A stretch of 57,374 bases of DNA from positions 1 through 57,374 of the IMG/VR virus record IMGVR_UViG_3300006805_000034; one strand, written 5' to 3'. The notes under the pieces are model-generated. The model ran no database searches. It was not told the DNA's origin and was given only the letters and a program-made list of their open reading frames with translations. Made by a program: the position numbers and the translations under genes. Numbering within the stretch: position 1 is the first letter of the stretch; every line of letters starts with the position of its first letter. Origin of the DNA: a virus. Shown in pieces: positions 1 through 57,374 of the stretch.

Positions 1-2
1 AG

Positions 3-827
3 CTGCGGGGCTGGGGCTGGGTCTCTGCCTACCTGGTGCACCACTACGCGAACAAGCATTCCCTGAAGCGGGCTCAGAACTGCTGGGCGGCGGTGCGGGT
101 GTTTTTGGACTTCCGGCAGATCGTGGACCCGGCCCAGGTGACGCACGCGCATGGCCATGACTACGTGAGCTTTCGCACTAGTCCGCCGGCGAAGACGCTG
201 CGGAAGCGATCGAAGAACAACGCGCTGACCGAAATTAAAATCTGGGGCGGTATTATGCAGCACGCGGTGCGCTGCGGGATGATCGGCGCGAACCCGCTGT
301 ACCGGCTGGGGATCAAGCGTGACAAGGCGAAGGTGAAACCGGAGATCACACGGGCGGAGCAGGCGCAGATTGAGGCGGCGCTGGCGGATGAACCGGGCTG
401 GATGGCGGACTCCTGGATGGTGGCGATGAAGCAGGGGAGCCGCAGGAGCCAGGCGCAGATCCCGATGAAGGACATCTGCGAGGCGCAGATGATGGTGACG
501 CTGCCGGAGCAGAAGGGCAGGCAGCACTCGATGCCGCTGCATCCGGATCTGCTGCCGCTGGTGAAGCGACGTCGCGAAGAGGGGGCAACCTACCTGGTGG
601 AGTACCCGGCGCAGATCACGGGGGCGTGGAGCAAGTTTTTTGCCAAGATCGGGCTGCCGCACCTGTGCTACCACTGCACGCGCGTGACGGTGATCACGCG
701 CTTGCTGAGGGCGGGCTACACGCCGGCGCTGGTGATGGCATGGGTGGGTCATAGCTCGGAGAGTGTGAACATGATTTATCGAAGGCTGAAGGCACCGGAC
801 GTGGCGCAGCTCGGGGATGTGCTGTGA
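3..827 (+). CDS. int: Tyrosine recombinase / phage integrase (5' end off window)
   Basis: Site-specific tyrosine recombinase expected to integrate and excise the phage genome. The C-terminal catalytic domain is complete. Counting from the GTG at 36, the pattern R-H-x-x-R-H-Y is visible: Arg about 136 (GSRRSQ), HCTR at 213-216, GHSS with His 239, and the nucleophile Tyr 248 in NMIYRRL. The frame stays open to the left edge (codons from base 3 read LRGWGWVSAYL), so the true start lies outside and the GTG at 36 is probably internal. It points away from the leftward early genes that follow. The family call is strong; the att site cannot be seen. Confidence 0.9.
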   Translation: MRGWGWVSAYLVHHYANKHSLKRAQNCWAAVRVFLDFRQIVDPAQVTHAHGHDYVSFRTSPPAKTLRKRSKNNALTEIKIWGGIMQHAVRCGMIGANPLYRLGIKRDKAKVKPEITRAEQAQIEAALADEPGWMADSWMVAMKQGSRRSQAQIPMKDICEAQMMVTLPEQKGRQHSMPLHPDLLPLVKRRREEGATYLVEYPAQITGAWSKFFAKIGLPHLCYHCTRVTVITRLLRAGYTPALVMAWVGHSSESVNMIYRRLKAPDVAQLGDVL

Positions 828-831
828 GGGC

Positions 832-1059
832 TCAATCATAGAAACCTTGGACCAGTAGGTAAACGGCGAGTAAAATGCCAGCGCATGCGCTTGTAATGAA
901 GGCTAACGAGGTGGGAAGTTTCCACCAATAGCTGGAGCTATCTGCGTTCCAACCAATGGGAAGGACAACGTTCCAAAAATAGGAAAAGAGGAAGGGGCTG
1001 CTAATGATGAGAAGGAGTCCGCCGAGAATGGAGAAAAGTCTGATGAGGGGGGGAAACAT
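832..1059 (-). CDS. Small two-helix membrane protein
   Basis: 75-residue protein starting MFPPLIRLFSILG. Two long hydrophobic stretches (about residues 7-30 and 49-70), separated by a short polar loop with Trp and Ser, suggest a hairpin inner-membrane protein. The frame is open further upstream, but that part translates repeat DNA and is proline-rich, so I chose this ATG. It ends 5 bases from the integrase stop (convergent). No recognised family; a holin-like or superinfection-exclusion role is possible but unsupported. Confidence 0.55.
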   Translation of the reverse strand: MFPPLIRLFSILGGLLLIISSPFLFSYFWNVVLPIGWNADSSSYWWKLPTSLAFITSACAGILLAVYLLVQGFYD

Positions 1060-1100
1060 GGGGCATGGGTGTGCTGTGAGAGGGAAGAGTGGGAACCGGA

Positions 1101-1203
1101 AGCTGGTAAAAGATGGGCGGTAAAAGATGGGATCACCGCGCTTGAGAAATGCTGAAGGTATGGGCCATGATGGTAAAATGATGAAGGGTAAAATGATGGG
1201 ATG
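1101..1203. repeat. Repeat family G copies (GGTAAAA-ATGGG type)
   Basis: Several degenerate copies of GGTAAAAGATGGG and GGTAAAATGATGGG lie between two leftward genes. The same family recurs at 3540, 3815, 4110, 8072 and 33830. Confidence 0.6.
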
Positions 1204-1204
1204 A

Positions 1205-1435
1205 TTACTGGGCGCGGGGCAGGGCGGGCTTTTGGACGGTGCGTTTGGAGGAAGAGAAAGAGGGGTTGGCTTTGAGCCAGGCGAGGGCGTCGGTGATGGT
1301 GGCGCGATTGCCGGGCATGGGAAAGCCGCAGTGGCGCATGGCGGTGATGAAGCCTTTGCTGACATGCAGGGCCGCGCCGAGCTGGCCGCAATTCAGGAGG
1401 GTGACGGCGGGGTCGATGGTGGGAGCGTGGGACAT
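1205..1435 (-). CDS. Helix-turn-helix DNA-binding protein (excisionase/AlpA-like)
   Basis: 76 residues from MSHAPTIDP. Residues 14-60 (QLGAALHVSKGFITAMRHCG followed by a GNRATITDALAWL segment) look like a short winged HTH of the MerR/AlpA or excisionase type: a helix-turn-helix that positions a recognition helix, then a small wing. Such proteins act as recombination directionality factors or transcription switches, and an integrase lies nearby. The longer open frame upstream translates a family E repeat, so the internal ATG is preferred. Its stop codon is part of a TAATCATCCCA motif. Confidence 0.6.
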   Translation of the reverse strand: MSHAPTIDPAVTLLNCGQLGAALHVSKGFITAMRHCGFPMPGNRATITDALAWLKANPSFSSSKRTVQKPALPRAQ

Positions 1436-1458
1436 GGAGCGAAGGACGGTTTGGTTTT

Positions 1459-1489
1459 TGGCAAGGGAATGAAGGAGCAAGGGAATGGG
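1459..1489 (+). repeat. Repeat family E copy
   Basis: GGAATGAAGGAGCAAGG element upstream of the leftward HTH gene. Other copies are at 16947, 17537, 20271, 29268, 29719, 33785 and 50945. Confidence 0.8.
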
Positions 1490-1499
1490 CGGAATTAGA

Positions 1500-1877
1500 T
1501 CAGAGTCCGACAAGAAAGCGGGGCGGGGTGGACAAAGGGGCGCTGGGGCGATGCCAGAGGTGGAGGCAGCCGCTGTGATTGTTCACGTACTGGGACTGCG
1601 GCGGATGGAACTGCACCACGCACTGATCAGGGTCCCAGAACAGGTCTTTGACCCGGCACATCTCCGGCCACGAAGGGCATTTGCTGGGGCTGTCTGGCAG
1701 GCTGACGCTGACGTGCTCCCAGCCCTCTGTCATGGGCTCTTCTGCGCCCGAGGCAATGATGGCCAGTCGGCGGCCTTCAGCCTGGCGGCCGGGAATGAGG
1801 AAGGCACCAAAGGGAGAGCCGCTGGGCGCGCGGGGTAAGCCGGGTGGATGGTGACGAAATTCTTCGGGAAATTTCAT
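1500..1877 (-). CDS. Conserved phage protein, DUF7694-like
   Basis: 125 residues from MKFPEEFRHH. The central region contains a run I associate with a widespread small phage family: WEHVSVSL, then MCRVKDLFW, VVQFHPPQSQYVNNH and CLHLWHRP. From memory this corresponds to DUF7694; function unknown. The start ATG overlaps the stop of the upstream 32-residue membrane peptide (ATGA), so translation is probably coupled. It is the last gene of a three-gene leftward set that begins at 2375. Confidence 0.7.
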   Translation of the reverse strand: MKFPEEFRHHPPGLPRAPSGSPFGAFLIPGRQAEGRRLAIIASGAEEPMTEGWEHVSVSLPDSPSKCPSWPEMCRVKDLFWDPDQCVVQFHPPQSQYVNNHSGCLHLWHRPSAPLSTPPRFLVGL

Positions 1878-1972
1878 GGGTGGTAAAGAAGGAGGTGGAG
1901 GTGGTAGCTGATCCAGGCGGAACCAAGGACGAGAAGGGACAGGCAGAGGATTTCGCCGGCGGTGAATTTCAT
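1874..1972 (-). CDS. 32-residue single-pass membrane peptide
   Basis: MKFTAGEILCLSLLVLGSAW followed by ISYHLHLLLYHP: one hydrophobic helix in a tiny peptide. Both ends overlap neighbours as ATGA, the start with the stop of the upstream gene and the stop with the start of the DUF7694-like gene. This supports a real, translationally coupled gene. No family recognised. Confidence 0.6.
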   Translation of the reverse strand: MKFTAGEILCLSLLVLGSAWISYHLHLLLYHP

Positions 1973-2375
1973 GGCTGAGTGGGAGGAAAGGCGTGGTGCT
2001 CGACGCCATCGAGCAGGTGGCCGGCGCGGGCGGTGCCGAGGCGGAGCATGAGGGTGTCGTCGGGGTGCTTGTGGCCTTTGTAGGACTTGGCGAGACTGCC
2101 CTCCGCCCCGTGTTTGAGGTTGTCCACGCTGATCCACTCGCCCCACTGCTTGATTGCCAGGATGCCTTGTTTTCAGCGGCGAGTTTTTCGCGCAGGACGG
2201 TGTAGGTGCAGCCGGTTGGGAATGTGGTGCTAAACCATCTTTTGCCTTCTGAGCAGGCGTTTTTATCTGCCAAGAACGCGGCGGTGATGGGGAGTTCCCG
2301 CAGGTGTTCGGGAATGACGGCGGTGAGGCCGGGCTGGCAGTGGATGGTGGGTGGCGTGGTGGTATTTGTGTTCAT
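1969..2375 (-). CDS. Hypothetical protein, apparently frameshifted
   Basis: The first frame (MNTNTTTPPTIHCQ to VLREKLAAENK) is protein-like. After about 2165 it becomes Ser/Thr/Pro-rich, while the minus-one frame continues sensibly as GILAIKQWGEWISVDNLKHG and later LMLRLGTARAGHLLDGVEHH, ending in a TGA that overlaps the next gene's ATG. One missing G near AACAAGGCATCC explains the break. The joined product would be about 135 residues, with no family I can name. It is either a pseudogene, a programmed shift or a sequencing indel. Confidence 0.5.
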
Positions 2376-2399
2376 CGGGGAGATGGGGGGATGGGATGA

Positions 2400-2621
2400 T
2401 TATCGGGCGTAGAAGTCGTGTTCGAGGTGGTGGTGAATGAAGCGGGGAGCGCTGAAACGGGCGCTGGCGTGGGGGCAGTAGCGGTAACGGGAGTCATCGG
2501 TGTCGCCGTGGAATTCGAGGCAGTCGCAAGGAATGTTCCAGGGCTCGCCATCGAAGGGCCCGCCGAGCAGCACGACGACCTGCGTGGCGTTGAACGGGGG
2601 CTGGGCGTGGAGGTCGTTCAT
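2400..2621 (-). CDS. Small hypothetical protein with LLGGPFDGE motif
   Basis: 73 residues from MNDLHAQPPF. VVVLLGGPFDGEPW is a motif seen in small uncharacterised phage and bacterial proteins. It is followed by a Cys-containing segment (IPCDC) and a His/Tyr/Arg-rich tail. The upstream in-frame Met falls in repeat DNA, so this ATG is preferred. The stop is embedded in a TAATCATCCCA motif just before the next gene's ATG. Confidence 0.55.
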   Translation of the reverse strand: MNDLHAQPPFNATQVVVLLGGPFDGEPWNIPCDCLEFHGDTDDSRYRYCPHASARFSAPRFIHHHLEHDFYAR

Positions 2622-2648
2622 GGCGGCGGATGAAGGGATGAGGATTGG

Positions 2649-2695
2649 CCGCAAAAAGGCGCAAAAATTCGGAAGCAGAACCGCTTATAAGCGGT
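2649..2695. repeat. Family H repeat plus palindrome CCGCTTATAAGCGG
   Basis: A CGCAAAAAGGCGCAAAA element is followed by a perfect 14-bp palindrome. Together they fill most of the 164-base gap 2622-2785, where I see no gene. Confidence 0.65.
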
Positions 2696-2785
2696 GAGGA
2701 AGGGCAAGGTTTGGGACCAGAACCGGAGTCTGTTTTTTGTGAGTTTTTGCGTGTTTTGCGGCCATGAATGGGATGAGTCTTGGGA

Positions 2786-3040
2786 TCAGGCGGTGAGGTA
2801 CCAGCCATAGAGGGCGGCCCAGAAGAGGAGGGTGGAGAGGAAGAGTCTGCGCATGCCGCGGGCGGCTTCTTGGGCATCGGCCAACTGGGCGAGGCGGGCG
2901 GCTTCGGGGGTGGGGTCCTGTGCGGCGCTCTCCGGCGGTGAGATACGGGCAGGGCTGAGGCTGCTGCGCAGGCTGGGGAGGGAGCGGCGGAGATCGATCA
3001 TGCGGGTGTCGGCGGGCGGCAGGTAGGCGATGGTCTTCAT
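2786..3040 (-). CDS. Small protein with C-terminal membrane anchor
   Basis: 84 residues. A polar, Arg/Ser/Ala-rich N-terminal part (residues 1-60) is followed by a hydrophobic C-terminal helix (LFLSTLLFWAALYGWYLTA), giving a tail-anchored topology. The start overlaps the stop of the upstream gene as ATGA (3037-3040), so the two are coupled. Function unknown. Confidence 0.6.
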   Translation of the reverse strand: MKTIAYLPPADTRMIDLRRSLPSLRSSLSPARISPPESAAQDPTPEAARLAQLADAQEAARGMRRLFLSTLLFWAALYGWYLTA

Positions 3041-3243
3041 GGGATGGTGGGGCGGTGGGATCGAGGACGAGTGGGATGGCCGCTGCGCGGCGAGAGGGTG
3101 GCGTGGAGGAGGATGTGGTCCTGGGCTTTGGCGGCGGCGGCTTCGAGGGTGGCGCGGGGGCTGCGGCCGGTGGGGACGGTGACGGTGATGAAACGCGGGG
3201 CGCGGATCTTGACGCGAACGCGAGTGGTGGTGGGTGATCTCAT
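3037..3243 (-). CDS. Small basic hypothetical protein
   Basis: 68 residues from MRSPTTTRVRVKI, rich in Arg, Thr, His and Pro. RVRVKIRAPRFITVTVPTGR looks like a small beta hairpin, followed by an Ala-rich helix. The preceding in-frame residues translate a family E-like repeat and were excluded. It is coupled by ATGA to the downstream membrane-anchored protein. Confidence 0.5.
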   Translation of the reverse strand: MRSPTTTRVRVKIRAPRFITVTVPTGRSPRATLEAAAAKAQDHILLHATLSPRSGHPTRPRSHRPTIP

Positions 3244-3285
3244 GGGACGAAGGACGGTTTTAATTTTCGCAAGGGAATGCACGGA

Positions 3286-3495
3286 TCAGAGGTCGAGCTG
3301 GCGGGCTTCGTCGAGGGTGGGCACGTTGAGGCGGTCGAGGAGGTTGCTGATGTGCTGGTGGATGGATTGATAGCTGATGCCCAATGCGGCGGCGGCTTGC
3401 TTGCGGGTGAGATTGGTGTTTTTGAAGAGGGAGAGGACTTCCTGCTGGCGCTTGGTGAGCGGGAGGCGGGCGGCGCGGCGGATGGGGAGTTGCAT
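3286..3495 (-). CDS. LuxR-type helix-turn-helix regulator
   Basis: 69-residue stand-alone DNA-binding domain. LTKRQQEVLSLFKNTNLTRK and QAAAALGISYQSIHQHISNL, then LDRLNVPT, match the four-helix GerE/LuxR or sigma-70 region 4 pattern, including the typical start LT.RQ.EVL. It has no receiver or ligand domain and lies among early genes, so it is probably a small phage transcription regulator. The frame call is strong; the target is unknown. Confidence 0.75.
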   Translation of the reverse strand: MQLPIRRAARLPLTKRQQEVLSLFKNTNLTRKQAAAALGISYQSIHQHISNLLDRLNVPTLDEARQLDL

Positions 3496-3539
3496 GGGAA
3501 GAGGGGAAGGGGAATGACGAAAGGCCGGAGGAAGGCAAA

Positions 3540-3562
3540 AAGATGGGCGGTAAAAAATGGGG
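3540..3562. repeat. Family G repeat
   Basis: AGATGGGCGGTAAAAAATGGG lies just upstream of the LuxR-type gene, in its leader. Confidence 0.6.
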
Positions 3563-3564
3563 AA

Positions 3565-3804
3565 TTAAGCGGCGGAGGCTTTGTAAAGATCCAAGAGGTA
3601 ACCTGGTGACAGTCCGGGATTCCGCCCTTCATCGAGCTTGGACTTTTCTTGCGGACCGTAGTGATAGATCAAAGGATCATTGATGTGAGGGCAGCAGCGA
3701 GCGCCTCCGATGTAGAACTTCACGTGGCAGGTTACACATTCGTAGTATCCGTAGGAAACGGTGATTGTGGGATCGAATGCGATGGTGATTGACGGCGTGG
3801 ACAT
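3565..3804 (-). CDS. Small putative zinc-binding protein
   Basis: 79 residues. The ECVTCH pair and the later CCPH cluster are suitable zinc ligands, flanked by aromatic residues (YGYYECVTCHVKFYIGG). Composition is less GC-biased than the neighbours. It lies in the leftward early block between family G repeats. No specific family recognised. Confidence 0.55.
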   Translation of the reverse strand: MSTPSITIAFDPTITVSYGYYECVTCHVKFYIGGARCCPHINDPLIYHYGPQEKSKLDEGRNPGLSPGYLLDLYKASAA

Positions 3805-3814
3805 GGGGAGTCGG

Positions 3815-3836
3815 AGGCTGGTAAAAAATGGGATGA
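3815..3836. repeat. Family G repeat
   Basis: GGCTGGTAAAAAATGGGATG, directly upstream of the small putative zinc-binding protein and running into the stop-embedded motif of the next gene. Confidence 0.6.
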
Positions 3837-4085
3837 CTATTGAGGGCCGGAACGGTAGTGGGTGTCCCAGGCGGAGCCGGTGGGGGCTTCGAGGGCGGTG
3901 ATGTGGCCGAGGGTTTCGAGTTCGTAGAGATGCTGCTGCACTTCTTGGGAGGGGAGATTGCAGTGCATGGAGATGTCGTCGGGATCAAAGCCGCCGACGG
4001 AGGAGGCGACGTAGCCGCGCACGAGCTTTTGCAGGGCGGTGAGAACGGCGGCTTGGTCGGTGGTGAGGGAGGTGTTTGTACTCAT
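3837..4085 (-). CDS. Small winged-helix-like protein
   Basis: 82 residues. Residues 8-65 (LTTDQAAVLTALQKLVRGYV, then FDPDDISMHCNLPSQEVQQH and LYELETLGHITAL) read like a winged helix: helix, helix, recognition helix after LPSQEV, then a wing. Probably a small transcription regulator. The stop TAG is the first codon of a TAGTCATCCCA motif. Confidence 0.55.
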   Translation of the reverse strand: MSTNTSLTTDQAAVLTALQKLVRGYVASSVGGFDPDDISMHCNLPSQEVQQHLYELETLGHITALEAPTGSAWDTHYRSGPQ

Positions 4086-4109
4086 GGGGTGGATGGAGTG
4101 GGAACTGGA

Positions 4110-4142
4110 GGCTGGTAAAAAATGGGCGGTGAAAAATGCTGG
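4110..4142. repeat. Family G repeat
   Basis: The best-preserved copy of the family: GGCTGGTAAAAAATGGGCGG followed by TGAAAAATG, between two leftward genes. Confidence 0.65.
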
Positions 4143-4149
4143 ATAGTCT

Positions 4150-4461
4150 TCAAAAGACTTTGTGGGCGAGAAGGTAGTCCACGGCTTGCTGTACGGTGAG
4201 AATCTGCTCGGCGTCGGCGTCGGGGATGCTGATGCCGAACTCGGTTTCGGTGGCCATGATGATTTCGAGGTGATCGAGGGAGTCGGCTCCGAGATGCGGG
4301 GTGGAGACTGATCCGGCAGGCACGGTGCGGGGCATGAAGTGGGCTGCGGGGATGACTTCAGCGGGGTCCACGTGGAGGAGTTCCACGAGAATGGCGGTGA
4401 GCTTGGCGAGGATTTCCGGGCCGGTGAGCTTGGGCAGAGTGTTGTTGGGGGTGTGAGGCAT
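4150..4461 (-). CDS. acpP-like: Acyl carrier protein (orphan, phage-borne)
   Basis: 103 residues from MPHTPNN. Residues about 12-103 form an acyl carrier fold: an N-terminal helix ([20 protein letters not shown]), the pantetheine-attachment motif [13 protein letters not shown] with the modifiable Ser, and an acidic helix ([18 protein letters not shown]) ending LLAHKVF. A short extra loop ([14 protein letters not shown]) precedes the motif. ACPs carry acyl or peptidyl chains on phosphopantetheine. No partner synthase or acyltransferase is visible nearby, so it probably works with host enzymes or is recruited for another purpose. Family assignment is strong; role unknown. Confidence 0.88.
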
Positions 4462-4479
4462 GGGAGGGGGAATGGAAGG

Positions 4480-4506
4480 CAAAAAAATGAAGCGGTGAAA
4501 AATGCC
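4480..4506. repeat. Family G/H-like repeat in ACP leader
   Basis: Degenerate GGCAAAAAAATGAAGCGGTG sequence directly upstream of the ACP start. Confidence 0.5.
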
Positions 4507-4564
4507 GGAGGGGGAGCGGTTGGAGTGGGAGTTGACTGAGACTCAGTGAGGGGCAGGGTGGGGG

Positions 4565-4915
4565 ATGACTACGGGAAAACTAGGAAACTGGATATTGGGA
4601 GCTTTGGCGGCTGCCGCGTTTGTTTATGTGGGGCTGATGTCCATGTGTGAGCCGGTAAAACCGAGAGTTGAGGCTGGTGAATTGGCCAATGCAAAGTTGA
4701 TGATCATGGCGTTGTGCTATCGGGTGCAGACTGAACATGATGTGAATTTGACCTATGAGGATTACAGGCGGGACGGAGGGGATGAAGATATGATCCGGCT
4801 GGCGCGGCAGATGCTTGAACTCAAAAGGGAAGGTGAGTTTGAGGGCTTCGTGAGGTATGTGGCGGATTCAAACAGAAACAGATGCGGACCTGTGCCCAAA
4901 AAGGTGAGTCAATAA
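4565..4915 (+). CDS. Membrane-anchored hypothetical protein
   Basis: 116 residues, rightward within a leftward block. Residues 8-27 form a hydrophobic segment (NWILGALAAAAFVYVGLMSM) followed by Cys. This could be a signal anchor; a lipobox is not convincing. The rest is a charged helical domain. Base composition is less GC-rich than its neighbours, suggesting later acquisition. The start codon is embedded in an inverted GGGGATGACTA motif, so the exact start is uncertain. Confidence 0.6.
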   Translation: MTTGKLGNWILGALAAAAFVYVGLMSMCEPVKPRVEAGELANAKLMIMALCYRVQTEHDVNLTYEDYRRDGGDEDMIRLARQMLELKREGEFEGFVRYVADSNRNRCGPVPKKVSQ

Positions 4916-4916
4916 A

Positions 4917-5141
4917 TCAAGCGGCGCGCTGAGTGGGGGGGTGAGCGGCTTGCTCGGCCTGCTTGGCACCGACTTCGAGTGCGTGTTCGAAGCTGCTGGT
5001 GACACTGCGCATGCCGGCGTCCTCAACGACGCTGGGCTCGGCGGTGAAGCGGAAGAACTGCTGGAGACTGCGAAACAAGAGTGCAGCCTGAGCTTCGCAG
5101 CCGGTTGGCACAGGGATGGATGGCAGGGTGATGGTGGTCAT
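4917..5141 (-). CDS. First gene of the leftward early block, hypothetical
   Basis: 74 residues, MTTITLPSIPVPTGCEAQAA then LLFRSLQQFFRFTAEPSVVE, mostly helical and Ala-rich at the C-terminus. It begins at the edge of the divergent control region opposite the repressor, so it is likely transcribed from there, in the position of a cro-type or early gene. No HTH is evident and the family is unknown. Confidence 0.55.
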   Translation of the reverse strand: MTTITLPSIPVPTGCEAQAALLFRSLQQFFRFTAEPSVVEDAGMRSVTSSFEHALEVGAKQAEQAAHPPTQRAA

Positions 5142-5261
5142 GGTGTATTAAGTGTCGTTGAATGACTGACATATGTCACAAAAAGAAATATATTGCAAGT
5201 ATCATGTTGCATTATTTTTCTTTTTGTGTCAGTGTATGACACTTATCCGATTGATTCCATA
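5142..5261. promoter_or_regulatory. Divergent operator/promoter region
   Basis: AT-rich gap between the leftward early block and the repressor. Two 17-bp sites of the form GTGTCR-N5-TGAC lie at 5152-5168 and 5226-5242; the second is a perfect inverted repeat, GTGTCA/TGACAC. A palindrome TGACATATGTCA is at 5167-5178. A rightward promoter candidate has -35 CTGACA (5166-5171), a 17-base spacer and -10 TATATT (5189-5194). The palindrome covers the -35, consistent with autorepression. Site geometry is seen; function is inferred. Confidence 0.65.
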
Positions 5262-5798
5262 ATGACCCCCTTTTCCAAAAAACTTGATTCTTTATTAGCT
5301 GTCCGTGGGACAGCAGCCAGGCTGGCGGAGTTTTCCGGCGTACCTGCCTCTCATTTGTCCAAGCTGTGCAAGGGGGTACTGCCGACGCCGGAAATGTTGA
5401 ACAAGCTTTTGCCTTTTTTTGAAGCGGCGGATGCGGACGGGCTTGTGGTGGAGTATTTGCTGCTTCACCGCCCAGCAAATGCACGGAATGTGCGTATTTT
5501 GGTGAGTGAAAGTGACCCACTGCAGGACCGCCTGGAAAAAGCGATTGCTTACTTGGACCCGCAAACGAGGGAATCTCTGGCCTGCATTGTCGAAGCAGTG
5601 AATCGTTCTCCTGAAAAGGGATCTGCGGCCATGCGCGGCGTGGGCGGTTTGTTCAATGCCCAAAACACGATGCCGTTGCATCGCAGCCGCATGGAATTGT
5701 TGCCTGCGGTTCTTTCCTCTGAGGACACGAACGCGCCGCCGGTGGCGGAGGTGCGGCAGGAGGTGGTGTATGAGAAGCCTTTACCCAAGAAAAAGTGA
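5262..5798 (+). CDS. XRE-like phage repressor
   Basis: 178 residues from the ATG at 5262 (MTPFSKKLDSLLAVRG); the upstream open frame is AT-rich operator DNA. Residues 5-55 form a helix-turn-helix: TAARLAEFSGVPASHLSKLC with recognition helix SHLSKLCKG, followed by PTPEMLNKLLPFF. The C-terminal half has a helical stretch (LQDRLEKAIAYLDPQTRESL) and a Lys-rich end, with no obvious peptidase dyad of the LexA type. It faces inverted-repeat operators in its own leader, the usual layout for a lysogeny repressor. The next gene starts inside its stop (TGATG). Confidence 0.75.
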   Translation: MTPFSKKLDSLLAVRGTAARLAEFSGVPASHLSKLCKGVLPTPEMLNKLLPFFEAADADGLVVEYLLLHRPANARNVRILVSESDPLQDRLEKAIAYLDPQTRESLACIVEAVNRSPEKGSAAMRGVGGLFNAQNTMPLHRSRMELLPAVLSSEDTNAPPVAEVRQEVVYEKPLPKKK

Positions 5799-6091
5799 TG
5801 AATGACGCTGCTTTGACTTCTCTTGAACCGGAGCCGGCTAAAGCCGGGACTACACTACTGGGAGCCGGAGTGGCGCTGGAGCCTTGGCTGCGGCTGTGCG
5901 CGGGGAATGGGGAGTTGCTGGCGAATTATGATCGGCTGCGGGGCACGAACCTGGGTGGCCGGGGGACGCCCATTGATCGGATGATTGATGAGGCGACGGG
6001 AAAGCTGGAAGAGGAGGCGCTGGGGTTCTTTGACTGGTGCCGGGAGATGTTTGAGCGGCTGCAGTGGGAGGCGGCGGCGGCGGATGGATAG
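5798..6091 (+). CDS. Hypothetical protein with in-frame element A
   Basis: 97 residues, translationally coupled to the repressor (TGATG overlap). Residues about 9-25 (LEPEPAKAGTTLLGAG) are the translation of a family A palindromic element, so the N-terminus has been remodelled by a repeat. The remaining part (ANYDRLRGTNLGGRGTPIDR then MIDEATGKLEEEALGFFDWC) looks like a small conserved phage protein, possibly regulatory. Its stop TAG starts a TAGTCATCCCA motif. Confidence 0.6.
   Translation: MNDAALTSLEPEPAKAGTTLLGAGVALEPWLRLCAGNGELLANYDRLRGTNLGGRGTPIDRMIDEATGKLEEEALGFFDWCREMFERLQWEAAAADG
5827..5869 (+). repeat. Palindromic element A (in frame)
   Basis: CCGGCTAAAGCCGG core with the conserved flank GACTACACTACTGGGAG; translated as EPAKAGTTLL. 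Confidence 0.85.
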
Positions 6092-6117
6092 TCATCCCAG
6101 ATGGAGGAAGATTTTTG

Positions 6118-6150
6118 AACCACGGAAGACACGAAAGACACGGAAATTTG
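6118..6150 (+). repeat. Family I repeat
   Basis: Tandem ACCACGGAAGACACGAAAGA-type unit in the leader of the next gene; a second copy is at 50309-50340. Confidence 0.7.
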
Positions 6151-6183
6151 AACCACTGACTGGGAACAACTGAACACTGACTT

Positions 6184-7128
6184 ATGAAAACACCCGATTA
6201 CGAACACCTTGCGAGAATTCACCAAAATGCTGCTTCAGCGGCGCACGATGGAGAAACTGCCATTACTCCATGGGAACTCGTGGAGGGTGGGGTGCAGAAA
6301 GCCCGGATTGATGGGATGCAGGCTGCGATTGAGGAGTATGAGCGTCTGCGGATGGAGCAGGCTGCGGAGGGGATGCCGAGTGTGGAGGATTGTGTCAGGC
6401 TGTGGCATGAATGCCCTGGGATCAATGCAGGAGTGGCGGCTGTCCGAGCCCTCATTATTTCTGCGTTTGCGCGAAAGATGGGGGCTGACAACACAGGCAA
6501 CTGGGCTGCTGCGGCAGCCCAAGATTTGACGGCAGCAAAGCAAGAGATTGCTAATCTGACTGCCAGGTTTGAAGCCTGCGACCAAGCCCGGAAGAACGCC
6601 TGTGATGACCGAGATGCCGCCCGGGCGAAGCTGGAAAAAGCGGGACATTTAGCGTGGGGGTGGAGAGCCTTGCACGGGGGTCCGGAGACGAGATCGGTGC
6701 TGAACGGCTGCGCGGATGGACTGGAAAGAATTCTAAAAGCGGGGGCTGCGGTGGAGGAGTCCGAACAGAGGAAGGCAAAAAAATGTTTGGAAACTGCTTT
6801 GCAGGTGGAACGGCAGTTGCGTGAGGTTGCGGAGGGGCGGCTGGCGGAGATTGCGAAGCTGCCGGCGAAGTGGAATAACACGCCATGTGGCAGTGGACTA
6901 GCCGGTCAGATATACCGAGAGCAACTTAGCGAGTGCGCCAAGGAACTTAGGGGCATCATCAATTCAGAACTGGCCGCCGAGGAAGTGAGCCGGGCGGAGT
7001 TTGAGGCGGAATGGAGGGTCTATTGCCCTGGTGATGATTTTACCGTCGATGAAAAAGTCGCTGCCTGGCACATGTGGCAGGCACGCGCCGCCAAGGAGGA
7101 GCGGAAGCCGGAACACGCTGAAGCGTGA
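6184..7128 (+). CDS. Coiled-coil hypothetical protein
   Basis: 314 residues with predicted coiled coil around 115-155 (LTAAKQEIANLTARFEACDQ onward) and 195-225. The middle contains a Trp/His-rich GHLAWGWRALHGG. The last residues KPEHAEA and the TGA stop are supplied by an inserted family B element, so the ancestral C-terminus may have been longer. No family recognised; position suggests an early gene. Confidence 0.65.
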   Translation: MKTPDYEHLARIHQNAASAAHDGETAITPWELVEGGVQKARIDGMQAAIEEYERLRMEQAAEGMPSVEDCVRLWHECPGINAGVAAVRALIISAFARKMGADNTGNWAAAAAQDLTAAKQEIANLTARFEACDQARKNACDDRDAARAKLEKAGHLAWGWRALHGGPETRSVLNGCADGLERILKAGAAVEESEQRKAKKCLETALQVERQLREVAEGRLAEIAKLPAKWNNTPCGSGLAGQIYREQLSECAKELRGIINSELAAEEVSRAEFEAEWRVYCPGDDFTVDEKVAAWHMWQARAAKEERKPEHAEA

Positions 7129-7139
7129 ACAACGAACGA
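7110..7139 (+). repeat. Palindromic element B supplying a stop codon
   Basis: CACGCTGAAGCGTGAACAAC. Read in the frame GAA-CAC-GCT-GAA-GCG-TGA it terminates the preceding gene. Confidence 0.85.
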
Positions 7140-7173
7140 TTAGTCACCCCATTTTTTAACTCAGCATTCCCCG

Positions 7174-8004
7174 ATGATGATTATGAATACGAACACGAAC
7201 ACCAATACACCCAGCAGAACACAGACAGTGACGATGGAGCGGTCCGGCTTGGGCCGAGACCGAGATTTGAGTCAGAGCCAGAGCCGGAACCAGAGCCCGC
7301 TGCAAGGAGGTGATGGGGACGCTCGACCAGAACCGCCTAAAGGCGGGACTGCACTGCTAGGAACCGGAGGACGGAACACGCTCAAGCGTGAACAACGTAC
7401 GGAGGAAGCGGGCAGGAGTGCTCGCGCTCCTCTCATGCAAGGGCGGGGGAGTTTGCAGCCGAAGTGTCCGGTGGGGGTGATGGAGGGTCGGCTGTGTGGC
7501 TGGGTGGACCTGGGGACGCAGCGGGTGCGCTTTGGCAGTGGTGCTGCTGCCGGCGCTGCTGACGCCGGCGCGGGGAAAGGGCTGCGGAAGGTGATGCTGA
7601 CGTTCTGTGTGCGGGGCGCGGCAGGGGAGTCGTGGCGGGTGAGCCGGGAGTTTACGCTGTCCGGCGGGCCGCGCAGTGCGCTGCGGGCGCTGCTGGAGGC
7701 CTGGCGTGGGCAGCCGTATGCGAGTGATGAGGAGGCGTGGCAGGCGGTGCGCAAGCCACTGCGGGTGCTGGAGCGGCAGGGGCTGGTGAGGATCAGCGAA
7801 CGGGCGGGCAAGGACGGTCGGCTGTGGCCGCAGGTGGAGGGGGTGTGGCCGATGCTGAAGGGAGCGCAGGCGCTGCCGCTGCGCTGGCCACCGGTGTATT
7901 TTACGCTGGAGGCACTGTGCCGGGAGACGTTTCAGGGGCTGCTGCCGTGGGTGCAGGCGAAGGTGCGGGCGAGTGAGGAGTGGGGGAGGTTGGCCGCAAA
8001 GTGA
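7174..8004 (+). CDS. Phage protein with repeat-derived N-terminus (possible replication/recombination factor)
   Basis: Up to 276 residues; ATGs at 7174, 7177 or 7183 are all possible. The first about 90 residues are low complexity (NTNTNTNT, SQSQSRNQS), then elements A, B and D read in frame (PEPPKGGTALLG, NTLKREQRT, GRSARAPL). The true domain starts near GSLQPKCPVGVM and contains RKVMLTF, REFTLS, LRALLEAWRGQPY and a later RISERAGKDGRLWPQVEGV. This resembles a family of phage proteins often near SSB or recombination genes (pattern Y/FTLS...L...WRG). That link is from memory and tentative. Confidence 0.6.
   Translation: MMIMNTNTNTNTPSRTQTVTMERSGLGRDRDLSQSQSRNQSPLQGGDGDARPEPPKGGTALLGTGGRNTLKREQRTEEAGRSARAPLMQGRGSLQPKCPVGVMEGRLCGWVDLGTQRVRFGSGAAAGAADAGAGKGLRKVMLTFCVRGAAGESWRVSREFTLSGGPRSALRALLEAWRGQPYASDEEAWQAVRKPLRVLERQGLVRISERAGKDGRLWPQVEGVWPMLKGAQALPLRWPPVYFTLEALCRETFQGLLPWVQAKVRASEEWGRLAAK
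7277..7437 (+). repeat. In-frame cluster: C-like, A, B and D elements
   Basis: Partial C near 7277-7310, A at 7329-7369, B at 7372-7402 and D at 7408-7437 are tiled head to tail inside the coding region at 7174. Confidence 0.8.
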
Positions 8005-8104
8005 CGCAAAGAGGCGCAAAAAACCGGAGACTGAAATTGCACCGCAGAGATTGGAAAACCGCAGAGTTCAGAAGGCTGGTAAAAGATGGGCGGTGAAAAA
8101 TGAA
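7991..8104 (+). repeat. Families H and G plus CCGCAGAG units between genes
   Basis: H-type CGCAAAGAGGCGCAAAAAAC, then ACCGCAGAG direct units (8040-8065), then a G element (8072-8100). These fill the gap between two rightward genes. Confidence 0.65.
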
Positions 8105-8129
8105 GACTGAGAATTGAGAGGATTTTTTT

Positions 8130-8513
8130 ATGTGTGACTGTGAAATGCCTTCGTGCTGCACCGAGACGACGCCTACGGCGCGCAAGCGGCATCGATGCTG
8201 CGAATGCCGGGGATGGATTGAGGCCGGTGAGAGGTACCAGTTGATCACTGGGGTGTGGGACGGGCGAGGTGCCAGCTACAAGAGCTGCCGGCAGTGCGCG
8301 GCGTTGCGAGACCGGGTGAAGAAGCTGACGGGCTGCTGCGTTGGCTTGGGCGGGCTGCGCGAAGAGCTGGGGGATTTCGATGAGCCTGAGGGAAACACCG
8401 AGAAGCAAAGGGAGATTTGGGCGGAGCACAACGCCATCCGCATTCGGCGTGGGGCGGTGATTTCGCCGGCTTACAAGGAAGAGGAGAATGAGCTGCCGGA
8501 AATGATTTTTTAA
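8130..8513 (+). CDS. Small phage zinc-finger-like protein
   Basis: 127 residues. Paired cysteines CDCEMPSCC, RHRCCECRGWIEAGERY and SCRQCAALRD form treble-clef-like zinc ligands. The second block followed by a Y...GVWDG stretch is a pattern I know from small phage proteins of unknown function. The C-terminal third is acidic. Preceded by an AT-rich leader (GATTTTTTTATG). Probably DNA- or protein-binding. Confidence 0.7.
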   Translation: MCDCEMPSCCTETTPTARKRHRCCECRGWIEAGERYQLITGVWDGRGASYKSCRQCAALRDRVKKLTGCCVGLGGLREELGDFDEPEGNTEKQREIWAEHNAIRIRRGAVISPAYKEEENELPEMIF

Positions 8514-8541
8514 CCACTGACTGGGCACGAGCAGGACGGAT

Positions 8542-8712
8542 CAGAACCGGAACCGCCTGAAGGCGGAACTACACTACGAAGAGCCGGAGGCGGACACGCT
8601 TAAGCGTGAACAACTTACGGGGGACCGGAGCCGGTTAAAAACCGGCGCTCCCAGTGGGGAATCCGGACACGCTGCTGCGAAGCCGCGAAGCGAACCGTGA
8701 ACAACATACGTT
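8542..8712 (+). repeat. Repeat cluster A, B, C, B-long
   Basis: A at 8542-8589, B at 8591-8620, C at 8628-8655 and a longer variant of B with an internal extra hairpin at 8664-8712. These occupy nearly all of the gene-free gap 8514-8710. Confidence 0.85.
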
Positions 8713-9280
8713 ATCTGAGGTAGCCGAGGCGGCGGAGGAGTTCGAGCTGCTGGACTTCGAGGAGGGCGTTGAAGATTTGGAGCTCTTGCTCTTGCAGTTG
8801 CTGCTGGTAGCGGAGGCGGGCCTGCTCGATGCGGCGGGCGTTGGCGGCGTTGCGGGGGTCGGCGGCTTGATCGGCGGCGATGGCGGCGCGGGCGGCTTGC
8901 TCGCTAGCAAGGTAGGCGGTGTTGGCGCGGGCCTCGGCCTCGACGATCTGGAGGCGCTGGAGGTAGTCGGCACGCTGCTGGGCCTGGGCGGCGGCTGCGG
9001 CGGCTTGTTGCTGGGCAACGCGAGCGCGTTCTTCGGCAAGGGCGGCTTTTTCTTTTGGCGTGGCAACGCCAAGCTTGGCGCGTGAGGCGGCGTCTAGGTT
9101 GGCAACGGGCTCCCACCAACTGGTACTGTAGATGTCAGTGACATAGGCCATGGTGCCGTCGGCGCTGAGTTTGTGAACAAAACCGCGAAAGTGAGCGCCG
9201 TTGATGGCAAAATCATCGGCAGCAGGCAAGTGGGTGAGGCAGATGAGGGAGAGCAGTAGGCAAGTGAAGGAGGCTTTCAT
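8711..9280 (-). CDS. Secreted coiled-coil protein
   Basis: 189 residues. A clear signal peptide (MKASFTCLLLSLICLTHLPA, cleavage near PAADD) precedes a small N-terminal domain (INGAHFRGFVHKLSADGTMA, DIYSTSWWEPV). A long Ala/Gln-rich coiled coil follows (about residues 80-185). Its leftward orientation against the surrounding genes and its export signal fit an independently transcribed cargo gene. Function unknown; periplasmic or outer-envelope location inferred. Confidence 0.7.
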   Translation of the reverse strand: MKASFTCLLLSLICLTHLPAADDFAINGAHFRGFVHKLSADGTMAYVTDIYSTSWWEPVANLDAASRAKLGVATPKEKAALAEERARVAQQQAAAAAAQAQQRADYLQRLQIVEAEARANTAYLASEQAARAAIAADQAADPRNAANARRIEQARLRYQQQLQEQELQIFNALLEVQQLELLRRLGYLR

Positions 9281-9354
9281 GGGGGAAGCTTAGGCATGGG
9301 GCGGAAAAGTCAAGGGGAGGACGGAAGCGGTTTTGTAATGGGTGAGTGGGGAGC

Positions 9355-9466
9355 CGGAACACGCTGCTGCGTGAACAACGTGTCGCCGGAACCGCCTGAA
9401 GCCGGGACTGCAATACTTCCGGAACACGCTGAAGCGTGAACAACGTACATTGAACAACGTACGGCG
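9355..9466 (+). repeat. Repeat cluster B, A, B upstream of terminase
   Basis: B with CACGCTGCTGCGTG core (9355-9382), A (9385-9423) and B with a duplicated GAACAACGTAC end (9421-9465). They fill the 230-base gap 9281-9510 together with an ATGCGTTG box at 9472-9479. Confidence 0.85.
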
Positions 9467-9510
9467 TGGACATGCGTTGACGGGGGCTGGGGCTGGGGTG
9501 ACTGCTGGGC

Positions 9511-10290
9511 ATGGCAGACCGAGCCAGTAGAAGACATCCCGAGGCTGCGGCCCGTGGTGCCGGAAAGACTAAACCGACAGTCCGCCGCAAGGCCGCAGTG
9601 AAGACGATGAAGACAGCCACCGGGCGGAAGCCTGACGTGGCTGAAGGTGTGATTAAGAAAGTTGAAGGTTTCAATTTGAAGGTTTCAAGTTCTGGGAAGG
9701 TTGAGGCGGAGGGGATGGGCCGCAAAAAGGCGCAAAACGGCGCAAAAAAGCCGGAGAAGAGAAAGGTGAAGAAACAGACCCGAGTGGAAGAGAAAGAGTG
9801 GCAGGAGTCTGACCCTTTGCCCAATGCGCAGCATGAGATGTTTGCCAAAGCCATGGCTTACGGGGCTTACTCTCAAACGGCGTGCTATTTGATGGCTTAC
9901 GAAGAAGTGGAACGCTCCACGGCACGGGTGAATGCTTCACGATTGCTGACTTATGCTGATGTTTCAGCCCGGATTGAGTGGCTGAAACGGGAGTCGGTGA
10001 AATTGTTTACCGTGAACAAGGCGGAGATCATGCGGGATTTGTATGTGGGCTGGCGCACGCCGGTGGGGCACATTGATCTGGAGAGCCCGCTGGCCCAGGA
10101 GGTGAGCTACGATGCGGAGACGGGAGCGATCACCAAAGTGAAGATGCCCGGCAAGACGGACATGCTCAAAATCCTGCTGCAGATGGAGGGCATTGAAAAG
10201 CCCGCCAATGATCCGCTGGAAAAGGCGGTGGATGCGATGGCGGACATGATCCGCATGATCCGCGAGAAGCGAGGGCCGGAAACGCCATGA
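9511..10290 (+). CDS. terS: Terminase small subunit
   Basis: 259 residues. The functional part begins near residue 100: EMFAKAMAYGAYSQTACYLM then ARVNASRLLTYADVSARIEW, the helix-turn-helix and following helix typical of small terminases that recognise phage DNA for packaging. The C-terminus (EKAVDAMADMIRMIREKRGP) is helical. The basic N-terminus has grown by in-frame insertion of family M (VEGFNLKVSSSGK) and H (GRKKAQNGAKKPEK) elements. The stop overlaps the ATG of the large subunit (ATGA), so the pair is coupled. Confidence 0.85.
   Translation: MADRASRRHPEAAARGAGKTKPTVRRKAAVKTMKTATGRKPDVAEGVIKKVEGFNLKVSSSGKVEAEGMGRKKAQNGAKKPEKRKVKKQTRVEEKEWQESDPLPNAQHEMFAKAMAYGAYSQTACYLMAYEEVERSTARVNASRLLTYADVSARIEWLKRESVKLFTVNKAEIMRDLYVGWRTPVGHIDLESPLAQEVSYDAETGAITKVKMPGKTDMLKILLQMEGIEKPANDPLEKAVDAMADMIRMIREKRGPETP
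9655..9765 (+). repeat. Families M and H inside terS (in frame)
   Basis: M: AAGGTTTCAATTTGAAGGTT type (9660-9700). H: CGCAAAAAGGCGCAAAACGG (9718-9765). Both read without stops in the terS frame. Confidence 0.7.
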
Positions 10291-12043
10291 GTGTGCGGAA
10301 GATGACAGCGGAAGAGAAGCAGGTGGCGGCGCAACTTGCGGACCCGTGGTGGAGGCTGCGGAACTTGTACATGATCCGGCCCGAGGGCGGCGGACTGCCC
10401 CGACCTTTCGAGCCGCGAGCCGAGCAGGAGATGATTACAAGCACCTGCTGGAGACGTCGCATGAACCGGCGTTCATCGTCAAATCCCGCCGTCTGGGCTT
10501 CAGCACGGCGCTGGGGGTGTTTGCGGTGGATCTGGCGGCGTGGACGGCGGGGCAGCAGTGCATGCTGGTGGACATGACGCAGCCGGACGCGCACAAGAAG
10601 ATGCGCGAGATCATCCGCTACGCGTATGACGCGCTGCCAGCACCGATCCGCAGCCACCTGAGCACGCCGAAGCGGGAAGACAGCCAGCTTTCCATCCGGG
10701 CTGCCGGGCATGATGAGCAGCTGGACAGCCACATCTACGCCGGCATGAATGCGCGTGGCGGTGACTGCTCCCTGCTATGGGTGTCTGAGTGGGGCAAATT
10801 TCAGAACGATGCGAATCACCGCACGCGCAGCCAGGAAATCAGCGCCGGTGCGTGGAACACGGCGCGCAAGGGGCGGCGCGTGGTGGAGACGACGTGGCAG
10901 GGCGGGCGCAATGGCGAGCTGTGGGAGCTGATCAAGCCGGTGCTGGAGAAGAATGTGAACGCCGAGGGCAAGGTGTACTTTTTTCCGTGGCATGCGGACC
11001 CTACGTGTGTGTCGCTTACGGGCATGATCACCGCCGATGTGGAGGAGTATTTCAAGGACATCGAAGAGCAGCTGGGGAAAGAATTCAGCGAGCAGCAAAA
11101 GAAATGGTGGGCCATCAAAAAGACCGAGCAGCGCGGGCACATGAAGACGGAGTTTCCGAGCACGCTGGATGAAGCGCTGAGCAGTCCGGGGCTGCAGCCG
11201 AGGTTCAGCGTGGAGGCGATGGAGTGGATGGAGCGGATGATGATGAAGCCGGAGAGTGTCAGGCATGGCTACATCAAGCACGACAAGAACACGCGGGCGG
11301 CGCAGTTCATCCCGACCAAGCCGGACGATGAAACCGCGTGGTTTCGAGAAATAGAAAAACCGAGGGCTGGGTGTAGTTACGTCATTCCTATCGACTTCTG
11401 CACAGCCAAGCAGGTGGTGTCTGGAGATCCGGACTTTCACGCGCTGCCGGTGTTGCGGGCGGCGTATCAGGATGAGGGCGGCACGATCCACCCGATCCGC
11501 GTGGCGGGAGCGATTAGCATCGACAACCGGACGGTGCTGAAGACGTTTTGTTCACAGATCGCCGCTATTCAGGACTACTATGGCGGAGCTATCGTAGTGC
11601 CTGAGACGAACAACATGGGCGGCATCATTGATTTGATGCGGGCCGCCGGCGTGACCAACCTTTATGAAAGGCAGCTCAATCCAGACAGCAAAGCGGACCA
11701 GCGGATGCGCAAAGAGCCGGGCTGGGAGACGACGGCCAACACGAAGCCGGTGCTGATTGCCAGCCTGGAAGAGGTGATCGATGCGCAGGGTTTGATCGTA
11801 GACTGCCCGCGAATTTTGTCGGAGTTGCAGATGTTCCAGAATACCAACCAGGCGGCGAGTGGATTCCACGATGACTGGGTGATGGCGCTGGCGATCGGCG
11901 TGCACAACATTCGATTTGCGACGCGGTATGTGACGCGGATTCCGATGATTGAGCGGGCGGAGGGGGATCACCGGCCCAAGGGAGACTGGGGAACGGGAGG
12001 GAAGTCGTGGGGTGGTGGGGGAAAAGATGAGGCTTGGGGGTAG
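10287..12043 (+). CDS. terL: Terminase large subunit, frameshifted near 10435
   Basis: DNA-packaging ATPase/nuclease. Translation from the ATG coupled to terS (MSVRKMTAEEKQVAAQLADP, WWRLRNLYMI) is family-like up to EPRAEQEM. It then needs a minus-one shift to continue as YKHLLETSHEPAFIVKSRRL. In the second frame: variant Walker A KSRRLGFST, Walker B-like CSLLWVSEW, a catalytic Glu/Lys region, and nuclease residues in IPIDF, GDPDFHA and C-terminal FHDDWVMALA. Starting at the GTG at 10346 gives an unlikely Arg/Ala-rich N-terminus. The shift is a one-base loss, an assembly error or recoding. Confidence 0.85.
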
Positions 12044-12047
12044 GGGC

Positions 12048-12196
12048 TGGATGCTGGATGCTGGATGCTGGAACCGGAGGTGGACAGGATTGACAGAATT
12101 CCAGCATTTCAGGATTGGGAACGGAGTCGGAGCCGGCTGAAGCCGGGACTACAATACCCGGAAGCCGGAACACGCTGAAGCGTGAACAACGTACGG
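12048..12196 (+). repeat. Repeat cluster K, F, A, B
   Basis: K (GCTGGATGCTGGATGCTGGA, 12048-12071), F (12072-12118), A (12128-12168) and B (12167-12196) fill the gap 12044-12269 after terL. Confidence 0.85.
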
Positions 12197-12269
12197 GATG
12201 CGGCGGAGAAATGCGTTGTTGAGGGGTGGGTGGGGGTGTTGAATGGTGGGGAACTTTTTTTTACCTGAT

Positions 12270-12629
12270 ATGAGTCCCATTTACTCCAGCAACGGCGGCC
12301 TTTGGGCGGTGAATCAAGAGCGTGCCAAGGCGCAGGCGGCTGCGGATGCCGGGGTGGACCTGGCCACGGCGGAAGACACGCAGGCAGCGGGTGCAGCAGC
12401 GGCCAGTCGCTGGAACAATGCGGCGCTGGCGGGGGCGCGACGGCGAGCGGGTGGCAGCACGTACCGGAACCGAGGCACGACGCTGAGCACGGCTCCGAGC
12501 ATGCTGGACAGGTCCAACATTGATGCCGTGGCGGCAGCGCGGCGAAAGAAGGCCAAGGCGGACACTGACATGGCGTATCAGGACCAACGCGTGCAGGTGA
12601 GGCTTGGAGCCCCGATCCGGCTTTGGTAG
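12270..12629 (+). CDS. Hypothetical virion-region protein
   Basis: 119 residues from the ATG at 12270 (MSPIYSSNGGLWAVNQERAK); upstream codons are repeat DNA. Ala-rich and helical in the first half, with a basic middle (GARRRAGGSTYRNRG) and a helix AVAAARRKKAKADTDMAYQD. Small, basic and next to the terminase, it resembles minor virion or ejection proteins in position only. Confidence 0.6.
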   Translation: MSPIYSSNGGLWAVNQERAKAQAAADAGVDLATAEDTQAAGAAAASRWNNAALAGARRRAGGSTYRNRGTTLSTAPSMLDRSNIDAVAAARRKKAKADTDMAYQDQRVQVRLGAPIRLW

Positions 12630-12677
12630 TTTTGTCATTCCGAACAGTCATCCCAGAACCTTCATTCTCATCACGTT

Positions 12678-13292
12678 ATGCAGACCAACCTCGCTCAAGC
12701 ACGCCGCAACTACTACGGAGGCGGAGGTGCTGACGATGCGCCGCGCATTGATGGCCGGGTGAAGCGCAAGACGATGATGGGAGGTGCGAGCCAGGGGCCG
12801 ATCAGTATGCGGTTGAATCGCAGTGAAACGATGGAAAACGAGGCAGAGGCTGAGATGATGCGTGCTGAGGAGCGCGGTCGAGCCCGTGCGCAGGCTGGTC
12901 AAGGGCAGGGACAGGGGCAAGGGATGCGCCCTGGATTTCAAGCCGGGTACGATGTGCCGGTGGGAGGCGCGAGCAAGCCGGGCGGCATGCTGATTCCGGG
13001 TACATCGGCAGGATCGAGCATTTGGGTGACGAATGATGATCCGCGTGTCAAAAAGCCTGAGAAGAAGGAACTCTCGGCTGAAGACCTGGCCAAGATGGAA
13101 GCCCGCCGGAGAAAGGGGCAGCAAGGCATGGAGTTTTCACGCCGGCGCGCTGCCTTGGAGCGATCGGTGGCGCAAAGCACGGGGGGCGGCCAGATGAACT
13201 GGCGCATGCCTTCCCAGCAGAACAAGGTCGGAGAGCTGGCTGAACTGCGCGACAGTGGCCGCGACATTTGGTTTGGTGACGAAAAGTTCTGA
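12678..13292 (+). CDS. Hypothetical protein with QARRN N-terminus
   Basis: 204 residues. The N-terminus MQTNLAQARRNYYGGGG resembles that of the giant ORF at 13797 (LNYLLQARRNRYAQPAGG), suggesting a shared targeting or packaging signal. The middle is a charged helix (NEAEAEMMRAEERGRARAQA) running into a GQGQGQGQG tract. The C-terminal part contains IWVTNDDPRVKKPEK and a helical segment. A TCATCCCA motif and AT-rich leader precede it. Probably a minor virion protein. Confidence 0.6.
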   Translation: MQTNLAQARRNYYGGGGADDAPRIDGRVKRKTMMGGASQGPISMRLNRSETMENEAEAEMMRAEERGRARAQAGQGQGQGQGMRPGFQAGYDVPVGGASKPGGMLIPGTSAGSSIWVTNDDPRVKKPEKKELSAEDLAKMEARRRKGQQGMEFSRRRAALERSVAQSTGGGQMNWRMPSQQNKVGELAELRDSGRDIWFGDEKF

Positions 13293-13311
13293 CGCACTGC
13301 CTGAGACATTT
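13288..13311 (+). repeat. 24-base direct repeat, copy 1
   Basis: Begins TCTGACGCACTGCCTGAGAC and includes the TGA stop of the upstream gene. An identical copy lies at 13675-13698. Confidence 0.85.
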
Positions 13312-13343
13312 ATTTGCAGAGAAACCCAGCACACACATACCCG

Positions 13344-13679
13344 ATGAACAACAACGCGCTTAGTTATCCCCGTAATGAACCATCAGTAGGCACCATAAAT
13401 CCCTCCTGCCGTCCCATGCCCCAACCTGCGCAGGGTGAGGTGGAATCGCATCTGGTGGAACTGCATTCTTGCACGGAGGACCTGGCCAAGAATCTGGCGA
13501 GTTTGTTTGAGCGTTTGCAGCCGGTGACGCGCCCAGCAAATGGTGGAGAGTGCGGTGATACCGGAAAATGTCCTGAGCCCGTGAAATGCGCGCTGTCAGA
13601 ACAGATCCAGAGAGTGACCTTTATGGTGCGCCATTTGAACAGCAAGGTGGACGACCAGAAGCTGTATCTGGCGATCTGA
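13344..13679 (+). CDS. Small hypothetical protein
   Basis: 111 residues from MNNNALSYPRN at 13344. The central amphipathic helix (ESHLVELHSCTEDLAKNLAS then LFERLQPVT) is followed by a short Cys-containing segment (GECGDTGKCPEPVKCALS) and a second helix (EQIQRVTFMVRHLNSKV). This looks like a small oligomerising protein. It ends in the same 24-base sequence as the gene before it. Confidence 0.6.
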   Translation: MNNNALSYPRNEPSVGTINPSCRPMPQPAQGEVESHLVELHSCTEDLAKNLASLFERLQPVTRPANGGECGDTGKCPEPVKCALSEQIQRVTFMVRHLNSKVDDQKLYLAI

Positions 13680-13698
13680 CGCACTGCCTGAGACATTT
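13675..13698 (+). repeat. 24-base direct repeat, copy 2
   Basis: Identical to 13288-13311, again overlapping a stop codon (ATC TGA). Confidence 0.85.
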
Positions 13699-13796
13699 CA
13701 AGCGCGGGCAGTCGCTTCACTGCTGAACCTGGAGGCAGGCCGGAGCCGCTGGCAGGGCTGATTTTTCAAACCCTGATTTCCCACGACGCTGATTTT

Positions 13797-16700
13797 ATGC
13801 CTGCTGATCTGAACTACCTGCTCCAAGCCCGCCGCAATCGCTACGCCCAACCTGCCGGAGGAGCGCGTGCGAGCAGCCCTGAAGACCCTCGGGCTGCGGT
13901 GGAGGAGGAGGCGTTTCAGGCGGAGTCCAAACGGCTGGCGCTGGCGGCGAAGGAGCAGGAGGCAGCGGCTGAAGAGGCGGCCAAGGCCTATGAAAAAGGG
14001 CGCAGGGATGCTGACAAGGAAGCGTTGCGGGCGCGCAACAACGAGATGGAAGCCAAGGCCCGGCGCGAGAAACGGCCGATCTACACGGATGCCGACGGCG
14101 TGATCCAGAGCCAGTACACGGATGACGAGTGGCAGGCACAGAAACAGCGCAAGGCCAAGAATGACCAGTTGCGCACGCGGTATTTCAAGGAGCAGCGCCC
14201 GTGGGTGGAAGATGCCGACGGCAACCTGGTGACGCGGCACACGGATGAGCAGTGGCAGGCGATGCAGGCGGAAAAAGTGGCCAAAGAAAAGGCTAAGGTG
14301 ATCGACGACCAAGCGAAGGACTGGCGCGAGCAGAAGGGCGCGGCGCTGACGGCGGTGGATGACCAGACAGCGCAGGTGATGCGTGGGCTGGATCTGGACG
14401 GGCAGGACCTGGGGCTGAGGCACAAGGCCAAGCTGGACACGGTCAAGAAGGCGAATGCGCAGATCAAGCTGCTGGAGCAGGAGATCGAGAACGGCGAGAC
14501 CGAAGCGGGTCAGATTCTGGATGGAGCGGCGATTGCCAAGCGCACGGCGGCACGCCAGGCGCTGGTGGGGGAGCGTGACAAGGTGCAGGCGGAGGCGGAC
14601 GAGGCGGAGGCCAAGCTGCGGGCGCATGAGGTGCGCAAGCTGGAGTACAGTCGGGCCAACAACGAGGTGCAGGGCTGGCTGCAGAGGGAGAAGCATGGGC
14701 TCAAGACGGCGCTGCCGCCGGTGGTGATGGGGGTGAAGGGGAGGGAAGAACCGGCTAAAGCCGGGACTACACTACCCGGAGGCCGGAACCAGAGCCAGAG
14801 CCCGTTGCAAACTGGCGCTCCCAGCCCGGAAACCGGAGGCCGGAACACGCTGAAGCGTGAACAACGTACGCCGGAGGAGGCGGTGCGCAGGGCGGTGATG
14901 GAGGGGCGGATTTCGGCGCTGGCGGAGGATGATTCTTTGTCGGACGAAGAGAGGGCGGTGAAGCTGACGCGGCTGATGTTGCAGCGGGATGATCCGGCGG
15001 CGTATGAGACGCAGGTGCTGCAGGAGTTTGAAAGTCTGGATCCAGAACAACTCAATGCGACGCTGGACGGGCATTTGCAGGATTTCGAGATGCGCAAGCA
15101 GGACTGGCAGTCGCGCCGGGATGCGCTGCGGGAGCAGACCCAGGCAGTGAATGCCGAGGTGGATGGCGTGCTGGCGCGCAATGCGCAGCGGCTGCAGCAG
15201 CCGCACAAGGCGGCGGACTTGATTGAGTACACCACGGCGGACGGTGGGAAAGTGAGTGTGTTCAAGGATCTGGCGCCGCAACTCGAGCAGGCGCAGGAAA
15301 AGGCGGGCACGTTTGAGAAGCAGAATCAAGCGCAGATGGACCAGATCAACGCCGAGGGCGGGGAACTGGAGCGGGCGGCGAAACTCATTCACGCCGGCGG
15401 AGGTGTGTTCCAAAAAAAGCAGGAAGGGGCCCGCGTGGCCGCCAAGGCTGAACGGCAGAAGGTCTATGAGCAGCTCAATGCCATCCCTGGCGCGAAGCTG
15501 GGCGATGAACTGGCGGCGGTGGATGCCGCGGTGGAAAAGCACCAGGGCGGGGATGATGTGAGCCTGCAGGAGTGGGCGGCGAAGGAGCGGGAGAAGATTG
15601 CGGCGAAGGCGGAAGATGTGCAGAAGAAAGTGGGACCGGCGGTGCAGGAAGCCTATGCGGCGGCCAGTGCCAAGATGCCGGCGGGTGTGGACCTGAACGG
15701 GGAACTGGACCGTGATCCGCTGGGGCTAGAAGGCCCGGCATCCGAGGCAGGAGTGACCAAGCTGCTGGAAAAGATGGGGCTGCCATCGTCGAAAGAGAAC
15801 CGTCAAATGGCGGTCAAGATGCTGCGAGATGCGGCGGTGTTGGACTGGAGTCGAGGAGACACCAGCGCTCCGGTACGTACGGACAGTGCGGGTCGGGTGC
15901 TGGTGAATCCTGAGCGCTGGACGGATGGCGAGGCGTATGCCGAAGCCGTGGCCGGGGCGGGCGCGAGTGAGGCGGAGAAGGCCAAGGCGCTGAAGATGCA
16001 GCCGGAACTCAAGGCGCAGGCGATCAAGCTGAAGCTGGACACGCTGCGGCCGCTGGGGGTGTTTCGCGAGTGGGAAGAGGCCGAGGTGCCACCAACGCGC
16101 GAGGAGAAGATGCAGGCGCGGGCCAATGGCACGCAGGCGGTGCCGCGCAAGCTGCATGAAGGTTTGAGTGATGAGGAGAAACTGAAGCTGTTTGAGAAAG
16201 AAAACAGCGGGGTGTTCAGCACCGGAGCGTGGAAGGTGCGCTGGAATCAGGCCTTGCTTGGGGCCGTGCAGGGAGTGATCGGGCTGGCGCAGAGTGCCAC
16301 GGGGATTGCCGCACCGTTCAGCGATACAGCGCTGGATCTGAATCGGAGGTTTGGCCAGGACGCGGCGCAATTGGGCGCGGCCAGTCAGGCGCTGCCGACC
16401 GGGCAGTGGGTGAATCAAGGAGCGAGCATGCTGGTGAGCAGTGCGCCGTCGCTGGCAGTGGGGGGCGCGGTGGGCGCGGCCACCCGAAGCGAAATGCTGG
16501 CGCTGCAAGGCGCGGCGGCGGGTGCTGGACTGCAAACGTTTGGACAGGTGTACGGCGATGCGGTGCAGGGCTCCATGCAGAACAAGGGCATGACCAAGGA
16601 CGAGGCGCGCCAGGCGGCGCTGGTGCCGGCGCTGGCGAGCGGGGTGTCAACCTATGCGTTGACAGCGGCGGGCGGCACGAACGGCATGGAAAGCGCGCTG

Positions 16701-19700
16701 CGTCAGGAAGGGTTCAAACAAGGGCTGAAGCAATGGCTGACAACGGTGGGCAAGGGCGCGCTGAAGGAAGGCGTGCTGGAAGAGGGGCCGGATCAGTTGA
16801 TTCAGGGCGTGATTGCCCGGCACAGCTATGACCCGACGAAGAGCTGGGCGAGCATTTGGGAAGAGACGGCGACGGCGGTGATCGGCGGGGCGCTGATGGG
16901 TGGGGCGTTTGAGATGATGTCGGGCGGTGGAGGTACGTCTCAAAATGGCAAAGGAATGGAGGAGCAAGGGAATGGGGGAACTGGACAGGCTGTGGGGCCG
17001 GAACCAGTCGTCACCCCAGTGGCGGAAACTGAGCCGGTTGTGGCTCGCCCGGAACCGGCTGAAGCCGGGACTACACTACTGCCGGAAACCGGACCGGACA
17101 CGCTTAAGCGTGAACAACGAACAAAAGAGGCGGAGGCGGAGCTGGCGGGGTTTGCGCCGGAGGGGATGTCGGCGGCTGCGGTGGCGGCCACGAAGGCGAA
17201 GGCGGAGGTGCTGCTGCGCATGGCGCAGGGGGAAACGCTGGCTGATTTTAACGATGAAGAGCTGCGTCAGGTGGGGCTGAATCGAGACGGGACGCCGGGG
17301 CATTATGAGTCGGTGCCGGTGGACAAAAAGAATCCGCAGGCGGGACGCACGAGCGTGTGGAAGAAGGGTGTGCGAGCGGATGGGTTTCAGCCGGTGGTGG
17401 TGGAGGACGGGGAACTGATCATAACGCAGCGTCAGATTGACAACCTGGGCGTGCGGTTGCCGGCGGTGGCGGCGCGGATCGGGAAAAGCGAGGTGGAGCG
17501 GAGGCGAGAGATTGCGGGGAAGGGGGCGCTGATTTCTGGCAAAGGAATGAAGGATCAAGGGAATGCCGGAACCGGAGTGGAGGGCCGCAAAGAAGCGCAA
17601 GAACCGGAGAAAAAAGGGTCAGAGGCCGGAGGTGGACAGGATGGACAGGATTCCAGAATTTCAGGATTGAGGACGGAACTCGCGGCGGCGGCGGCTGCCG
17701 AGTCTAGCCCCGTGGTGGCTAGCCCGGAACCGGCTCAAGCCGGGACTACACTCCTGCCGGAGGACGGAACCGGAGCGGACAGGAGTGTCCGCGCTCCTGT
17801 TGAAGCGGTGGGGTTTGATCCGGCGGTGGAGCGGCGGGTGGATGAGATTGGGGCGGAGCTGGCGGGCCGTGGACTGAGCGGGGAGCAGGCGCTGAGGGCG
17901 GCGCGTGGGGTGGTGGGGCGCATGGGCGTCATGGGGCCGAAGTATGAGGTGCAGATGATCGACCCGGCGTTTGAGGAGGCGATGAAAGCGGAGGGATTTC
18001 AGCGGGATCCGGCCAAGATGTCGCGGTGGATGGCGCGTGGGCAGTTCAAGGCGGAGACGCGGGGGGAAAAGCCGGTGATGCGGAAGGCGGAGGGTGCTAA
18101 GAGTGGACCTGGGGTGGCTAGCCCGGAACCGGCTGAAGCCGGGACTACAATACCCGGAGGCCAGAGCCAGTTGCAAACTGGCGCTCCCAGTACGGAGGCG
18201 GGCAAGAGTGCCCGCGCTCCGCTCATTGAGCGCGGTGACTGGAAGCAGGCGAAGGGGGAAGTGATTGGGGTGATGCAGGGACGTGCGAAGGGGCTGCCGG
18301 AGGCGGGGAAGAAGGCGGCGGGGGACAAGATCAAGGCGGTGGTGAAGCGGTTCAACAAGCTGGAGGAGCTCATTGACACAAAGTTTGGACGTCTGTTTGA
18401 GGGCGTGCGGATTGTGCCGAATGGGAGTTCAGGCGGCGGTGGGCTGGCAGCGCAGGTGACGGGCTACGATGCGCAGGGCCGTGCCACGGGTGTGGAGCTG
18501 GTGGTGGATGCGGCGACGTTTGCGGAAGCGGGCGGCGTGACGGATTCTGAACTCGAGCGTGCGCTGAATGAGGAGTGGCAGCACCGCGCGGACCTGATGG
18601 TGATGAGCCGGAGCGAGGCTATTGCTTTGGCGCGGGACATTCATGCGGCGCAGCCGGGGGTGTTTAACTCGGCGTGGAAGCAGTACTTTGCGGTGTATAT
18701 CAACGCGGGAAGCAAGCCAGCCAAGCCGCCGGTGGAACTGACCGATGACGAGGCTTACATGATGTATTTTGAGGCCAGCCGCATGATCCGCCAAGGGACG
18801 TTCACCAGTGAGAATGCGGCGATTCGTGACGTGGGGCTGCTGCAACGCATGTACCTGATGCTGAGCCGGTACGTGAATTTTGTGAAGCGCGAGATGAAGA
18901 AGCTGCCGCAGGATCTGCGCGAGCTGTGGGAGGACAAGCTGACAGCAGCGGAAGCGGTGATGCGCAAGACGAAGGAGGCGGGGATTCGGTTGCAGAAGGA
19001 AGGCTTGGATGACGTGGAGCCGCCGGAGGGATTGCCGCAAAAAGGCGCAAAAACTCGCAAAAAAGAGGAAGTTAATGAGGATGAGGAAGCCATGGCGATG
19101 GCGGCGGATGCTGAGATGGATGTGCGGCCCGAGCGGAAGGGGGCGCTGCGGAATCCGGGTGAGAATGCAATTCGGGGCATGGCGGCCATTCCTGACCCGG
19201 ACAACGGCAAGGAAAACGTGGTGGTGTGGATCAATCGCTACCATGGACGCATCACGCGGCCGTCCAAGGGCTGGCTGGAACGCATGGCGCAGGACGGCAA
19301 GGACCGCTCAAAAATTGGCGACTGGGATGACATTCGGCAGGCGGAGATCCCGAGCTTTTATGCGGGGCTGGTGTTCAAGAACGGCAACGGCAGCACGCTG
19401 GACCAAGCACTGCAGGAGCTGCATGGCCTGGGGTATTTCCCCGGCGTGGCCGCTGAGGATGTGACCGGCGAGATGCTGGCCCGCAAGATCAAGGACGTGA
19501 TCCAACGCTACCAGGGCAAGAAGCAGGGCGGCGCCACAACGGTGCAGGATGAGGAGCAGGCGCATTTTGAGCGGATGGAGAAGCAGCGGGTGGAGTTTGA
19601 GCGCAGCACGTCCAAGGGGCCGATCTACGTCAAGCCGCATGAGATGCAGCCCGGTGACGTGATGATGGTGAAGGCCGATGATGGCAAGATGCACCGAGTG

Positions 19701-21494
19701 GAGGTGCTGCGACTGGACAGTGAGCCTGTGGCTGCGGGTGACGAGTTTGATCCGGATGCGAATCCGGCGCAGTTCATGGGCCCGGATGGGCCGATGGAGA
19801 TCCGGAGTGTGACGCTCAGGGACGGCACGACGTTTGGCGTGCAGACGATCGACGGTCAGCAGGGGCTGTACGTGGATGCCTTCAGCGTGCGCCAGGAAGG
19901 CGACTTTTACGCCGGGCTGAGCGATGCGGTGCAGAATCGCACGATCGACGATGCGGACGCGGTGCTGCGGGTGATGCAGCACGAGGGCATGGATGCCACG
20001 ACGCCGTTTTCGCAGATCGTGCTGGCGATTCAGCAGAACCTGCGGGTGCCGATGCGGCGCGCGCAGAAGATGCTGGCGCAGGTGATGGACACAGATGCCA
20101 ACGCCACGGTGTGGACGAATGGAGAACTCAAGGAAGCGCTGGAGAGTCCGCTGGGGAGTCCTAAGAAACAGGCTGGGCCGGGATTGTTTGGGGAGGATGA
20201 GATGAACTTTCTGGGGGACCGGAACACGCTGGGGCTGTTTGAGCAGGCAGGGCGTAAAGAAGCGCAGGTTTCTGGCAAAGGAATGAAGGAGCAAGGGAAT
20301 GCCGGAACCGGAGTGGGGACCACGGATGGCACGACTAGAACGGATCAGAAGACGAAGGCCGGCGGTGGACAGGATTTACAGAATTCCATCATTACAGGAT
20401 TGCCGAAAAGCGCTGAACGACCCAGTTTTGCGCAGGTGCGTGATGCGATTGTGGCACAGACCCCGGAGAAACGAGGCTTGTCAGTGGATGATTACATTGA
20501 TGACAATTTGGAGCGGACTTATCCGGCTCCTGGAACTCGATTTAAAGTCAATGGTAAGACCTACCATTGGACCATCACCCCAGGAACCAAGCTGCGTGGC
20601 AGCAGCATGGCTTTCAGCAATCCGTGGATGAGTGTTTTTGAAGGGGAGCGCAATTTCTTGGTCAAAATTCCTTTTGCCCCCGAACTCACGGCGTCACATC
20701 TGCGCAAAGCAGTGAGGGCAATTCACGAGGATGCTTATCCCGCCAAAGAGTTCACCCTGGAAGCGAGCACGGCGCAGGAGCTCAAGGCCGAGGCGGAGAG
20801 GAAGGTGCTGCGGGAGAATCTGCTGGCGCGGGCGGAGAAGCCGCTGGTGGGGACGCTGGGGGACATCGGGCAGACGCAGATGTTTGGGGGCGGGGATTTG
20901 TTTGCGCAGCCGAAGAAAACAACCGATACTCAAAACCAAGATGCACCAGCTACCTCCGGAAGTTTGGAACCAGATCGCCCGCGAGGCACCGCTGGCGACA
21001 CCGGCCGCACGCGCGGCCTTCAACCTGCCGCCCCAGAAGCAGGAGGCAATGCTCAACCAGTGGGCCCAGAGCGAGCAGAAAGCCAAGACGCCGGCGTGGG
21101 CGGTGGTGCCACTGCAGGAGGTGCTGCCCCTGCTGGCGGAACAGCCGGCGCTGAGCCAGTTCAAGGACAAGCATCCCGAGTTCCTGGACGCCCTGCCCGA
21201 GGTGAACAGCCCGCAGGAGGCGGCGCAATTGATGAGCCGAGAGCGGCAGTGGAGTCCGGCGCAGAGCTCGACCTTTCTCCAGTTGCTCCAGAGCGGCCAG
21301 CCGTTGACACGGTGGCAGCAGAGCGCGAGGTTACTGCACGCGACCGCCAGCTAGAGCAGGCCAAAGTTCAGGTAGAACCCAAAGAATGGGATCGGATGAA
21401 AGTGGCTGATGAGAGAGAGCATCGCCAAGAGTTTGCCGATGCTGCTGCCGCAGCAGCAGGACGATGTGCTGAAAACGGAGCGCCGCTTTTTTGA
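13797..21494 (+). CDS. Giant virion/ejection polyvalent protein, N-terminal partner
   Basis: 2,565 residues. Regions: QARRN N-terminus; charged coiled coils (30-310 and 360-620); Ala/Gly-rich membrane-type segments (about 810-925) resembling membrane-active regions of phage ejection proteins; a helical domain (1480-1750); and a conserved-looking domain PSKGWLERMAQDGKDRSKIG to LGYFPGV (about 1815-1900) like those in phage polyvalent proteins. Seven clusters of palindromic elements read in frame (near 317-360, 1050-1109, 1247-1292, 1310-1336, 1442-1478, 1747-1757 and 2152-2202). From 20941 to about 21330 the frame is Ala/Gly/Pro-rich and overlaps another gene. The end (VQVEPKEWDRMKVADERE) seems to continue into the next ORF after a shift at 21411. 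A role in the virion and in ejection is inferred. Confidence 0.75.
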   Translation: MPADLNYLLQARRNRYAQPAGGARASSPEDPRAAVEEEAFQAESKRLALAAKEQEAAAEEAAKAYEKGRRDADKEALRARNNEMEAKARREKRPIYTDADGVIQSQYTDDEWQAQKQRKAKNDQLRTRYFKEQRPWVEDADGNLVTRHTDEQWQAMQAEKVAKEKAKVIDDQAKDWREQKGAALTAVDDQTAQVMRGLDLDGQDLGLRHKAKLDTVKKANAQIKLLEQEIENGETEAGQILDGAAIAKRTAARQALVGERDKVQAEADEAEAKLRAHEVRKLEYSRANNEVQGWLQREKHGLKTALPPVVMGVKGREEPAKAGTTLPGGRNQSQSPLQTGAPSPETGGRNTLKREQRTPEEAVRRAVMEGRISALAEDDSLSDEERAVKLTRLMLQRDDPAAYETQVLQEFESLDPEQLNATLDGHLQDFEMRKQDWQSRRDALREQTQAVNAEVDGVLARNAQRLQQPHKAADLIEYTTADGGKVSVFKDLAPQLEQAQEKAGTFEKQNQAQMDQINAEGGELERAAKLIHAGGGVFQKKQEGARVAAKAERQKVYEQLNAIPGAKLGDELAAVDAAVEKHQGGDDVSLQEWAAKEREKIAAKAEDVQKKVGPAVQEAYAAASAKMPAGVDLNGELDRDPLGLEGPASEAGVTKLLEKMGLPSSKENRQMAVKMLRDAAVLDWSRGDTSAPVRTDSAGRVLVNPERWTDGEAYAEAVAGAGASEAEKAKALKMQPELKAQAIKLKLDTLRPLGVFREWEEAEVPPTREEKMQARANGTQAVPRKLHEGLSDEEKLKLFEKENSGVFSTGAWKVRWNQALLGAVQGVIGLAQSATGIAAPFSDTALDLNRRFGQDAAQLGAASQALPTGQWVNQGASMLVSSAPSLAVGGAVGAATRSEMLALQGAAAGAGLQTFGQVYGDAVQGSMQNKGMTKDEARQAALVPALASGVSTYALTAAGGTNGMESALRQEGFKQGLKQWLTTVGKGALKEGVLEEGPDQLIQGVIARHSYDPTKSWASIWEETATAVIGGALMGGAFEMMSGGGGTSQNGKGMEEQGNGGTGQAVGPEPVVTPVAETEPVVARPEPAEAGTTLLPETGPDTLKREQRTKEAEAELAGFAPEGMSAAAVAATKAKAEVLLRMAQGETLADFNDEELRQVGLNRDGTPGHYESVPVDKKNPQAGRTSVWKKGVRADGFQPVVVEDGELIITQRQIDNLGVRLPAVAARIGKSEVERRREIAGKGALISGKGMKDQGNAGTGVEGRKEAQEPEKKGSEAGGGQDGQDSRISGLRTELAAAAAAESSPVVASPEPAQAGTTLLPEDGTGADRSVRAPVEAVGFDPAVERRVDEIGAELAGRGLSGEQALRAARGVVGRMGVMGPKYEVQMIDPAFEEAMKAEGFQRDPAKMSRWMARGQFKAETRGEKPVMRKAEGAKSGPGVASPEPAEAGTTIPGGQSQLQTGAPSTEAGKSARAPLIERGDWKQAKGEVIGVMQGRAKGLPEAGKKAAGDKIKAVVKRFNKLEELIDTKFGRLFEGVRIVPNGSSGGGGLAAQVTGYDAQGRATGVELVVDAATFAEAGGVTDSELERALNEEWQHRADLMVMSRSEAIALARDIHAAQPGVFNSAWKQYFAVYINAGSKPAKPPVELTDDEAYMMYFEASRMIRQGTFTSENAAIRDVGLLQRMYLMLSRYVNFVKREMKKLPQDLRELWEDKLTAAEAVMRKTKEAGIRLQKEGLDDVEPPEGLPQKGAKTRKKEEVNEDEEAMAMAADAEMDVRPERKGALRNPGENAIRGMAAIPDPDNGKENVVVWINRYHGRITRPSKGWLERMAQDGKDRSKIGDWDDIRQAEIPSFYAGLVFKNGNGSTLDQALQELHGLGYFPGVAAEDVTGEMLARKIKDVIQRYQGKKQGGATTVQDEEQAHFERMEKQRVEFERSTSKGPIYVKPHEMQPGDVMMVKADDGKMHRVEVLRLDSEPVAAGDEFDPDANPAQFMGPDGPMEIRSVTLRDGTTFGVQTIDGQQGLYVDAFSVRQEGDFYAGLSDAVQNRTIDDADAVLRVMQHEGMDATTPFSQIVLAIQQNLRVPMRRAQKMLAQVMDTDANATVWTNGELKEALESPLGSPKKQAGPGLFGEDEMNFLGDRNTLGLFEQAGRKEAQVSGKGMKEQGNAGTGVGTTDGTTRTDQKTKAGGGQDLQNSIITGLPKSAERPSFAQVRDAIVAQTPEKRGLSVDDYIDDNLERTYPAPGTRFKVNGKTYHWTITPGTKLRGSSMAFSNPWMSVFEGERNFLVKIPFAPELTASHLRKAVRAIHEDAYPAKEFTLEASTAQELKAEAERKVLRENLLARAEKPLVGTLGDIGQTQMFGGGDLFAQPKKTTDTQNQDAPATSGSLEPDRPRGTAGDTGRTRGLQPAAPEAGGNAQPVGPERAESQDAGVGGGATAGGAAPAGGTAGAEPVQGQASRVPGRPARGEQPAGGGAIDEPRAAVESGAELDLSPVAPERPAVDTVAAEREVTARDRQLEQAKVQVEPKEWDRMKVADEREHRQEFADAAAAAAGRCAENGAPLF
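14745..14870 (+). repeat. In-frame cluster A, C, B
   Basis: A (EEPAKAGTTLPGG), C (LQTGAPSPE) and B (NTLKREQRT) in a row inside the giant ORF. Confidence 0.9.
16947..17122 (+). repeat. In-frame cluster E, A, B
   Basis: E (GKGMEEQGNGGTG), A at 17049-17085 (PEPAEAGTTLLPE) and B at 17097-17122 (DTLKREQRT), following the membrane-type segment. Confidence 0.9.
17537..17668 (+). repeat. In-frame cluster E, H, F
   Basis: E (SGKGMKDQGNAGTG), H (GRKEAQEPEKKG) and F (GGGQDGQDSRISG). Confidence 0.9.
17723..17803 (+). repeat. In-frame cluster A, D
   Basis: A (PEPAQAGTTLLPE) and D with core GCGGACAGGAGTGTCCGC (ADRSVRAP). D keeps a perfect stem despite base changes relative to other copies. Confidence 0.9.
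18121..18228 (+). repeat. In-frame cluster A, C, D
   Basis: A (PEPAEAGTTIPGG), C (LQTGAPSTE) and D (AGKSARAPL). Confidence 0.9.
19034..19065 (+). repeat. In-frame H element
   Basis: CGCAAAAAGGCGCAAAAACT, translated PQKGAKTRKKEE, before an acidic stretch. Confidence 0.75.
20250..20402 (+). repeat. In-frame cluster H, E, F
   Basis: H-like (GRKEAQ), E (SGKGMKEQGNAGTG) and F (GGGQDLQNSIITG), the same order as at 17537 apart from E and H being swapped. Confidence 0.85.
20941..21354 (+). CDS. Gene nested in the giant ORF, alternative frame
   Basis: 137 residues in frame +1 relative to the giant ORF (MHQLPPEVWNQIAREAPLAT onward; later LSQFKDKHPEFLDALPEV and RWQQSARLLHATAS). The translation has a normal globular composition with GC-rich third codon positions. 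The overlapping giant-ORF frame is a Gly/Ala/Pro/Arg-rich linker here, so the nested frame is probably the selected one. It ends at TAG 21352-21354. No strong ribosome-binding site is seen. Family not recognised. Confidence 0.55.
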   Translation: MHQLPPEVWNQIAREAPLATPAARAAFNLPPQKQEAMLNQWAQSEQKAKTPAWAVVPLQEVLPLLAEQPALSQFKDKHPEFLDALPEVNSPQEAAQLMSRERQWSPAQSSTFLQLLQSGQPLTRWQQSARLLHATAS

Positions 21495-24400
21495 GCAGAC
21501 ACCCACGGAAACCGACCCGAAAAGAGGGGTGATGTTTACCAACGGCACGGGCACGGGCAAAACCTTTACCGGGCTGGGCATCATCAAACGGTTTGAGATG
21601 ATGGGCAAAGGCCGCGTATTGATCGTGGTGCCGAGCCAGCAGAAAGTCACCGACTGGAAGAACGAAGGCGCGCGGGTGATGGTCAAGGTGAACCCGCTGA
21701 ACGACACCAATGACGTGGGAGAGGATGTGGTGGCGACGACCTACGCCAATCTGCGCGACAACTGGAAGCTTCAAAGCGAGCCGTGGGACCTGGTGGTGTA
21801 CGATGAAAGCCACTACCTTTCCAGCAATGCCCAGGGCAACGAAGGAGCCAACATACGCGCGCATGAACTGGCCACTAACAAGCCCGGATGGAACCAGATG
21901 GAGAAATGGACGCAGGCAGTGCTGGGACCGCGCCCCAGTCGCCGGGAAGATGAAGCCGCAGCCAAGCGCTACGACAACGCCGCCGAGCAGGCCAGCAAGC
22001 AGATTCAGTACCTAGCCGACACCGCCCCGGACACCAAGGCCGTGTTTTTGAGCGCGACGCCTTTCGCGTATCACAAAAACCTCAAATACGCCGACGGCTT
22101 TCTTTACTCGGCCCCGCCGCGCTCGGACAGCAGCGCCTACAACACGCCGCAGGGCTTTGAGCGCTATTTGGTGGAGAATTTTGGGTACACGATGCGGACC
22201 AACCGCCTCAACTCGCCACCGCCTGAAGTGGACACGGGATTGATGGAACGCGAGTGGGCGGAGCGCCAGTTTCAGCAGGGCAGCATGAGCGGACGCATGA
22301 TTGACGTGCCGTATGATTACAGCCGTGAATTTGTGCTGCTGAACTCGGAAACGGGCCGCCTGCTGGATGAAGGATTCCGCAGTTTGTCGGGATGGGACCC
22401 CGACACGCGGGACCGCTGGCCGGAGCTGACAAGTGCCTTCAACAGCTACTGGCGCAGCAGCAGCAGCGGGTACACAAAGATGATGCAGTTCATGGAGTCC
22501 ATCAAAGTGGCGGACGCCATTGAGCGCATGCAGCAGCACCTTGACATGGGGCGCAAGATTGTGCTGTTCCATTCCTACAACAACGCCGATCCGCTGCACC
22601 CGTTCCAGTTGAGCTATCTGGCACCGGCTTACCGCAATGATCCTGCCGAGCAGATCGGGGAACGGCAGATGCTGGAGCAGCAGACCCGCGACTGGATGTC
22701 GGCGCACCCCAAACTGGTGCAGATGAATTTCCGACGTTTGCAAAATCCTCGTGCCCTAGTGGCGCAGGAGTTTGGGGACCGGGTGAAATTCTTCAACGGG
22801 GAAGTGGGCAAGAAAGACCGCGCAGCGGCGATCACGCAGTTTAACGACGACAACAGCGGCGTGGACATCTTCATGGTGCAGACCGATGCCGGCAAGGAAG
22901 GTATCAGCCTGCATGATACCACGGGCAAAAAGCAGCGCGTGCTGATGAACGCCAGCCTGCCGGTGAAACCGACTGATGCCATCCAGGAGGAAGGGCGCAT
23001 TTACCGCATCGGCGTGCTTTCGAATGCCATCCAGGAGTATCTGGTGCTGCACACCAACATGGAGCGCAGCGCCTTCGGCAGCAAGATCAGCCAGCGCACG
23101 GGCACCGTGGAAAACATGGCCTTAGGCCAGATGGCGCGCACGCTGACGGATTCCTTTAAATCCGGCTATCTGAACGCGCACGGCGAAGATCCGAGCCGGG
23201 AGCAGGGGCTTGGCGGCAAGGAGCAGGACAAGGCCGAGCTGCTGGGGGACGACTTCACCCGCGCCAAATCCTATTACTTTGGACGCATGAAGAAAACCAG
23301 CCGCAACAAGGCGGCTGAAGGGCAGGACTATTTTGCCACCCCGGAGCCGCTGGGGCTGGTGATGGTGCGCATGCTGGGAGCCAAGCCGGGCATGGACCTG
23401 CTGGAGCCGAGTGCCGGGCACGGAGCCATTGGGCGGTGGTTTCCTGACACCACGGCCAACAAGTTCATCGAGCCGAGTCGTACGCTGGCGGATGAACTGC
23501 GCATCAAGGTGGCGTCTGGGAAGGTGGAAGTGCAGCCTTTCGAGGATCTGCACATCATGAACAAATTCGACGGCGTGGCGATGAACCCGCCGTTTGGCAC
23601 GGCGGGCAAGCTGGCCATTGAGCACCTGGCCAAGGCCAGCAGGCACCTGCGCCAGGGCGGGCGCATGGTGGCCATCATTCCCGAAGGGCCGGCGATGCAG
23701 AAGCGCTTTGATGCCTGGCTGGAGGGCGAAGGGGCTGACATGCACCTGCGCGCATCCTACGGGTTGCCGACAGTAACATTTGAACGGGCGGGCACGAGCG
23801 TGAAAACGCGGTTGGTGGTGCTGGATAAAGCCGACCTGTGGACGGTGAGGCATGAGCCTGAAACAGGGACGTATGCCGCCTATGACAGTTTTGGCGAAAA
23901 GCGCCGGTCATACAAAGGTGGGGAGAAAACGTTGCGGGATCTGGCGGAAACCAATCCTGAGTTTATTGGCTGGCAGGATCAGGCGAATTTCCAAAATCGC
24001 AGCCCCCGCGAGATTGAGGCCGAGAACGTGAAGGAATTCTTTGACGAGATCGAGAACCTTGAAGCACCGCCGCGCATCGTCAAAACGGTGGCGACGGGGG
24101 CTTTGGATTCGGAAACTACATGGACGCCGCCTTATCCAGGTGCGCCCAATCCCAGCATTGCCGAGGCAATGCAAAACATGCAGCAGCAAAACCAAAGAGT
24201 GCCGAGCATGGCCCCTGCGGCACCCGTAGTCACCCCAGCCGCCGCTGCTTCCAATCCTTACGAGTCCGCGCAGACGCTGCACGCGAAAAAGGGCGTGATG
24301 ACCTACGTGGCCAAGATGTCGCGCCGCTTGAGTGATGCCACCTACCAGAGCGAGAAGAACCGCGCCAAGAAGTTTGGCGGGTACTACTCCGCCTTCAAAG

Positions 24401-27400
24401 GCAGCGGAGCCATTCCAGGATTCCAGTTTGAAAGTGCTGACAAACGCGATGCGTTCGTGGGTGGGTACACAGAGTCGGCACCTTTGAGCAGCCCGAGGAA
24501 GCAGATGCCGATTTTGAAGACGATTGAGAAGGTGCAGGAGTGGTCTCAAGCGGAGAACAAGAAAGAGGTGCTGGATCAACTGCCGGAGGATTTGCAGGCG
24601 AAGATCGAAGCGGATGAGCGCTGGCAGTGGCTGGAGAAGCATGATGCGAGCGAGGAGTTTGCGCCGTGGTATCCAGAGCCCTACCGGACGGCAAGTCGGG
24701 TGTATGCCGACCTTTCAGCGCGTCAGGCGGCAGATGAAGAGCTGACGGCCGCTGAAGACAAGGCGATGGACAAGGCGCATGACAAGCTGCTGGCCTGGGA
24801 GATGGCCGGCGGCCCGTGGAATCATGTGCTGGCGACGTATGAGCCGGAGATTGAGGCGCGGATGAAAGAAGTGATTGCGCAGATTGAGGCGACGGGGCGC
24901 TGGGAATGGGACAAGCGGGAGAGGGCGTTTGTGGCGACGGATGAGGACAATGAGCAGGTGCTGTACAGTCCGAGGAAGCAGGGGGGTGCCAAGACGGAGA
25001 AAGAAGTGTTTGATCACCGGCTGGCGGTGGCAAAGGCGGAGATTGAGAAGGACATGAGCGAGGGCGTGGTGCCGCGTGGAGTGCGTTCTTTTGCGGAACT
25101 GCATGACTCGGTGGATGCCAATGAGTACGTGAATGACAAGGAGCGGCCCGACCGGATGATTGGCCCGATGGGCACGGCGCAGGGCTGGCGTGCTCAGGAG
25201 TATGTGAATTTTACCAATAAGTTGATTGAGGCGCTGGATGAGTGGCTGAAACAAGGGGGTGCGGCCGGAAGCCAGAACACGCTAAAGCGTGAACAACGTA
25301 CGGGGATTGATGAGGCGGCGCATGAGGCGGCGACGTCGCCGAGGAATGATTTGGCGGAGCCGACGGCGGCGCAGAAGGAGGCGGGGAATTATGCCATGGG
25401 GCATGCTGTCATTGGTGGGCATGAGATTTCGATTGAGAATCCGGCGGGGTCGAGGCGCAGGCCGGAGTGGCCGGTGCTGAGGGATCACTATGGGTACCTG
25501 AAGGGCACGAAGGGGCAGGACGGGGACCAGGTGGACTTGTTTGTGAAGCCGGGGACGCCGGCGGACTATGCGGGGCCGGTGCATGTGGTGCGGCAGAATG
25601 TGGTGGAGGGGGGAGATGATGCTGGATCCTTGATGCTGGATGCTGGATCCAGAACCGGAGCCGGAGCGGGCAAGAGTGCCCGCGCTCCACTGAGGGCGAC
25701 GGGGAAGCTGGATGAGTACAAGGTGATGCTGGGGTATCCGACGGCGGCGGAGGCGCGGGCGGCGTATCTGCGCAACTACACGCCCGGCTGGCCGGGGCTG
25801 GCGAAGCTGACGACGCACACGATGCCGGAGTTTGAGGTGATCAAGCGGAGCGTGTTTGGCGGCGATGCGGGGGCGAGGGCGACGGACAAGGCGCTTGCGA
25901 GCGCCCAGAAGCAGGGGCAGGGTGGAGGCATGGCCAATCCCGACAAGGCCGATCAATCTCAAGCCATCCAACCCGCTTTGTTTGCCCGGCTCAAGGGTTC
26001 AAAGACGTTGTATCCTGTTCGTGACTTGGATGATGTGGCCAAAAAAGCCTCATGGATGAAGGTGAGATACCAATCCCGCCCGATAGTCGAGATTGTGACC
26101 AGCGATGGGATTGTGCGAGGGGTGAGTGATGAACAAGGTGTTATTCGTGAACCGAATGGCACCGTGATCTGGAACCCGTTTGATGATGAAAATACCGACC
26201 TGCTGGCGGCACCCCGCAAGCAGGGGAAGGCGCTGGAGATGATGGCGAAGGCGGACTGGGGGCGGATTGACAAGGCTCTTACGGGGCGGCTGGCGCAGGC
26301 GGTGACGGATGCGGCGCAGTGGATCAAGAAGCAGGCGCTGCCGGGTGAGGCGCAGGTGAACCCCGTGGATGCGGCGCTGGAGCTGCTGGCGGGGTGGAGG
26401 GTGGAAGGGCAGGCGGCTATGGGCGGGGTGAAACTGAAGCCAGACCAGAGGCAGGAGCTCATGGCTCAGACCCGGCGGCAGATGCGCCGGGCGTGGAACT
26501 ATGCGCAGCGGCAACTGGTGCCGGATGCCTCCCTGCCGGCGGATGTGCTGGCCAAAAAGCGCGAGATGACGATGAACCAGGGGCTGAGCAATGAGGTGGC
26601 GCTGGACATCGGCAAACGGGCGCTGGCGGGCAAACCGAAGCTGTCCGACCTGGTGGTGGGTGAGGCGCAGCAGAATCCAGAGATCCGGCGCAAGATGTTC
26701 CTGGCGATGAACCCGCGAATTGACAGCGGAGTGACGATGGACAGCCTCAATCCCGAAGAGCGGCGGGTGGCGGAGGCTTTACTGAAGCTGCGCGACGACC
26801 TGGGAAAACGCATGGTGAAGGCGGGACGGATCGGACTGCAGACGTATGAAGCGATGCGGGAGGGCACGAGCCACTACTATGACCATGACGTGAAGCGGGA
26901 GAAATCCCTGCTGCGGCAGATGAGTCTGGGGCTGCGCAACTTGTTTGCCCAGACGGCCACGGCGTATCACATCGTGGACACGCAGACGAAGCAGCCGGAT
27001 GGCAGTCCGGCGCTGGTGATGCACCCTGGAAGCCGGAACCGGCCGACGTATCGCTTTGAGACGCAGGAGCAGATGCGCGGGTGGTACGAGGAGTTCATCA
27101 AGGACCAGATTTTGCAGGCGGCGGAGAAGGGCAACGCCGGGCGCTACCCGTGGATGACGCAGGCGGACAAGGCGGCGCTGATGGGCGTGACGCGGGACAG
27201 CCTGAACAATCCGGGCCGGATGAGCGCCGAGCAGCGCGCGGTGGTGTCGCGCCTGCAGGAGCAGCTCCGGGCCCGCTTTGAGAAGCGGATGCCGCTGAGC
27301 TACGACGAGCACAGCAAGGCGGGGCTGATTGAAGACCCGTTTTACTCGGTGGCCCGACAGATCGCCGAGATGGGGCATGACGTGGCGACTGCGGAGTTTT

Positions 27401-29232
27401 TCAACTACATCGATTCCGTGCCGGACTACGTGCGGGATGCACCCACGATCGGCTACACGGAGATGCCTGACACGGCCAAACTGGGAGCGCTGGCCGGGAA
27501 GTACGTGCGGGATGACGTGGCGGCCGAGGTGCAGCAACTGACCGAGCTGCCAGGGCTGGGCATGAAATTCTATGATGCGCTGCTGGGGCTGTTCAAAACC
27601 GGCAAGACGGTGCTCAACCCCGGAAGCCACGGGCGCAACATCGTGGGCAACATCGCCTTTGCGCATCTGGCGGGGAGCAATCCGCTGAACCCCGGCAATG
27701 CCACGTACTACGCCGAGGCGCTGCGCGTGCTGCGGGACGGCGGCGAGGCCTACCGGGAGATGTATGAGAACGGCGTGCTGGGCGGCGACTTCCTGACCGG
27801 GGAAGTGAAGCGCAGCCTGCGGCAGCTGGTGCCGGATGCGGACACGGTGCTGCGGGAGGCCGAGAACGGCAACATGACTTGGCTGTACGGGCCCAAGGAG
27901 CACATGGCGCGGCGCTGGCAGGGCTTGCTGAAAACGCCCGGGAAGGCACTGGACATTGCAGCCACGGCCTGGCGGCTGGAGGATGACATTTACAAAGCAG
28001 CGGCCTACCTCAAGGCGAAGGGCATGGGCATGACCAGCAAAGAAGCAGCGGAGCACGTGCGCGAGTGGTTCCCCTACTACGACAAGGGGACGAGCGGCAC
28101 GCTCAAGGCGCTGGGACGCTTTGCCTTCCCGTTCCTGAGCTTCAAGCGGGAGAGTTTCCGCATTCTGAAAAACGGGCTGACGAAGAAGCCGCTGGCAACG
28201 ATCGCCACGCTGGCGCTGCCGAGGCTGCTGACGCAGATCGCGCTGACGACGGCCGAGATGCGCCTGCTGATGTGGACGCTGGGCCTGGGGCTCAAGGACG
28301 AGCGAGACAAGGAAGACGTGATGAAGGCGCTGAAGGGTCGGGCCGGACGCCTGCTGAGCCCGATTGCGGGGGATTCAAGCCTCTTCAGCATTTTGCTGCC
28401 GTGGCGGGATGACAACGGGGGACTGCAGCAGTGGGACCTGAGCAACACGCATCCCTTTGGCGACTGGCTGGCCACGCGCATCGAGGACGCCGAGAGCAAG
28501 GAGCCGTGGCTGGCACGGCAGGCGCGTGAGATGCTGACGGGATCGCCGTTGTTGGGGCTGCTGACAGAGACTGCCTTCAATAAGGATGGATTCACCGGGC
28601 GGCGGATTTATGAGGATGACATGAGCAGCGGCGAAGCCACCGGCAAGCTAGTGGAACATGCGTTTACGGAACTGGCACCACCGATCACGCCCACGGTATC
28701 GCTACCGAACGGCGTGAAGCTGGAGGGCACGAGCGCGCGCACGATCCGGAAAGCCTTTGAGCAGAGCCCGAGCAAGCTGGCCCCGGCGCGGAATCCGACG
28801 CAGGCGCTGATCCGCACGCTGGTGGGGCTGGATGTGCGGCCCGCGGACCCGAACCTGTATGAGGACGTGGCGAAGTATCGGGAGAAGAACAAGCTGCCGG
28901 CGGTGCCGCGGGGGCAGCAGTTCCCGAGCGATGCCGTGGGCCGTGCGCGGGCGGAGCTGTACCGCCTTCTCATTCATCCGGAGGTGGATGTGCCGGCGGT
29001 GAAGGCGCAACTGGAGGTGCTGACGAAGCACGGGGCGAAGATCCCGAGCGTGCAGGATTTGTTTAAGGATCGGCAGCCGCAGGATGTGATGAGGCTGAAG
29101 AAGCACCAGGCGCGCTGGATGAACCAACTGCCGCCGGAGGCGCGGCGGGTGCTGGAGGCGGCGCAGGCGCAGCAGAGTGGGGCGAAGCCGAAGGCGCTGG
29201 ATGCGATGGCGAAGGCGCGGGCGGGTGGGTGA
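21409..29232 (+). CDS. Giant polyvalent protein: SNF2-like helicase, DNA methyltransferase, InPase-like and C-terminal virion domains
   Basis: 2,607 residues. Helicase: Walker A NGTGTGKTFTG (about 45-55), DESH box (about 132), motif III SATPF (about 216), and C-terminal QTDAGKEGISLHD with EEGRIYRIG (about 490-530). N6-type DNA methyltransferase: LLEPSAGHGAIG (about 665) and NPPFG (about 726). InPase-like domain about 1324-1480 (MGHAVIGGHEISIENPAGS, HYGYLKGT.GQDGDQVDLF, KVMLGYPTAAEARAAYL). C-terminus: NPGSHGRNIVGNIAFAHLAG (about 2070) and GRFAFPFLSFKRESFR (about 2237), as in large polyvalent phage proteins. Such proteins are packaged and delivered to counter host defence or act in early infection (known for the class, inferred here). 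The ATG has no upstream partner stop and may be a frameshift junction. Confidence 0.85.
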   Translation: MRESIAKSLPMLLPQQQDDVLKTERRFFEQTPTETDPKRGVMFTNGTGTGKTFTGLGIIKRFEMMGKGRVLIVVPSQQKVTDWKNEGARVMVKVNPLNDTNDVGEDVVATTYANLRDNWKLQSEPWDLVVYDESHYLSSNAQGNEGANIRAHELATNKPGWNQMEKWTQAVLGPRPSRREDEAAAKRYDNAAEQASKQIQYLADTAPDTKAVFLSATPFAYHKNLKYADGFLYSAPPRSDSSAYNTPQGFERYLVENFGYTMRTNRLNSPPPEVDTGLMEREWAERQFQQGSMSGRMIDVPYDYSREFVLLNSETGRLLDEGFRSLSGWDPDTRDRWPELTSAFNSYWRSSSSGYTKMMQFMESIKVADAIERMQQHLDMGRKIVLFHSYNNADPLHPFQLSYLAPAYRNDPAEQIGERQMLEQQTRDWMSAHPKLVQMNFRRLQNPRALVAQEFGDRVKFFNGEVGKKDRAAAITQFNDDNSGVDIFMVQTDAGKEGISLHDTTGKKQRVLMNASLPVKPTDAIQEEGRIYRIGVLSNAIQEYLVLHTNMERSAFGSKISQRTGTVENMALGQMARTLTDSFKSGYLNAHGEDPSREQGLGGKEQDKAELLGDDFTRAKSYYFGRMKKTSRNKAAEGQDYFATPEPLGLVMVRMLGAKPGMDLLEPSAGHGAIGRWFPDTTANKFIEPSRTLADELRIKVASGKVEVQPFEDLHIMNKFDGVAMNPPFGTAGKLAIEHLAKASRHLRQGGRMVAIIPEGPAMQKRFDAWLEGEGADMHLRASYGLPTVTFERAGTSVKTRLVVLDKADLWTVRHEPETGTYAAYDSFGEKRRSYKGGEKTLRDLAETNPEFIGWQDQANFQNRSPREIEAENVKEFFDEIENLEAPPRIVKTVATGALDSETTWTPPYPGAPNPSIAEAMQNMQQQNQRVPSMAPAAPVVTPAAAASNPYESAQTLHAKKGVMTYVAKMSRRLSDATYQSEKNRAKKFGGYYSAFKGSGAIPGFQFESADKRDAFVGGYTESAPLSSPRKQMPILKTIEKVQEWSQAENKKEVLDQLPEDLQAKIEADERWQWLEKHDASEEFAPWYPEPYRTASRVYADLSARQAADEELTAAEDKAMDKAHDKLLAWEMAGGPWNHVLATYEPEIEARMKEVIAQIEATGRWEWDKRERAFVATDEDNEQVLYSPRKQGGAKTEKEVFDHRLAVAKAEIEKDMSEGVVPRGVRSFAELHDSVDANEYVNDKERPDRMIGPMGTAQGWRAQEYVNFTNKLIEALDEWLKQGGAAGSQNTLKREQRTGIDEAAHEAATSPRNDLAEPTAAQKEAGNYAMGHAVIGGHEISIENPAGSRRRPEWPVLRDHYGYLKGTKGQDGDQVDLFVKPGTPADYAGPVHVVRQNVVEGGDDAGSLMLDAGSRTGAGAGKSARAPLRATGKLDEYKVMLGYPTAAEARAAYLRNYTPGWPGLAKLTTHTMPEFEVIKRSVFGGDAGARATDKALASAQKQGQGGGMANPDKADQSQAIQPALFARLKGSKTLYPVRDLDDVAKKASWMKVRYQSRPIVEIVTSDGIVRGVSDEQGVIREPNGTVIWNPFDDENTDLLAAPRKQGKALEMMAKADWGRIDKALTGRLAQAVTDAAQWIKKQALPGEAQVNPVDAALELLAGWRVEGQAAMGGVKLKPDQRQELMAQTRRQMRRAWNYAQRQLVPDASLPADVLAKKREMTMNQGLSNEVALDIGKRALAGKPKLSDLVVGEAQQNPEIRRKMFLAMNPRIDSGVTMDSLNPEERRVAEALLKLRDDLGKRMVKAGRIGLQTYEAMREGTSHYYDHDVKREKSLLRQMSLGLRNLFAQTATAYHIVDTQTKQPDGSPALVMHPGSRNRPTYRFETQEQMRGWYEEFIKDQILQAAEKGNAGRYPWMTQADKAALMGVTRDSLNNPGRMSAEQRAVVSRLQEQLRARFEKRMPLSYDEHSKAGLIEDPFYSVARQIAEMGHDVATAEFFNYIDSVPDYVRDAPTIGYTEMPDTAKLGALAGKYVRDDVAAEVQQLTELPGLGMKFYDALLGLFKTGKTVLNPGSHGRNIVGNIAFAHLAGSNPLNPGNATYYAEALRVLRDGGEAYREMYENGVLGGDFLTGEVKRSLRQLVPDADTVLREAENGNMTWLYGPKEHMARRWQGLLKTPGKALDIAATAWRLEDDIYKAAAYLKAKGMGMTSKEAAEHVREWFPYYDKGTSGTLKALGRFAFPFLSFKRESFRILKNGLTKKPLATIATLALPRLLTQIALTTAEMRLLMWTLGLGLKDERDKEDVMKALKGRAGRLLSPIAGDSSLFSILLPWRDDNGGLQQWDLSNTHPFGDWLATRIEDAESKEPWLARQAREMLTGSPLLGLLTETAFNKDGFTGRRIYEDDMSSGEATGKLVEHAFTELAPPITPTVSLPNGVKLEGTSARTIRKAFEQSPSKLAPARNPTQALIRTLVGLDVRPADPNLYEDVAKYREKNKLPAVPRGQQFPSDAVGRARAELYRLLIHPEVDVPAVKAQLEVLTKHGAKIPSVQDLFKDRQPQDVMRLKKHQARWMNQLPPEARRVLEAAQAQQSGAKPKALDAMAKARAGG
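21411..21419 (+). repeat. Short GA run at the giant-ORF junction
   Basis: GAGAGAGAG. Adding one GA unit (or removing one base) would fuse the two giant ORFs as ...MKVADERESIAKSLPMLLP. Confidence 0.6.
25273..25302 (+). repeat. In-frame B element
   Basis: CACGCTAAAGCGTG core, translated NTLKREQRT, just before the InPase-like domain. Confidence 0.9.
25617..25692 (+). repeat. K and D elements inside the InPase-like domain
   Basis: K (GGATGCTGGATCC type, 25617-25652) and D (25662-25692) add about 25 residues (DDAGSLMLDAGSRTGAGAGK then SARAPL) in a loop of the domain. Confidence 0.85.
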
Positions 29233-29267
29233 GGGGACGCTGGGCCGAGTGGAGCGAATCAGTTTGG

Positions 29268-29292
29268 CAAAGGAATGAAGGAGCAAAGGAAT
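29268..29292 (+). repeat. E element
   Basis: Family E copy between the giant ORF and the next gene; the ATG at 29298 follows within 6 bases. Confidence 0.8.
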
Positions 29293-29297
29293 AACCC

Positions 29298-29735
29298 ATG
29301 ACTCAAAAGACTCAAAGCTTCGCCATCGGAACTCGTTGCCGTCGCAAGAATCCGTTTATTCTATATCACTGGTCGCCACGGTGCAGGAGGGAATCAATCC
29401 TGCGCAACGGGCTTGTTGTTGGCAGTAAACACGCAATTCACTCAAATGGCTGGAGAGCTACCTATCTCTGCTTCTCGGACAGTCCTTCGTTTGGGTGGGC
29501 TTATAGCGCCGACACCAGCAAAACAAAAGGCGAATGGGACCTGTGGATGGTTTGGAGTACTGGGCTGAGCAGTCTATTTTACCGCTCTGATCATCATGGC
29601 CAGATGCCAGCCGAATACCGAACCAAGCACAACGTTGCCAAGAAGAATCTTTGGCTTGTGGGTTCTAGATCAAGGGCGAAGGGGAAGGGGAAGGGGAAGG
29701 GCCGAGCGGCGCGAATCCATTTGGCAAAGGAATGA
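29298..29735 (+). CDS. Possible ADP-ribosyltransferase-like small protein
   Basis: 145 residues. The opening ILYHWSPRCRRESILRNGLV matches the start of small ART or Tpt1/KptA-like folds (LYH...S...ILR.GL, the NAD-contacting His and following helix). It continues with TYLCFSDSPSFGWAYS and a Tyr/Trp-rich C-terminal half. Base composition is lower in GC than the flanks. The Lys/Gly tail (SRAKGKGKGKGRAARIHLAK) and stop come from a GGGAAG hexamer tract and a family E element. Function is tentative: modifying host protein or nucleic acid, or a toxin-like factor. Confidence 0.5.
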   Translation: MTQKTQSFAIGTRCRRKNPFILYHWSPRCRRESILRNGLVVGSKHAIHSNGWRATYLCFSDSPSFGWAYSADTSKTKGEWDLWMVWSTGLSSLFYRSDHHGQMPAEYRTKHNVAKKNLWLVGSRSRAKGKGKGKGRAARIHLAKE

Positions 29736-29750
29736 AGGAGCAAGGGAATG
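29678..29750 (+). repeat. GGGAAG hexamer tract and E element
   Basis: About four GGGGAA units (29678-29701), then E (29719-29750), which provides the TGA stop of the upstream gene. Confidence 0.8.
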
Positions 29751-29756
29751 GACGGA

Positions 29757-29912
29757 ACCGGAGGTGGACAGGATTGACGAGGCGATTCTCGTCCTCGCCC
29801 TGCGGGCTCCTTGCAGTCGTCTGTCTCGCTACCGCTCGGCTCACAGAATTACAGCATTTCAGGATTGGGGATGGAGCCGGAGACGGACACGCTGAAGCGT
29901 GAACAACGTACG
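29757..29912 (+). repeat. F element split by about 65 bases, then B element
   Basis: The left half of F (GGACAGGATTGAC) ends at 29778 and the right half (AGAATTACAGCATTTCAGG) resumes at 29845. Between them is a separate sequence rich in CTCG. B follows at 29884-29912. Part of the gap 29736-29949, where I see no gene. Confidence 0.75.
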
Positions 29913-29913
29913 G

Positions 29914-29946
29914 AAAACGCCACCGGGGGTGAGCCGGTGGCGTTTT
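29914..29946. terminator. Bidirectional intrinsic terminator
   Basis: 13-bp perfect stem AAAACGCCACCGG / CCGGTGGCGTTTT with a 7-base loop. A and T tracts on the two sides let it act in both directions. It lies 4 bases beyond the stop of the last gene of the leftward operon and downstream of the rightward giant-gene transcript. Confidence 0.9.
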
Positions 29947-29949
29947 GGT

Positions 29950-30105
29950 TTATCTCTTCGGCCTTGACTTGCGGGCGACTTTATCGAGCCAGCCTTGGAA
30001 CTGGGCCAGGGTGCCCCGCATGCGATAGCGGAAACCGGCTGGCTGTCTGAGTTGTTTGGCCTGCTCGCCTGCCTGTGCAAGCTGCTGATGGAGGAGAAGT
30101 TTCAT
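29950..30105 (-). CDS. 51-residue basic protein, last gene of leftward operon
   Basis: MKLLLHQQLAQAGEQAKQLR, then QPAGFRYRMRGTLAQFQGWL and DKVARKSRPKR. Helical and strongly basic, so possibly nucleic-acid binding. The stop is immediately followed by the terminator at 29914-29946, which supports the frame. No family recognised. Confidence 0.6.
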   Translation of the reverse strand: MKLLLHQQLAQAGEQAKQLRQPAGFRYRMRGTLAQFQGWLDKVARKSRPKR

Positions 30106-30171
30106 GGGCGTGGACTTCCCCAGGGTGGCAGACGGGCGGGAGTGCCTGTGCTGGACGGGCTGGGGAAAGGG

Positions 30172-30492
30172 TCAACGCTTTCGCAAAGGAAAGGTGAAGG
30201 TGATAGGCGCGACGCTTCGGGGGGCGGGCGCTCGACTTAGCGCGAAAACAGCAAGCTCAACGGTGTGCATGTTGTCGCCGTAAACGTCCCAAAAATACTC
30301 CATCTTTGGGCCGTTGCTGTATCGCAGGAATGCCGGATATTCCGGGTCGTTATTGCAACGAACCCGTACTTCAGGCTTCGTGTCTGGCCTTGGATGTGGC
30401 GGCATGTAGTCTGGCACAATTTCGCAGTTTTTGTGCCATGGTTGGTCAAGTAGCAGTGCGAGAAGCTTTTCAAGATTGATCTCGGCTTTCAT
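30172..30492 (-). CDS. Hypothetical protein of leftward operon
   Basis: 106 residues from MKAEINLEKLLALLLDQPWH. Includes CEIVPDYMPPHPRPDTKPEV and a compact region with RVRCNNDPEYPAFLRYSNGP, then an aromatic-rich stretch (KMEYFWDVYGD). The start overlaps the stop of the 34-residue membrane peptide upstream (ATGA). Less GC-rich than the phage core. Function unknown. Confidence 0.65.
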   Translation of the reverse strand: MKAEINLEKLLALLLDQPWHKNCEIVPDYMPPHPRPDTKPEVRVRCNNDPEYPAFLRYSNGPKMEYFWDVYGDNMHTVELAVFALSRAPAPRSVAPITFTFPLRKR

Positions 30493-30593
30493 TTGCGCAG
30501 CAGGGTGAAGAGGAGGATGAGCAGGCCGGTGAGGAGTCCGGCGTAGAGTCCGCCTAGGGTGGCGGGAGGGAGATCGGGGGAGAGGAGGATCAT
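30489..30593 (-). CDS. 34-residue membrane peptide
   Basis: MILLSPDLPPATLGGLYAGL followed by LTGLLILLFTLLRK: one hydrophobic helix with a basic end. ATGA overlap with the downstream gene and 8 bases after the upstream stop fit a coupled operon gene. A membrane partner for its neighbours, or a small holin-like or regulatory peptide, is possible. Confidence 0.6.
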   Translation of the reverse strand: MILLSPDLPPATLGGLYAGLLTGLLILLFTLLRK

Positions 30594-30601
30594 GGGGTAG
30601 A

Positions 30602-30988
30602 TCACGTAAGATGCAGTGAGCGAGCGTCATCAATCGCAACCCGTGCTGCCGATGGGCTTCCTTCCCAGTCGTGGCGCAGAATCCATTCGGTGACGTGTTT
30701 AGCCGTGATTGTGTCGGGCGCGGGCTTTGCTGGCTTGATTGAATTGCATAGACTGCTGACCAAATAGGCAGGCATCAGTTTGGAACAAAGGACGTAGTAA
30801 ATCCCACGTTCAACCCATGCAGAGACCACCGTCCAGCCAATATGCTCGGACGTGAAACTCTGGCCGATTTGATAAAAGCGGCTGAATGGATACGGCGTCT
30901 CCGTTCGGAACTGTTCAAAAGTGGCCACGTCAAAGTAGAGTGCGGATATTGGCGGTGCTTGATCGGGCGGCGTTTCAGTGGCGCTCAT
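30602..30988 (-). CDS. Hypothetical protein of leftward operon
   Basis: 128 residues with an N-terminal proline-rich leader, then ISALYFDVATFEQFRTETPY, aromatic-rich SRFYQIGQSFTSEHIGWTVV and GIYYVLCSKLMPAYLVSSLC. Likely a small mixed alpha/beta fold. Coupled by ATGA to the upstream gene (30985-30988). No family recognised. Confidence 0.65.
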   Translation of the reverse strand: MSATETPPDQAPPISALYFDVATFEQFRTETPYPFSRFYQIGQSFTSEHIGWTVVSAWVERGIYYVLCSKLMPAYLVSSLCNSIKPAKPAPDTITAKHVTEWILRHDWEGSPSAARVAIDDARSLHLT

Positions 30989-31254
30989 AGCTTTGAGGGC
31001 GGCGTTTTCTTCAGCAACTGCCGGAGGCGTTCGCGCAGGCGATCTTCGCGGGTGTAGGTGCCGTATTTGGAGGCGATGCGCTGGCCGATGGCAATCAGGC
31101 GATAGCCATCGTCAAAATTGCGGTTGTTGTCCTCGCGTGAAATGTGTTCGGCGATGCTGCCGTTGGAGCGGCGCAAAGACCGGCCCAGGCGGATCATCCA
31201 AGCAGCGGCATGCCGGTGGGAGGTGAAGGACTCGGGGCAGGTGGGGAGGGACAT
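30985..31254 (-). CDS. First gene of leftward operon, helical hypothetical protein
   Basis: 89 residues: MSLPTCPESFTSHRHAAAWM, IRLGRSLRRSNGSIAEHISR and REDRLRERLRQLLKKTPPSK. Mostly basic helices, resembling small DNA-binding or regulatory proteins. It opens the five-gene leftward operon; the promoter must lie in 31255-31422, opposite the portal gene. Confidence 0.6.
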   Translation of the reverse strand: MSLPTCPESFTSHRHAAAWMIRLGRSLRRSNGSIAEHISREDNNRNFDDGYRLIAIGQRIASKYGTYTREDRLRERLRQLLKKTPPSKL

Positions 31255-31266
31255 CGGTGAGTCATT

Positions 31267-31313
31267 TCAGCACGAAAACGCTTTCGGGTCAAGGGTGAAG
31301 ATTCATCCCAGAC
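31267..31313 (+). repeat. Element O: hairpin plus ATTCATCCCAGACA, copy 1
   Basis: CACGAAAACGCTTTCGGGTC hairpin, then a TCATCCCAGACA box. An inverted copy lies at 47170-47217. Confidence 0.7.
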
Positions 31314-31324
31314 AAGCGGACAAC

Positions 31325-31354
31325 CAGACACGCTGAAGCGTAAACAACGTACGG
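31325..31354 (+). repeat. B element
   Basis: CACGCTGAAGCGTAAACAAC, followed by a second ACAACGTACG end, in the portal leader. Confidence 0.85.
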
Positions 31355-31379
31355 GGACAACGTACGTGGCGGCGGAGGC

Positions 31380-31410
31380 ATGCGTTGACGGTGGCTGGGT
31401 AGTCACCCCA
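31380..31410 (+). promoter_or_regulatory. ATGCGTTG / TAGTCACCCCA composite leader of portal gene
   Basis: ATGCGTTG at 31380-31387, a 12-base gap and TAGTCACCCCA at 31400-31410, ending 12 bases before the portal ATG. The same pair precedes the genes at 34275 and 39401. Regulatory role inferred from position. Confidence 0.5.
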
Positions 31411-31422
31411 TAATGCGGGGTT

Positions 31423-33768
31423 ATGCCTGATGACCGCCGCGTGATGTTTGAGACGACCCTGCCCATCGACCGGGACATGGAAACGCGCATGGTGGAGTAT
31501 TTTTACAATCTGGCGCTGAAGATCCACCAGGACATGGGCTACGCGGGATCGCCGGGGGATTACGGCTTTGACACGTGGCTGTGGAAACGGCTTTCGTGGA
31601 TGAACCGCTACCACAACGATTTCAGGGATCGGCTGTGGCTGCCGCCGGAGCGGGACGGGGTGCTGTTTCGGATGTGCAACAAGTCGCTGAACATGCCCAA
31701 GCAGTTTGTGGGCGGGTATCACGCAGCGCTGACCAGCAGTCTGGACGGCACGGCGTTCATTGAGGTGCGCGGCGAAGGCGGTGAGGATGAGAATCCGGCG
31801 CTGCCGCTGTTCCAGCGCTACCTGCGGGCCAAGGCGGAACGTTTGATGCTGGGGCGGCTGCTGAAAAACGAGAGCGTGCTGATGTGCCTGAACATTGGCC
31901 AAAGTGTGTGCCAGGTGGTGCAGAAGCGCGAGCTGCGCACTGATCCGCGGCAGGTGCGCTGCGTGCGCGACCTGCGCCAGGAGGGAGATGTGCCGCTGAA
32001 AGACAGCACGGGCAAGCTGGTGACAGAACTGGACGAATGGATACCCAACCCAGCGAATCCGCGCCAGAGCATCCTCAAGCGAGACACGCGCGTGTTTGTG
32101 GAGTATCCCGAGGGCACGGTGCCGCATGCGCCGACGGAGCTGACGGCGCGCACGTACACCGTGGATCATGTGATCAAGAATCACCAAGGCGCGGCAATTG
32201 AGTTCATTCACCCGGGCGATTTCCTGTGGCAAATCAACAAGCCGAGCCTCGATGCCAGCGATTTGGTGGGGCACTTCACCATGATGGCGGTCGATGACCT
32301 GTTTGACTGCTTTGACCGCAGCCGCATGACCGAAGCCGGGAAAAAGTTTGAGAAGCGATACAGCACTGCCGCGCAGTCGGGCAATCAGGGAGACCCGACC
32401 AACCAGGAGATGCCGATGCCGAACATGGGGGAATCCCCGGACAGCACCAACGTGGTGATCGATCCCGGCGCGCTGGCACCGCGCAAGTTTCTGTTCTTGT
32501 ATTCAAGGTATGACTGGAACAAGGACAATCGGAGAGAGCGCGTGTTTTGCGTCATTGACTGGGAGACGCGCCAGCCGGTGGCGTATGACCCCACGAGCCT
32601 CGTACTGGAAAGCGACGTGCGGCTGCACCCGTATTTCATGCCGGTGATCGGCAAGGTGAACTTCCGCGCCTATGGCGAGGGCTTGTACGAGCAGCACGAC
32701 GACCTGAGCCAGTATGTGGATGCCTGCTGGTGTCGCATCCAAATCGAGCAGCAATCGAGCGGCAAGATCACGGCGTTTGATCCCAATGCCCTGGAACAGA
32801 CCTGGGCGGGTGGCAGCCTGAAACTGCGGGGCCCGACGCTGTGGCGGAAGCGCAACCCGGCGCAGAGCATCAACGAAATCATCGACGTCAAGGTGGTGCC
32901 GGCGGAGACGGCGGAGCTGCGCGAGAACATGGCGGTGGGCATGCAGACGATGACCAGTCGCGGCGGCGGCATGACGGTGGACCAGGCCGAAAGCAGCGGG
33001 CTGGGGGCGGCGAACACGCTGGGCGGGCTGCAACTGCTGGAGCGCCAGCGGGGGAGAGCGCAGAACAGCACGGCGCAGGACCTGAAGGACAGTCACCAGG
33101 ATCTGCTGCGGGTGTGGGCGCAGGTGGAACGCGACTGCTTTGACATGGAGTTTGCCAAGGAACTGTTTGGGGATTTGCTGGTGGACGTGGAGGTCGCACC
33201 GCCTGGTCCGCAGCAAACGATGGAGACCGCGCAGCCGGAAGCTGCGGGCGAAGTCATCACCCCCGACGGCATGCCGGTAGAAGAACCGGCCGCGATGGGG
33301 CTGCAGAAGATGCAGGTGCCGGCGGCGCAGGTGCTGCAGCAGTTCTTGAAGACGGTGAAGCCGGATTCGCTGGCCAACATGGTCAACATCGTGCTCACGG
33401 ACAGCACCGAGAGCGAAGAGATCGCTCAGACGGAAAACCGGAAAAAGATCATTCTGGACTTCCTGCAACTGGGCAGCGCCGAGGCGATGCAGGCGACGGC
33501 GGCGGAGTTCACTGACCTGCTCAAGCGCAACGGCAGCAAGGATGCGGAGAAGACCATTGCGCAGGCGATCAAGGCGCAGAATCAGAAGGAAAAGCAGGCG
33601 CAGCAGAAGGCGATACAGCAGCAGGCGCAGCAGCAGCCGGGCGGGCTGAATGCCGCGCCGGGAGGACCGGCACAGCAGGACCCGACGAGCGAAGCGCCGA
33701 TGACGGGGCGACCGGAGAGCATGCAGGAGTTTAATCCGGGGCCGTGGCCGGTGGAGCCGATGGTGTGA
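31423..33768 (+). CDS. Portal protein (P22-type)
   Basis: 781 residues. Long portals of this kind sit at the capsid vertex as a dodecamer, bind the terminase and open the channel for DNA. The N-terminal half is mixed alpha/beta (MVEYFYNLALKIHQDMGYAG; WKRLSWMNRYHNDFRDRLWL). The wing and clip region includes FLFLYSRYDWNKDNRRERVF and LHPYFMPVIG. The stem-type segment QSSGKITAFDPNALEQTW is followed by VDQAESSGLGAANTLGGLQL. The Gln/Lys-rich C-terminus (KEKQAQQKAIQQQAQQQPGG) resembles a barrel helix and tail. Size and order are right for podovirus portals. Confidence 0.8.
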   Translation: MPDDRRVMFETTLPIDRDMETRMVEYFYNLALKIHQDMGYAGSPGDYGFDTWLWKRLSWMNRYHNDFRDRLWLPPERDGVLFRMCNKSLNMPKQFVGGYHAALTSSLDGTAFIEVRGEGGEDENPALPLFQRYLRAKAERLMLGRLLKNESVLMCLNIGQSVCQVVQKRELRTDPRQVRCVRDLRQEGDVPLKDSTGKLVTELDEWIPNPANPRQSILKRDTRVFVEYPEGTVPHAPTELTARTYTVDHVIKNHQGAAIEFIHPGDFLWQINKPSLDASDLVGHFTMMAVDDLFDCFDRSRMTEAGKKFEKRYSTAAQSGNQGDPTNQEMPMPNMGESPDSTNVVIDPGALAPRKFLFLYSRYDWNKDNRRERVFCVIDWETRQPVAYDPTSLVLESDVRLHPYFMPVIGKVNFRAYGEGLYEQHDDLSQYVDACWCRIQIEQQSSGKITAFDPNALEQTWAGGSLKLRGPTLWRKRNPAQSINEIIDVKVVPAETAELRENMAVGMQTMTSRGGGMTVDQAESSGLGAANTLGGLQLLERQRGRAQNSTAQDLKDSHQDLLRVWAQVERDCFDMEFAKELFGDLLVDVEVAPPGPQQTMETAQPEAAGEVITPDGMPVEEPAAMGLQKMQVPAAQVLQQFLKTVKPDSLANMVNIVLTDSTESEEIAQTENRKKIILDFLQLGSAEAMQATAAEFTDLLKRNGSKDAEKTIAQAIKAQNQKEKQAQQKAIQQQAQQQPGGLNAAPGGPAQQDPTSEAPMTGRPESMQEFNPGPWPVEPMV

Positions 33769-33784
33769 GGGAATCCAGAATTTT

Positions 33785-33855
33785 TGCAAGGGAATGAAGG
33801 AGCAAGGGAATGGTCAGAACCGGATTAAGGCAAAAAAATGGGCGGTAAAAGATGA
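33785..33855 (+). repeat. E and G elements
   Basis: E (33785-33812) and G (33828-33855) fill the gap after the portal gene. Confidence 0.75.
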
Positions 33856-33869
33856 ACTGATTTAAAATT

Positions 33870-34217
33870 ATGAGCGCGATCAATCCTTTGAATCCGGTAT
33901 TCCCGAAGACTGCAGACGGGGGGGCGGCAGCGCCTTTTTTGCCGGCGGTGCAGGCCTTGGACAAGGCGCAACGGCGGGCTTCGATGTTTGCGCAACTGGG
34001 GGCGGACCCGCTGTTTCAGGCGGAGTTTGTGGATGGGTTTTTGAAGGAGGCTGAAGAGCAGGCGCTGGCCGATGTGGCGACGGCGACGATTGAGGATCTG
34101 GCACGCGCGCGTGACCAGTGGGTGAACACCAAGGACCTGCGGAAACGATTGTGTGACGAGATGGCGGATGCGCCGGCGCAGATCAAACGGCTGCAAAGCC
34201 CGGCGGCGACGACGTGA
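33870..34217 (+). CDS. Hypothetical virion-region protein
   Basis: 115 residues, mostly helical: FLPAVQALDKAQRRASMFAQ, then ADPLFQAEFVDGFLKEAEEQ and ALADVATATIEDLARARDQW. It ends with a hydrophilic tail. Between portal and tail genes it could be a small connector or chaperone. Family not recognised. Confidence 0.6.
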   Translation: MSAINPLNPVFPKTADGGAAAPFLPAVQALDKAQRRASMFAQLGADPLFQAEFVDGFLKEAEEQALADVATATIEDLARARDQWVNTKDLRKRLCDEMADAPAQIKRLQSPAATT

Positions 34218-34230
34218 TCCCGGCGGAGCC

Positions 34231-34260
34231 ATGCGTTGCGTTTTCCGAAGAATCATCCCA
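34231..34260 (+). promoter_or_regulatory. ATGCGTTG / GAATCATCCCA composite leader
   Basis: ATGCGTTG at 34231-34238, an 11-base gap and AATCATCCCA ending at 34260, 14 bases before the ATG at 34275. Confidence 0.5.
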
Positions 34261-34274
34261 TACATGGTGCCGCT

Positions 34275-34574
34275 ATGCCCGCCTCCGCCAATATCACCAC
34301 TTCGGGCGTCATTGCCTTCACGCTGCCGCCAGGCGCGTGGGGCGTGAGGATCGCCAATGAAAGTGGCACGTTGATCCGGCGATTGCTCGGCGCGGCACCC
34401 AGCACGAGCGGGACCGACTTGGGACTGCCACTGGCAGCAGGAGCGAGTGAAAACATTTTATTTCAAACCGCTTTAAGACAGCCGCTGGCGGTGGGGGCCA
34501 TCCATGCCGGGAGCGGCACCCAAACACTGACTTACGAAGTCATTACCCAACCAACTGCGGCCATTTCCAACTGA
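34275..34574 (+). CDS. Small beta-rich virion protein (paralogue of next gene's N-terminus)
   Basis: 99 residues from MPASANITTSGVIAF. It aligns end to end with residues 1-95 of the next gene (MPTSANITTAGVIAFTLPVG versus MPASANITTSGVIAFTLPPG), so the two arose by duplication. Alternating hydrophobic and polar residues suggest a small beta sandwich, suitable for a capsid decoration or tail-attachment domain. Confidence 0.65.
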   Translation: MPASANITTSGVIAFTLPPGAWGVRIANESGTLIRRLLGAAPSTSGTDLGLPLAAGASENILFQTALRQPLAVGAIHAGSGTQTLTYEVITQPTAAISN

Positions 34575-34578
34575 CGTC

Positions 34579-35943
34579 ATGCCCACCTCCGCCAACATCA
34601 CCACCGCCGGCGTCATTGCTTTCACCCTGCCCGTGGGAACGTGGGGAGTGAGAGTGATCAATGAAAGCGACACGTTGATTCGTCGGCTTTTGGGACAACC
34701 CGCGACGACCTCTGGTACCAGTTTGGGGCTGCCGCTGGCGGCGGGGGCGGGGGAAACCCTGGTGTTTAGGCAGCCGCTTAAGCAGGACGTGGACTACTGC
34801 GCCATCCATGCCGGCACCGGCGACAAAACCCTGACGTACGAAATCATCACGCAACCGACCCAGGGCGGCACGGGCCCCAGTTCCAGCGCAGGAGGCAGCG
34901 GGGCGAGCAATGCGTTGCTTTTGGCGGGTGGAACGGCTTCTACGCTGGGATCGCTCACAGCGGCCACGGCGGCCACTGGCGGGCTGTTTTATGGCACGCA
35001 GGGAGGCGCAGACCGCAAGTTCACGCTGACGGCAGCCGGCGCGGCGCTGGTGGAAGCGGCCAGTGCGTCCGCGCAACGGACTGCTCTGAATTGTCCTGGG
35101 CTTGCGTCTGCCAACATCTTCTCCGTGTCCGGCGCGGCATCGACACCGGCGCTCTCACTGACGGGAACGCCTTTCACGGGCGGGACGGCGACCACGACGA
35201 AGCCGCTGTTCTCCATTGAGCCGACTGGGACGACGAGCACGGGCTGGTCGACCTCTGGGACGATGCTGGGGGTGAATGCGGCGAGTGGGTTTGCGGGGAA
35301 TTTGGTGGACATTCAGAAGAATGGTGTGTCGCGGCTTAGCATCCCAACCACAGGGTATGTTAACTTTACGACGCCAACCACGACAAACTCAGGTTTGTTT
35401 CTTACCACCAATGGGTGGGCCAACGGGCACAGTGTAGGCATTACGTTTGGTGATACAACGTTGTTCAATGCCATTATTTGCCCGTTTGCGGCCCCTATGA
35501 GTGTGGATCACTATTATGGCGTAACGACGGTTGGTATTTCACCAGGTGGTAAGCTGGGCTTTAACACGGCATCAGCAAATTCAATTGCTTTTGGCACGTC
35601 TGCGGATGCACTGCTCATTCGTAAAGCCGCTGCAAGTTTTGGCTTTGGCATCGCATCCGCAACACCCATCACCCAGACCTTTGGCGGAGCTGATGGCAGC
35701 GGAACTAACATCACGGGTGGCACACTAAATATTGGCACTCGCGGCACCGGCACGGGCACGGGAGGCAGGATCAACCTGCAATTTCATGCGGCTGGATCGT
35801 CAGGTAGCACTCTCGGAACTTTAGTGGACGTGCTTTCGATTGTGGGCGTTGGCCGCGTCCGCATCACCGGCATACCCACTTCTGCCGCTGGGCTTTCAAC
35901 GGGTGATATTTACAGCAACGCGGGAATCCTCACCATTGTTTAA
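34579..35943 (+). CDS. Tail fibre/spike-like protein
   Basis: 454 residues. Residues 1-95 are the attachment-type domain shared with the preceding gene. A Gly/Ser/Thr-rich repetitive shaft follows (SSSAGGSGASNALLLAGGTA, later GGADGSGTNITGGTLNIG). The C-terminal motif DVLSIVGVGRVRITGIPTSA with GLSTGDIYSNAGILTIV is one I associate with podovirus tail proteins. Likely binds the host surface or decorates the virion. The start lies 4 bases after the previous stop. Confidence 0.7.
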   Translation: MPTSANITTAGVIAFTLPVGTWGVRVINESDTLIRRLLGQPATTSGTSLGLPLAAGAGETLVFRQPLKQDVDYCAIHAGTGDKTLTYEIITQPTQGGTGPSSSAGGSGASNALLLAGGTASTLGSLTAATAATGGLFYGTQGGADRKFTLTAAGAALVEAASASAQRTALNCPGLASANIFSVSGAASTPALSLTGTPFTGGTATTTKPLFSIEPTGTTSTGWSTSGTMLGVNAASGFAGNLVDIQKNGVSRLSIPTTGYVNFTTPTTTNSGLFLTTNGWANGHSVGITFGDTTLFNAIICPFAAPMSVDHYYGVTTVGISPGGKLGFNTASANSIAFGTSADALLIRKAAASFGFGIASATPITQTFGGADGSGTNITGGTLNIGTRGTGTGTGGRINLQFHAAGSSGSTLGTLVDVLSIVGVGRVRITGIPTSAAGLSTGDIYSNAGILTIV

Positions 35944-35947
35944 CGCC

Positions 35948-36226
35948 ATGAACATCACACTGACTCAAGAACAACTTGCCGGGCTTGTTTATGGCACGGC
36001 AAAACGCAATGAGGCCAACCCTAATGCTCCCGCAATGTCGGTAGAGCAGTTTGCTATTGACCTGCTTGGCGTGCAGGCTGCCACTTTCGCGGCAGAAAAA
36101 GACGCTGAGGAGCTGGCCGCCATGGCTGCCAATGAGCAACTAATGGCGTTGGGTCGCGCAGTGATGGAGCAGCCGGAAAAGCTACCCGCTGTGGTGGTGG
36201 CGGTGACGGGCATCCTCGAATCTTGA
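35948..36226 (+). CDS. Small helical hypothetical protein
   Basis: 92 residues from MNITLTQEQLAGLVYGTAKR. Helical and acidic, with NPNAPAMSVEQFAIDLLGVQ and an Ala/Glu-rich helix. Tightly packed 4 bases after the fibre gene. Possibly a fibre-assembly chaperone by position; no family recognised. Confidence 0.6.
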   Translation: MNITLTQEQLAGLVYGTAKRNEANPNAPAMSVEQFAIDLLGVQAATFAAEKDAEELAAMAANEQLMALGRAVMEQPEKLPAVVVAVTGILES

Positions 36227-36231
36227 ATTTT

Positions 36232-36534
36232 ATGCACACACTCAAACTGACAAACGGGCTTTGCCTGCTGATCCATAACCTGCTGTTTGTCCCTGAGACG
36301 TTCAAGACGCCGAGTGAGGTGCTGACGGCGGGCCTGCTGGTGGAGCAACTGAACTGCCCGGTGGTGACTGCACAACAAGCAGATGATCCCGCTTGGAATG
36401 GTGCTAACCTGCCTGATTTAAAACTCAGTGAAAAACAGCGGGACCTGTTAAAATTGGCGGTGGAAAAACATGTGGCAAAGCTGCCCCCAAATGGCACAAC
36501 GGTGTCACTGCTGAAGCAACTCGGGTTTGAGTAA
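36232..36534 (+). CDS. Small hypothetical protein
   Basis: 100 residues from MHTLKLTNGLCLLIHNLLFV; a TTG at 36223 is an alternative start. The C-terminal half resembles a helical pair (DLKLSEKQRDLLKLAVEKHV AKLPPNG). It follows its neighbour within 5 bases. Family unknown. Confidence 0.6.
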   Translation: MHTLKLTNGLCLLIHNLLFVPETFKTPSEVLTAGLLVEQLNCPVVTAQQADDPAWNGANLPDLKLSEKQRDLLKLAVEKHVAKLPPNGTTVSLLKQLGFE

Positions 36535-36546
36535 CTGCCCCCCCCG

Positions 36547-36939
36547 ATGAAATTCCAGATTGATCCTTCGCAGTTTGAAATGCCGGTGTCGCTGGCGACT
36601 TCCATTGTTGGGGCGGGATTGAGCGCGTTGGGACTCGTTGCGGCGACGCTGGCGGGATGGTGGGCAAAGTTTGCGACGATCGACCCGCAGGAGCTGGCGA
36701 TTCAGCCGCTGCATGTGGTGCTGATTGGTTTTATCATTGCCCTGGCGGCGTTCATTGTGCTGATTCTGCGGGCGGTGTGGGGCAAGGGCATTGAGACGGT
36801 GAACCGCTTCAGTGATGCGCTGAACAATCAGGCGGCGCAGATAGCGCAATTGATCGAGCTGCAGACGAAGCGGGTGGAGAAATTGGAGACGCTGAGTTTT
36901 GACGCGCTGAGGGAGGCGGCGGAAACCAGAACACGCTGA
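36547..36939 (+). CDS. Holin candidate (two-TM protein with cytoplasmic helix)
   Basis: 130 residues. Two hydrophobic helices (about 15-40, LATSIVGAGLSALGLVAATL; about 57-77, VVLIGFIIALAAFIVLILRA) are followed by a charged helix (LIELQTKRVEKLETLSFDAL). It precedes an endolysin and esterase, the expected position for a holin. The last residues ETRTR and the TGA are supplied by a family B element, so the C-terminus has been altered. Confidence 0.6.
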   Translation: MKFQIDPSQFEMPVSLATSIVGAGLSALGLVAATLAGWWAKFATIDPQELAIQPLHVVLIGFIIALAAFIVLILRAVWGKGIETVNRFSDALNNQAAQIAQLIELQTKRVEKLETLSFDALREAAETRTR

Positions 36940-37000
36940 AGCGTGAACAACAAACCCGGAACCGGAACCGCCTGAAGGCGGGACTACAATACGAAGAGAC
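36929..37000 (+). repeat. B and A elements; B supplies a stop
   Basis: B (36929-36954, read ACA-CGC-TGA) ends the holin candidate. A with core CCGCCTGAAGGCGG follows (36959-37000) and abuts the next start. Confidence 0.85.
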
Positions 37001-37008
37001 TGAAACTT

Positions 37009-37209
37009 ATGAAACGGACTTGCTACATTGCGATCAATATGATTCGGACGAATCCGGGGGAAGCGGATGGGTGGACGGATCGGTTTGTGACGTTGATCAA
37101 CACGCGGCTGCCTGATGGGGTGGTGAAGGACCACAGTGATGATGCGCAGGGGCATTCGACCTGGCTGCAGCGTGGGGTGCGGTTTGAGGGGCTGATGCAG
37201 GCTATTTAA
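37009..37209 (+). pseudogene. Internally deleted copy of the hydrolase at 37929
   Basis: 66 residues. The N-terminus MKRTCYIAINMIRTNPGEAD with GWTDRFVTLIN and the C-terminus VVKDHSDDAQGHSTWLQRG match the two ends of the 226-residue hydrolase downstream. The central about 160 residues, including the GHSNG nucleophile, are missing while the frame is kept. It cannot be a working esterase. It may be a remnant or a small derived protein. Confidence 0.7.
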
Positions 37210-37238
37210 AAACATGATCAGGAGGACCAGCAGACTTT

Positions 37239-37784
37239 ATGAATAACATACCTGCAAATTATGCATGGCTGAGTGCCCAAGGGATCTTGCCGAAAACTAT
37301 CCAGGAGGGACTAAAGCTGCTGGGTGTGGCTGAGGTAGTGGGCAAGGGGAGTAACCGGACGATCCTTGACTGGAGGGATGAGCTGAATCTGGCCGGGGTG
37401 AAGATTGCGGGGTTTTCTGACGATGACATTCCGTGGTGCGGTCTGTTTGCGGCGATTGTGGCGCATCGTGCCGGGAAAGTGGTGGTGAAGGAGCCGCTGT
37501 GGGCGCGCAACTGGGTGCAGTTTGGGGTGGCGGCTGGGGCTGCGGCTCTGGGGGATTGTCTTGTGTTTGTGAGGCAGGGCGGCGGGCATGTGGGGTGGTA
37601 TGTGGCCGAGGATGACACGGCCTACCATGTGCTGGGAGGTAACCAGGGTAACCGAGTGAGCATTACCCGGATTGCTAAGGCGCGCTGCATTGCGGTGAGG
37701 AGGCCGGTGTACCGTGTGCCGCCGGGGAGTGTGAGGCCGTATCTGGTCCTGGCGGCGGGGGTGCTTTCCGCGAATGAGAGTTGA
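37239..37784 (+). CDS. Endolysin-like protein (TIGR02594 / NlpC-CHAP type)
   Basis: 181 residues. Catalytic features of the TIGR02594 phage-lysin group: DIPWCGLFAAIVAHRAGK with the nucleophile Cys about 66, GGGHVGWYVAED with His about 118, and YHVLGGNQGNRVSI. Expected to cleave a peptide or amide bond in peptidoglycan at lysis. AGGAGG lies at 37220-37225, 13 bases upstream of the ATG. It sits between the holin candidate and an esterase. No signal peptide is seen, so release probably depends on the holin. Confidence 0.75.
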   Translation: MNNIPANYAWLSAQGILPKTIQEGLKLLGVAEVVGKGSNRTILDWRDELNLAGVKIAGFSDDDIPWCGLFAAIVAHRAGKVVVKEPLWARNWVQFGVAAGAAALGDCLVFVRQGGGHVGWYVAEDDTAYHVLGGNQGNRVSITRIAKARCIAVRRPVYRVPPGSVRPYLVLAAGVLSANES

Positions 37785-37786
37785 AC

Positions 37787-37923
37787 CCGGAACCGGCTAA
37801 AGCCGGGACTACATTACGAAGAATCCAGAACCCAGAACACGCTGCTGCGCAGCCCCTGAAAGGGAACCGTAAACAACGAACAAAGAACCAGAGCCGGTTA
37901 AAAACCGGCGCTCCCAGTACGGA
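37787..37923 (+). repeat. Repeat cluster A, B-long, C
   Basis: A (37787-37825), long B variant with an extra internal hairpin (37836-37882) and C (37889-37923) fill the gap before the hydrolase ATG. Confidence 0.85.
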
Positions 37924-37928
37924 AACTT

Positions 37929-38609
37929 ATGAAACGCACGGTTTACATTGCGATCAATGGCATTCGGACCAATCCAGGGGATGCGGAAGGGTGGACGGAT
38001 CGGTTTGTGACGTGGGTGAATACAGTACTGCCGGATGGGGTGTATGGGGAGAAGTTTGAGTATTACACCTCCGCGCTGCTGCGTGGATTCCGGCAAAGAC
38101 TGCGAGCAAAACAGATCGCAAAGATGGTGGGGTATTACACGCGGGCGGGCTATCGCGTGGTGCTGGTGGGTCACAGCAATGGGTGCGACTTGATCGCGCG
38201 AGTGCTGCACTTGGCAAAACCGGAATCCGACGAACTGCCAGCCGACCTCAAAAAAGACTTAAAGATCGACTGCGCGCATTTGATATCGCCGGCGGCGGAT
38301 GAAGAGAGTTTTGCCGACGCTGTCCGCAACAAGCTGGTGAGGTGCATCCACATCTACGGCAGCAAGAACGACGGCGCGCTGAGATTTGCCCAGGTGACCC
38401 GCCCGCTGATCGGCTGGCTGGGCCTGGGCTATGGATCGATGGGACTGCGAGGTCGAGAGTTTGCGGCGATGTTTCCCGATGTGGTGCAGGATCACAGTGA
38501 TGACTCGCACGGACATTCGACGTGGATGCAACGTGGGCCAAACTTTGAGGAGATGATGCTGGCTATTTCTGCGCACGATTTTGCCGACCAAAAAACTTTG
38601 ACCCTATGA
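37929..38609 (+). CDS. Alpha/beta-hydrolase (esterase/lipase-like)
   Basis: 226 residues. VVLVGHSNGCDLIARVLHL is the nucleophile elbow (G-H-S-N-G). Later Asp and His in VQDHSDDSHGHSTWMQRG are candidates for the triad. N-terminal strand MKRTVYIAINGIRTNPG. In the lysis region such an enzyme could attack membrane lipids or a mycolate-like or O-acyl envelope bond; the substrate is unknown. The stop overlaps the ATG of a 32-residue membrane peptide. A deleted paralogue lies upstream at 37009. Confidence 0.75.
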   Translation: MKRTVYIAINGIRTNPGDAEGWTDRFVTWVNTVLPDGVYGEKFEYYTSALLRGFRQRLRAKQIAKMVGYYTRAGYRVVLVGHSNGCDLIARVLHLAKPESDELPADLKKDLKIDCAHLISPAADEESFADAVRNKLVRCIHIYGSKNDGALRFAQVTRPLIGWLGLGYGSMGLRGREFAAMFPDVVQDHSDDSHGHSTWMQRGPNFEEMMLAISAHDFADQKTLTL

Positions 38610-38704
38610 GCACCCTGGAAATCGTCGCTCGCATTGTTCTGGCCATCGTCAGCATGGTTGGGATCGTGGTGGGTATTTTCTGGATGGTGCGGCCACGGAA
38701 ATAA
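38606..38704 (+). CDS. 32-residue membrane peptide coupled to hydrolase
   Basis: MSTLEIVARIVLAIVSMVGI followed by VVGIFWMVRPRK: one transmembrane helix with a basic tail. ATGA overlap with the hydrolase stop implies coupled translation. Could be a second holin, a pinholin or a membrane partner for lysis; inferred from position only. Confidence 0.6.
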   Translation: MSTLEIVARIVLAIVSMVGIVVGIFWMVRPRK

Positions 38705-38729
38705 CCAATGACTTCGGAATCACAATATT

Positions 38730-39347
38730 ATGGCTTTCATTCTCTCCGACGCGCCTTCCATCGTCCGCTGTTTGGTGCGGGCCGAGTTCACTCAAAACCT
38801 CAAGAAAGACCACGGGAAGTACCTGCAAGCGCACATCTTGGGCATTCGCTGCCAGGAAGCCGCAAGCCTCCAGTTTCAGGTACGGTTCGATGAGCCGGCG
38901 CTGGCTGGGGCGATGTTTTGCTTGCCAATCCAAGCGCTGTGCTGGAAGCCGTGCGACATGCCCAATGTTGAACTGATTCAGCCGTGGGACACGTTCAGCA
39001 GTCATTTCACGGTGCATGAGTTTGGCTTGTGGAAACGAGGGAATGCGCAGCTTTTGAATGTAAGGGGCGACGCAAAGTACCCCGAGCGGCTGCCAGCGCG
39101 GTATCTCTGGACGCTTGACTTTGAAGGCAACGCACTGGCCAATGACTTCGAGCAGCACAAGCAACTCCATTTTATTCAGGTAGAAGAAGGCTGGTTTGCA
39201 GCCGTGCCCAATAATCGGGTGCTGAGTGTAGATTCAGCTTTTGCGAGTCCCTGCGAAACGCTGCCCCGGTTTGAATCGCTGGAGCATCTTTTTTGCGCTG
39301 AGTGCCGGATCGGTGAACCGGAACTACTGACAGAGACGGCGGCGTAG
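38730..39347 (+). CDS. Hypothetical phage protein
   Basis: 205 residues with many aromatic and Cys residues: MAFILSDAPSIVRCLVRAEF, QAHILGIRCQEAASLQFQVR, IQALCWKPCDMPNVELIQPW and ARYLWTLDFEGNALANDFEQ. Likely a compact beta-rich fold. Located between lysis and scaffold genes. No family recognised. Confidence 0.65.
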   Translation: MAFILSDAPSIVRCLVRAEFTQNLKKDHGKYLQAHILGIRCQEAASLQFQVRFDEPALAGAMFCLPIQALCWKPCDMPNVELIQPWDTFSSHFTVHEFGLWKRGNAQLLNVRGDAKYPERLPARYLWTLDFEGNALANDFEQHKQLHFIQVEEGWFAAVPNNRVLSVDSAFASPCETLPRFESLEHLFCAECRIGEPELLTETAA

Positions 39348-39349
39348 AA

Positions 39350-39390
39350 ATGCGTTGCGGCGGATGCGGTAGGCCTGAATAATCATCCCA
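39350..39390 (+). promoter_or_regulatory. ATGCGTTG / TAATCATCCCA composite leader of scaffold gene
   Basis: ATGCGTTG at 39350-39357, a 22-base gap and TAATCATCCCA at 39380-39390, 10 bases before the ATG. The gap is about one helical turn longer than at 31380 and 34231. Confidence 0.5.
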
Positions 39391-39400
39391 TACCCGATTT

Positions 39401-39931
39401 ATGAGCGACATCACTTACGCTGAGCAGCCGACTGACGAACTTCCGGACTTGTCCGGCATGAGTGATGCTGAACTACTGGCGCAACTGAGCACGGCACCGG
39501 CTGCGCCTGCTGCTGTTGCTGCTCCGGCTCCGCAAGTGACGCCTGAACCGGCCCCCGCACCTGCCGAGGTGGCAGCAGTGGTTGAACCCGTGGCAGCGCC
39601 CGAATTGGTGACTGCGACAGAGCCAGCGCCGGCGCTTGAACCGGCGAGCCATCGAGATCCGAGCAAGGCCAATCATTGGCGCATTCAAGCAAACAATGCC
39701 GTGGAGCAGCAGGCGTTCGAACTGCGCAAGCAAGACTCAACATTGACTTTGGCTGAAGCACTGGAGCGCTCGCATCAAATGCTGGGGCTGCCCTCCCCCT
39801 TCCAGACGGCGGCACCTGCGGCTGAACCGGCCAAGCCGGCGCAGGAAGCGGCACCTGCCGAGGTGGTGGCTGATCCGCTGGCCAAGATTCAGGAAGAGAT
39901 CGCCAGCCTCCTTGAACAAAAAAGGGGCTGA
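39401..39931 (+). CDS. Scaffold-like protein, N-terminal frame
   Basis: 176 residues: acidic start (DELPDLSGMSDAELLAQLST), a long Pro/Ala/Glu linker and a helical segment (NAVEQQAFELRKQDSTLTLA), ending EEIASLLEQKRG. Placed directly before the capsid gene, as phage scaffolds are. The stop follows an A6G4 run (39916-39928). A minus-one shift there continues into the ORF at 40000, so this is probably the first half of one scaffold of about 390 residues. Confidence 0.65.
   Translation: MSDITYAEQPTDELPDLSGMSDAELLAQLSTAPAAPAAVAAPAPQVTPEPAPAPAEVAAVVEPVAAPELVTATEPAPALEPASHRDPSKANHWRIQANNAVEQQAFELRKQDSTLTLAEALERSHQMLGLPSPFQTAAPAAEPAKPAQEAAPAEVVADPLAKIQEEIASLLEQKRG
39918..39928 (+). other. A6G4 slippage site in scaffold gene
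   Basis: CAAAAAAGGGGC. One extra A, or a minus-one shift, joins EQK to KGLNKVIDADEVETLNERLA and the downstream frame. Could be polymerase slippage or a homopolymer error. Confidence 0.5.
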
Positions 39932-39999
39932 ACAAAGTCATCGATGCCGATGAGGTCGAAACGCTCAATGAGCGTCTGGCCGACCTGCGCGAGGAACGC

Positions 40000-40572
40000 G
40001 TGCGAATGGAGTCGCGCCAGTTTTTCCAGCAGCAGCAACAAGAAATGCAGACGGCGCAGATCCTGAACGATTTGGAGCAGCAGGTGCAGGCAGCGTTTCC
40101 AGATCTGGCGAATAAGCAGCACCCCCTGACGCTGGCCTACGAGGCCGAGCTCAAGCAACTCTGCGCCACAGCACCGGACCACGTGCTGCAGGACCCGCAG
40201 ATGGAGATCAAACTGGCCGAGCGCATTGCGCAGCGGTTTGAAACCGAATTTCAGATGCCCGTCAAACGGACATCGAAGCCGGCGGCTTCCGCCCCGGCTG
40301 CCAAGACACCCACCGTCACGCAGCCAGCGCCAGCGCCGGCCGTGGCAGCCCATGCTGCGGCCGTACGGCCCAGCAGTGCCGCCGCGCCCGTCGTCAGCAC
40401 GTCGGCCAGCGCGAGCCCTGTCATGGGCATCGCCCCGCAAAATCCCAAGGATGCGTTTGAGGCCCTACTGGCCTCCGGCCAACCGCTGGGAGATGATGCG
40501 GATGCGCTGCTGCTCGCCGCCCGATTCGGCACGGCCCCTGCGCCTGCTGGGACGAGGTTTCGCGCTGCCTAA
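40000..40572 (+). CDS. Scaffold-like protein, C-terminal frame
   Basis: 190 residues from the ATG at 40000, but the frame is coding-like from about 39930 (LNERLADLREERVRMESRQF). It has a coiled coil (QQQQQEMQTAQILNDLEQQV), a helical domain (HPLTLAYEAELKQLCATAPD) and an Ala/Pro-rich linker. The C-terminal helix (NPKDAFEALLASGQPLGDDA) could be the capsid-binding segment of a scaffold. Most likely the second half of the gene beginning at 39401. Confidence 0.65.
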   Translation: MRMESRQFFQQQQQEMQTAQILNDLEQQVQAAFPDLANKQHPLTLAYEAELKQLCATAPDHVLQDPQMEIKLAERIAQRFETEFQMPVKRTSKPAASAPAAKTPTVTQPAPAPAVAAHAAAVRPSSAAAPVVSTSASASPVMGIAPQNPKDAFEALLASGQPLGDDADALLLAARFGTAPAPAGTRFRAA

Positions 40573-40604
40573 CCTACCGGGCACCTCCTGACAGAGCCGA
40601 CATA

Positions 40605-40625
40605 CACCCGCCACGACTGCGGGTG
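40605..40625 (+). promoter_or_regulatory. Hairpin in capsid-gene leader
   Basis: CACCCGC / GCGGGTG, 7-bp stem with a 7-base loop and no T run. A second stem, CGGGGC / GCCCCG, is at about 40741-40759. The 217-base gap 40573-40789 has no gene I can support; mRNA processing or stability is possible. Confidence 0.4.
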
Positions 40626-40789
40626 ATCTCACGCAATTCAATCAACGCCTAATCCCGGCTTGGCCGTGGTGAGCCGCGCCCTGATGCGCCCAGCCCACCC
40701 GTGCCCACCGGGACAAGGCACACGCAGACACCAACACCCACGGGGCGGGTCATGCCCCGACGCAAGCAACACCCATACCACCAACGATT

Positions 40790-42355
40790 ATGCCAGACGT
40801 ACCCTACATGTCGCCGCGCGATACCGCGGCCCTTATCACCGCCAACGGAGCCAACTACCAGGAACAAGCCTGGGAGCGCGTGGCGATCAAAAACGCCATG
40901 CCTCGCCATCCCTTCGGGGCCATGGCGCGCGGTTCCAGCAACCTCAACAAGCGACTGCCCAATGCGGCGATCATCACCACGACCACGCTGGCCTCCGGCA
41001 TCTACGGACAGGTGGCCAACTTCCGCGTGCGCGCCCCCGGCGGCGGCTTTGGTGTGCAAGGCTCCGGAGGTTTCCGCACCGGCAAAGGCGTGCAGGTGAA
41101 GGACAAAATGTACACCCTCACCACGGGCGTGCAGTGGCACGGCTACAACTACAACAACATCTCCACCGCGCAGACGCTGATCGGTGTGGGCTCCATCGAC
41201 ACCGAAGTGCGCGGCTACCTGCAGGACTTTTTCGGCTGGCTGATGGGCACCCACTGCGAAGCCGAGCTGGTGGCAGCCGCCACGGCCAAGGCCAGCACCA
41301 ACGTGCGCTACGCCAACAACAAGAGCACCTTGGACGAACTGACCAGCGCCGACACGCTGGCGATCGATGACGTCAACCGCCTGAAAAACAATCAGGTGAC
41401 CAACAGCAGCATGCCCTTCAGCATGCGCGCCGACGACAACTACAACGACATCCTGGAGTACCTCCTGATGGCGCCGCAGTTTGCCATGCAGGAACTGACC
41501 ACGAGCAGCACCTGGACCAACTTCCTCAAGGATGCCGGCGTGCGTGGTGACCAGAACTACCTGTTTGGCGGTGGACTGCCCCGCTGGAACGGCACGCGCA
41601 TGTTTGAGTGGCAGATGCAGACCAGCCTCAACGACGCGCCGAGCGGCAGCTTTGCCGCGCCGTACGCCTTCCTGGGCGCTGCAATCGCTGCCGGCACGGC
41701 GGTGTTCAGCATCAAGGGCGGTGGTAACAGCGCCAACAACAAGGCGGCGCTCAATGCCCCGTACTTCTTCGCTTTCAAGGGCGCACGCTGGAAGGCCTTC
41801 GAACAGACGAAGATCGAAGCTGAAACGACCAACACGAAGTATGCGATCGCCTACAACGCCACGAACGGCAAGTGGGCCTTTGCCAGCTACAAGGTCATCC
41901 CCACGGGTGACCTGGACGACAACGGCGGCACCACGGCCGACAGCAACACCATCACCGTCTTCCAATTCCTCAGTGCCACCAACAGCGGCGCGGCGGCCAA
42001 GACGACGGTGGGCAGCGTGGTGTGGGACACCGGCATCTGGAGCGGCAAGACCTGCGAGTGGAGCGATCTGCCTGTGGGCAGCAAAATCTTTGCCGCCAAC
42101 GCCAAAGGCCAGCCTTACAACCTGGTGTACATGCTGGGCCGCGAGTCGATGCTTAGCGGCTTTGGTCGTGTGACCGCCGACGGCGGCACCGGCTTCGGCC
42201 AGCGCACCGAGGAATACCAGAATGCCAGGACATTCGTCGAACTGGGCATGAACCTCAGTTATGGGGCCAACGCTATTCCAAACGTGGACGGTGTGCCGGC
42301 CTTCACGGTCATGCATGTGGCGGTCAATCCGGACGGACTGCCCACGATTGTCTGA
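40790..42355 (+). CDS. Major capsid protein (possibly N4-gp56-like)
   Basis: 521 residues of regular alpha/beta composition, with TAQTLIGVGSIDTEVRGYLQ, DFFGWLMGTHCEAELVAAAT and AIDDVNRLKNNQVTN in the first half. An insertion-like domain lies around 290-400 (IKGGGNSANNKAALNAPYFF). The late region has YNLVYMLGRESMLSGFGRVT, and the C-terminus is GVPAFTVMHVAVNPDGLPTI. Size, position after the scaffold and strong third-position GC bias fit the coat protein. N4-gp56-like membership is from memory and uncertain. It is followed by a hairpin terminator. Confidence 0.75.
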   Translation: MPDVPYMSPRDTAALITANGANYQEQAWERVAIKNAMPRHPFGAMARGSSNLNKRLPNAAIITTTTLASGIYGQVANFRVRAPGGGFGVQGSGGFRTGKGVQVKDKMYTLTTGVQWHGYNYNNISTAQTLIGVGSIDTEVRGYLQDFFGWLMGTHCEAELVAAATAKASTNVRYANNKSTLDELTSADTLAIDDVNRLKNNQVTNSSMPFSMRADDNYNDILEYLLMAPQFAMQELTTSSTWTNFLKDAGVRGDQNYLFGGGLPRWNGTRMFEWQMQTSLNDAPSGSFAAPYAFLGAAIAAGTAVFSIKGGGNSANNKAALNAPYFFAFKGARWKAFEQTKIEAETTNTKYAIAYNATNGKWAFASYKVIPTGDLDDNGGTTADSNTITVFQFLSATNSGAAAKTTVGSVVWDTGIWSGKTCEWSDLPVGSKIFAANAKGQPYNLVYMLGRESMLSGFGRVTADGGTGFGQRTEEYQNARTFVELGMNLSYGANAIPNVDGVPAFTVMHVAVNPDGLPTIV

Positions 42356-42356
42356 G

Positions 42357-42367
42357 TAGTCATCCCA
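42357..42367 (+). promoter_or_regulatory. TAGTCATCCCA motif after capsid gene
   Basis: One base after the TGA stop, followed by an ATGCGTTG box at 42380-42387. This is the reverse order of the composite leaders. Confidence 0.5.
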
Positions 42368-42390
42368 TGCGGCGCAGAAATGCGTTGTTG

Positions 42391-42424
42391 AGCGGCGCAG
42401 GCGGGGCAACCTGTCTGCGCCGCT
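42391..42424 (+). terminator. Hairpin terminator after capsid gene
   Basis: AGCGGCGCAG / CTGCGCCGCT, 10-bp perfect stem with a 14-base loop, followed by TCTTTGCT. A likely transcription attenuator that would raise capsid mRNA over the downstream genes. Confidence 0.65.
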
Positions 42425-42461
42425 TCTTTGCTGGCTATTTCACCTTCAACCCCGATTTGCC

Positions 42462-43181
42462 ATGTGGATTTTACGCTACCTCATCCTCGCCACGCGCCAG
42501 CGCTGCAACGCTTTGCTGGACCGGCGCACGCGCATGAATTTTGATCCGCTGCATGGCTGTCCGATGCATGTCTGCGCCGACAAGGCGGAGTGGGATCGGC
42601 GTGGGAGGGAGCAGGTGGCGCAACTGGAGAGTGAACTGCGTCAGGACATCGAGGCTTATCACACGAAGACGGGGGAGAGGCGGGTGATTGCTGGGGAGAC
42701 GATTGAGGTACGGCCCGTGATTGATGGGGGCTTGCGGGAAGTTTGCCCGGAACCGGCTGAAGCCGGGACTACAATACCCGGAGACCAGAGCCAGTTGCAA
42801 ACTGGCGCTCCCAGTACGGAGACGGAGCCCGGAGACCAGAACACGCTCAAGCGTGAACAATGTACGGAAGAAACAATTTTGCCGGAGACTGCGCCCGAGA
42901 CGGAGGCGGTGCCGGCGCATACGGGGGACGCGCTGGTTTCATCGGGAGTTGAGGCGAAAGCCGAGGCTGAGCCTGGCGCGGAACCCACCTTTTTGGGAGA
43001 AGCGGGGCAGGGGGACGCTCGCCCAGAACCGGCTAAAGCCGGGACTACACTACTGCCGGAGGCCGGTGGCCAGAACCAGAGCCCGTCTGATCTGCTGGAA
43101 GTGCCTGAGCCGACACCCCCAACCCCTGAGCCTACTCCCAAGGCCAAGACCAAATCCGCAGGGAAGGCGGGGAAGAAGTAA
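42462..43181 (+). CDS. Virion-region hypothetical protein swollen by elements A, C, B
   Basis: 239 residues. Residues 1-95 look like a real small domain (RYLILATRQRCNALLDRRTR, HGCPMHVCADKAEWDRRGRE, GERRVIAGETIEVRPVIDGG). The remaining 140 are largely translated repeats: A (PEPAEAGTTIPG), C (LQTGAPSTE), B (NTLKREQCTEE), a second A (PEPAKAGTTLLPE) and Pro/Glu-rich spacers, ending in a Lys-rich tail (KAKTKSAGKAGKK). The next gene starts 3 bases later. Function unknown; head-proximal by position. Confidence 0.6.
   Translation: MWILRYLILATRQRCNALLDRRTRMNFDPLHGCPMHVCADKAEWDRRGREQVAQLESELRQDIEAYHTKTGERRVIAGETIEVRPVIDGGLREVCPEPAEAGTTIPGDQSQLQTGAPSTETEPGDQNTLKREQCTEETILPETAPETEAVPAHTGDALVSSGVEAKAEAEPGAEPTFLGEAGQGDARPEPAKAGTTLLPEAGGQNQSPSDLLEVPEPTPPTPEPTPKAKTKSAGKAGKK
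42746..42867 (+). repeat. In-frame cluster A, C, B
   Basis: Same order as at 14745, all in frame. Confidence 0.9.
43023..43062 (+). repeat. In-frame A element
   Basis: CCGGCTAAAGCCGG core, translated PEPAKAGTTLLPE. Confidence 0.9.
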
Positions 43182-43184
43182 GCC

Positions 43185-44039
43185 ATGGGAAGCGCTGCTG
43201 ACATCCGTGATTTTTTGCTGCCGGATCTGGGAAAGAAGATCGGGGCGACACTGACGACGACGGAGACGGCGCGAATGGTGCATGACATCAACAGCGCGCT
43301 GCACACCCTGCTGGGACAGCAACTGGCGGATGACCGCAGTGCGCTGGTGCGTGCGCCGTTGGCTGTGACGCTGGACGTGACGAGCGGAAGTACGGCGATC
43401 ACTTTTAGCGGGTTTGCGAGTTGGATGCTGGGCTGCACGATCAAAATCGGTTCCACGTGGAACCGTTTGCAGAAGCTGAGCAGTGATCCCAGTCTTGAAC
43501 AGCCGTGGCTGGGAGAGACGACGGCAGGCATTGCGGCCACGGTGTACCAGGACTGCGTGAATCTGGATTATGCCCTGGAAAGCGTGCTGGAGCCCGTGAG
43601 GCTGGGCGGTGCCCGAATCTTTCCGGTGCCCAACAAGCAGGTGCTGGATTCCACGCGCTTCACGCGTAACGCGAGCGGTGATTTGGTGGAGGCCTCGCCG
43701 CAGTACTACCTCATCGAAGACAGCCTGAGTTACTTGCAGGTGCCGGCGACGCGGTTTCAGTTCGACACGCTGCCCACCACGCAGCAGGCGCTGCAGTTTT
43801 CGGCTGCGCTGCGGGCACCGCAGATCACGGGCCTCGACGACACGCGCACGTTTTTGCTGCCGGGCGGTCGGGACGTGGAAATCCTGCACCCCGTGGTGCG
43901 GTTTTTGTTTCGCACGTTCCCGCAGTTCATCGGAGATGTGGGCGAGGTGAGGGCAGATTACACACAGGCCAGGCAGCAGTGGAGTATGTACTCCAACAAA
44001 GGGCCGCAACCGGGGACGCTGGAGATTTATGGGGTGTGA
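43185..44039 (+). CDS. Head-tail connector / virion protein
   Basis: 284 residues. MGSAADIRDFLLPDLGKKIG, then TARMVHDINSALHTLLGQQL (helix) and a beta-rich body (LAVTLDVTSGSTAITFSGFA, LEIYGV end). The middle contains RIFPVPNKQVLDSTRFTRNA. It follows the capsid region and precedes the large tail protein, the usual place for gp4- or tail-tube-A-like adaptors. The assignment rests on position; the family was not identified with confidence. Confidence 0.55.
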   Translation: MGSAADIRDFLLPDLGKKIGATLTTTETARMVHDINSALHTLLGQQLADDRSALVRAPLAVTLDVTSGSTAITFSGFASWMLGCTIKIGSTWNRLQKLSSDPSLEQPWLGETTAGIAATVYQDCVNLDYALESVLEPVRLGGARIFPVPNKQVLDSTRFTRNASGDLVEASPQYYLIEDSLSYLQVPATRFQFDTLPTTQQALQFSAALRAPQITGLDDTRTFLLPGGRDVEILHPVVRFLFRTFPQFIGDVGEVRADYTQARQQWSMYSNKGPQPGTLEIYGV

Positions 44040-44347
44040 GATTCCAGAAGAAGATGGCCGCAAAGAGGCGCAAAAACCGGAGGAAAAAACCAGAGGGGAA
44101 GTCTGTGGCCTGAGCCGCAAGGGGGATATTGAGTGCGCTGAGGCGGAGTCGGGGAATGCTAGGGGGCAAGCTGTGCCTGGATTTTGTCCGAGAGTGATTT
44201 GTTGAACTGAAGCCTGAACCGGAGCCGCCTGAAGGCGGGACTACACTGCGAAGAAACTGAACCCAGAACCAGAGCCGGTTAAAAACCGGCGCTCCTAGTC
44301 AAGAAACTGAACCCAGACACGCTGAAGCGTGAACAACGTACGATTTT
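44040..44347 (+). repeat. Gene-free interval with H, A, C, B elements
   Basis: 308 bases without a supported gene. H at 44054-44090, A with core CCGCCTGAAGGCGG at 44217-44255, C at 44271-44300 and B at 44314-44342, which touches the leader of the next ATG. The stretch 44091-44216 matches no element I can name. Confidence 0.75.
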
Positions 44348-47071
44348 ATGAATCCGTCCCGCACTTTTTCGGTTCCTGCATTTCAGCCGATCGACTCGCT
44401 GGCGGAGACTACGCAGCTGGGGGCGAAGCTTTTGACGGCGCGCAATTTGATTTTGCGGCCGCAGGGAGGATTCAAGGGCGGGCCGACGTATGGGCGGCTG
44501 TGGGCCATTGGCAACTCGCTGACGATCTATGCCACGATTGTGGCGCTGGGGCTGAATGACGGTCACAAAACTGTGGCGCTGCGGGTGGCGCGGCAGGGGA
44601 AGAATTTTCTGCTGTTTTACAATCTGCCGGCGCGGCAGTGCCGGGGCTTTTTTTACCTGGGAGACGACGGCACGTACACCAGTGGCAGCTACGACTTCAC
44701 GGCGGGGACTCCCACGTGGGAGATTTTGGGGACCGGCTATGACAACACGGCGAGCTGGTACGGCACGCGGTTTTTCACGGCCATCTACCTTGGCAACGGG
44801 GTGGATGATAACCACATCGCGCAACTGAGCCGGACGGGCACGGTGGGCAAATGGCGCAAGGCGGGCAGCAACGTGGCACCCACGGCCCCAGTGATCAGTC
44901 TGACGACGCCGGCGACGACCAGCAACACGCAGGCCTACTGGAACGTTACGGGCCGGGCAGGCGGTGTGGTGCTGACCTTCACGGCCCGCGCGGCGCTGTT
45001 TCCGGGTCTGAGCGGGAACAACAAGATCAAAGTCAAGATCCAGCAGAGCGGCGCGGGACAGGCGCTGCTGAGCAGTCTGAGCGGGCAGGGGACCACGGCC
45101 GACCCGTATTTCTACACGCTCACAGCGGGCACGGCGGCCCTGACCAACAGCAACAGCGCCATCACCAGCTTTGTGAATGCCGACAGCAAGGCGATCACCC
45201 TGCTGCAGGCGAGCACGGCCACGCCGGACAGCACGGTGGACCTGGGCAGCTACGGGCCCACGAATCTGGCCAACGGCGCGGGCAGCGGGATCAGCAGCGG
45301 GTTCACGAACCGCACGGTGACCTTTTACGCCCGTTACTGGGACCCCGGCACCGACCTGCTGGGCTACGAGGGCATATCAAGTGCGCTGAGCAATGAGCTG
45401 GCCATCACCGCCGGGAGCTACAACGACGTGCGGGTGCTGGTGCCTGTGGACAGCACGGCGGAGGGCGGACGCTTCCCCTTTATCCGGCTGTACATGCAGT
45501 ACGGCGAGGTGCCGGAAGAAACGTATTTGCTGGTGGACCCGGACAATCCCGTACCCAACGGACTGGTGGGCACCTTCACGCGCTACGCCTCCACAAGCGA
45601 GATCGTGCTGGCGAGCAGCGAGTGGGCGGCAGGCGACAAGCTGAGACTGACGACCACGGGCGGGCTGCCCAGCGGGCTACTGACCGGCACCGACTACTAC
45701 TTGCAGACCGGCACGGCTACCGGGCGCTGGTATTTGGCGCTGACCTCTGACGGCACGCCGGTGACGATTTCCAGCAATGGCACCGGCACGCAGACCGCCA
45801 CGCTGACGGCGAAGACGGTGCAAATCGGCACGAACACACCGATCCGCACGGCGGCCGATGGCGGCGAGATGTTTGAGGACCAGTATCGACCCCTACCGCA
45901 CCAGCACCACGCCATGGCCAGCGCGCAGGTGTATCGCGGAGCCGTGACGCAGTATCCGCAGCGGTTGTACCCCAGCAAGCCGGCGACGTTTGACGAGCTG
46001 GCCCCCGAAGGCGTGAGCCTGGCCGAGCTCAGCGTCATCGACCTGCAGACCACCACGGGAAGCCCTGGAAGCACGGACATCACGGCGCTGATCAGCACGC
46101 AGAGCCGCCTGGACATTCACACGCGGGGAGGGCTGATCATTTTGGACACGACCAATCCGACCGATCCGATTTCCCAGTATTCACCCCAGAGCGGCGCGGG
46201 CTGCGTGAACGGCACAAGCTTTGCGCTGCTGGAAGGGAAGTCGCTGTACTACCTCGGGGCCGACCTGCAACTGCGCAGCATGAGTGCGCAGCGCATCGGC
46301 AACGACTTTGCCACCATGCTGGCGCAGACCGACTTTGTGGCGCGTGCCGCCAACTCCTACCTGAGGGCTAGGGTTGACATTGACGCGCTGGCGCGCACGC
46401 CGCAGCGAGGGTGCCTGTTTGTCGATCGGCAGAGCCAGCACCTGTGGTTTACCTTGCCCGTGCTGGATGGCAGCCTGAACATGTTTGGCTTTGATCTGGC
46501 CAACAACGGCATTGTGGGGCCGTTTGACTACCCGCGCATCTACGCCCAGGCCCCGATGGAGAGCGAGCGGGCGGAGATGGTGTTTGCCGACGAGAGCGGC
46601 AATCTGTTTGTATGGGACACGGCCACCCAGAACGATGCTGGCGACGTCTTTGACGCCAGCAGCGCGTTCACGCCGCACAGTCCGAGTGATCCGGTGCCGG
46701 TGCAGTATGCGGGCTACGGCTACGTGGATCTGGGCGGCGTGCGTTACTACCAGGCGAATACGACGGTGCTGGAGACGGGCTACATCGATCTGGCGGGGGC
46801 AGACACGCGCAAGGCGCTGATTGCGTTGCTGTGGCGGACGGTGAAGAACAGTCGGGCCATTCTGATTGTGACGGTGACGACGCTGAACCAGGAGACGGAG
46901 ACGCTGAGCTTCAGCCAGGACGAATTTTATCCCGAGGTGGAGCACCGTTTGAACTGCCTGCTGGGGAATACGACGAGCTTCAAGCTGGCGTTCAACGTGC
47001 TGGGAGCGGAGCAGAAACCGTGGATTGTGCGGGATATTTCGGCGCTGTGGAAGGGGCAGGGGAAGGTGTGA
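44348..47071 (+). CDS. Large beta-rich tail/hub protein
   Basis: 907 residues, mostly beta strands rich in Thr, Gly, Ser and Tyr. N-terminus RTFSVPAFQPIDSLAETTQL; jelly-roll-like middle (SGNNKIKVKIQQSGAGQALL; RTVTFYARYWDPGTDLLGYE); C-terminal blade-like repeats (LLEGKSLYYLGADLQLRSMS, GCLFVDRQSQHLWFTLPVLD, MVFADESGNLFVWDTATQND). They resemble beta-propeller tail-hub or stabilisation proteins of podoviruses. Probably part of the short tail. The specific family is uncertain. Confidence 0.65.
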   Translation: MNPSRTFSVPAFQPIDSLAETTQLGAKLLTARNLILRPQGGFKGGPTYGRLWAIGNSLTIYATIVALGLNDGHKTVALRVARQGKNFLLFYNLPARQCRGFFYLGDDGTYTSGSYDFTAGTPTWEILGTGYDNTASWYGTRFFTAIYLGNGVDDNHIAQLSRTGTVGKWRKAGSNVAPTAPVISLTTPATTSNTQAYWNVTGRAGGVVLTFTARAALFPGLSGNNKIKVKIQQSGAGQALLSSLSGQGTTADPYFYTLTAGTAALTNSNSAITSFVNADSKAITLLQASTATPDSTVDLGSYGPTNLANGAGSGISSGFTNRTVTFYARYWDPGTDLLGYEGISSALSNELAITAGSYNDVRVLVPVDSTAEGGRFPFIRLYMQYGEVPEETYLLVDPDNPVPNGLVGTFTRYASTSEIVLASSEWAAGDKLRLTTTGGLPSGLLTGTDYYLQTGTATGRWYLALTSDGTPVTISSNGTGTQTATLTAKTVQIGTNTPIRTAADGGEMFEDQYRPLPHQHHAMASAQVYRGAVTQYPQRLYPSKPATFDELAPEGVSLAELSVIDLQTTTGSPGSTDITALISTQSRLDIHTRGGLIILDTTNPTDPISQYSPQSGAGCVNGTSFALLEGKSLYYLGADLQLRSMSAQRIGNDFATMLAQTDFVARAANSYLRARVDIDALARTPQRGCLFVDRQSQHLWFTLPVLDGSLNMFGFDLANNGIVGPFDYPRIYAQAPMESERAEMVFADESGNLFVWDTATQNDAGDVFDASSAFTPHSPSDPVPVQYAGYGYVDLGGVRYYQANTTVLETGYIDLAGADTRKALIALLWRTVKNSRAILIVTVTTLNQETETLSFSQDEFYPEVEHRLNCLLGNTTSFKLAFNVLGAEQKPWIVRDISALWKGQGKV

Positions 47072-47077
47072 GGAATG

Positions 47078-47217
47078 GATGGCCTCAAAAAGGCGCAAGA
47101 ACCGGAGAAAAAACCGGAGCCGGATTTTTTGACAGGATTGACAAGATTCCAGAATTTCAGGATTCCAGAAGTGTGTCTGGGATGAATAATGGGCGTTGAC
47201 ACGAAAGGGTTTTCGTG
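47078..47217 (+). repeat. H, F and inverted O elements
   Basis: H (47080-47115), F (47129-47170), then element O in inverse orientation (47170-47217): a TGGGATGAATA box and a 7-bp hairpin CACGAAA/TTTCGTG. Confidence 0.75.
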
Positions 47218-47236
47218 GAGAGTGAGGGACCCGATT

Positions 47237-48289
47237 ATGAATGATGAAACCACCCCGAAGATTGTGCCGTTTGAAACGCAGGCAGCAGCCATTGAGAATC
47301 TGAACTTGCAGGGATGCCGGAGTGGCAATGGGTTAGATCCGTGCGCGCTGGCGGTGGGATTGCTGACGACCCATGAGTGGAGTGGACCTTGGCTGACGTG
47401 CTACATGCTGCGGAGGTTTGGCTGGCCGAACATCGGCAGCGATGATTGGAAAGAACTGATGACATGGGTACTGACGACTCCGATTGATGGACTGTTTTTG
47501 ACCGTGACGCCTTACATGGGGAATGATCGTGATGAGGTAAAAACGGATCAGCAGGGGAAGATTCGAGGAACGTGTGCCTTGCATTTTGGCTACTTGCACA
47601 CCCCGGAAGTGGGCGAGGAGCGACTGAATTACTACGCCCCTGCCTGCCGCGAAACCATGGAGGCGCGGAAAGCCGTGGTGCAGCAGTGGTGGCTGGAAAC
47701 CGGGAACAAGCGGTTTTGCTGGGCTGGATGCACCGCCGAAGAAAAGGAAACATGTGTGCTGGAACACCACCCGGAAGGCAAGGTGCTGTGGGGCATTTAT
47801 GCGCGGAGTGAATCGCTTACCACCGGCATCCAGAACAAAGAGGGGACGATGACTGAGGCAGAACGCGAACTCTATTTTTCAGCCCCATTGCATCCTAATG
47901 TGCTGGGGTGGATGACGCAGCATCTGGGACTGGTGATTGACACTCTTGACCTGACGCACGACGATGATTTGTTTGTGCCGGCGAAGATCGGGCTGGATGT
48001 GGCGAACTGGCCGCAGGTGGACTGGAAGCGCGTGAACGAGGAAACGAAACAGCATGAGGCTGAATTTCTGGAGCCGTGCCGTGAGGCGCTGAGGGCGACC
48101 CTGCGCGATCTGCTGCGTCCGGTGTATGTGCGGGATGTGGGATTCAATGCGCTGGGCCGCAGTGATGAGTATGACGATGAGGACGCGCTGGCGCAGCCTT
48201 TGCCCAAAGTGGCGCAGTCTTTTGCTGGGGCGGGCTACACGCCGGAAGGCTGGTTTGAGATGCAATCCAGCCCTGAAAACAATCCTTAA
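47237..48289 (+). CDS. Hypothetical phage protein
   Basis: 350 residues from MNDETTPKIVPFE at 47237; upstream in-frame codons translate the O element hairpin. Segments: LDPCALAVGLLTTHEWSGPW, KRFCWAGCTAEEKETCVLEH with clustered cysteines, DTLDLTHDDDLFVPAKIGLD and an acidic end. No family recognised. Less repetitive than its neighbours and probably a conserved minor virion or late protein. Confidence 0.6.
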   Translation: MNDETTPKIVPFETQAAAIENLNLQGCRSGNGLDPCALAVGLLTTHEWSGPWLTCYMLRRFGWPNIGSDDWKELMTWVLTTPIDGLFLTVTPYMGNDRDEVKTDQQGKIRGTCALHFGYLHTPEVGEERLNYYAPACRETMEARKAVVQQWWLETGNKRFCWAGCTAEEKETCVLEHHPEGKVLWGIYARSESLTTGIQNKEGTMTEAERELYFSAPLHPNVLGWMTQHLGLVIDTLDLTHDDDLFVPAKIGLDVANWPQVDWKRVNEETKQHEAEFLEPCREALRATLRDLLRPVYVRDVGFNALGRSDEYDDEDALAQPLPKVAQSFAGAGYTPEGWFEMQSSPENNP

Positions 48290-48302
48290 TCTGCTGACAC
48301 CC

Positions 48303-48518
48303 ATGCCCAAACCCATTCCAACATCCAAACATCCGGCCGCTGTGGCGCTGGGCAAGCTCGGCAAAGGGCGGCGCAAGACGATGACGCCGGCGGCGGTGGA
48401 AGCCCGGCGGCAGACGGCACGAACGCGCCGGAAGGTGGCGAAGCCGTTGACTGACGAGGAGGTGCAACTGCCTGCGGGGCCGCTGGGTGCGGGGGTGACG
48501 GATGAGGATGTGGATTGA
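48303..48518 (+). CDS. Small basic protein
   Basis: 71 residues from MPKPIPTSKHPAAVALGKLG. KGRRKTMTPAAVEARRQTAR then TRRKVAKPLTDEEVQLPAG gives a basic helix with an acidic C-terminus. Possibly nucleic-acid binding. Family unknown. Confidence 0.5.
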   Translation: MPKPIPTSKHPAAVALGKLGKGRRKTMTPAAVEARRQTARTRRKVAKPLTDEEVQLPAGPLGAGVTDEDVD

Positions 48519-48528
48519 ACAATCCGAG

Positions 48529-48580
48529 TAATCACCCCAGACAACCGAACCTGCGGGCAGGAGTGCCCGCGCTCCCTTTT
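48529..48580 (+). repeat. TAATCACCCCA motif and D element
   Basis: Motif at 48529-48539, D (GCGGGCAGGAGTGCCCGC) at 48551-48580, upstream of the glycosyltransferase fusion. Confidence 0.8.
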
Positions 48581-48589
48581 AACTGATTT

Positions 48590-50308
48590 ATGGTACACCT
48601 AACCACCAACACCAAGGATCCGCTCGGCTTGCCGGCGGGTGAACGCCATCTCTTCGACACGACACAGGGAGGGCATTACATGGTGGCTGGCTATGGAGGG
48701 AATGTGACGCCGGCGGAGTTTGGGCCGTTCAATCCGTACGAGGCCATCACCAACGCCAGCGTGCTGATCATCCGCAGCGGGGGGATGGGAGACGTGCTGT
48801 TTTGCATGCCGGCGCTGGCGGCGCTGCGGAAGCGTTTTCCAGTCCTGCGCCTGACGTTTGCCTGCCTGCCGGTGTATCATGCGATGCTGACGCACCCAGA
48901 CCTGGAAGGGCTGGAGGTGATCGCGCATCCGGTGAAATCGGCCACGGCAGCTGAATTTACGCATGTGGTGCCGCTGGAGGAAGTGATCGAGTCCGACCAG
49001 GAGCACGATGCGGTGACGATCTTTGCCCGGGCGCTGGGGCTGACTCTCAGCAAGGACGAATGGATGCCGCGGCTGCGGGTGCCGAGTGACGCGATCCTGG
49101 CGGCGCAGGCGGAATTCCCCAAGGCGCAGGGGCAGGTGTTTTTTGGCATTCAACTGCGGGCGAGCCACCAATGCCGGACGTGGCCGGTGCAGTTCATCAT
49201 GGGGGCGGCGCAGGCGCTCTTAAATCGCCACGCGAACGCCGTGGTGTTCATGTTTGGCCTGAAGCAGGACTGGGAAGGATTTGAGAATGTGCAGCATGCG
49301 CGGGTGGTGTGGCTGCCGGAGCAGGACCTGACCCTGACCGAAACGCTGGCGGTGATGACGCTGATGGACGGATTCATCGCCCCGGACTCGGGCCTGCTGC
49401 ACTGCGCGGGCGCGCTAGGGCTGCCGGCGGTGGGATTGTTCGGGCCCTACCAGTGGCAGAAGCGGACGCCGTATTTTCCGACGGTGCACGGGCTCAACGG
49501 TCAGGCCCCCTGCGCGCCGTGCCATCACCCGGCACGCACGAGCGCCTTTCCGCCGGGCATGCCCTGTGCCAAGCACGGCGCGTGCGTGGCACTGGGAAGT
49601 CTGACGCCGGACCGGGTGGTGACGCGGCTGCTCAAGACGATGAGCGAGTGCGCGGCGGCGAATGGCAGCGTGAAACCGGCGGAGCGCCGCCACTACATGG
49701 TGCAGAGCTTGTTTGGGCCGGTGCAGGCCAAGGGGGATGTGCATCCCGACCTGCCGAGGGCGGGGGAGTATCACCTGGGGAACTTTGGGCACGGGGCGGC
49801 GACGATCGAGGAGGCGCAGATGCTGCATGCGCTGGTGCTGGCGCTCAAGCCGAAGGTGTGCGTGGAAACCGGCACGGAAACCGGCTGGACGGCGGCCTAC
49901 ATCGCTGCCGCGCTGGAAGCCAACGGGGGCGGACACCTGACCACGCTGGAGATCAACCCGCAGATGCGCGAGCTGGCGGCGGAGCACCTGACGCACTGGG
50001 ATCTGGCGCACCGGGTGACGATCAGCGGGGAGAGTAGTCTGGAGTGGCTGAAAAACTACGCGGGGCGCGCGATTGACTTTGCGCTGCTGGACACGCACAT
50101 CCCGATGCGTGCCGAGGAACTGGCGCTGCTGCTGCCGCACCTGAGCGATACCGCGCTGGTGTGCGTGCATGACACGAGCCCGGAGCACCCGATGCGCGGC
50201 GAGACGGACCTGCTGGCGCAACTGCGGGCCAGCGGAATGAGCGTGGTGCACGTGGCGACGCCGCGGGGAATGACGATCATGCAGAGGCGGAGCTCGGATT
50301 CTTTTTAA
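48590..50308 (+). CDS. GT9 glycosyltransferase fused to SAM methyltransferase
   Basis: 572 residues. Residues about 55-345 are glycosyltransferase family 9 (heptosyltransferase-like): SVLIIRSGGMGDVLFCMPAL, the acceptor/donor region LMDGFIAPDSGLLHCAGALG and LPAVGLFGPYQW, and a Cys-rich CAPCHHP/CAKHGAC zinc-like segment. Residues about 420-545 are a class I methyltransferase: VCVETGTETGWTAAYIAAAL, LTTLEINPQMRELAAEHL and DFALLDTHIPMRAEELALLL. Could attach and methylate sugars on LPS or the virion. The two activities in one chain, next to two more sugar-type genes, suggest a cell-surface or capsid glycan module. Confidence 0.8.
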   Translation: MVHLTTNTKDPLGLPAGERHLFDTTQGGHYMVAGYGGNVTPAEFGPFNPYEAITNASVLIIRSGGMGDVLFCMPALAALRKRFPVLRLTFACLPVYHAMLTHPDLEGLEVIAHPVKSATAAEFTHVVPLEEVIESDQEHDAVTIFARALGLTLSKDEWMPRLRVPSDAILAAQAEFPKAQGQVFFGIQLRASHQCRTWPVQFIMGAAQALLNRHANAVVFMFGLKQDWEGFENVQHARVVWLPEQDLTLTETLAVMTLMDGFIAPDSGLLHCAGALGLPAVGLFGPYQWQKRTPYFPTVHGLNGQAPCAPCHHPARTSAFPPGMPCAKHGACVALGSLTPDRVVTRLLKTMSECAAANGSVKPAERRHYMVQSLFGPVQAKGDVHPDLPRAGEYHLGNFGHGAATIEEAQMLHALVLALKPKVCVETGTETGWTAAYIAAALEANGGGHLTTLEINPQMRELAAEHLTHWDLAHRVTISGESSLEWLKNYAGRAIDFALLDTHIPMRAEELALLLPHLSDTALVCVHDTSPEHPMRGETDLLAQLRASGMSVVHVATPRGMTIMQRRSSDSF

Positions 50309-50340
50309 CCACGGAATACACGGAATACACGGAAACCGGA
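50309..50340 (+). repeat. Family I repeat
   Basis: ACCACGGAATACACGGAATA, second copy of the type seen at 6118; forms the leader of the next gene. Confidence 0.75.
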
Positions 50341-50344
50341 GAAT

Positions 50345-50935
50345 ATGGAACTGATCAAAACACGGCAGGAACTGGCGCTGAATCTTTTCAAAGGCACGGG
50401 CGTGGAGCTCGGGGTGGCCCGGGGAGAGTTTTCGGAGGAGATTTTGAGGCAGCAAAGGCTGATCATTCCGTTGGGCTTGGAAAAAGTTTCTGAGGGTCTT
50501 TTTCGATGGGAAGGCACCGGACCTGTGATGTTGCCCACCGCTTTGGATTGCGTCCAGAAACTGTATTCCATTGACCGCTGGACGGAAAAACACCATTCCA
50601 TTTACGAGTATCAATTGGCGCTGCTGCGGTTGCAGAAGTTTGGAGCGAGATCGCTGGTGCTGCGTGCGACGTTTGAAGAAGCGCTGGTGCTGTTTGAGGA
50701 TGGCGGCCTGGACTTTGTGTACGTGGATGGCTACGCGCACACGGGGCAGGAAGGCGGGAAGACGCTGGAGGACTGGTGGCCGAAGATCAAGCCGGGCGGG
50801 GTGCTGGCCGGGCATGACTATGATGCGCTGTTTCAGCCGACGATCGATGCCGTGGACGCCTTTGTGGCGCGGCACGGGCTGGAGCTGCACCTGACCGAGG
50901 AGGAGAATCTGCGGAGTTGGTGGGTGGTGAAGTGA
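50345..50935 (+). CDS. SAM-dependent methyltransferase with inserted segment
   Basis: 196 residues. Class I methyltransferase of the Methyltransf_24 type: GTGVELGVARGEFSEEILRQ (motif I), LVLRATFEEALVLFEDGGLD, FVYVDGYAHTGQEGGKTLED and KPGGVLAGHDYD. Between EEILRQ and KLYSIDRW is an extra run of about 35 residues (QRLIIPLGLEKVSEGLFRWE then GTGPVMLPTALDC) that is not usual at this place. It could be a natural lid or an insertion. Works with the preceding fusion in glycan or small-molecule methylation (inferred). Confidence 0.75.
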   Translation: MELIKTRQELALNLFKGTGVELGVARGEFSEEILRQQRLIIPLGLEKVSEGLFRWEGTGPVMLPTALDCVQKLYSIDRWTEKHHSIYEYQLALLRLQKFGARSLVLRATFEEALVLFEDGGLDFVYVDGYAHTGQEGGKTLEDWWPKIKPGGVLAGHDYDALFQPTIDAVDAFVARHGLELHLTEEENLRSWWVVK

Positions 50936-50944
50936 GGTTTGATT

Positions 50945-50976
50945 TTTGGCAAAGGAATGAAGGAGTAAAGGAATGA
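50945..50976 (+). repeat. E element
   Basis: Family E copy between the two genes of the glycan module. Confidence 0.8.
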
Positions 50977-51008
50977 CTGAAACACTGAACTGAAGAATCC
51001 CGACAACT

Positions 51009-51647
51009 ATGACCTTCCCCGAACTCAACAACCTGCATGCCGGACGTCCGGCGGTGATCGTTGGCAAAGGGCCGAGTCTGGATGCGTGGCTGGCTGCGGG
51101 ATGTCCGCAGCCGGAGGGGGCGGTGAGGATTGGCGTGAACCAGGTGGCGGTGGTGGTGCCGGAGGTGGTGTACTCGGTGTCGGGCGATGCGCAGATGGAC
51201 AGTCCGGAGCATCTGGCGCTGCCGACGCAGTGGCTGCGGGCGGTGCCGTATGAGACGCGCGAGGGGAGGCTGACCTATGGCCAGCGTTTGCCAGACAAGG
51301 TGATCCGTTTTCACTGCTATCCGGCGGTGCCGGAGTTTGCCACGGCCTGCCTGAACAGCTCACGGGACGAGGTGGCGGCCCTGACCTGGCTGCATGGAGC
51401 GATGAGCAGCGCGGACCCGGCGGTGCATCTGGCGTGGTACCTGGGCTGCACGGAGGTGCTGCTGGTGGGGATCGACGGTGGGAGCGTGCGGGCGCAAGTG
51501 ATGGAAGAGCAGGGGGACCGATCCGGGCCGCCGAGCTATGACAAGCTGCGGCAGTGCGTGAGAGAAGGGGCCCAGCGGTTGTTTCCGTTTCGGTGGAGGC
51601 ACTGGGAGCCGGGGGTGGCTACGGTCCCGGAATTTGGACAGGATTGA
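51009..51647 (+). CDS. DUF115 / MAF-like glycan protein
   Basis: 212 residues. AVIVGKGPSLDAWLAAGCPQ near the N-terminus is the signature of DUF115 (MAF flagellin accessory or sugar-transfer-linked proteins). It is followed by RIGVNQVAVVVPEVVYSVSG, HLAWYLGCTEVLLVGIDGGS and a C-terminal helix. Probably acts with the GT9 and methyltransferase genes in modifying a surface glycan. The stop TGA is provided by a family F element (GGACAGGATTGACAG), which also contributes the last residues EFGQD. Confidence 0.75.
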   Translation: MTFPELNNLHAGRPAVIVGKGPSLDAWLAAGCPQPEGAVRIGVNQVAVVVPEVVYSVSGDAQMDSPEHLALPTQWLRAVPYETREGRLTYGQRLPDKVIRFHCYPAVPEFATACLNSSRDEVAALTWLHGAMSSADPAVHLAWYLGCTEVLLVGIDGGSVRAQVMEEQGDRSGPPSYDKLRQCVREGAQRLFPFRWRHWEPGVATVPEFGQD

Positions 51648-51665
51648 CAGGATTACAGCATTTAA
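51636..51665 (+). repeat. F element supplying a stop
   Basis: GGACAGGATTGACAGGATTA. The TGA ends the DUF115-like gene. Confidence 0.8.
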
Positions 51666-51698
51666 GAAACTGAGAGTGCCGTTTTGAGCCCGGACTGG

Positions 51699-52079
51699 CT
51701 ATGCCTGAACTTTGAGAGCCTTGAACTCGCGCAGGATCTGCTGGAGTTCATCGAGTTCGAAGCCTTTTTTGCTGGTAAAGTGCAGTCTTGTCACGCCATC
51801 CGGATGGGTGAAGATGCGCCAGCGGCGGGAGGCGGGCAGAATGAGCTCGACACGGGCCTTGGGGCCTTTGGGACGAGGGGAACGACCTGCGGCACGATTG
51901 CGGGCAAGCTGCTTGGCGCGGCGTGGAACCAGTTTTTTCTGATACTTTTCAAACTGTTGCTGCAGGTGCTCGGCGCGGTGCTTGGCTTCGTAGCGGCGCT
52001 CGGCCTCTATCTGTTTCTCGGTGCGTTTGCGGGCGGGCTGTTTCTTGGCGGTGGGCTTTTTCTTGGGAGTGGCGGCCAT
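51699..52079 (-). CDS. Small basic protein
   Basis: 126 residues from MAATPKKKPTAKKQPARKRT. Lys/Arg-rich histone-like N-terminus, a helical middle (EKQIEAERRYEAKHRAEHLQ) and a small C-terminal domain (RRWRIFTHPDGVTRLHFTSK, ELDELQQILREFKAL). Likely DNA- or RNA-binding. Its ATG directly follows a TAGTCACCCC motif. It is the last gene of the leftward block and faces the glycan genes across a 51-base convergent gap. Confidence 0.65.
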   Translation of the reverse strand: MAATPKKKPTAKKQPARKRTEKQIEAERRYEAKHRAEHLQQQFEKYQKKLVPRRAKQLARNRAAGRSPRPKGPKARVELILPASRRWRIFTHPDGVTRLHFTSKKGFELDELQQILREFKALKVQA

Positions 52080-52089
52080 GGGGTGACTA
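52079..52089 (-). promoter_or_regulatory. TAGTCACCCCA motif at start codon
   Basis: The motif ends in the ATG of the basic protein; the same arrangement occurs at 53666-53676. Confidence 0.5.
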
Positions 52090-52111
52090 CTGAATGACGA
52101 AAGCGATTTCG

Positions 52112-52672
52112 TCAACTCAGAGGATGAAAGGCCGGCGGTGTGAGGAACACGGGCCGGCGGTGGATGCGTGGGGATTTGCAGGGGCGTGGAGTCTTGGCTT
52201 TGGTCTTGGGCTTGAGAACTGGAAACGGCGGCAGGGTGAGAGGGGGGCAGTCGGACAGGTAGGTGCGGAGGGCGGACATGGCGGACTCGGCGCCGTGGCA
52301 GAGGATGCAGTTGTAGCCGGAGGCCAGCAGCGCGGCACGCCACCAGTCCTGCATGGGGCTGGGGCGACCGAGGGTGCGGCGCTTGAGCTCGATGTAGAGT
52401 CCGGCATGGGTGCGGCTGCGAACGGGCAGGCAAAGATCCGGCACGCCTTCCTTGAGGCCTTCCGCTTTGAGCTTGCGGGCGCGGATGGCGGCGACGGGGA
52501 GTTTTTTGCCGGAGTTGAGGGTTTTGGTTTCGGAGCCGAAGAACGCGCCGTTGGGGACGGCGTAGAGGAGATTGAGAGCGGGCCATTTGCCGGTGTTCAT
52601 GGAGGCCCAGGTGATGACGGCGCACTGCTCGGCGTGCTCGGTGGGCTCAACTGGAAGTGATTTGCGAGGCAT
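52112..52672 (-). CDS. VRR-NUC domain nuclease
   Basis: 186 residues. EQCAVITWASMNTGKWPALN and LLYAVPNGAFFG at the N-terminus, then LKAEGLKEGVPDLCLPVRSR and HAGLYIELKRRTLGRPSPMQ, followed by DWWRAALLASGYNCILCHGA. These match the VRR-NUC signature (E...Q...PNG...EG..GVPDL...ELK....Q..W...L...GY) with the PD...ELK catalytic core. Possible roles are DNA repair, Holliday-junction processing or host DNA degradation. The C-terminal tail is Pro/Lys-rich. Confidence 0.85.
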   Translation of the reverse strand: MPRKSLPVEPTEHAEQCAVITWASMNTGKWPALNLLYAVPNGAFFGSETKTLNSGKKLPVAAIRARKLKAEGLKEGVPDLCLPVRSRTHAGLYIELKRRTLGRPSPMQDWWRAALLASGYNCILCHGAESAMSALRTYLSDCPPLTLPPFPVLKPKTKAKTPRPCKSPRIHRRPVFLTPPAFHPLS

Positions 52673-52692
52673 GGGAGATGTGAGTGGCTTAC

Positions 52693-52723
52693 CGGAACAC
52701 GCTAAAGCGTGAACAACGTACGG
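52693..52723 (+). repeat. B element supplying a stop for the leftward gene
   Basis: CACGCTAAAGCGTG core. On the minus strand it reads ...RTLFTL-TAG and ends the gene at 52702. Confidence 0.85.
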
Positions 52724-53121
52724 GGATCAGGCGAGAGGCAGCACGGGGGACGCGAGGAATGGGGCGAGGCGTTTGGGTGTTGCTGCCAGGGGAGGGGAAT
52801 GGTGGGAGTGTGGGGATGGATGATGTGCTGGCCGAGGGCGGCATCAAACCAGCCTTCGAAGACGATGATGCCGCGCCAGCGAAAGAGCTTGTGAGCGAGG
52901 CCGCGGTGCTGGCTGTAGTGAGGGATGAGCCAGTGACCGTGATTGCGCAGGGTTTCCGGGGTGGGCATGCCGCATTCCTGGGACTCCAACCAGGGGCGCA
53001 GGGTGGTTTCCCAGTGCGTGTCACACTGGAATGCGATCTGGGCAGCGAGGGTGGGAAGGGTGTCGAGTCCGCCGGGCTCAAAGTGGGAGAACCGGAGGCT
53101 GGTCTGGGTGGGGAAGTTCAT
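52702..53121 (-). CDS. Hypothetical phage protein with repeat-derived C-terminus
   Basis: 139 residues. MNFPTQTSLRFSHFEPGGLD, AAQIAFQCDTHWETTLRPWL, RNHGHWLIPHYSQHRGLAHK and LFRWRGIIVFEGWFDAALGQ form a plausible domain. The last residues (DPRTLFTL) and stop translate a B element. Family unknown. Confidence 0.6.
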   Translation of the reverse strand: MNFPTQTSLRFSHFEPGGLDTLPTLAAQIAFQCDTHWETTLRPWLESQECGMPTPETLRNHGHWLIPHYSQHRGLAHKLFRWRGIIVFEGWFDAALGQHIIHPHTPTIPLPWQQHPNASPHSSRPPCCLSPDPRTLFTL

Positions 53122-53164
53122 GGAGGCTGGTAAAAGATTTTAGAAGGCAGTAATAAATCTTATT

Positions 53165-53666
53165 TTACAGAAGGACGAGGCGTCCAAGGTCTTGGCATGT
53201 GGACAGTTTTTGGTGGGCGGCAGATCCATAAGCAATGAGGCAAGAAGGTCCTCCGCTGTTGTGCCCGTTGGGTGCTGGACTGCCGTCGGGACGGTGAAAA
53301 GTAAGCCGTCCTTTAATGAAAAGAATACTTGTGGCAAAGGGCCAGACATGTTCAAAAAAAGCGCGGGTGTCTGTGCGTGCAAAGACCAAGGCAATGCCAT
53401 TGCGGTGCAACGCCATGCGGCCAAGCCACATGCCAAGGCTGCGGCCATAAGGAGGATTACACCAAGTGAACCCCTGCCAGAGATGGAGTAGTCCGTTGTC
53501 GGTTTCTGTGATCATCTTGGCAGCGGTGGGCCATGGCTGGGGATCGCAGGCGCAGGGATCAAGATCAAACGGGCCGAGACGATCAAGAATCCATTTGGGT
53601 GTGATCCATGAATCGGTTGTGATACCAGTCCGTCGGGTGTTGTTGGGAGGAGCAATTGAACTCATG
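53165..53666 (-). CDS. dam-like: DNA N6-adenine methyltransferase (phage Dam type)
   Basis: 166 residues from MSSIAPPNNTRRT; the upstream extension reads the motif region. TPKWILDRLGPFDLDPCACD and later FTWCNPPYGRSLGMWLGRMA give the DPPY-like catalytic motif (NPPY) of the short phage N6-adenine methyltransferase family. ALVFARTDTRAFFEHVWPFA and FIKGRLTFHRPDGSPAPNGH are also typical. Expected to protect phage DNA from restriction or affect regulation. The TAGTCACCCC motif precedes its ATG. Confidence 0.85.
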
Positions 53667-53687
53667 GGGTGACTATTGGGAAAAAGG

Positions 53688-53945
53688 TCATGCTTTGGCC
53701 CCCTCCGCACGGGCAAAGGCTACGAGATTGCGCACGGCCTGCTGTCCGCGCTCGGTGATGGTGTAGAAGGGCTGGCGGTGGTTGCCGCTGCTGGTGCTGG
53801 TGGCGAAGCCGGCGGATTCCAGGGCGGCCATGTGGGTGAAGGTGAGACCGACAATGGCCATGCGCTGGCACTGGCCGCGCCCGCCGGGATAGCGATTGAG
53901 CTTCAAGAGGGCTTCAAGGGAGAGATCGCAGAGGTTTTCAATCAT
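53688..53945 (-). CDS. Winged-helix regulator
   Basis: 85 residues: CDLSLEALLKLNRYPGGRGQ, MAIVGLTFTHMAALESAGFA and RQPFYTITERGQQAVRNLVA. The last segment, YxITERG, is typical of MarR/PadR-type winged helices. The start overlaps the stop of the next upstream gene (ATGA). Possibly controls the early block. Confidence 0.65.
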   Translation of the reverse strand: MIENLCDLSLEALLKLNRYPGGRGQCQRMAIVGLTFTHMAALESAGFATSTSSGNHRQPFYTITERGQQAVRNLVAFARAEGAKA

Positions 53946-54682
53946 GGGAGGAGGTGAATTGAGGTGGGAGCTTTGGTGACGGGAAGGAGTGGCTGCGGGG
54001 TGAGGGCGGGCCAGGGCAGGGAGGCATCCAGCAGCCAGGCGCGCACGGCGGGCTGGGTGGTGAGGTGAAGATTGGTCCCGATGGCGGAGGTGTGAACGGT
54101 GGCGGTGATGATACCGAGAGTGAGGAGTTCATTGAGCGTCGGGATCATGGCGGAGCCGCGCATTTCGTCGGCCCGGCTCCAGGGGAGGGTTTCGGCGCAC
54201 TGGCGGGAGCGTAACAGCCCATGGGGACGGGCGGCATGGATGATGGTGGAGAGATGGCAGCCGGTGAGACCCGTGGCATACAAAGCCTGCAAGCGATGCA
54301 GCAGGGTGTGAGCCTGCGCGGCACCGAGGGGCGGGGTGGTGACAGCCAATTGATGGTCTAACGCGCTGAGAGGGCACAGGCTAGCAAGAAAGGCAGGCGG
54401 GGTGTAGTAGCGCCGCCAGGACTGGGGGCCGCGAGGCTTGGGGCCGTGATCCTCCTGAAGGCTGATGCCGTGGCGCTCCCAGGGTCGATTCAGCCGCATG
54501 GAGATGCGCTGGCTGGGGGTCAGATTCGCGGTGCTGAGGCCTTTCTCGCCTTTGCGGGCGATACGCAGCAGCAGGAGCAGGGTTTTGACGGAGATGCGCC
54601 AGGCTTTGCAGGTGTGTAGCACGGCAATGTAGTGGGCGAGGTGAACGTCGGTGGTGGCGGTGGGAACGGTGGGAGTCGTCAT
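53942..54682 (-). CDS. Early-region hypothetical, possible DNA-binding
   Basis: 246 residues. HTCKAWRISVKTLLLLLRIA, RKGEKGLSTANLTPSQRISM and RLNRPWERHGISLQEDHGPK suggest a winged-helix module. The second part (ATGLTGCHLSTIIHAARPHG; TLNELLTLGIITATVHTSAI) could be another. Coupled by ATGA to the winged-helix gene downstream. A replication or transcription regulator is possible but unproven. Confidence 0.55.
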   Translation of the reverse strand: MTTPTVPTATTDVHLAHYIAVLHTCKAWRISVKTLLLLLRIARKGEKGLSTANLTPSQRISMRLNRPWERHGISLQEDHGPKPRGPQSWRRYYTPPAFLASLCPLSALDHQLAVTTPPLGAAQAHTLLHRLQALYATGLTGCHLSTIIHAARPHGLLRSRQCAETLPWSRADEMRGSAMIPTLNELLTLGIITATVHTSAIGTNLHLTTQPAVRAWLLDASLPWPALTPQPLLPVTKAPTSIHLLP

Positions 54683-54706
54683 GGAGGCAGTGGGTGTGGG
54701 GTGGTA

Positions 54707-55543
54707 TCAGGGCTTGGAGGTGATGTGATGGAAACCGCAGAGAGGGCAGGGGTAGGCGCGGAGGAAGTTGGGCGCGTTGTGCCGGTAGCGGCGGGGCTGG
54801 GCGCCGTACTGCCTTTCATGGCTGGCAGCCTGGGTGCTGCCTTTGAGCCGTTCATTGATGGCGGTTTGCGCGTCCTTGAGATTGGCGTAGCAGTGCTTGG
54901 TGCAGCGCTGGGTGCCATCGGCCTCGACCCGCACCAGGGGAGAGGCCACACCGCCGGTGGCACGCCATTGGCGGAGGTGATCGGACACTTGGGCGCGGGT
55001 GGCGAGATCGGCCCCGTGACCGAGGGCACGCTGCTGCCCGACTTCATGGAGCTCGTAGTGCGGCAGTTCGCCGTAATGGCGCTGGAACCAGCGGCGCTGC
55101 AGTCCGAGGGCTCCGAGAGCGAAGGCGTGCAGACAATCCTCATAGCCGGGCAGGGTGTGCAGAGTGGACATGGACGCCCACGGCCATTGCTGCGTGGGGG
55201 CGCAGGGGTCCAGCGGCGAGACGAAGATGATGGCAGGCGCGAGCGGCAAGTTGGTGGGCAGAGGAAAGCGGGTGAGGTAGTCCGCCACGGGCTGCCAGTG
55301 GGGCCAGGACTGCGCCCAGGGCTGGGCATTGACCCACTGCAGGTAGGCTGGCGGGACGGCGTGGAGATGCTTGCGGGTGTGCTCGCCCACGGGCATGAAA
55401 TCGTGAGGCATGAGGACACGCTGGTGACCGGGGCGGAAGTAGGGGACTTCGGCGGCGGCAGGGAGCTGGGTGGGATCGGGCGGCGGGAGACGCCAGAAGC
55501 GTTCGCGGTTGCGTTGTTCGTTGGAGGTGGACCAGGCGGACAT
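54707..55543 (-). CDS. Hypothetical with DUF3820-like and zinc-ribbon-like parts
   Basis: 278 residues. Around residues 45-75, MPHDFMPVGEHTRKHLHAVP and PAYLQWVNAQPW resemble the small DUF3820-like domain (MPFGKY...L..VP..YL.W). The C-terminus has CTKHCYANLKDAQTAINERL and YPCPLCGFHHITSKP, a cysteine/histidine set like a zinc ribbon. First complete gene of the leftward block after the methyltransferase. Function unknown. Confidence 0.55.
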   Translation of the reverse strand: MSAWSTSNEQRNRERFWRLPPPDPTQLPAAAEVPYFRPGHQRVLMPHDFMPVGEHTRKHLHAVPPAYLQWVNAQPWAQSWPHWQPVADYLTRFPLPTNLPLAPAIIFVSPLDPCAPTQQWPWASMSTLHTLPGYEDCLHAFALGALGLQRRWFQRHYGELPHYELHEVGQQRALGHGADLATRAQVSDHLRQWRATGGVASPLVRVEADGTQRCTKHCYANLKDAQTAINERLKGSTQAASHERQYGAQPRRYRHNAPNFLRAYPCPLCGFHHITSKP

Positions 55544-55616
55544 GAGGGTTTAAAGTTGCAGGTTTAAAGTTTTAAGTTGTCGGAGCCGGAACACGCTGAA
55601 GCGTGAACAACGAGCG
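55544..55616 (+). repeat. M and B elements
   Basis: M units GGTTTAAAGTT (two, 55546-55575) and B (55586-55616). Both are translated backwards as the C-terminus of the C5 methyltransferase (ALVVHASACSGSDNLKL). Confidence 0.8.
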
Positions 55617-57374
55617 CGGACTGGATGCGCTGGGCGATCCAGCGGGCGCAGGGGACGGCCCAGGAGTTGCCGAGGGCTTTGTAGCGGGGGCCGTCCGGGC
55701 TGTGGGCGCACTGGGTGGCGGTGAGCTCGTCCATGCCGAGATCCCTGAGGTAGGCGATGGTTTGGGCGAGGTCGGCGGCTTTGCGCAGGCGGCCGCCTTT
55801 GGAGGGGAGGAGGGTGTAGCCGATGAGGAAGCCTTGCAAAATTTCGCATTCTTCGGGGGTGAGGCGTCGGACGCGCCAGAGGCTTGAGACTGGATGCTGG
55901 ATGCTGGATTCCAGAGGCTGGCTGATAAGGGTGTTGCTGCTGTTTTGGATGGCGGAGCCGGTGCCTTCGCGGATGGTGCCGGCGGTGTCGGTGGGGGTGA
56001 CGACTTCACGCGTGCCTTCACGCGTGCCTTCACGCGTGCCGTGGAGCGTGTAGGCGACGTGTGGGGAGCCGTCGCCGGCTTTGCAAGCGTCTGCTTTAAG
56101 CACTGCGACATCGCTGGGAGCGCCCCCTGTTTTGTTGTCGCAAGTGTAGTAGCGAGGCTCGAAGCTGATGGCTTCCTGGACAGCCACACACGGGGCGGCG
56201 TCACCTTTCCCGCTCTGCCCGCTCTGCGCTTGGAGCGCGTTGACGACATCGCCGGTGTTGCCGCGGCCATTGCGGGCGATGCGGGGCTGGAAAGCGATGG
56301 GGGCAGAGTCAGGAACGGGGTCAGAGACCCCGGCACCTTGGACTGGGAACGCGACGGCGGTGGGATTGTGGGACTGGAGGACGGGTGACAGGTCTTCAGT
56401 GCCAGCGCGCAGGGTGGGGGCGAGATCAGCCGTGGCGTCGGCTCCGTGGTCTTTGGCGGAGAAAGCCACGCAGTGGGGCTTCATGGTGTCGAGGGCTCCC
56501 ACGACTTCACCGAACACCAGCGGCGGGCGGTCGTAGCCGCGGCCATCATCGCCACGCATGCGGGCGGAGAAAGCGATGGGTAATTCGTCCAGACCACCTG
56601 AAGGCGGGACTACACTACTTGGAATGGGGACGAGCGGGGTGCCGCGTCCGGTGCCGTCTTCGCTGGCGTCGAAACCTTCGGCGCGTAACGAATGCGTTAC
56701 ATCGACGAGAAGCGTCTGCCTCTCGTCCAGCGTCGTGTTCGGCCCCTTGTGCATGCGGAGGGTGAGGCAGTTGGCGAGATGGGGGATGAGTTTGGATTCT
56801 TGGCTCTCGTTGTCGGCGTGGTAATTCGTTGTGAGAGGGGCGCAGATTTCAGGGATGGCTTTTGCGGCCGTGGCTACGATGTGATTGGCGCGGGCGTGTT
56901 CGACATCGCTGCCGCCGTCGGTGCTGCGGAGTGTGAGGCAGTTGGCGAGGTGGGGAATGAGGAGGTTTTGCTCGGCGTCTTGGGAGGTGGCAGATCCGGC
57001 GGCTTTGCCGTTGGCGGAGAGAGTGCCGGCAAGGTCTGCGACGATGGTCTGCGGCTGGGTGGGGGCAGTGGTGACGCGGAGGCGGGCTAGTCCGTCATCG
57101 GTCCAGTAGCCTGCGCCGGTTTCGGCGGCGCAGCAGGCTACGACTGGGTCTTGTCCGCGTGTTTCTCCGGTTCTTTCGACTCCTCCGCCACCGCCTTTAG
57201 CGCGTGCGCTAAGGGTGGGGGCAGTTGTTTGCCCCGTTTCTCGGCGCGGCGGAGTATCCCGGCGCAGGCCAGTGAACTCAAATAGAACCGCTGCGGGATC
57301 GAATGCGGGATCAGCACTTGCGACAACGAACACACGCTTGCGTCGTTGGGCCAGTCCGAAATATTGGGCATCGA
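55564..57374 (-). CDS. dcm-like: DNA cytosine-5 methyltransferase (5' end off window), with repeat-filled variable region
   Basis: Partial. At the right edge the minus strand reads DAQYFGLAQRRKRVFVVA, motif VIII (QRRxR). The end RRLTPEECEILQGF and YKALGNSWAVPCARWIAQRI are motifs IX-X. Motifs I-VI lie beyond the window. Between VIII and IX some 450 residues form an expanded target-recognition region with recurring short units (LIPHLANCLTLR twice; AFSARMRGDD, AFSAKDHGAD). It also carries elements A (reversed, SSVVPPSGGLDE), N (GVSDPVPDSAP) and K (QPLESSIQHPVSS) and three GTRE tandem units. The C-terminal 17 residues translate a B element. The ordinary family member ends near ARWIGRRI. Confidence 0.85.
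   Translation of the reverse strand, partial: DAQYFGLAQRRKRVFVVASADPAFDPAAVLFEFTGLRRDTPPRRETGQTTAPTLSARAKGGGGGVERTGETRGQDPVVACCAAETGAGYWTDDGLARLRVTTAPTQPQTIVADLAGTLSANGKAAGSATSQDAEQNLLIPHLANCLTLRSTDGGSDVEHARANHIVATAAKAIPEICAPLTTNYHADNESQESKLIPHLANCLTLRMHKGPNTTLDERQTLLVDVTHSLRAEGFDASEDGTGRGTPLVPIPSSVVPPSGGLDELPIAFSARMRGDDGRGYDRPPLVFGEVVGALDTMKPHCVAFSAKDHGADATADLAPTLRAGTEDLSPVLQSHNPTAVAFPVQGAGVSDPVPDSAPIAFQPRIARNGRGNTGDVVNALQAQSGQSGKGDAAPCVAVQEAISFEPRYYTCDNKTGGAPSDVAVLKADACKAGDGSPHVAYTLHGTREGTREGTREVVTPTDTAGTIREGTGSAIQNSSNTLISQPLESSIQHPVSSLWRVRRLTPEECEILQGFLIGYTLLPSKGGRLRKAADLAQTIAYLRDLGMDELTATQCAHSPDGPRYKALGNSWAVPCARWIAQRIQSALVVHASACSGSDNLKL
55889..55915 (+). repeat. K element
   Basis: GACTGGATGCTGGATGCTGG, read backwards in frame inside the methyltransferase just before motif IX. 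Confidence 0.8.
56005..56040 (+). repeat. Three exact 12-base tandem repeats
   Basis: TTCACGCGTGCC x3, coding GTRE units. Copy-number change would keep frame. Confidence 0.95.
56303..56345 (+). repeat. Palindromic element N (in frame, reversed)
   Basis: GGGGTCAGAGACCCC stem with flanking GGAAC and GGCACC, coding GVSDPVPDS. Confidence 0.75.
56589..56625 (+). repeat. Element A inside methyltransferase, reversed frame
   Basis: CCACCTGAAGGCGGGACTAC. Opposite strand reads SSVVPPSGGLDE without a stop. Confidence 0.85.

Follow-up and report, generated by a model that had tools for sequence, protein, structure and literature searches.

Bacteria already offer documented cases of stop codons and C-termini supplied by REPs or MITEs. 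TAG stops of flanking ORFs often come from GTAG REPs, and slightly more than 10% of the repeats are located where a coding region ends; copies of the GTAG/CGTC REPs also occur in frame, and such repeats are abundant in the Verrucomicrobium O. terrae (PMC3733652). The Rickettsia palindromic elements, named in the same paper, are read in frame inside proteins. In Coxiella burnetii, the small elements QMITE1/2 alter C-termini at gene 3' ends (PMC5896051). Among the enterobacterial RU-1/2/3 elements, a fusion with RU-1 abolished the usual stop and gave the protein a new C-terminus (ECA3499; PMC2759123).

The repeats analyzed here resembled the GTAG/CGTC-tagged REPs (PMC3733652) in being short, palindromic, dispersed and stop-providing. 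However, they differed from the chromosomal GTAG REPs in that the carrier was a phage, the stop was usually TGA, no inverted doublets occurred in the phage and five families were non-palindromic; only families A (GTAG) and C (GGAG) had a matching tag. They shared the alteration of C-termini with QMITE1/2 and RU-1/2/3, but those elements are chromosomal, of other sequence and longer, being ~190 bp or more at full size (PMC5896051) and 103-168 bp (PMC2759123), respectively. In contrast to the Rickettsia palindromic elements, the same families had, within one phage genome, copies that supply stops as well as copies that are read through. No description of the phage setting, the repeated capture in sister phages or the strand uniformity was found in a limited literature search.

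The window, meaning the whole stretch of 57,374 nt (IMGVR_UViG_3300006805_000034), represents a temperate Verrucomicrobiaceae phage; it encodes an integrase (36-827), and a terminase-like gene lies at 10346-12043. At least eight families of short repeats, each of ~30 bp, were dispersed over it. A profile search seeded with eight families, A-H, gave 63 credible elements, ~2 kb in total, a 64th, weak match to B at 8663 being left out. B was present as an exact match in over 120 stretches of genomes, mostly from Verrucomicrobiaceae (Prosthecobacter, Brevifollis), as well as in 37 stretches of viral DNA. The host genomes contained dispersed copies of families A, B, E and F, and reversed control patterns for A, E and F gave no matches there. 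The features discussed below are collected in Table 1.

Table 1. Genes, repeat elements and related features of the window.
Feature	Coordinates	Strand	Remark
Coiled-coil-like gene	6184..7128	+	Ended by B (...RKPEHAEA-stop); same-locus homologue in G069, highly diverged, ends ...SNEAAE-stop
Element B	7109..7139	+	TGA 7126-7128 of gene 6184-7128
Gene ended by D in the window	7174..8004	+	A and B also in frame near the N-terminus
Element D	7992..8028	+	TGA of 7174-8004
Giant polyvalent-type ORF	13797..21494	+	14 elements read in frame, in contrast to stop-supplying copies
51-bp E-containing direct repeat, left copy	29242..29292	+	Right copy 29699-29749; 90% identity
ART-like gene (phrog_12283)	29298..29735	+	Flanked by the 51-bp direct repeat containing E
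Element E	29719..29750	+	TGA of the ART-like gene (HLAKE-stop)
Holin candidate	36547..36939	+	Tail ETRTR-stop
Element B	36927..36957	+	TGA of the holin candidate
Element H	50308..50337	+	TAA of 48590-50308 touches the H edge
MptE/DUF115-like gene	51009..51647	+	Tail VATVPEFGQD-stop vs VVKPAP-stop in G069
~75-bp insertion relative to G069	51622..51696	+	Flanks TGGCTACG / TGGCTATG
Element F	51636..51671	+	TGA of gene 51009
Element B	52693..52723	+	Complement supplies the stop of leftward gene 52702-53121
Leftward gene	52702..53121	-	Ends PRTLFTL-stop in B
C5 cytosine methyltransferase	55564..57333	-	Tail IQSALVVHASACSGSDNLKL-stop vs IAQHLAQ-stop in G069
Element B	55587..55617	+	Minus-strand read-through forms the methyltransferase tail (SALVVHASACSG)

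A search for loci related to the holin candidate led to a sister phage contig of 61.9 kb (G069), which had ~75-90% DNA identity to the window and was collinear with most of it. Close prophage relatives were also searched for in the host genomes, where distant protein matches alone were recorded. About 30 orthologous genes of the two phages were confirmed by codon-position substitution patterns, and most of them shared the end residue. The comparison also bears on whether the repeat-borne ends are artefacts of misassembly at repeats or of wrong ORFs, as might be feared for a metagenomic virus contig in which genes 6184 and 29298 have no close orthologs. We regard this as highly improbable, given that an independent contig aligns collinearly with the window over ~37 kb, that codon-position substitution bias supports a coding role for 51009, 52702, 36547, 7174, 48590 and the methyltransferase, and that sequencing reads are longer than the ~30-bp repeats. 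Apart from these genes, one ORF of the sister phage (397 aa) corresponded to two ORFs in different frames at 39401-40572 of the window, a split due to a frameshift, recoding or a sequence error.

The earlier note had placed the stops of five genes within repeats B, E and F, and all the coordinates and peptides were confirmed on the sequence; likewise, the methyltransferase tail, which the note had also ascribed to B, was found to be read through that element. Two further gene ends were added, those of 7174-8004, with the stop in D, and of 48590-50308, with the stop at the edge of H. Altogether, 7 of 40 stops and none of the 40 starts lay within the 63 elements (5 of 38 stops when 6184 and 29298, which were entered from the earlier note and not from the gene caller, were left out). 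The overlap exceeds chance: circular shifts gave a mean of 1.47 stops in elements with P(≥7)=0.00135, and when elements were placed only in those parts of the window that lack alignment to the sister phage, the mean was 1.11 and none of 2000 placements reached 7.

We propose that these protein ends are a side effect of a repeat burst on which tolerance acted as a filter, and not a designed function; we hold this to be very likely. Repeats of the host family would colonize the phage by insertion or sequence replacement and would be kept where proteins tolerate change, namely at gene junctions, at C-termini and in linkers between the domains of giant proteins. Where a repeat arrives close to a 3' end, the outcome would be decided by the frame in which it falls. 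A closed frame would give a stop and a few new residues (EHAEA, TRTR and RTLFTL from B, HLAKE from E, GQD from F, AAK from D), and an open frame would extend the protein to a stop shortly after the repeat, as in the methyltransferase. Within genes, only copies in open frames would survive. The new tails themselves may be neutral.

A different relation between repeats and gene ends would arise by passive overlap, if spacers turned over fast, repeats lay just behind genes and C-termini drifted, the repeat not being the cause of the change. Consistent with this, 14 of 40 extragenic elements lay within 20 bp of gene 3' ends, and ends differed in 3 of 25 orthologous pairs without an element at the tail. 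However, where the window had an element at the tail, ends differed in all 6 pairs (Fisher P=1.1e-4, the classes having been assigned by hand). Since an insertion necessarily changes the tail, this contrast shows that element-free ends are otherwise stable, 22 of the 25 being unchanged. Passive overlap is also opposed by genes 51009 and 6184, described next, and we consider it unlikely.

At 51009, the old tail had been pushed downstream in the window by a discrete insertion. The frame before insertion would read ...VAMPEL-stop, comparable to the end of the G069 protein, and this sequence, with its old stop, survived downstream. A clean insertion is well supported as the origin of this end. The divergence from G069 began ~15 bp ahead of the F core because the inserted unit was larger than the core. 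In the hosts, F occurred as inverted pairs spanning 130-179 bp, in line with the terminal inverted repeats of a MITE; the phage copies were single-sided. Searches for 51009 homologues by peptide patterns in viral contigs and in 8 host genomes found none. Upstream of this gene, the tail of 48590-50308 was RSSDSF in the window vs Q in the sister phage.

At 6184, a TAG of ancestral type was found at 7141-7143 within the motif TAGTCACCCC, in frame and four codons past the new TGA. The end of the gene in G069 read GAATAG-CCATCCC, and in the window B was followed by TTAG-TCACCCC. It is well supported, as far as the alignment of a highly diverged partner gene allows, that B was probably inserted in front of the old TAG, which was retained behind the repeat. 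No homologues of 6184 were found by peptide patterns in viral contigs or in 68 Verrucomicrobiaceae genomes. The motif TAGTCAYCCC was itself present in 9 copies in the window (0.05 expected), at 3830, 4562, 6089, 7141, 24227, 31400, 42357, 52080 and 53666, and most copies lay shortly before a gene start or at the end of a gene, whichever the strand; it is possibly a phage regulatory motif.

Two gene ends had been captured convergently, by different elements in the two phages. Gene 7174 ended in D in the window (GRLAAK-stop) vs B in the sister phage (GRMVGAR-stop-SVNN), and gene 52702 ended in B vs an F-like element (PEILQS-stop), which indicates that such rewriting recurred. The matching interval of G069 contained a same-family element for 2 of the 16 B copies and for 12 of the 15 A copies; it seems that B either spread recently in the window, as a burst, or was lost in the sister phage. 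Between genes, a block of ~115 bp at 9340-9462, containing B-A-B, stood against 8 bp in the sister phage as a clean insertion of several elements. The polarity, a gain in the window vs a loss in the sister phage, is clear only at those ends that retain the old stop or tail.

The methyltransferase, which is homologous in sequence to phage C5 methyltransferases, was aligned with the G069 protein up to a conserved "RI", from where the tails differed. Read-through of B contributed the peptide VVHASACSG, and the stop lay 20 nt beyond the element. Besides the G069 protein, the homologues were distant phage enzymes only; those methyltransferases, from unrelated phages, aligned to residue 575 and ended 1-9 residues later.

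For the holin candidate, homology stopped at residue 125 in both relatives. The tail was AGKEH in the sister phage (L167) and ATQASNTTTHHKP in the homologue L166, which lacks a repeat; the latter again favors passive overlap, and the holin tail may be free to vary regardless of the repeat. Downstream, a truncated and internally deleted second copy of gene 37929 was observed at 36999-37209, upstream of 37919-38609 (82% over 124 bp); both copies were preceded by element clusters, and a single copy was present in G069. For the ART-like gene, which had no ortholog in the sister phage, the match to the family profile stopped 18 residues short of the C-terminus. This gene was observed as a cargo gene between the repeats at 29242-29292 and 29699-29749.

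It had been suggested that repeat arrival repeatedly set protein ends, which was borne out at 51009, 6184, the methyltransferase, 7174 and 52702 but not at the holin candidate, where the homologue free of the repeat changed as well. The accompanying expectation that homologues would diverge exactly at the element edge held only in part. At 52702, the divergence began ~50 bp upstream of B, at 51009 it preceded the F core as described, and at 36547 the edge matched, but so did the change in L166.

The copies within genes were examined by reading frame. On the + strand, B has two closed frames and one open, and B copies within + genes always gave NTLKREQRT. Across the phage, B was read in five of six frames as unrelated peptides, which argues against selection for one peptide. 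In-gene copies of A (PEPAEAGTT) and C in + genes used a single frame although two were open, a possible sign of selection, or of linkers having been copied as complete units and not hit by separate insertions. In-gene F used the frame closed in the consensus, opened by substitution (GATGGAC, GATTTAC), and the copy at 51009 kept GATTGAC and thus the stop. These patterns fit the idea that copies are kept where they are tolerated, with a degree of selection, or of copying in units, for linkers. The giant polyvalent-type protein genes with linker repeats occupied 13797-29232; the repeat sets of the linkers differed in G069, and an ORF break at 21.4 kb in this region also differed between the two phages.

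All 63 elements of the eight families lay on one strand of the window, and the equivalent strand was used in the sister phage (L172-L175). This orientation bears on a further explanation, by which the repeats would be functional 3' ends (terminators, mRNA stabilizers or ribosome-stalling REPs) selected to overlap stops. In line with such a role, A, B and C are hairpin-capable palindromes, and in other organisms GTAG REPs follow genes and often contribute the stop codon (PMC3733652). Nevertheless, the orientation tracked the DNA molecule and not transcription, the elements being on the + strand even beside or within leftward genes verified by codon substitutions. Furthermore, D, E, F, G and H formed no hairpins, many copies lay inside ORFs and families replaced one another at the same gene end. 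Selected functional ends were thus judged very unlikely, and by-products filtered by tolerance remained the preferred reading. The orientation was compared with transcription in the window alone, as gene-strand calls in six other B-bearing phages were too weak (small margin, minus genes).

The + strand of the window was G-rich nearly throughout, including the leftward regions. In the six other B-bearing phages, which are related to one another and not independent, 26 of 29 elements agreed in orientation with the GC skew around them, and in most of the phages the orientation switched with the skew. In the hosts, element orientation was balanced and 53 of 68 close B neighbours were inverted doublets; no such doublets (REPIN/BIME) were found in the phage, where all elements were on one strand. 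A, B and C resemble REPs in being palindromes of 20-40 bp with many dispersed copies (C was counted mainly in phages). The 5' tag on the reverse complement was GTAG-TCCCGCCTTCAGGCGG in A, which matches the REP tag, GGAG-CGCCGGTT..AACCGGC in C and GTTG in B, which is not a canonical REP tag. Y1_Tnp was present in 67 of 68 genomes of the family. Mobilization of A, B and C by RAYTs is not claimed: in an incomplete sample of 30 RAYT loci, none of these repeats was found beside the Y1 transposase gene.

Single-strand transposition of the IS608 type targets the lagging-strand template (PMC6006769). Insertion of this kind would yield a one-strand orientation pattern. The repeats may therefore have arrived through strand-specific insertion during phage replication. 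It is conceivable, although we put it forward only tentatively, that arrival is strand-locked to replication, unrelated host repeats entering with a single orientation with respect to the replication strand, as is known for single-strand transposition of IS608/IS200-type elements. The flanks TGGCTACG / TGGCTATG around the F insertion at 51622-51696 give one case of a possible target site duplication of F. To our knowledge, a direct repeat such as surrounds it is not expected from IS608-type chemistry.

If arrival is strand-locked, a phage lineage would gain a polarized rain of stops and tails, with the frames set by gene direction relative to the fork. The one-strand orientation makes it testable whether the mobility of the repeats is tied to the replication of the phage DNA. 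The compact genome and the two sister phages offer a natural before-and-after record of mobile repeats re-setting C-termini, which includes the same gene captured by different repeats in the two phages.

Follow-up and report, generated by a model that had tools for sequence, protein, structure and literature searches.

The DNA analysed here is a virus record of 57,374 bases (the window), along the full length of which the repeat elements were mapped. It carries two giant open reading frames on its plus strand, ORF 1 and ORF 2, which are fused into a single ORF of 4545 aa in a relative, G002 (IMGVR 3300032315_001592), a 61.9-kb virus record with mostly 80-90% DNA identity to the window (82-88% in summary). 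The split in the window is a frame change at about 21409-21494, near a GCTGCTGCCGCAGCAGCAG stretch, and is either genuine or an artefact of assembly. ORF 1 has no Pfam or PHROG match, and it is from the matches of ORF 2 to helicase, methyltransferase, InPase and DarB-like families that the gene is predicted to encode a giant polyvalent protein, with ORF 1 as its N-terminal part. No relatives of ORF 1 were found among the searched genome contigs or annotated phages, and so no element-free homologue is known; a search for relatives of window positions 31423-33768 returned only G002, and the DNA of the first repeat cluster in ORF 1 had no match among annotated phages and plasmids. Given an integrase match at positions 36-827 (phrog_1, 6.5e-21), the phage may be temperate.

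Seven repeat families (A, B, C, D, E, F and H), with 57-59 copies in all, are present in the window, and every copy lies in the plus orientation. Our profile search counted 59 copies, namely 15 A, 13 B, 8 E, 6 F, 6 C, 6 H and 5 D, while the letter-reversed window, searched as a control with the same models at a slightly stricter cut-off, gave zero matches. An unguided comparison of the window with itself returned 392 same-strand pairs vs 3 opposite-strand pairs. G002 holds 27 or 28 copies, uniform in orientation and oriented as in the window. The order of elements within clusters is loosely kept: E, F, H, A, C/B, D. The genes and elements are as follows:

5830-5858, plus strand: A in the small ORF 5798-6091 (PEPAKAGTTLL)
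7330-7437, plus strand: A-B-D in frame in gene 7174-8004 (EPPKGGTALL, RNTLKREQRTE, AGRSARAPLM)
8549-8659, plus strand: A-B-C, intergenic
9350-9447, plus strand: B-A-B, intergenic
9718-9737, plus strand: F in frame in the small-terminase gene (GRKKAQN)
12079-12196, plus strand: H-A-B, intergenic
13797-21494, plus strand: giant ORF 1, 2565 aa, predicted N-terminal part of the polyvalent protein
14748-14870, plus strand: cluster 1, A (EPAKAGTTLP), C (SPLQTGAPS) and B (NTLKREQRT); E-A in G002
16946-17122, plus strand: cluster 2, E (NGKGMEEQGNG), A (PEPAEAGTTLL) and B (DTLKREQRT); E-A-C in G002
17535-17798, plus strand: cluster 3, E, F, H, A and D; A only in G002
18125-18227, plus strand: cluster 4, A (EPAEAGTTIP), C (SQLQTGAPS) and D (GKSARAPLI); E-A-C in G002
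19034-19053, plus strand: short, weak F-like copy in a different frame (LPQKGAKT)
20271-20402, plus strand: cluster 5, E (SGKGMKEQGNA) and H (GGQDLQNSIITGL); common to G002, shorter there
21409-29232, plus strand: giant ORF 2, 2607 aa, helicase, methyltransferase, InPase and DarB-like matches
25274-25303, plus strand: B in frame in ORF 2 (QNTLKREQRTG)
25668-25691, plus strand: D in frame in ORF 2 (AGKSARAPL)
29263-29913, plus strand: E, E, H and B, downstream of the giant ORFs
37789-37923, plus strand: A and C, intergenic
42749-43053, plus strand: A-C-B plus A, in frame in gene 42462-43181
44221-44342, plus strand: A-C-B, intergenic
55567-57333, minus strand: C5-type DNA methyltransferase gene, conserved in G002
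55587-55613, plus strand: B at the 3' end of the minus-strand methyltransferase gene; E here in G002
56594-56618, plus strand: A inside the minus-strand methyltransferase gene (VVPPSGG); also in G002

A and B are short tagged palindromes of 14 nt, the tag being GTAG or GTTG (A, GTAGTCCCGGCTTCAGCCGG; B, GTTGTTCACGCTTCAGCGTG, GTTG variant). C and D are also palindromes, with CGCTCC rather than GTAG following them, and E, F and H are imperfect short direct repeats that do not form palindromic hairpins. A first-pass annotation, made from the sequence of the window alone, had described palindromic or short repeats in seven clusters inside the giant ORF. All seven clusters do hold the named elements within ORF 1 (13797-21494), and the reversed window is free of matches, but the palindromic description applies to A, B, C and D and not to E, F and H; moreover, the elements also occur in other genes and between genes throughout the window, and the one-strand rule had been missed. 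The giant gene, which the annotation had placed among those for virion proteins, is read here as that of a polyvalent protein that may or may not belong to the virion. Two features of the surrounding sequence may be mentioned here. A minus-strand gene at 1503-2375 with a DUF7694 match (7e-27) adjoins an E copy in the plus orientation, and at 36911-38042 two related stretches (ACTTATGAAACGG...) follow the A/B and A/C clusters, which suggests a local duplication.

In plus-strand genes each of the families A to E is read as one peptide: EPAEAGTT-like for A, NTLKREQRT for B, SQLQTGAPS for C, GKSARAPL for D and GKGMKEQGN for E. A single frame per family is used across ORF 1, ORF 2 and the genes 5798-6091, 7174-8004 and 42462-43181, even though, judged by eye, two frames are open in A, one in B, three in C, three in D and two in E. 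The vocabulary of peptides given in the first-pass annotation (EPAEAGTT, NTLKREQRT, LQTGAPS, GKSARAPL, GKGMKEQGN and GGQD) reads as it had claimed, and the peptides are fixed for A to E but not for F, which is short, weak and without a fixed frame, its copy at 19034 reading LPQKGAKT. The constant frame of A holds in the plus-strand genes of the window; of its two alternatives, said to contain stops or to differ, one has a stop and the other is open but unused. The other open frame of A is used in a host gene, where it reads DRLKAGLQY. By our own estimate, which assumes independent sites and equally likely frames, single-frame use throughout would arise by chance roughly 1 in 100,000 times, a figure that is too strong, related sites being among those counted.

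Alignment of ORF 1 between the window and G002 places the element peptides in variable linkers between well-conserved blocks, and the two proteins differ at the same linkers, the first containing A-C-B in the window vs E-A in G002 and the third E-F-H-A-D vs A. The four main clusters of ORF 1 differ in length between the two by 30, 72, 72 and 156 nt, each value being divisible by three; intergenic length differences are often not multiples of three, and the intergenic region 9340-9470 measures 131 nt in the window vs 16 nt in G002. In gene 42462-43181, A-C-B in the window is matched by A-B in G002, and the in-frame difference of 51 nt is the C unit missing from the latter. The peptide readings, the ORF 1 alignment and the multiple-of-three gaps together bear out the earlier claim that several families stand in frame in one gene.

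Outside the virus, 68 genomes were searched from the family to which the 7.0-Mb Verrucomicrobiaceae MAG G001 belongs; B (<=1 mismatch) occurs in 31/68 and exact A in 25/68. The search of the element cores against chromosomes and related phages, which the first-pass annotation had proposed, thus found matches in both, in the Verrucomicrobiaceae and in G002. In these bacterial chromosomes A and B are dispersed, multi-copy and mainly intergenic, and inverted A and B pairs occur, separated by a few tens of bp. The 57 kb of the window hold 9 exact A cores vs 24 in the 7.0 Mb of G001, so that the phage is about 45 times denser. E (<=2 mismatches) is present in only 6/240 genomes of the order (G001, G036, G037, G040, G049 and G050), all of which also carry A, and exact E was found in no viral record besides the window and G002. 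The phage host is probably a member of the Verrucomicrobiaceae, and the confinement of E to this clade of six genomes, all with A, together with its absence from other viral records, points to the clade as the putative host, as judged from the distribution of the elements.

Rickettsia palindromic elements (RPEs) are mobile repeats that are inserted in frame in protein genes and add peptides to variable regions. The resemblance to RPEs (PMC3733652) that the first-pass annotation had drawn stands as a good functional parallel, since here too there is in-frame insertion in protein genes, with a homologue differing at the same site, and peptides are added to variable regions; but the setting is a phage of other bacteria, several families are involved at once, and the likeness is one of function, so that A is not classed as an RPE here. 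A better fit for A and B is the GTAG-type REP element: GTAG-tagged REPs have been described in PVC bacteria, including the verrucomicrobial Opitutus terrae, and in-frame copies inside ORFs have already been published (PMC3733652). Like these, A and B are tagged palindromes, dispersed, in hosts partly arranged as inverted dimers and sometimes in frame in ORFs, whereas the phage copies are almost never inverted dimers, are far denser, comprise several families and keep to one replication strand. C and D are probably also of REP type. The inverted A and B pairs in hosts and the Y1 transposase genes in the family also recall REPINs and their RAYTs (PMC3116915, PMC8266576, PMC6006769). REP singlets have been regarded as immobile remnants of REPINs (PMC3116915); unlike REPINs, the phages carry nearly only singlets, and these have been gained or lost between relatives. 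In kind the elements are familiar, namely small host repeats of REP type and others; what is unusual is that they lie in phages, and how they are arranged there.

Orientation was compared with local GC skew, computed with the elements masked, for the A and B copies of 21 viral records (n=113). The window and G002 add little to this comparison, since their skew has one sign throughout. Orientation agreed with the sign of the skew for 106/113 copies vs 64/113 for gene direction, and the 54 cases in which the two disagree fell 48 to 6 in favour of the skew, with the qualification that copies within one viral record are not independent; both copies of record G251 are among the seven exceptions. 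In G244 and G245 the 11 and 9 copies are all minus, the genes are almost all plus and the skew is negative, and in G258 three plus copies have neighbouring genes on the minus strand and a positive skew. In G242 a flip of orientation, minus to plus, lies between 17203 and 18201 and coincides with the cumulative GC skew minimum, genes being mostly plus on both sides, and in G243, G249 and G254 the orientation likewise flips near the skew turn. These four are viral records of about 35 kb in which the sign of the skew changes within runs of genes mostly in the same direction; that A/B orientation changes with it is as expected of an origin or terminus of replication. Terminase, portal, head, tail or primase genes are carried by G244, G248 and G242.

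The same rule is seen in chromosomes. In the host clade and in related genomes, 54/59 A/B singletons follow the skew, and in a second genome set 26/32 do so (p = 5e-4; 24/32 at 10 kb), the majority taken per locus being weaker (17/24, p = 0.06 at 10 kb). E follows the skew in 22/27 host copies. The hosts have no gene bias, A being co-oriented with the gene in 6 and anti-oriented in 4 of the copies within genes, and the copies between genes numbering 11 in ++ and 13 in -- arrangement. In 18/19 genomes rpoC is encoded on the G-rich strand, which was for that reason taken as the leading strand and presumably is.

Taking these results together, we regard as reasonably probable an account in which host-chromosome repeats inserted into the phage through single-stranded DNA in step with replication, and selection kept the harmless in-frame copies. 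The repeats would be small non-autonomous elements of the bacterial chromosome that enter the phage genome repeatedly; their insertion would be coupled to DNA replication, on single-stranded DNA, and the replication strand would set the orientation of each copy regardless of the direction of the gene at the target. Insertion of this kind would explain why each skew segment has a single orientation, why genes have no influence on it, and why phage and chromosome obey a common rule. Within genes, a copy would survive only if it left the reading frame intact and contributed a hydrophilic stretch that does no harm, and such a filter could leave one fixed peptide per family in the variable linkers of the polyvalent protein and of a few other proteins. 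The linkers, we infer, put up with the copies but make no use of them. The fixed peptides are most simply explained if in-frame copies in linkers are the ones that survive.

The perfect orientation, and the retention of elements at the same linkers in two phages, could also be expected if the repeats were polar sites useful to the phage, for packaging, segregation or transcript ends, with their orientation kept by selection. KOPS and Chi are polar skewed motifs of this sort in bacteria. However, the rule is common to seven unrelated families, the contents turn over fast between relatives, and single chromosomal copies obey the rule too, all of which makes selected sites unlikely. It is rather improbable that the peptides are positively selected linker modules, shuffled between phage genes by recombination, with the DNA repeats as a by-product: the single frame per family across genes, the C unit gained or lost between A and B and the mostly constant cluster order would be explained, but many copies are intergenic and lie on one strand there as well, and the same elements are intergenic in chromosomes. 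That inverted copies were purged because they cause inversions in the phage genome, leaving one orientation, could account for an inverted neighbour within 100 bp being found for 2/113 viral vs 32/91 host copies, and is nevertheless very improbable, since both orientations coexist in G242, G243, G249 and G254, split near the skew turn, and chromosomal singletons follow the skew. Finally, the notion that orientation follows transcription, either because insertion or survival needs co-orientation with the gene or because the elements spread through RNA, draws on the mostly plus-strand genes and all-plus elements of the window, but is hardly tenable and largely refuted already: gene direction as the rule is rejected by the plus-oriented A and B in the minus-strand methyltransferase gene, by the elements of G244 and G258 that oppose their genes, by the unbiased host counts and by the 48 to 6 split of discordant cases. 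This methyltransferase gene also has a long variable middle part and is cut at the window end, its G002 version being about 750 aa.

Under replication-coupled insertion, the inserting agent would be either a host Y1 transposase of the RAYT/TnpA_REP-like type or single-strand annealing at the fork. Y1 transposases of RAYT type (TnpA_REP) act on single-stranded tagged hairpins (PMC8266576), and IS200/IS605 elements transpose strand-specifically through single-stranded DNA, inserting at the lagging-strand template (PMC6006769). The phage elements share with the latter an orientation dependent on the replication strand, but are without a transposase, and the polarity of the tagged strand is opposite to a simple IS608 analogy (PMC6006769): the GTAG strand is the C-rich strand, the reverse of what directly copying IS608 lagging-strand-template insertion would give. 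This polarity would fit if the element were joined to the nascent lagging strand and not inserted into the template. E, F and H are not palindromic, so that the families need not all be mobilised by a single enzyme, and these three may move by another route.

What looks new is the density of the repeats in phages, together with the orientation rule; a literature search, with most subscription journals outside its scope, found no description of REP-loaded phages or of a replication-strand rule for single REPs. The nearest published precedent among the literature found is a remark on P. fluorescens SBW25, whose tandem REP arrays point forward around 2 Mb and in reverse around 4 Mb (PMC3116915). 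REP movement has so far been inferred from biochemistry and genome comparison, and phages with tens of copies pointing the same way amount to a dense natural archive of the polarity of insertion. The link between orientation and GC skew, seen in both phage and chromosome, makes replication-coupled single-strand insertion directly testable, and it questions the view of single REPs as dead remnants. Host repeats, meanwhile, supply a giant phage protein with new coding linkers. More tentatively, and with somewhat less than even confidence, we suggest that single REP-type elements are themselves mobile units in Verrucomicrobiaceae, entering phage and chromosome via single-stranded DNA at the fork. 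If that is true, the orientation of elements in phage genomes records the direction of replication, and insertions create new in-frame protein linkers.

Y1_Tnp genes are present in 67/68 genomes of the family of G001. Among 30 loci sampled from the 54 in G001, G036 and G049, none had A or B beside it, which weighs against the replication-coupled account and differs from the GTAG-tagged REPs described earlier (PMC3733652). A cognate RAYT gene flanked by the element is common in GTAG-type REPs, not universal. Four of the Y1_Tnp loci (L207, L209, L211 and L214) are flanked by other tagged palindromes, e.g. GCAACCGGGACGGTTGCACTAC, and look like REPtrons.

Follow-up and report, generated by a model that had tools for sequence, protein, structure and literature searches.

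The region between positions 31254 and 29950 of a 57,374-nucleotide viral DNA (IMGVR_UViG_3300006805_000034, analysed over its whole length and referred to here as the window) is probably a moron-type cargo island with exchangeable genes. Judged by sequence comparison, the gene content at this one site differs between two sister phages while the ATGA junctions are retained. Islands of this kind are already known, and the record of cassette exchange is unusually clear. The preliminary description had proposed a moron from position and direction, a reading supported by the sister comparison in that the same site carries different genes, on the strand opposite to the late genes and with a promoter-like site and a terminator of its own. 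The features of the island and its borders are as follows, from right to left.

31385 to 31414, plus strand: rightward promoter-like site of the gene starting at 31423 (TTGACG-18-CATAAT), conserved in the sister phage
31327 to 31354, plus strand: second copy of the interspersed hairpin repeat, with the island promoter on one side and the putative portal gene on the other
31256 to 31316, minus strand: P_B, island promoter-like site (TTGACC-17 nt-TGAAAT), sigma70-like, upstream of g1
30985 to 31254, minus strand: g1, 89 residues, basic (pI 10.8), conserved core gene
30602 to 30988, minus strand: g2, 128 residues, variable cargo, ATGA overlap with g1
30489 to 30593, minus strand: g3, 34 residues, one predicted membrane helix with G-xxx-G-xxx-G, conserved core gene
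30172 to 30492, minus strand: g4, 106 residues, variable cargo, ATGA overlap with g3
30098 to 30178, minus strand: leader of the g5 cassette, 81 bp, 96% identical to the sister
29950 to 30105, minus strand: g5, 51-residue ORF with weak coding evidence
29914 to 29946, minus strand: terminator stem-loop, perfect 13-bp stem with a loop of 7, conserved in the sister after a 132-residue gene
29886 to 29913, plus strand: interspersed hairpin repeat CACGCTGAAGCGTGAACAACGTAC, abutting the terminator

The five leftward ORFs start at 31254, 30988, 30593, 30492 and 30105. The island is bounded on the left by a large gene ending at 29232 and a 145-residue ORF (29298-29735), and on the right by a large rightward gene (31423-33768), the putative portal. 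The left-hand large gene (21409-29232) contains helicase and InPase domains such as are described for polyvalent proteins. Proteins of that class are dealt with in PMC5512222. The 31423-33768 gene gave no family match in any library searched and no credible relative in a PDB sequence search, leaving the label "portal" of the preliminary description without a confirming match; the late-gene context of the island is accordingly inferred in part. Since an integrase (36-827) and terminase-like genes (9511-10290 and 10346-12043) are present, the phage is probably temperate and tailed. The host may belong to the Verrucomicrobiota. The island was said to be less GC-rich, which is correct (57.8% versus a window mean of 61.0%), but the departure is mild (14th percentile).

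The collections scanned yielded a single close relative, IMGVR_UViG_3300032315_001592, with a putative portal 85-87% identical in amino acids to that encoded at 31423, so that the comparison is one of two phages. The flanking genes are mostly common to both sisters and the content of the island differs. Leftward, the order in the window is interspersed repeat, promoter-like site, g1, g2 (ATGA), g3, g4 (ATGA), leader, g5, stem-loop and interspersed repeat. The order in the sister is promoter-like site, leader, 132-residue ORF, the same stem-loop and interspersed repeat, continuing with a second promoter-like site, g1, g3 (ATGA overlap) and a 147-residue ORF (ATGA overlap). The unit of leader, ORF and terminator therefore stands at opposite ends of the island in the two phages, with different ORFs. 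With two phages compared, each change may be either a gain or a loss. The window and the sister contig are circular permutations of each other, and the sister has about 4 kb that is missing at the window's ends (about 55818-59794 in window orientation).

The spacer of P_B holds the palindrome CGAAA-N4-TTTCG, and a GGGATGAATC box precedes the site. TTGAC followed by an AAA-N4-TTTC palindrome occurs at three sites in the window (31292-, 47196+ and 52115-) and at four in the sister, against 0.02 expected in the window by simulation, an expectation that understates chance to some degree since the same sites had served to define the pattern that was then counted. The stronger argument for such sites is their conservation in the sister rather than their count. 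Scanned for exact matches to the island promoter, viral contigs yielded the sister alone. Lying between -35 and -10, the palindrome points to repression by a regulator, possibly in the lysogen, and implies that expression of the island would be controlled rather than constitutive. An ORF at 5193-5798 gave a sub-threshold HTH_3 match. The 47196 site is also followed by variable content, a 351-residue gene absent from the sister, so this promoter type appears to feed variable content at two sites. That gene (starting at 47234, within the interval 47196-48289 on the plus strand) lies between the palindromic promoter and the next gene, belongs to no known family and had no phage homologue by tblastn. 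A conserved leftward gene for a 126-residue lysine/arginine-rich protein (51699-52079, minus strand) lies behind the same promoter type. Rightward-type promoter-like sites in the region were no commoner than chance, and support for the one at 31385-31414 therefore comes from its conservation in the sister.

The genes g1 and g3 form a stable pair, kept in both the window phage and the sister. The g1 product is 81% identical to that of the sister (dN 0.106, dS 0.465, dN/dS 0.23), and the g3 product 70-76% identical, varying with the alignment method, with a dN/dS of 0.43 (0.133/0.313) for what is a short gene; the corresponding value for the 31423 gene, window versus sister, was 0.15. The sister homologue supports g3 as a real gene. 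Its product has one hydrophobic stretch with a hydropathy maximum of 2.05, and the G-xxx-G-xxx-G pattern is kept in the sister. The most likely single function for the pair, put forward tentatively, is that it may alter the host envelope or superinfection behaviour.

A more specific proposal, possible though not probable, is an exclusion or abortive-infection module in which a soluble sensor, g1, would activate the membrane peptide g3 on superinfection, by analogy with RexAB or gp30/gp31 of mycobacteriophage Sbash, for which a model has been described (PMC6426596). In its favour, a soluble basic protein and a membrane peptide with a conserved glycine pattern are the only stable pair, surrounded by variable cargo in a moron position; lambda rexAB and Sbash gp30/gp31 are likewise small cargo operons with a soluble and a membrane protein (PMC6426596). 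The likeness is one of organization only, however, as no similarity was found to RexAB, Sbash-type domains or a PADLOC system, and searches of g1 to g5 for a relation to RexA/DUF4747 or RexB returned no Pfam or relevant PADLOC match. The g3 product, with 34 residues and its one hydrophobic stretch, is moreover a single helix rather than a four-helix protein or multi-helix membrane channel. The earlier suggestion of an anti-phage or exclusion system thus received no positive support from the sequence, PADLOC having returned one weak generic "HTH" match, to g4 (E 0.012), and none for the other genes. Exclusion, like the toxin-antitoxin explanation considered below, is a sub-case of the cargo-island reading, and the probabilities attached to these readings overlap instead of adding up to certainty.

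The relatives of g1 and g4 bear on a second explanation, judged unlikely, in which the ORFs are late accessory or assembly genes that act in lytic growth (assembly, lysis or takeover) and lie on the other strand by chance. Homologues of g1 at 55% identity were found in two other phage contigs, a recurrence counted in favour of cargo. In both contigs g1 is close to a gene for a tail protein or tape measure and shares the strand of the genes around it, a finding that counts against the cargo-island reading in that a late role, or one in assembly, would fit it too. An ORF matching phrog_31227 lies near g1 in one of these contigs; in the second, the stretch from g1 to the following tail gene has no such ORF. 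Both homologues match phrog_23588 at E about 1e-10; g1 itself matches this profile over most of the model (E 3e-4, residues 13-64 versus model positions 9-61/62). No credible relative of g1 or g4 was found in PDB sequence searches. Further matches to g1, in an Acidobacteria MAG and in a Sulfurovum MAG, run antisense within long ORFs unrelated to it and were set aside as due to chance.

Relatives of g4 at about 50% identity are XM05_182 of an Erythrobacter phage, gp119 of Sphingobium phage Lacusarx and an ORF of Rhizobium leguminosarum pRlX5, the identity to the two phage proteins being about 49-57% over a conserved core of 75-85 residues. The phage homologues are in dense same-strand clusters of large phages, as the late-gene explanation would have it, whereas g4 is in an antisense island; its recurrence in unrelated phages was counted in favour of cargo. 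The claim that none of the five genes has a known family consequently holds for g2, without a relative in viral contigs, phages, Pfam, PHROGs, NCBIfam or PADLOC, but not for g1, a member of phrog_23588 (a family lacking a functional annotation), or for g4, with its phage and Rhizobium plasmid homologues. The sister is without g2, and at the ATGA junction occupied here by g4 it carries an unrelated 147-residue gene. No phage homologue of that gene was found by tblastn. With neither g2 nor g4 present in the sister, both are probably dispensable for phage growth; g1 and g3 occur in both phages. The homology search for operon co-occurrence that had been recommended found g1 and g3 together in the sister, where g2 is missing and g4 replaced. 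Although g3 could serve as a small holin-like peptide, a late role for the island is opposed by the difference in its content between sisters that share most flanking genes, by a promoter unlike the rightward type and by the presence of a lysozyme-like gene elsewhere in the window, at 37239.

The preliminary description had linked all five ORFs in one operon. Three of the four junctions are indeed tight or ATGA-coupled, with ATGA overlaps at g1/g2 and g3/g4 and a gap of 8 nt between g2 and g3. The 66-nt gap between g4 and g5, on the other hand, is not an ordinary operon gap because it is part of the separate 81-bp leader block, which is 96% identical to the sister where most aligned blocks are about 80-90% identical. 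The island is better read as a g1-g4 operon followed by g5 as a cassette of its own. In the sister, this leader and start codon lead into the different, 132-residue ORF, for which tblastn found no phage homologue. The perfect 13-bp terminator reported at the end of the operon was borne out: it is the sole such inverted repeat in the window (none in six first-order Markov simulations), folds at -22.6 kcal/mol (z -4.4) and is kept in the sister. Because the sister copy lies about 12 nt beyond a leftward gene, a role for leftward genes is supported; because the T-run outside the stem is on the plus-strand side, the terminator may be bidirectional, insulating both directions.

The leader was also considered as a structured regulatory RNA, a candidate that was rejected since the fold is unexceptional (z -1.7) and the two near-identical copies are too few for covariation. 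Its predicted hairpin takes in GGGGAAG, a possible ribosome-binding site. This pairing was counted for a third explanation, a toxin-antitoxin-like unit in which g3 would be a small membrane toxin restrained by g1 or by the leader. The g3 product resembles type I membrane toxins in size and composition. Such a unit is nevertheless quite improbable, as the leader belongs to g5 and not to g3, has an ordinary fold and, like the rest of the island, gave no Rfam match.

That the ORFs are coding is well supported for g1, g3 and g4, which have homologues, fairly for g2, for which the annotated frame is the best of six, and weakly for g5, which may not be a gene. By codon scores the annotated frame is also the best for g1 and g4, and not for g3 or g5. 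Of the two very short products pointed out earlier, then, the one with 34 residues stands by its sister homologue and the one with 51 residues is doubtful. That the region is a decaying remnant or a set of spurious ORFs between two late genes is most improbable and largely refuted for g1, g3 and g4, since these have homologues, dN/dS values are below 1, the promoter-like site and stem-loop are intact and ATGA junctions surround the exchanged genes, even though all five ORFs score below the core genes in codon usage and g5 is weak.

The 145-residue ORF at 29298-29735 (plus strand) likewise scores below the core gene used for comparison in codon usage. It matches phrog_12283, has mycobacteriophage (Cheoctovirus) homologues, appears ADP-ribosyltransferase-like by eye, is flanked by a 51-bp direct repeat (29242 and 29699) and was not found in the sister. 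Antisense to it (29317-29403, minus strand) is a full-length match to Rfam RAGATH-28 that scores 34.4 bits and so falls short of the gathering score, 45.3; no RAGATH-28 match was present in the region of the mycobacteriophage homologue. The interspersed repeat at the island borders belongs to a wider set, CACGCTNAAGCGTGAACAACGTAC (a short hairpin followed by GTAC), with 16 copies in the window at up to 5 mismatches (for example at 9425, 12171, 14846, 29888, 31329 and 44318), all on the plus strand whatever the gene direction. Two weak copies are in the sister and two in L004, one of the two contigs with a g1 homologue (the other being L002); an exact scan of viral contigs for the repeat gave no match. 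A second interspersed repeat, TTTGGCAAAGGAATGAAGGAGCAAGGGAAT, has 8 copies in the window, all plus (1457, 16944, 17535, 20271, 29263, 29720, 33782 and 50945), and likewise 8 in the sister, all plus.

The cargo-island reading agrees with the anatomy of morons as defined in PMC2629481. Insertion is seen between relatives, g2 being missing, g4 swapped and the g5-type unit moved, and P_B and the 13-bp stem-loop, both conserved, provide sequence signals for an own promoter and terminator; on these grounds it is supported that the island fits the anatomical definition. An antisense position is characteristic of morons, and lysogenic expression is the second criterion in common use (PMC7067206). In view of the palindrome, such expression should not be taken for granted here. 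Lambdoid and P22-like morons, for example the "ant moron" (PMC2629481), similarly have a variable gene set at one late-region site, content that differs in related phages and independent expression signals. No homologous genes were identified between them and the island, which is unlike them in that its promoter-like site is common to other units of the same phage and the points at which its genes differ are ATGA junctions between a stable pair of genes.

In the mechanism proposed for the cargo island, non-structural genes lie on the strand opposite to the late genes and have a promoter and a terminator to themselves. Genes would enter, leave or be exchanged, with the promoter, the junctions of translational coupling and the g1/g3 pair remaining in place. 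The palindrome between -35 and -10 would be bound by a regulator, of the phage or of the host, that controls the island jointly with the other palindrome-promoter units. The leftward transcript would run through g1-g4 and on to the stem-loop, and the putative portal would be transcribed rightward from its own promoter. The g3 product could conceivably insert in the inner membrane of the host and oligomerise there as a single helix, with g1 as its soluble partner, g2 and g4 being extra cargo. In a doubtful extension of this reading, the island would belong to a set of cargo cassettes, spread over the phage genome under a single palindrome-bearing promoter type, whose genes are swapped at translational-coupling junctions, and g1/g3 would be a new kind of membrane-peptide exclusion module.

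If the island is ordinary cargo, its interest is mainly comparative. It provides a sequence-level record of accessory-island remodelling in which the neighbours change around two core genes that, like the promoter and the ATGA junctions, are retained. The shared palindromic promoter points to other units of the set (47196 and 52115), making a single regulator testable, and the g1/g3 pair is a small, defined candidate for functional screening.

What the first reader, a model, noticed from the sequence alone, without database searches (positions are those of the whole stretch)
31380..39390. Composite leader ATGCGTTG - gap - TARTCAYCCCA before portal, tail and scaffold genes
The two boxes occur together 10-14 bases before the ATGs at 31423, 34275 and 39401, with gaps of 12, 11 and 22 bases. 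The third gap is about one helical turn longer. A lone ATGCGTTG lies at 9472 before the terminase genes and at 12207. All mark virion genes, which suggests a late-gene control element rather than a random repeat.
Basis: partly seen in the sequence, partly recalled or inferred. Interest (0 to 1): 0.6.

Follow-up and report, generated by a model that had tools for sequence, protein, structure and literature searches.

The report
Dispersed gene-border control boxes in phage
A virus of a little-studied group of freshwater bacteria carries about twenty copies of one short directional DNA signal at the borders of its genes, plus six copies of a second signal before its late genes, which looks like a genome-wide switchboard that is separate from its ordinary lysogeny repressor.

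Summary
The boxes are real, but the composite is a local view of two wider site families. Box B, CYSARTARTCAYCCCAK (core TARTCAYCCCA), occurs 12 times exactly in the window (chance 0.06) and 11 times in the only near-complete relative; with a profile there are 20 and 21 sites. They lie in non-coding gene borders (16 of 20, P about 1e-13), follow the direction of transcription (17 of 20 and 19 of 21) and serve early and late genes alike. Box L, GGCGKAGRMATGCGTTG, has six sites, all late, all conserved; five of six lie within 25 bases of a box B. Both families are near background in genomes of the probable host family (Verrucomicrobiaceae). Two conserved reversed B sites, one next to the terminase genes, argue for recognition of DNA rather than RNA. 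The arrangement resembles stoperators of Cluster A mycobacteriophages, but the presumed immunity repressor differs between the two phages while box B does not, so another, conserved phage protein probably reads it. Best reading: box L marks late promoters; box B is bound by a phage-encoded regulator that blocks or paces transcription. Not shown: binding, start sites, the reader protein.

The parts
1197..1207 (-). box B TAATCATCCCA; TAA is the in-frame stop of the leftward ORF 1205-1513
   Evidence: exact; profile 29.0; conserved in G001
2392..2402 (-). box B TAATCATCCCA, 16 nt before leftward ORF 1500-2375
2769..2779 (-). box B variant GACTCATCCCA, 6 nt after the stop of 2786-3040
   Evidence: profile 17.9; conserved in G001
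3829..3839 (-). box B TAGTCATCCCA; TAG is the stop of the winged-helix gene 3837-4085
6089..6099 (+). box B TAGTCATCCCA; TAG is the stop of 5795-6091
   Evidence: G001 has GAGTCATCCCA
7141..7151 (+). box B TAGTCACCCCA between 6184-7128 and 7174-8004
9472..9479 (+). box L core ATGCGTTG before terminase small subunit
   Evidence: conserved in G001 and in contig L185
9494..9504 (-). reversed box B CAGTCACCCCA between box L and the terminase start; exact TAGTCACCCCA in contig L185
12211..12218 (+). box L core ATGCGTTG before 12243-12629; no box B within 35 nt
12645..12655 (+). box B CAGTCATCCCA before 12678-13292
   Evidence: identical in G001
24227..24237 (+). TAGTCACCCCA inside ORF 21409-29232; no G001 counterpart seen, may be chance
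31300..31310 (+). weak box B GATTCATCCCA, 100 nt upstream of the site at 31400
   Evidence: profile 9.7; same core in G001
31371..31387 (+). box L GGCGGAGGCATGCGTTG
31400..31410 (+). box B TAGTCACCCCA, gap 12 from box L, 12 nt before ATG 31423
34222..34238 (+). box L GGCGGAGCCATGCGTTG
34250..34260 (+). box B GAATCATCCCA, gap 11, 14 nt before ATG 34275
39341..39357 (+). box L GGCGTAGAAATGCGTTG
39380..39390 (+). box B TAATCATCCCA, gap 22, 10 nt before ATG 39401
42357..42367 (+). box B TAGTCATCCCA, 1 nt after the stop of 40790-42355
   Evidence: conserved in G001 and L061
42371..42387 (+). box L GGCGCAGAAATGCGTTG; its ATGCGTTG begins 12 nt downstream of box B
42390..42425 (+). 16-bp-stem hairpin followed by a T-rich tract (TTCTTT; TTTTTT in the relatives), probable intrinsic terminator
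   Evidence: fold -33.6 kcal/mol, z -5.0
47178..47188 (-). reversed box B variant TATTCATCCCA abutting the start of 47189-48289
   Evidence: profile 20.1, 22.3 in G001; conserved
48529..48539 (+). box B TAATCACCCCA between 48303-48518 and 48590-50308
52079..52089 (-). box B TAGTCACCCCA; last A begins the start codon of 51699-52079
53665..53675 (-). box B TAGTCACCCCA; last A begins the start codon of 53165-53665
5262..5798 (+). presumed immunity repressor (weak HTH_3 match); different HTH region at the same locus in G001
3286..3495 (-). 69-aa GerE / sigma-70 region 4-type HTH protein, conserved in G001 (66%); candidate reader of a box
3837..4085 (-). 82-aa winged-helix protein (DprA_WH), 72.5% identical in G001; second candidate reader
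36..827 (+). tyrosine-type integrase, so the phage is probably temperate

Best explanation
The window is most of the genome of a probably temperate tailed phage of Verrucomicrobiaceae with two dispersed families of protein-binding DNA sites. Box L (GGCGKAGRMATGCGTTG, six sites) marks the late promoters: its TTG lies where a -35 would be, and it would be used by host RNA polymerase with or without a phage activator. Box B (CYSARTARTCAYCCCAK, about twenty asymmetric sites at gene borders, nearly all pointing with transcription) is bound by a phage-encoded regulator. At late promoters it sits in or beside the spacer and -10 region, as an operator would; elsewhere it sits just behind stop codons or at start codons, where a bound protein could halt or pace elongating polymerase, as stoperators do. 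Shown: number, place, orientation, conservation, phage-specificity and pairing of the boxes, and the difference between the repressors. Inferred: protein binding, the promoter role of box L, the blocking role of box B, and which protein reads it.
For: Box B: 12 exact copies against 0.06 expected, 11 in G001, none for the pattern read backwards in either; 17-bp asymmetric consensus from 32 sites. Profile hits of 14 bits or more: 20 in the window, against 0-3 in each of 20 third-order simulations, 12 in all. 16 of 20 lie in the 9.5% of the window that is non-coding, P 1.5e-13. Orientation with transcription: 17 of 20 and 19 of 21. Three other repeat families in the same window stay wholly, and a fourth in 16 of 17 copies, on the + strand whatever the direction of transcription, so the flip is particular to box B. 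At 15 orthologous pairs, core positions 1-10 agree in 149 of 150 letters, flanks in 212 of 330 (pairs chosen because both match). Box L: six sites orthologous in both phages, five of six within 25 nt of a box B (P 1.5e-5), -10-like hexamer at spacing 17-18 at 3 of 6 sites (same three in G001) against 5 of 66 control TTGs. Phage-specific: TARTCAYCCCA 92 times in about 111 Mb of 18 host-family genomes (37 for the reversed control), 0.8 per Mb against 209 per Mb here; prophage-like stretches in two such genomes share genes at up to 83% protein identity with the window but hold no profile hit of 13 bits or more in 40 kb each. Repressor difference: outside a 33-residue C-terminal tail BLASTP finds no similarity, and the upstream repeats differ.
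Against: No binding or transcript data exist. Box B has no dyad and no -10 at fixed distance. Two conserved sites point against transcription (9494-9504, 47178-47188), which a strictly polar road-block would not use. Box L at 12211 has no box B, and box L at 9472 and 42380 has no -10-like hexamer. The role of 5262-5798 as immunity repressor rests on a weak HTH_3 match (E 0.002, below Pfam's cut-off) and on position. Only one near-complete relative was found; the others are fragments, and one of them (L182) has the same site set as G001 in the stretch it covers.
Confidence: 0.45

Rival explanations
1. Box B is a true stoperator in the Cluster A sense: the phage's immunity repressor binds all the sites and silences the prophage.
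For: Number (about 20), asymmetry, place in short intergenic gaps over stop and start codons and orientation with transcription match published descriptions of L5 and relatives (passages read).
Against: In Cluster A the stoperator motif changes with the repressor. Here the presumed repressor differs between the two phages outside a C-terminal tail, as do the upstream repeats, while box B is the same. Two conserved sites are reversed.
Confidence: 0.12
2. Box B is an RNA- or translation-level element like the start-associated sequences of Cluster K mycobacteriophages, aiding initiation or stop-start coupling.
For: Sites lie close to start codons (10-32 nt before it at 8 of 14 same-direction non-coding sites, overlapping it at 2) and to stop codons; my gene caller's coarse scan found no Shine-Dalgarno-like word before many genes; some TAR are in-frame stops.
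Against: Distance to the start runs from overlap to 94 nt and one site stands 393 nt before the next curated gene; conserved reversed sites exist, one exact in L185; the leaders at 9465, 31375, 34225 and 39345 do not fold better than shuffles.
Confidence: 0.13
3. Box B is itself a promoter element for a phage sigma-like factor, so each site starts a transcript; the 69-aa sigma-region-4/GerE-like protein would be the factor.
For: Orientation with transcription; the GerE/sigma region 4 protein is phage-encoded and conserved.
Against: No conserved downstream hexamer among 32 sites; several sites overlap stop or start codons; a terminator lies about 20 nt downstream of the site at 42357.
Confidence: 0.15
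4. Box B is one more neutral or selfish interspersed repeat in a repeat-rich genome.
For: Other words are as frequent in both phages, e.g. GCAARGGAATG (14 and 16) and GGTRAAARATG (10 and 11).
Against: Those families keep one strand in both arms and many copies lie inside ORFs; box B flips with transcription and is almost wholly non-coding. Only about 17 bp are conserved.
Confidence: 0.1
5. Box L is the start of tiny leader peptides (ATG CGT TGN = Met-Arg-Cys or Met-Arg-stop), an attenuation device, not a promoter part.
For: Reading from each box L gives MR*, MRC*, or short MRC peptides at 11 of 12 sites in the two phages; the twelfth runs to 38 residues.
Against: The GGAG lies only 2 nt from the ATG; peptide lengths differ between orthologues (MR* against MRCGGGCLG*, 38 residues against 5); conservation covers the 9 bases before the ATG.
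Confidence: 0.05

Closest known systems
Stoperators of Cluster A mycobacteriophages (L5, Bxb1, TipsytheTRex)
   Same: 20-30 asymmetric 13-14 bp sites across the genome, predominantly in one orientation relative to transcription, in short intergenic gaps, some in promoters (passages read in PMC6550527 and PMC9283540).
   Different: Sequence and host phylum differ; consensus is 17 bp; the motif does not follow the presumed immunity repressor; two conserved reversed sites; paired with a second, late-only box.
SAS and ESAS of Cluster K mycobacteriophages (TM4, Adephagia)
   Same: 11-19 copies of a 13-bp asymmetric repeat near gene starts, about half with a second element just upstream (passages read in PMC3203893): the same composite layout.
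   Different: SAS are confined to the half with non-structural genes; here both arms carry box B. The ESAS element is a pair of 17-bp inverted repeats; box L is a single asymmetric site, and at 42380 it lies downstream of box B.
Activator-dependent late promoters of P2-like phages (Ogr, TGT-N12-ACA)
   Same: A short conserved site before each of several late operons (passages read in PMC3931495).
   Different: Different sequence, no dyad, six sites; no Ogr-like protein was looked for or seen.

Membership tests
Cluster A stoperator system | 20-30 similar asymmetric sites spread over the genome | tested here: met
   20 in the window, 21 in G001
Cluster A stoperator system | sites predominantly oriented with transcription | tested here: met
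   17 of 20 and 19 of 21
Cluster A stoperator system | sites in short intergenic spaces and promoters | tested here: met
   16 of 20 non-coding; promoter placement not shown
Cluster A stoperator system | site sequence follows the immunity repressor | tested here: not met
   presumed repressors differ, boxes identical; assumes 5262-5798 is the repressor
Cluster A stoperator system | monomeric two-domain repressor binds the site and halts elongation | not testable with these tools
   needs protein and transcription assays
Cluster K SAS/ESAS | short asymmetric repeat just upstream of start codons | tested here: inconclusive
   true of many sites, but distances run from overlap to 94 nt and once 393 nt
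Cluster K SAS/ESAS | imperfect 17-bp inverted repeats upstream of about half the sites | tested here: not met
   box L is a single asymmetric site in the 12 copies listed (by eye)
P2-type late promoters | TGT-N12-ACA site before each late operon | tested here: not met
   not seen in the conserved part of the listed box L copies (by eye only)
P2-type late promoters | zinc-finger activator of the Ogr type | not tested
   no dedicated search; 30 window ORFs were scanned against Pfam and 27 against PHROGs, not all ORFs

The most novel reading that the evidence does not exclude
The phage has a second, immunity-independent genome-wide control layer: a small conserved GerE/sigma-region-4-type or winged-helix protein reads about twenty oriented gene-border boxes and stops or paces polymerase at each, so that phages with different immunity repressors share one silencing or timing code.
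Probability: 0.25. Interest if true: 0.7.

Novelty: new variant of a known kind. Interest (0 to 1): 0.5.

Why it matters
Dispersed polar sites that halt transcription are known in phages of Actinobacteria, where they belong to the immunity repressor. An independent case in a Verrucomicrobiaceae phage, with sites that stay constant while the presumed repressor differs, would separate genome-wide silencing from immunity specificity and make that testable. My searches found no regulatory work on phages of this phylum.

Tried and rejected
Composite scan of viral contigs: 41 stretches; 2 belong to G001, the other 39 look unrelated. By eye 34 of these share one coding-like context (GGTTGCCATGCGTTGCARTAG-like) and 5 are single cases. 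Not evidence for the composite elsewhere.

Longer box L scan: 33 stretches. Those of this phage group by alignment and context are L014, L029, L184 (all G001), L182 and L185; the other 28 have no profile hit of box B.

More distant relatives by alignment scans of the 521-aa and 781-aa proteins gave only G001. Named phages: no match for either protein; terminase matches 220 records at under 60% identity, the listed ones about 25%, among them Vibrio phages and P27-like phages. These records were seen as table rows only; none was opened.

Host element: rejected, near background in hosts. Of the 22 hits in 68 genomes no two share a contig. Chi-like role: the same counts argue against it. RNA leader folds: no better than shuffles except the terminator. 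No Rfam family or tRNA.

Candidate readers in host-family genomes: the 69-aa protein matches only HTH parts, mostly of longer ORFs, at 31-47% identity; the 82-aa protein matches nothing in 68 genomes. So no co-occurrence test was possible. Contig L055, a 69% terminase relative, has neither box in 7.6 kb.

Known weaknesses: the profile was trained on the 23 exact sites, 12 of which are among the 20 window hits; two gene coordinates in the map were wrong in start or frame (10287-12043, 1205-1434), which slightly overstates coding length; the -10 test was made after seeing the sites; arm limits for G001 were set by colinearity.
Full report
What the window is. The window is a virus record of 57,374 bases. 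It encodes an integrase, both terminase subunits and two very long ORFs of 2,565 and 2,607 aa. Genes run leftward at about 0.8-4.5 kb and above 51.7 kb, and mostly rightward between. One near-complete relative was found, G001 (IMGVR_UViG_3300032315_001592, 61,922 bp), largely colinear, mostly about 75-90% identical in DNA where it aligns, reversed and permuted; about 4 kb of it has no counterpart in the window. Fragments L061, L182 and L185 belong to the same group.

Host. A hairpin repeat of the window occurs in 75 stretches of bacterial genomes, mostly titled Verrucomicrobiaceae, Prosthecobacter or Brevifollis; two come from one genome labelled Hydrogenedentes. Prophage-like stretches in two of these genomes (G017, G005) encode relatives of window genes between 34.6 and 38.6 kb, up to 83% identical in protein over a whole gene. 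The host is therefore probably a member of Verrucomicrobiaceae.

Box B. TARTCAYCCCA occurs 12 times exactly (0.06 expected) and 11 times in G001; the pattern read backwards occurs in neither. Thirty-two sites give the consensus CYSARTARTCAYCCCAK, asymmetric, with little conservation outside it. A profile gives 20 window and 21 G001 sites of 14 bits or more; 20 simulated windows gave 0-3 each. In the window 16 of 20 lie in the 9.5% non-coding part; the others are 5977, 17008, 24227 and 46178. Of 14 same-direction non-coding sites, 12 begin between 3 nt inside and 32 nt after the stop of the gene upstream; 2392 and 31400 do not. Two sites overlap a start codon (52079, 53665).

Direction. 17 of 20 and 19 of 21 sites point with transcription. 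This is not a general property of repeats here: GCAARGGAATG (14 of 14; 16 of 16 in G001), GGTRAAARATG (10 of 10; 11 of 11) and GGGACTACA (12 of 12; 11 of 11) all lie on the + strand in both arms. Box B is the family that flips with the genes.

Reversed sites. Between box L and the terminase small-subunit gene a box B points against transcription. It reads CAGTCACCCCA in the window and G001, and in L185 it is an exact TAGTCACCCCA with 25.4 bits. A second reversed site abuts 47189 (TATTCATCCCA in both phages). These favour recognition of duplex DNA.

Box L. ATGCGTTG extends to GGCGKAGRMATGCGTTG with some variation. Its six intergenic sites are orthologous in both phages, all in the late arm. Five of six lie within 25 nt of a box B (P 1.5e-5): downstream at 31380, 34231 and 39350, downstream reversed at 9472, upstream at 42380. 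At 31380, 39350 and 12211 a -10-like hexamer (CATAAT, AATAAT, TTGAAT) lies 17-18 bp from the TTG hexamer, in both phages; 5 of 66 control TTGs do as well. At 31380 the -10 follows box B, at 39350 it overlaps its first bases, which would explain gaps of 12 and 22. The promoter scan independently lists 31385-31414 with 10 of 12 matches, though it found 8 such sites where 5.3 were expected. After 42380 a strong hairpin with a T-rich tract follows, so that copy is not a simple gene promoter.

Specificity. In 18 host-family genomes (about 111 Mb) TARTCAYCCCA occurs 92 times, the reversed control 37 times; in 68 genomes the 14-base form occurs 22 times, control 7, never two on one contig. The 17-base box L with up to one mismatch occurs 31 times, control 8. 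The small excess over control in hosts is unexplained. The prophage-like stretches in G017 and G005 have no profile hit of 13 bits or more.

Who reads box B. The HTH protein at the divergent junction (5262-5798) is the natural immunity repressor, though its HTH_3 match is weak. At the same place G001 encodes a protein similar only in the last 33 residues, and the repeats in front of the two genes differ. Yet box B is the same. Proteins conserved in both phages are the 69-aa GerE/sigma-region-4-like protein (66%), the 82-aa winged-helix protein (72.5%) and the 1205-1513 protein (79%). One of the first two is my candidate; this is inference.

Comparison. Stoperators of Cluster A mycobacteriophages are the closest match in number, place and direction; the published test that motif follows repressor is not met here. 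SAS/ESAS of Cluster K share the two-element layout but not the distribution. P2-type late promoters share the late-operon logic only. I read passages, not whole papers. No paper listed treats, by title, regulation in phages of this phylum, and one search found none; a search for the box letters returned 17 papers, of which the 10 listed are unrelated by title.

Verdict. A real, phage-specific pair of regulatory site families, wider than reported; box L late-specific, box B genome-wide. Mechanism unproven.

Noticed in passing
window, e.g. 1461-1487, 3269, 16948-16974, 29267, 33786; G001: Three interspersed repeat words (GCAARGGAATG, GGTRAAARATG, GGGACTACA) lie on one DNA strand in all 36 window and 38 G001 copies, whatever the direction of transcription, and many are inside ORFs. 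A polarity linked to replication or packaging, or single-strand insertion, would fit; unexplained.
   Followed up: partly
13797-21494: The 2,565-aa ORF contains several of the hairpin and spacer repeats in open frame, so repeat units seem to have been taken into a coding sequence.
   Followed up: no
7109-55616, 16 places: The hairpin repeat ACACGCTNAAGCGTGAACAACG is a Verrucomicrobiaceae repeat; the stem word occurs 14 times in the window and not in G001.
   Followed up: partly
5262-5798 and its G001 counterpart: The two phages have different repressor HTH regions joined to the same C-terminal tail (EDTNAPPVAEVRQEVVYEKP), suggesting exchange of immunity regions.
   Followed up: partly
4150-4461 (-): Leftward gene encoding an acyl-carrier-like protein (PP-binding, E 1.4e-7), odd in a phage early region.
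   Followed up: no
48590-51647: Glycosyltransferase 9 plus methyltransferase, a second methyltransferase and an MptE-like protein in a row: possible sugar-modification genes.
   Followed up: no
36999-38042: A 124-nt stretch is repeated at 82% identity 920 nt apart, at the starts of 37009-37209 and 37929-38609, a partial gene duplication.
   Followed up: no
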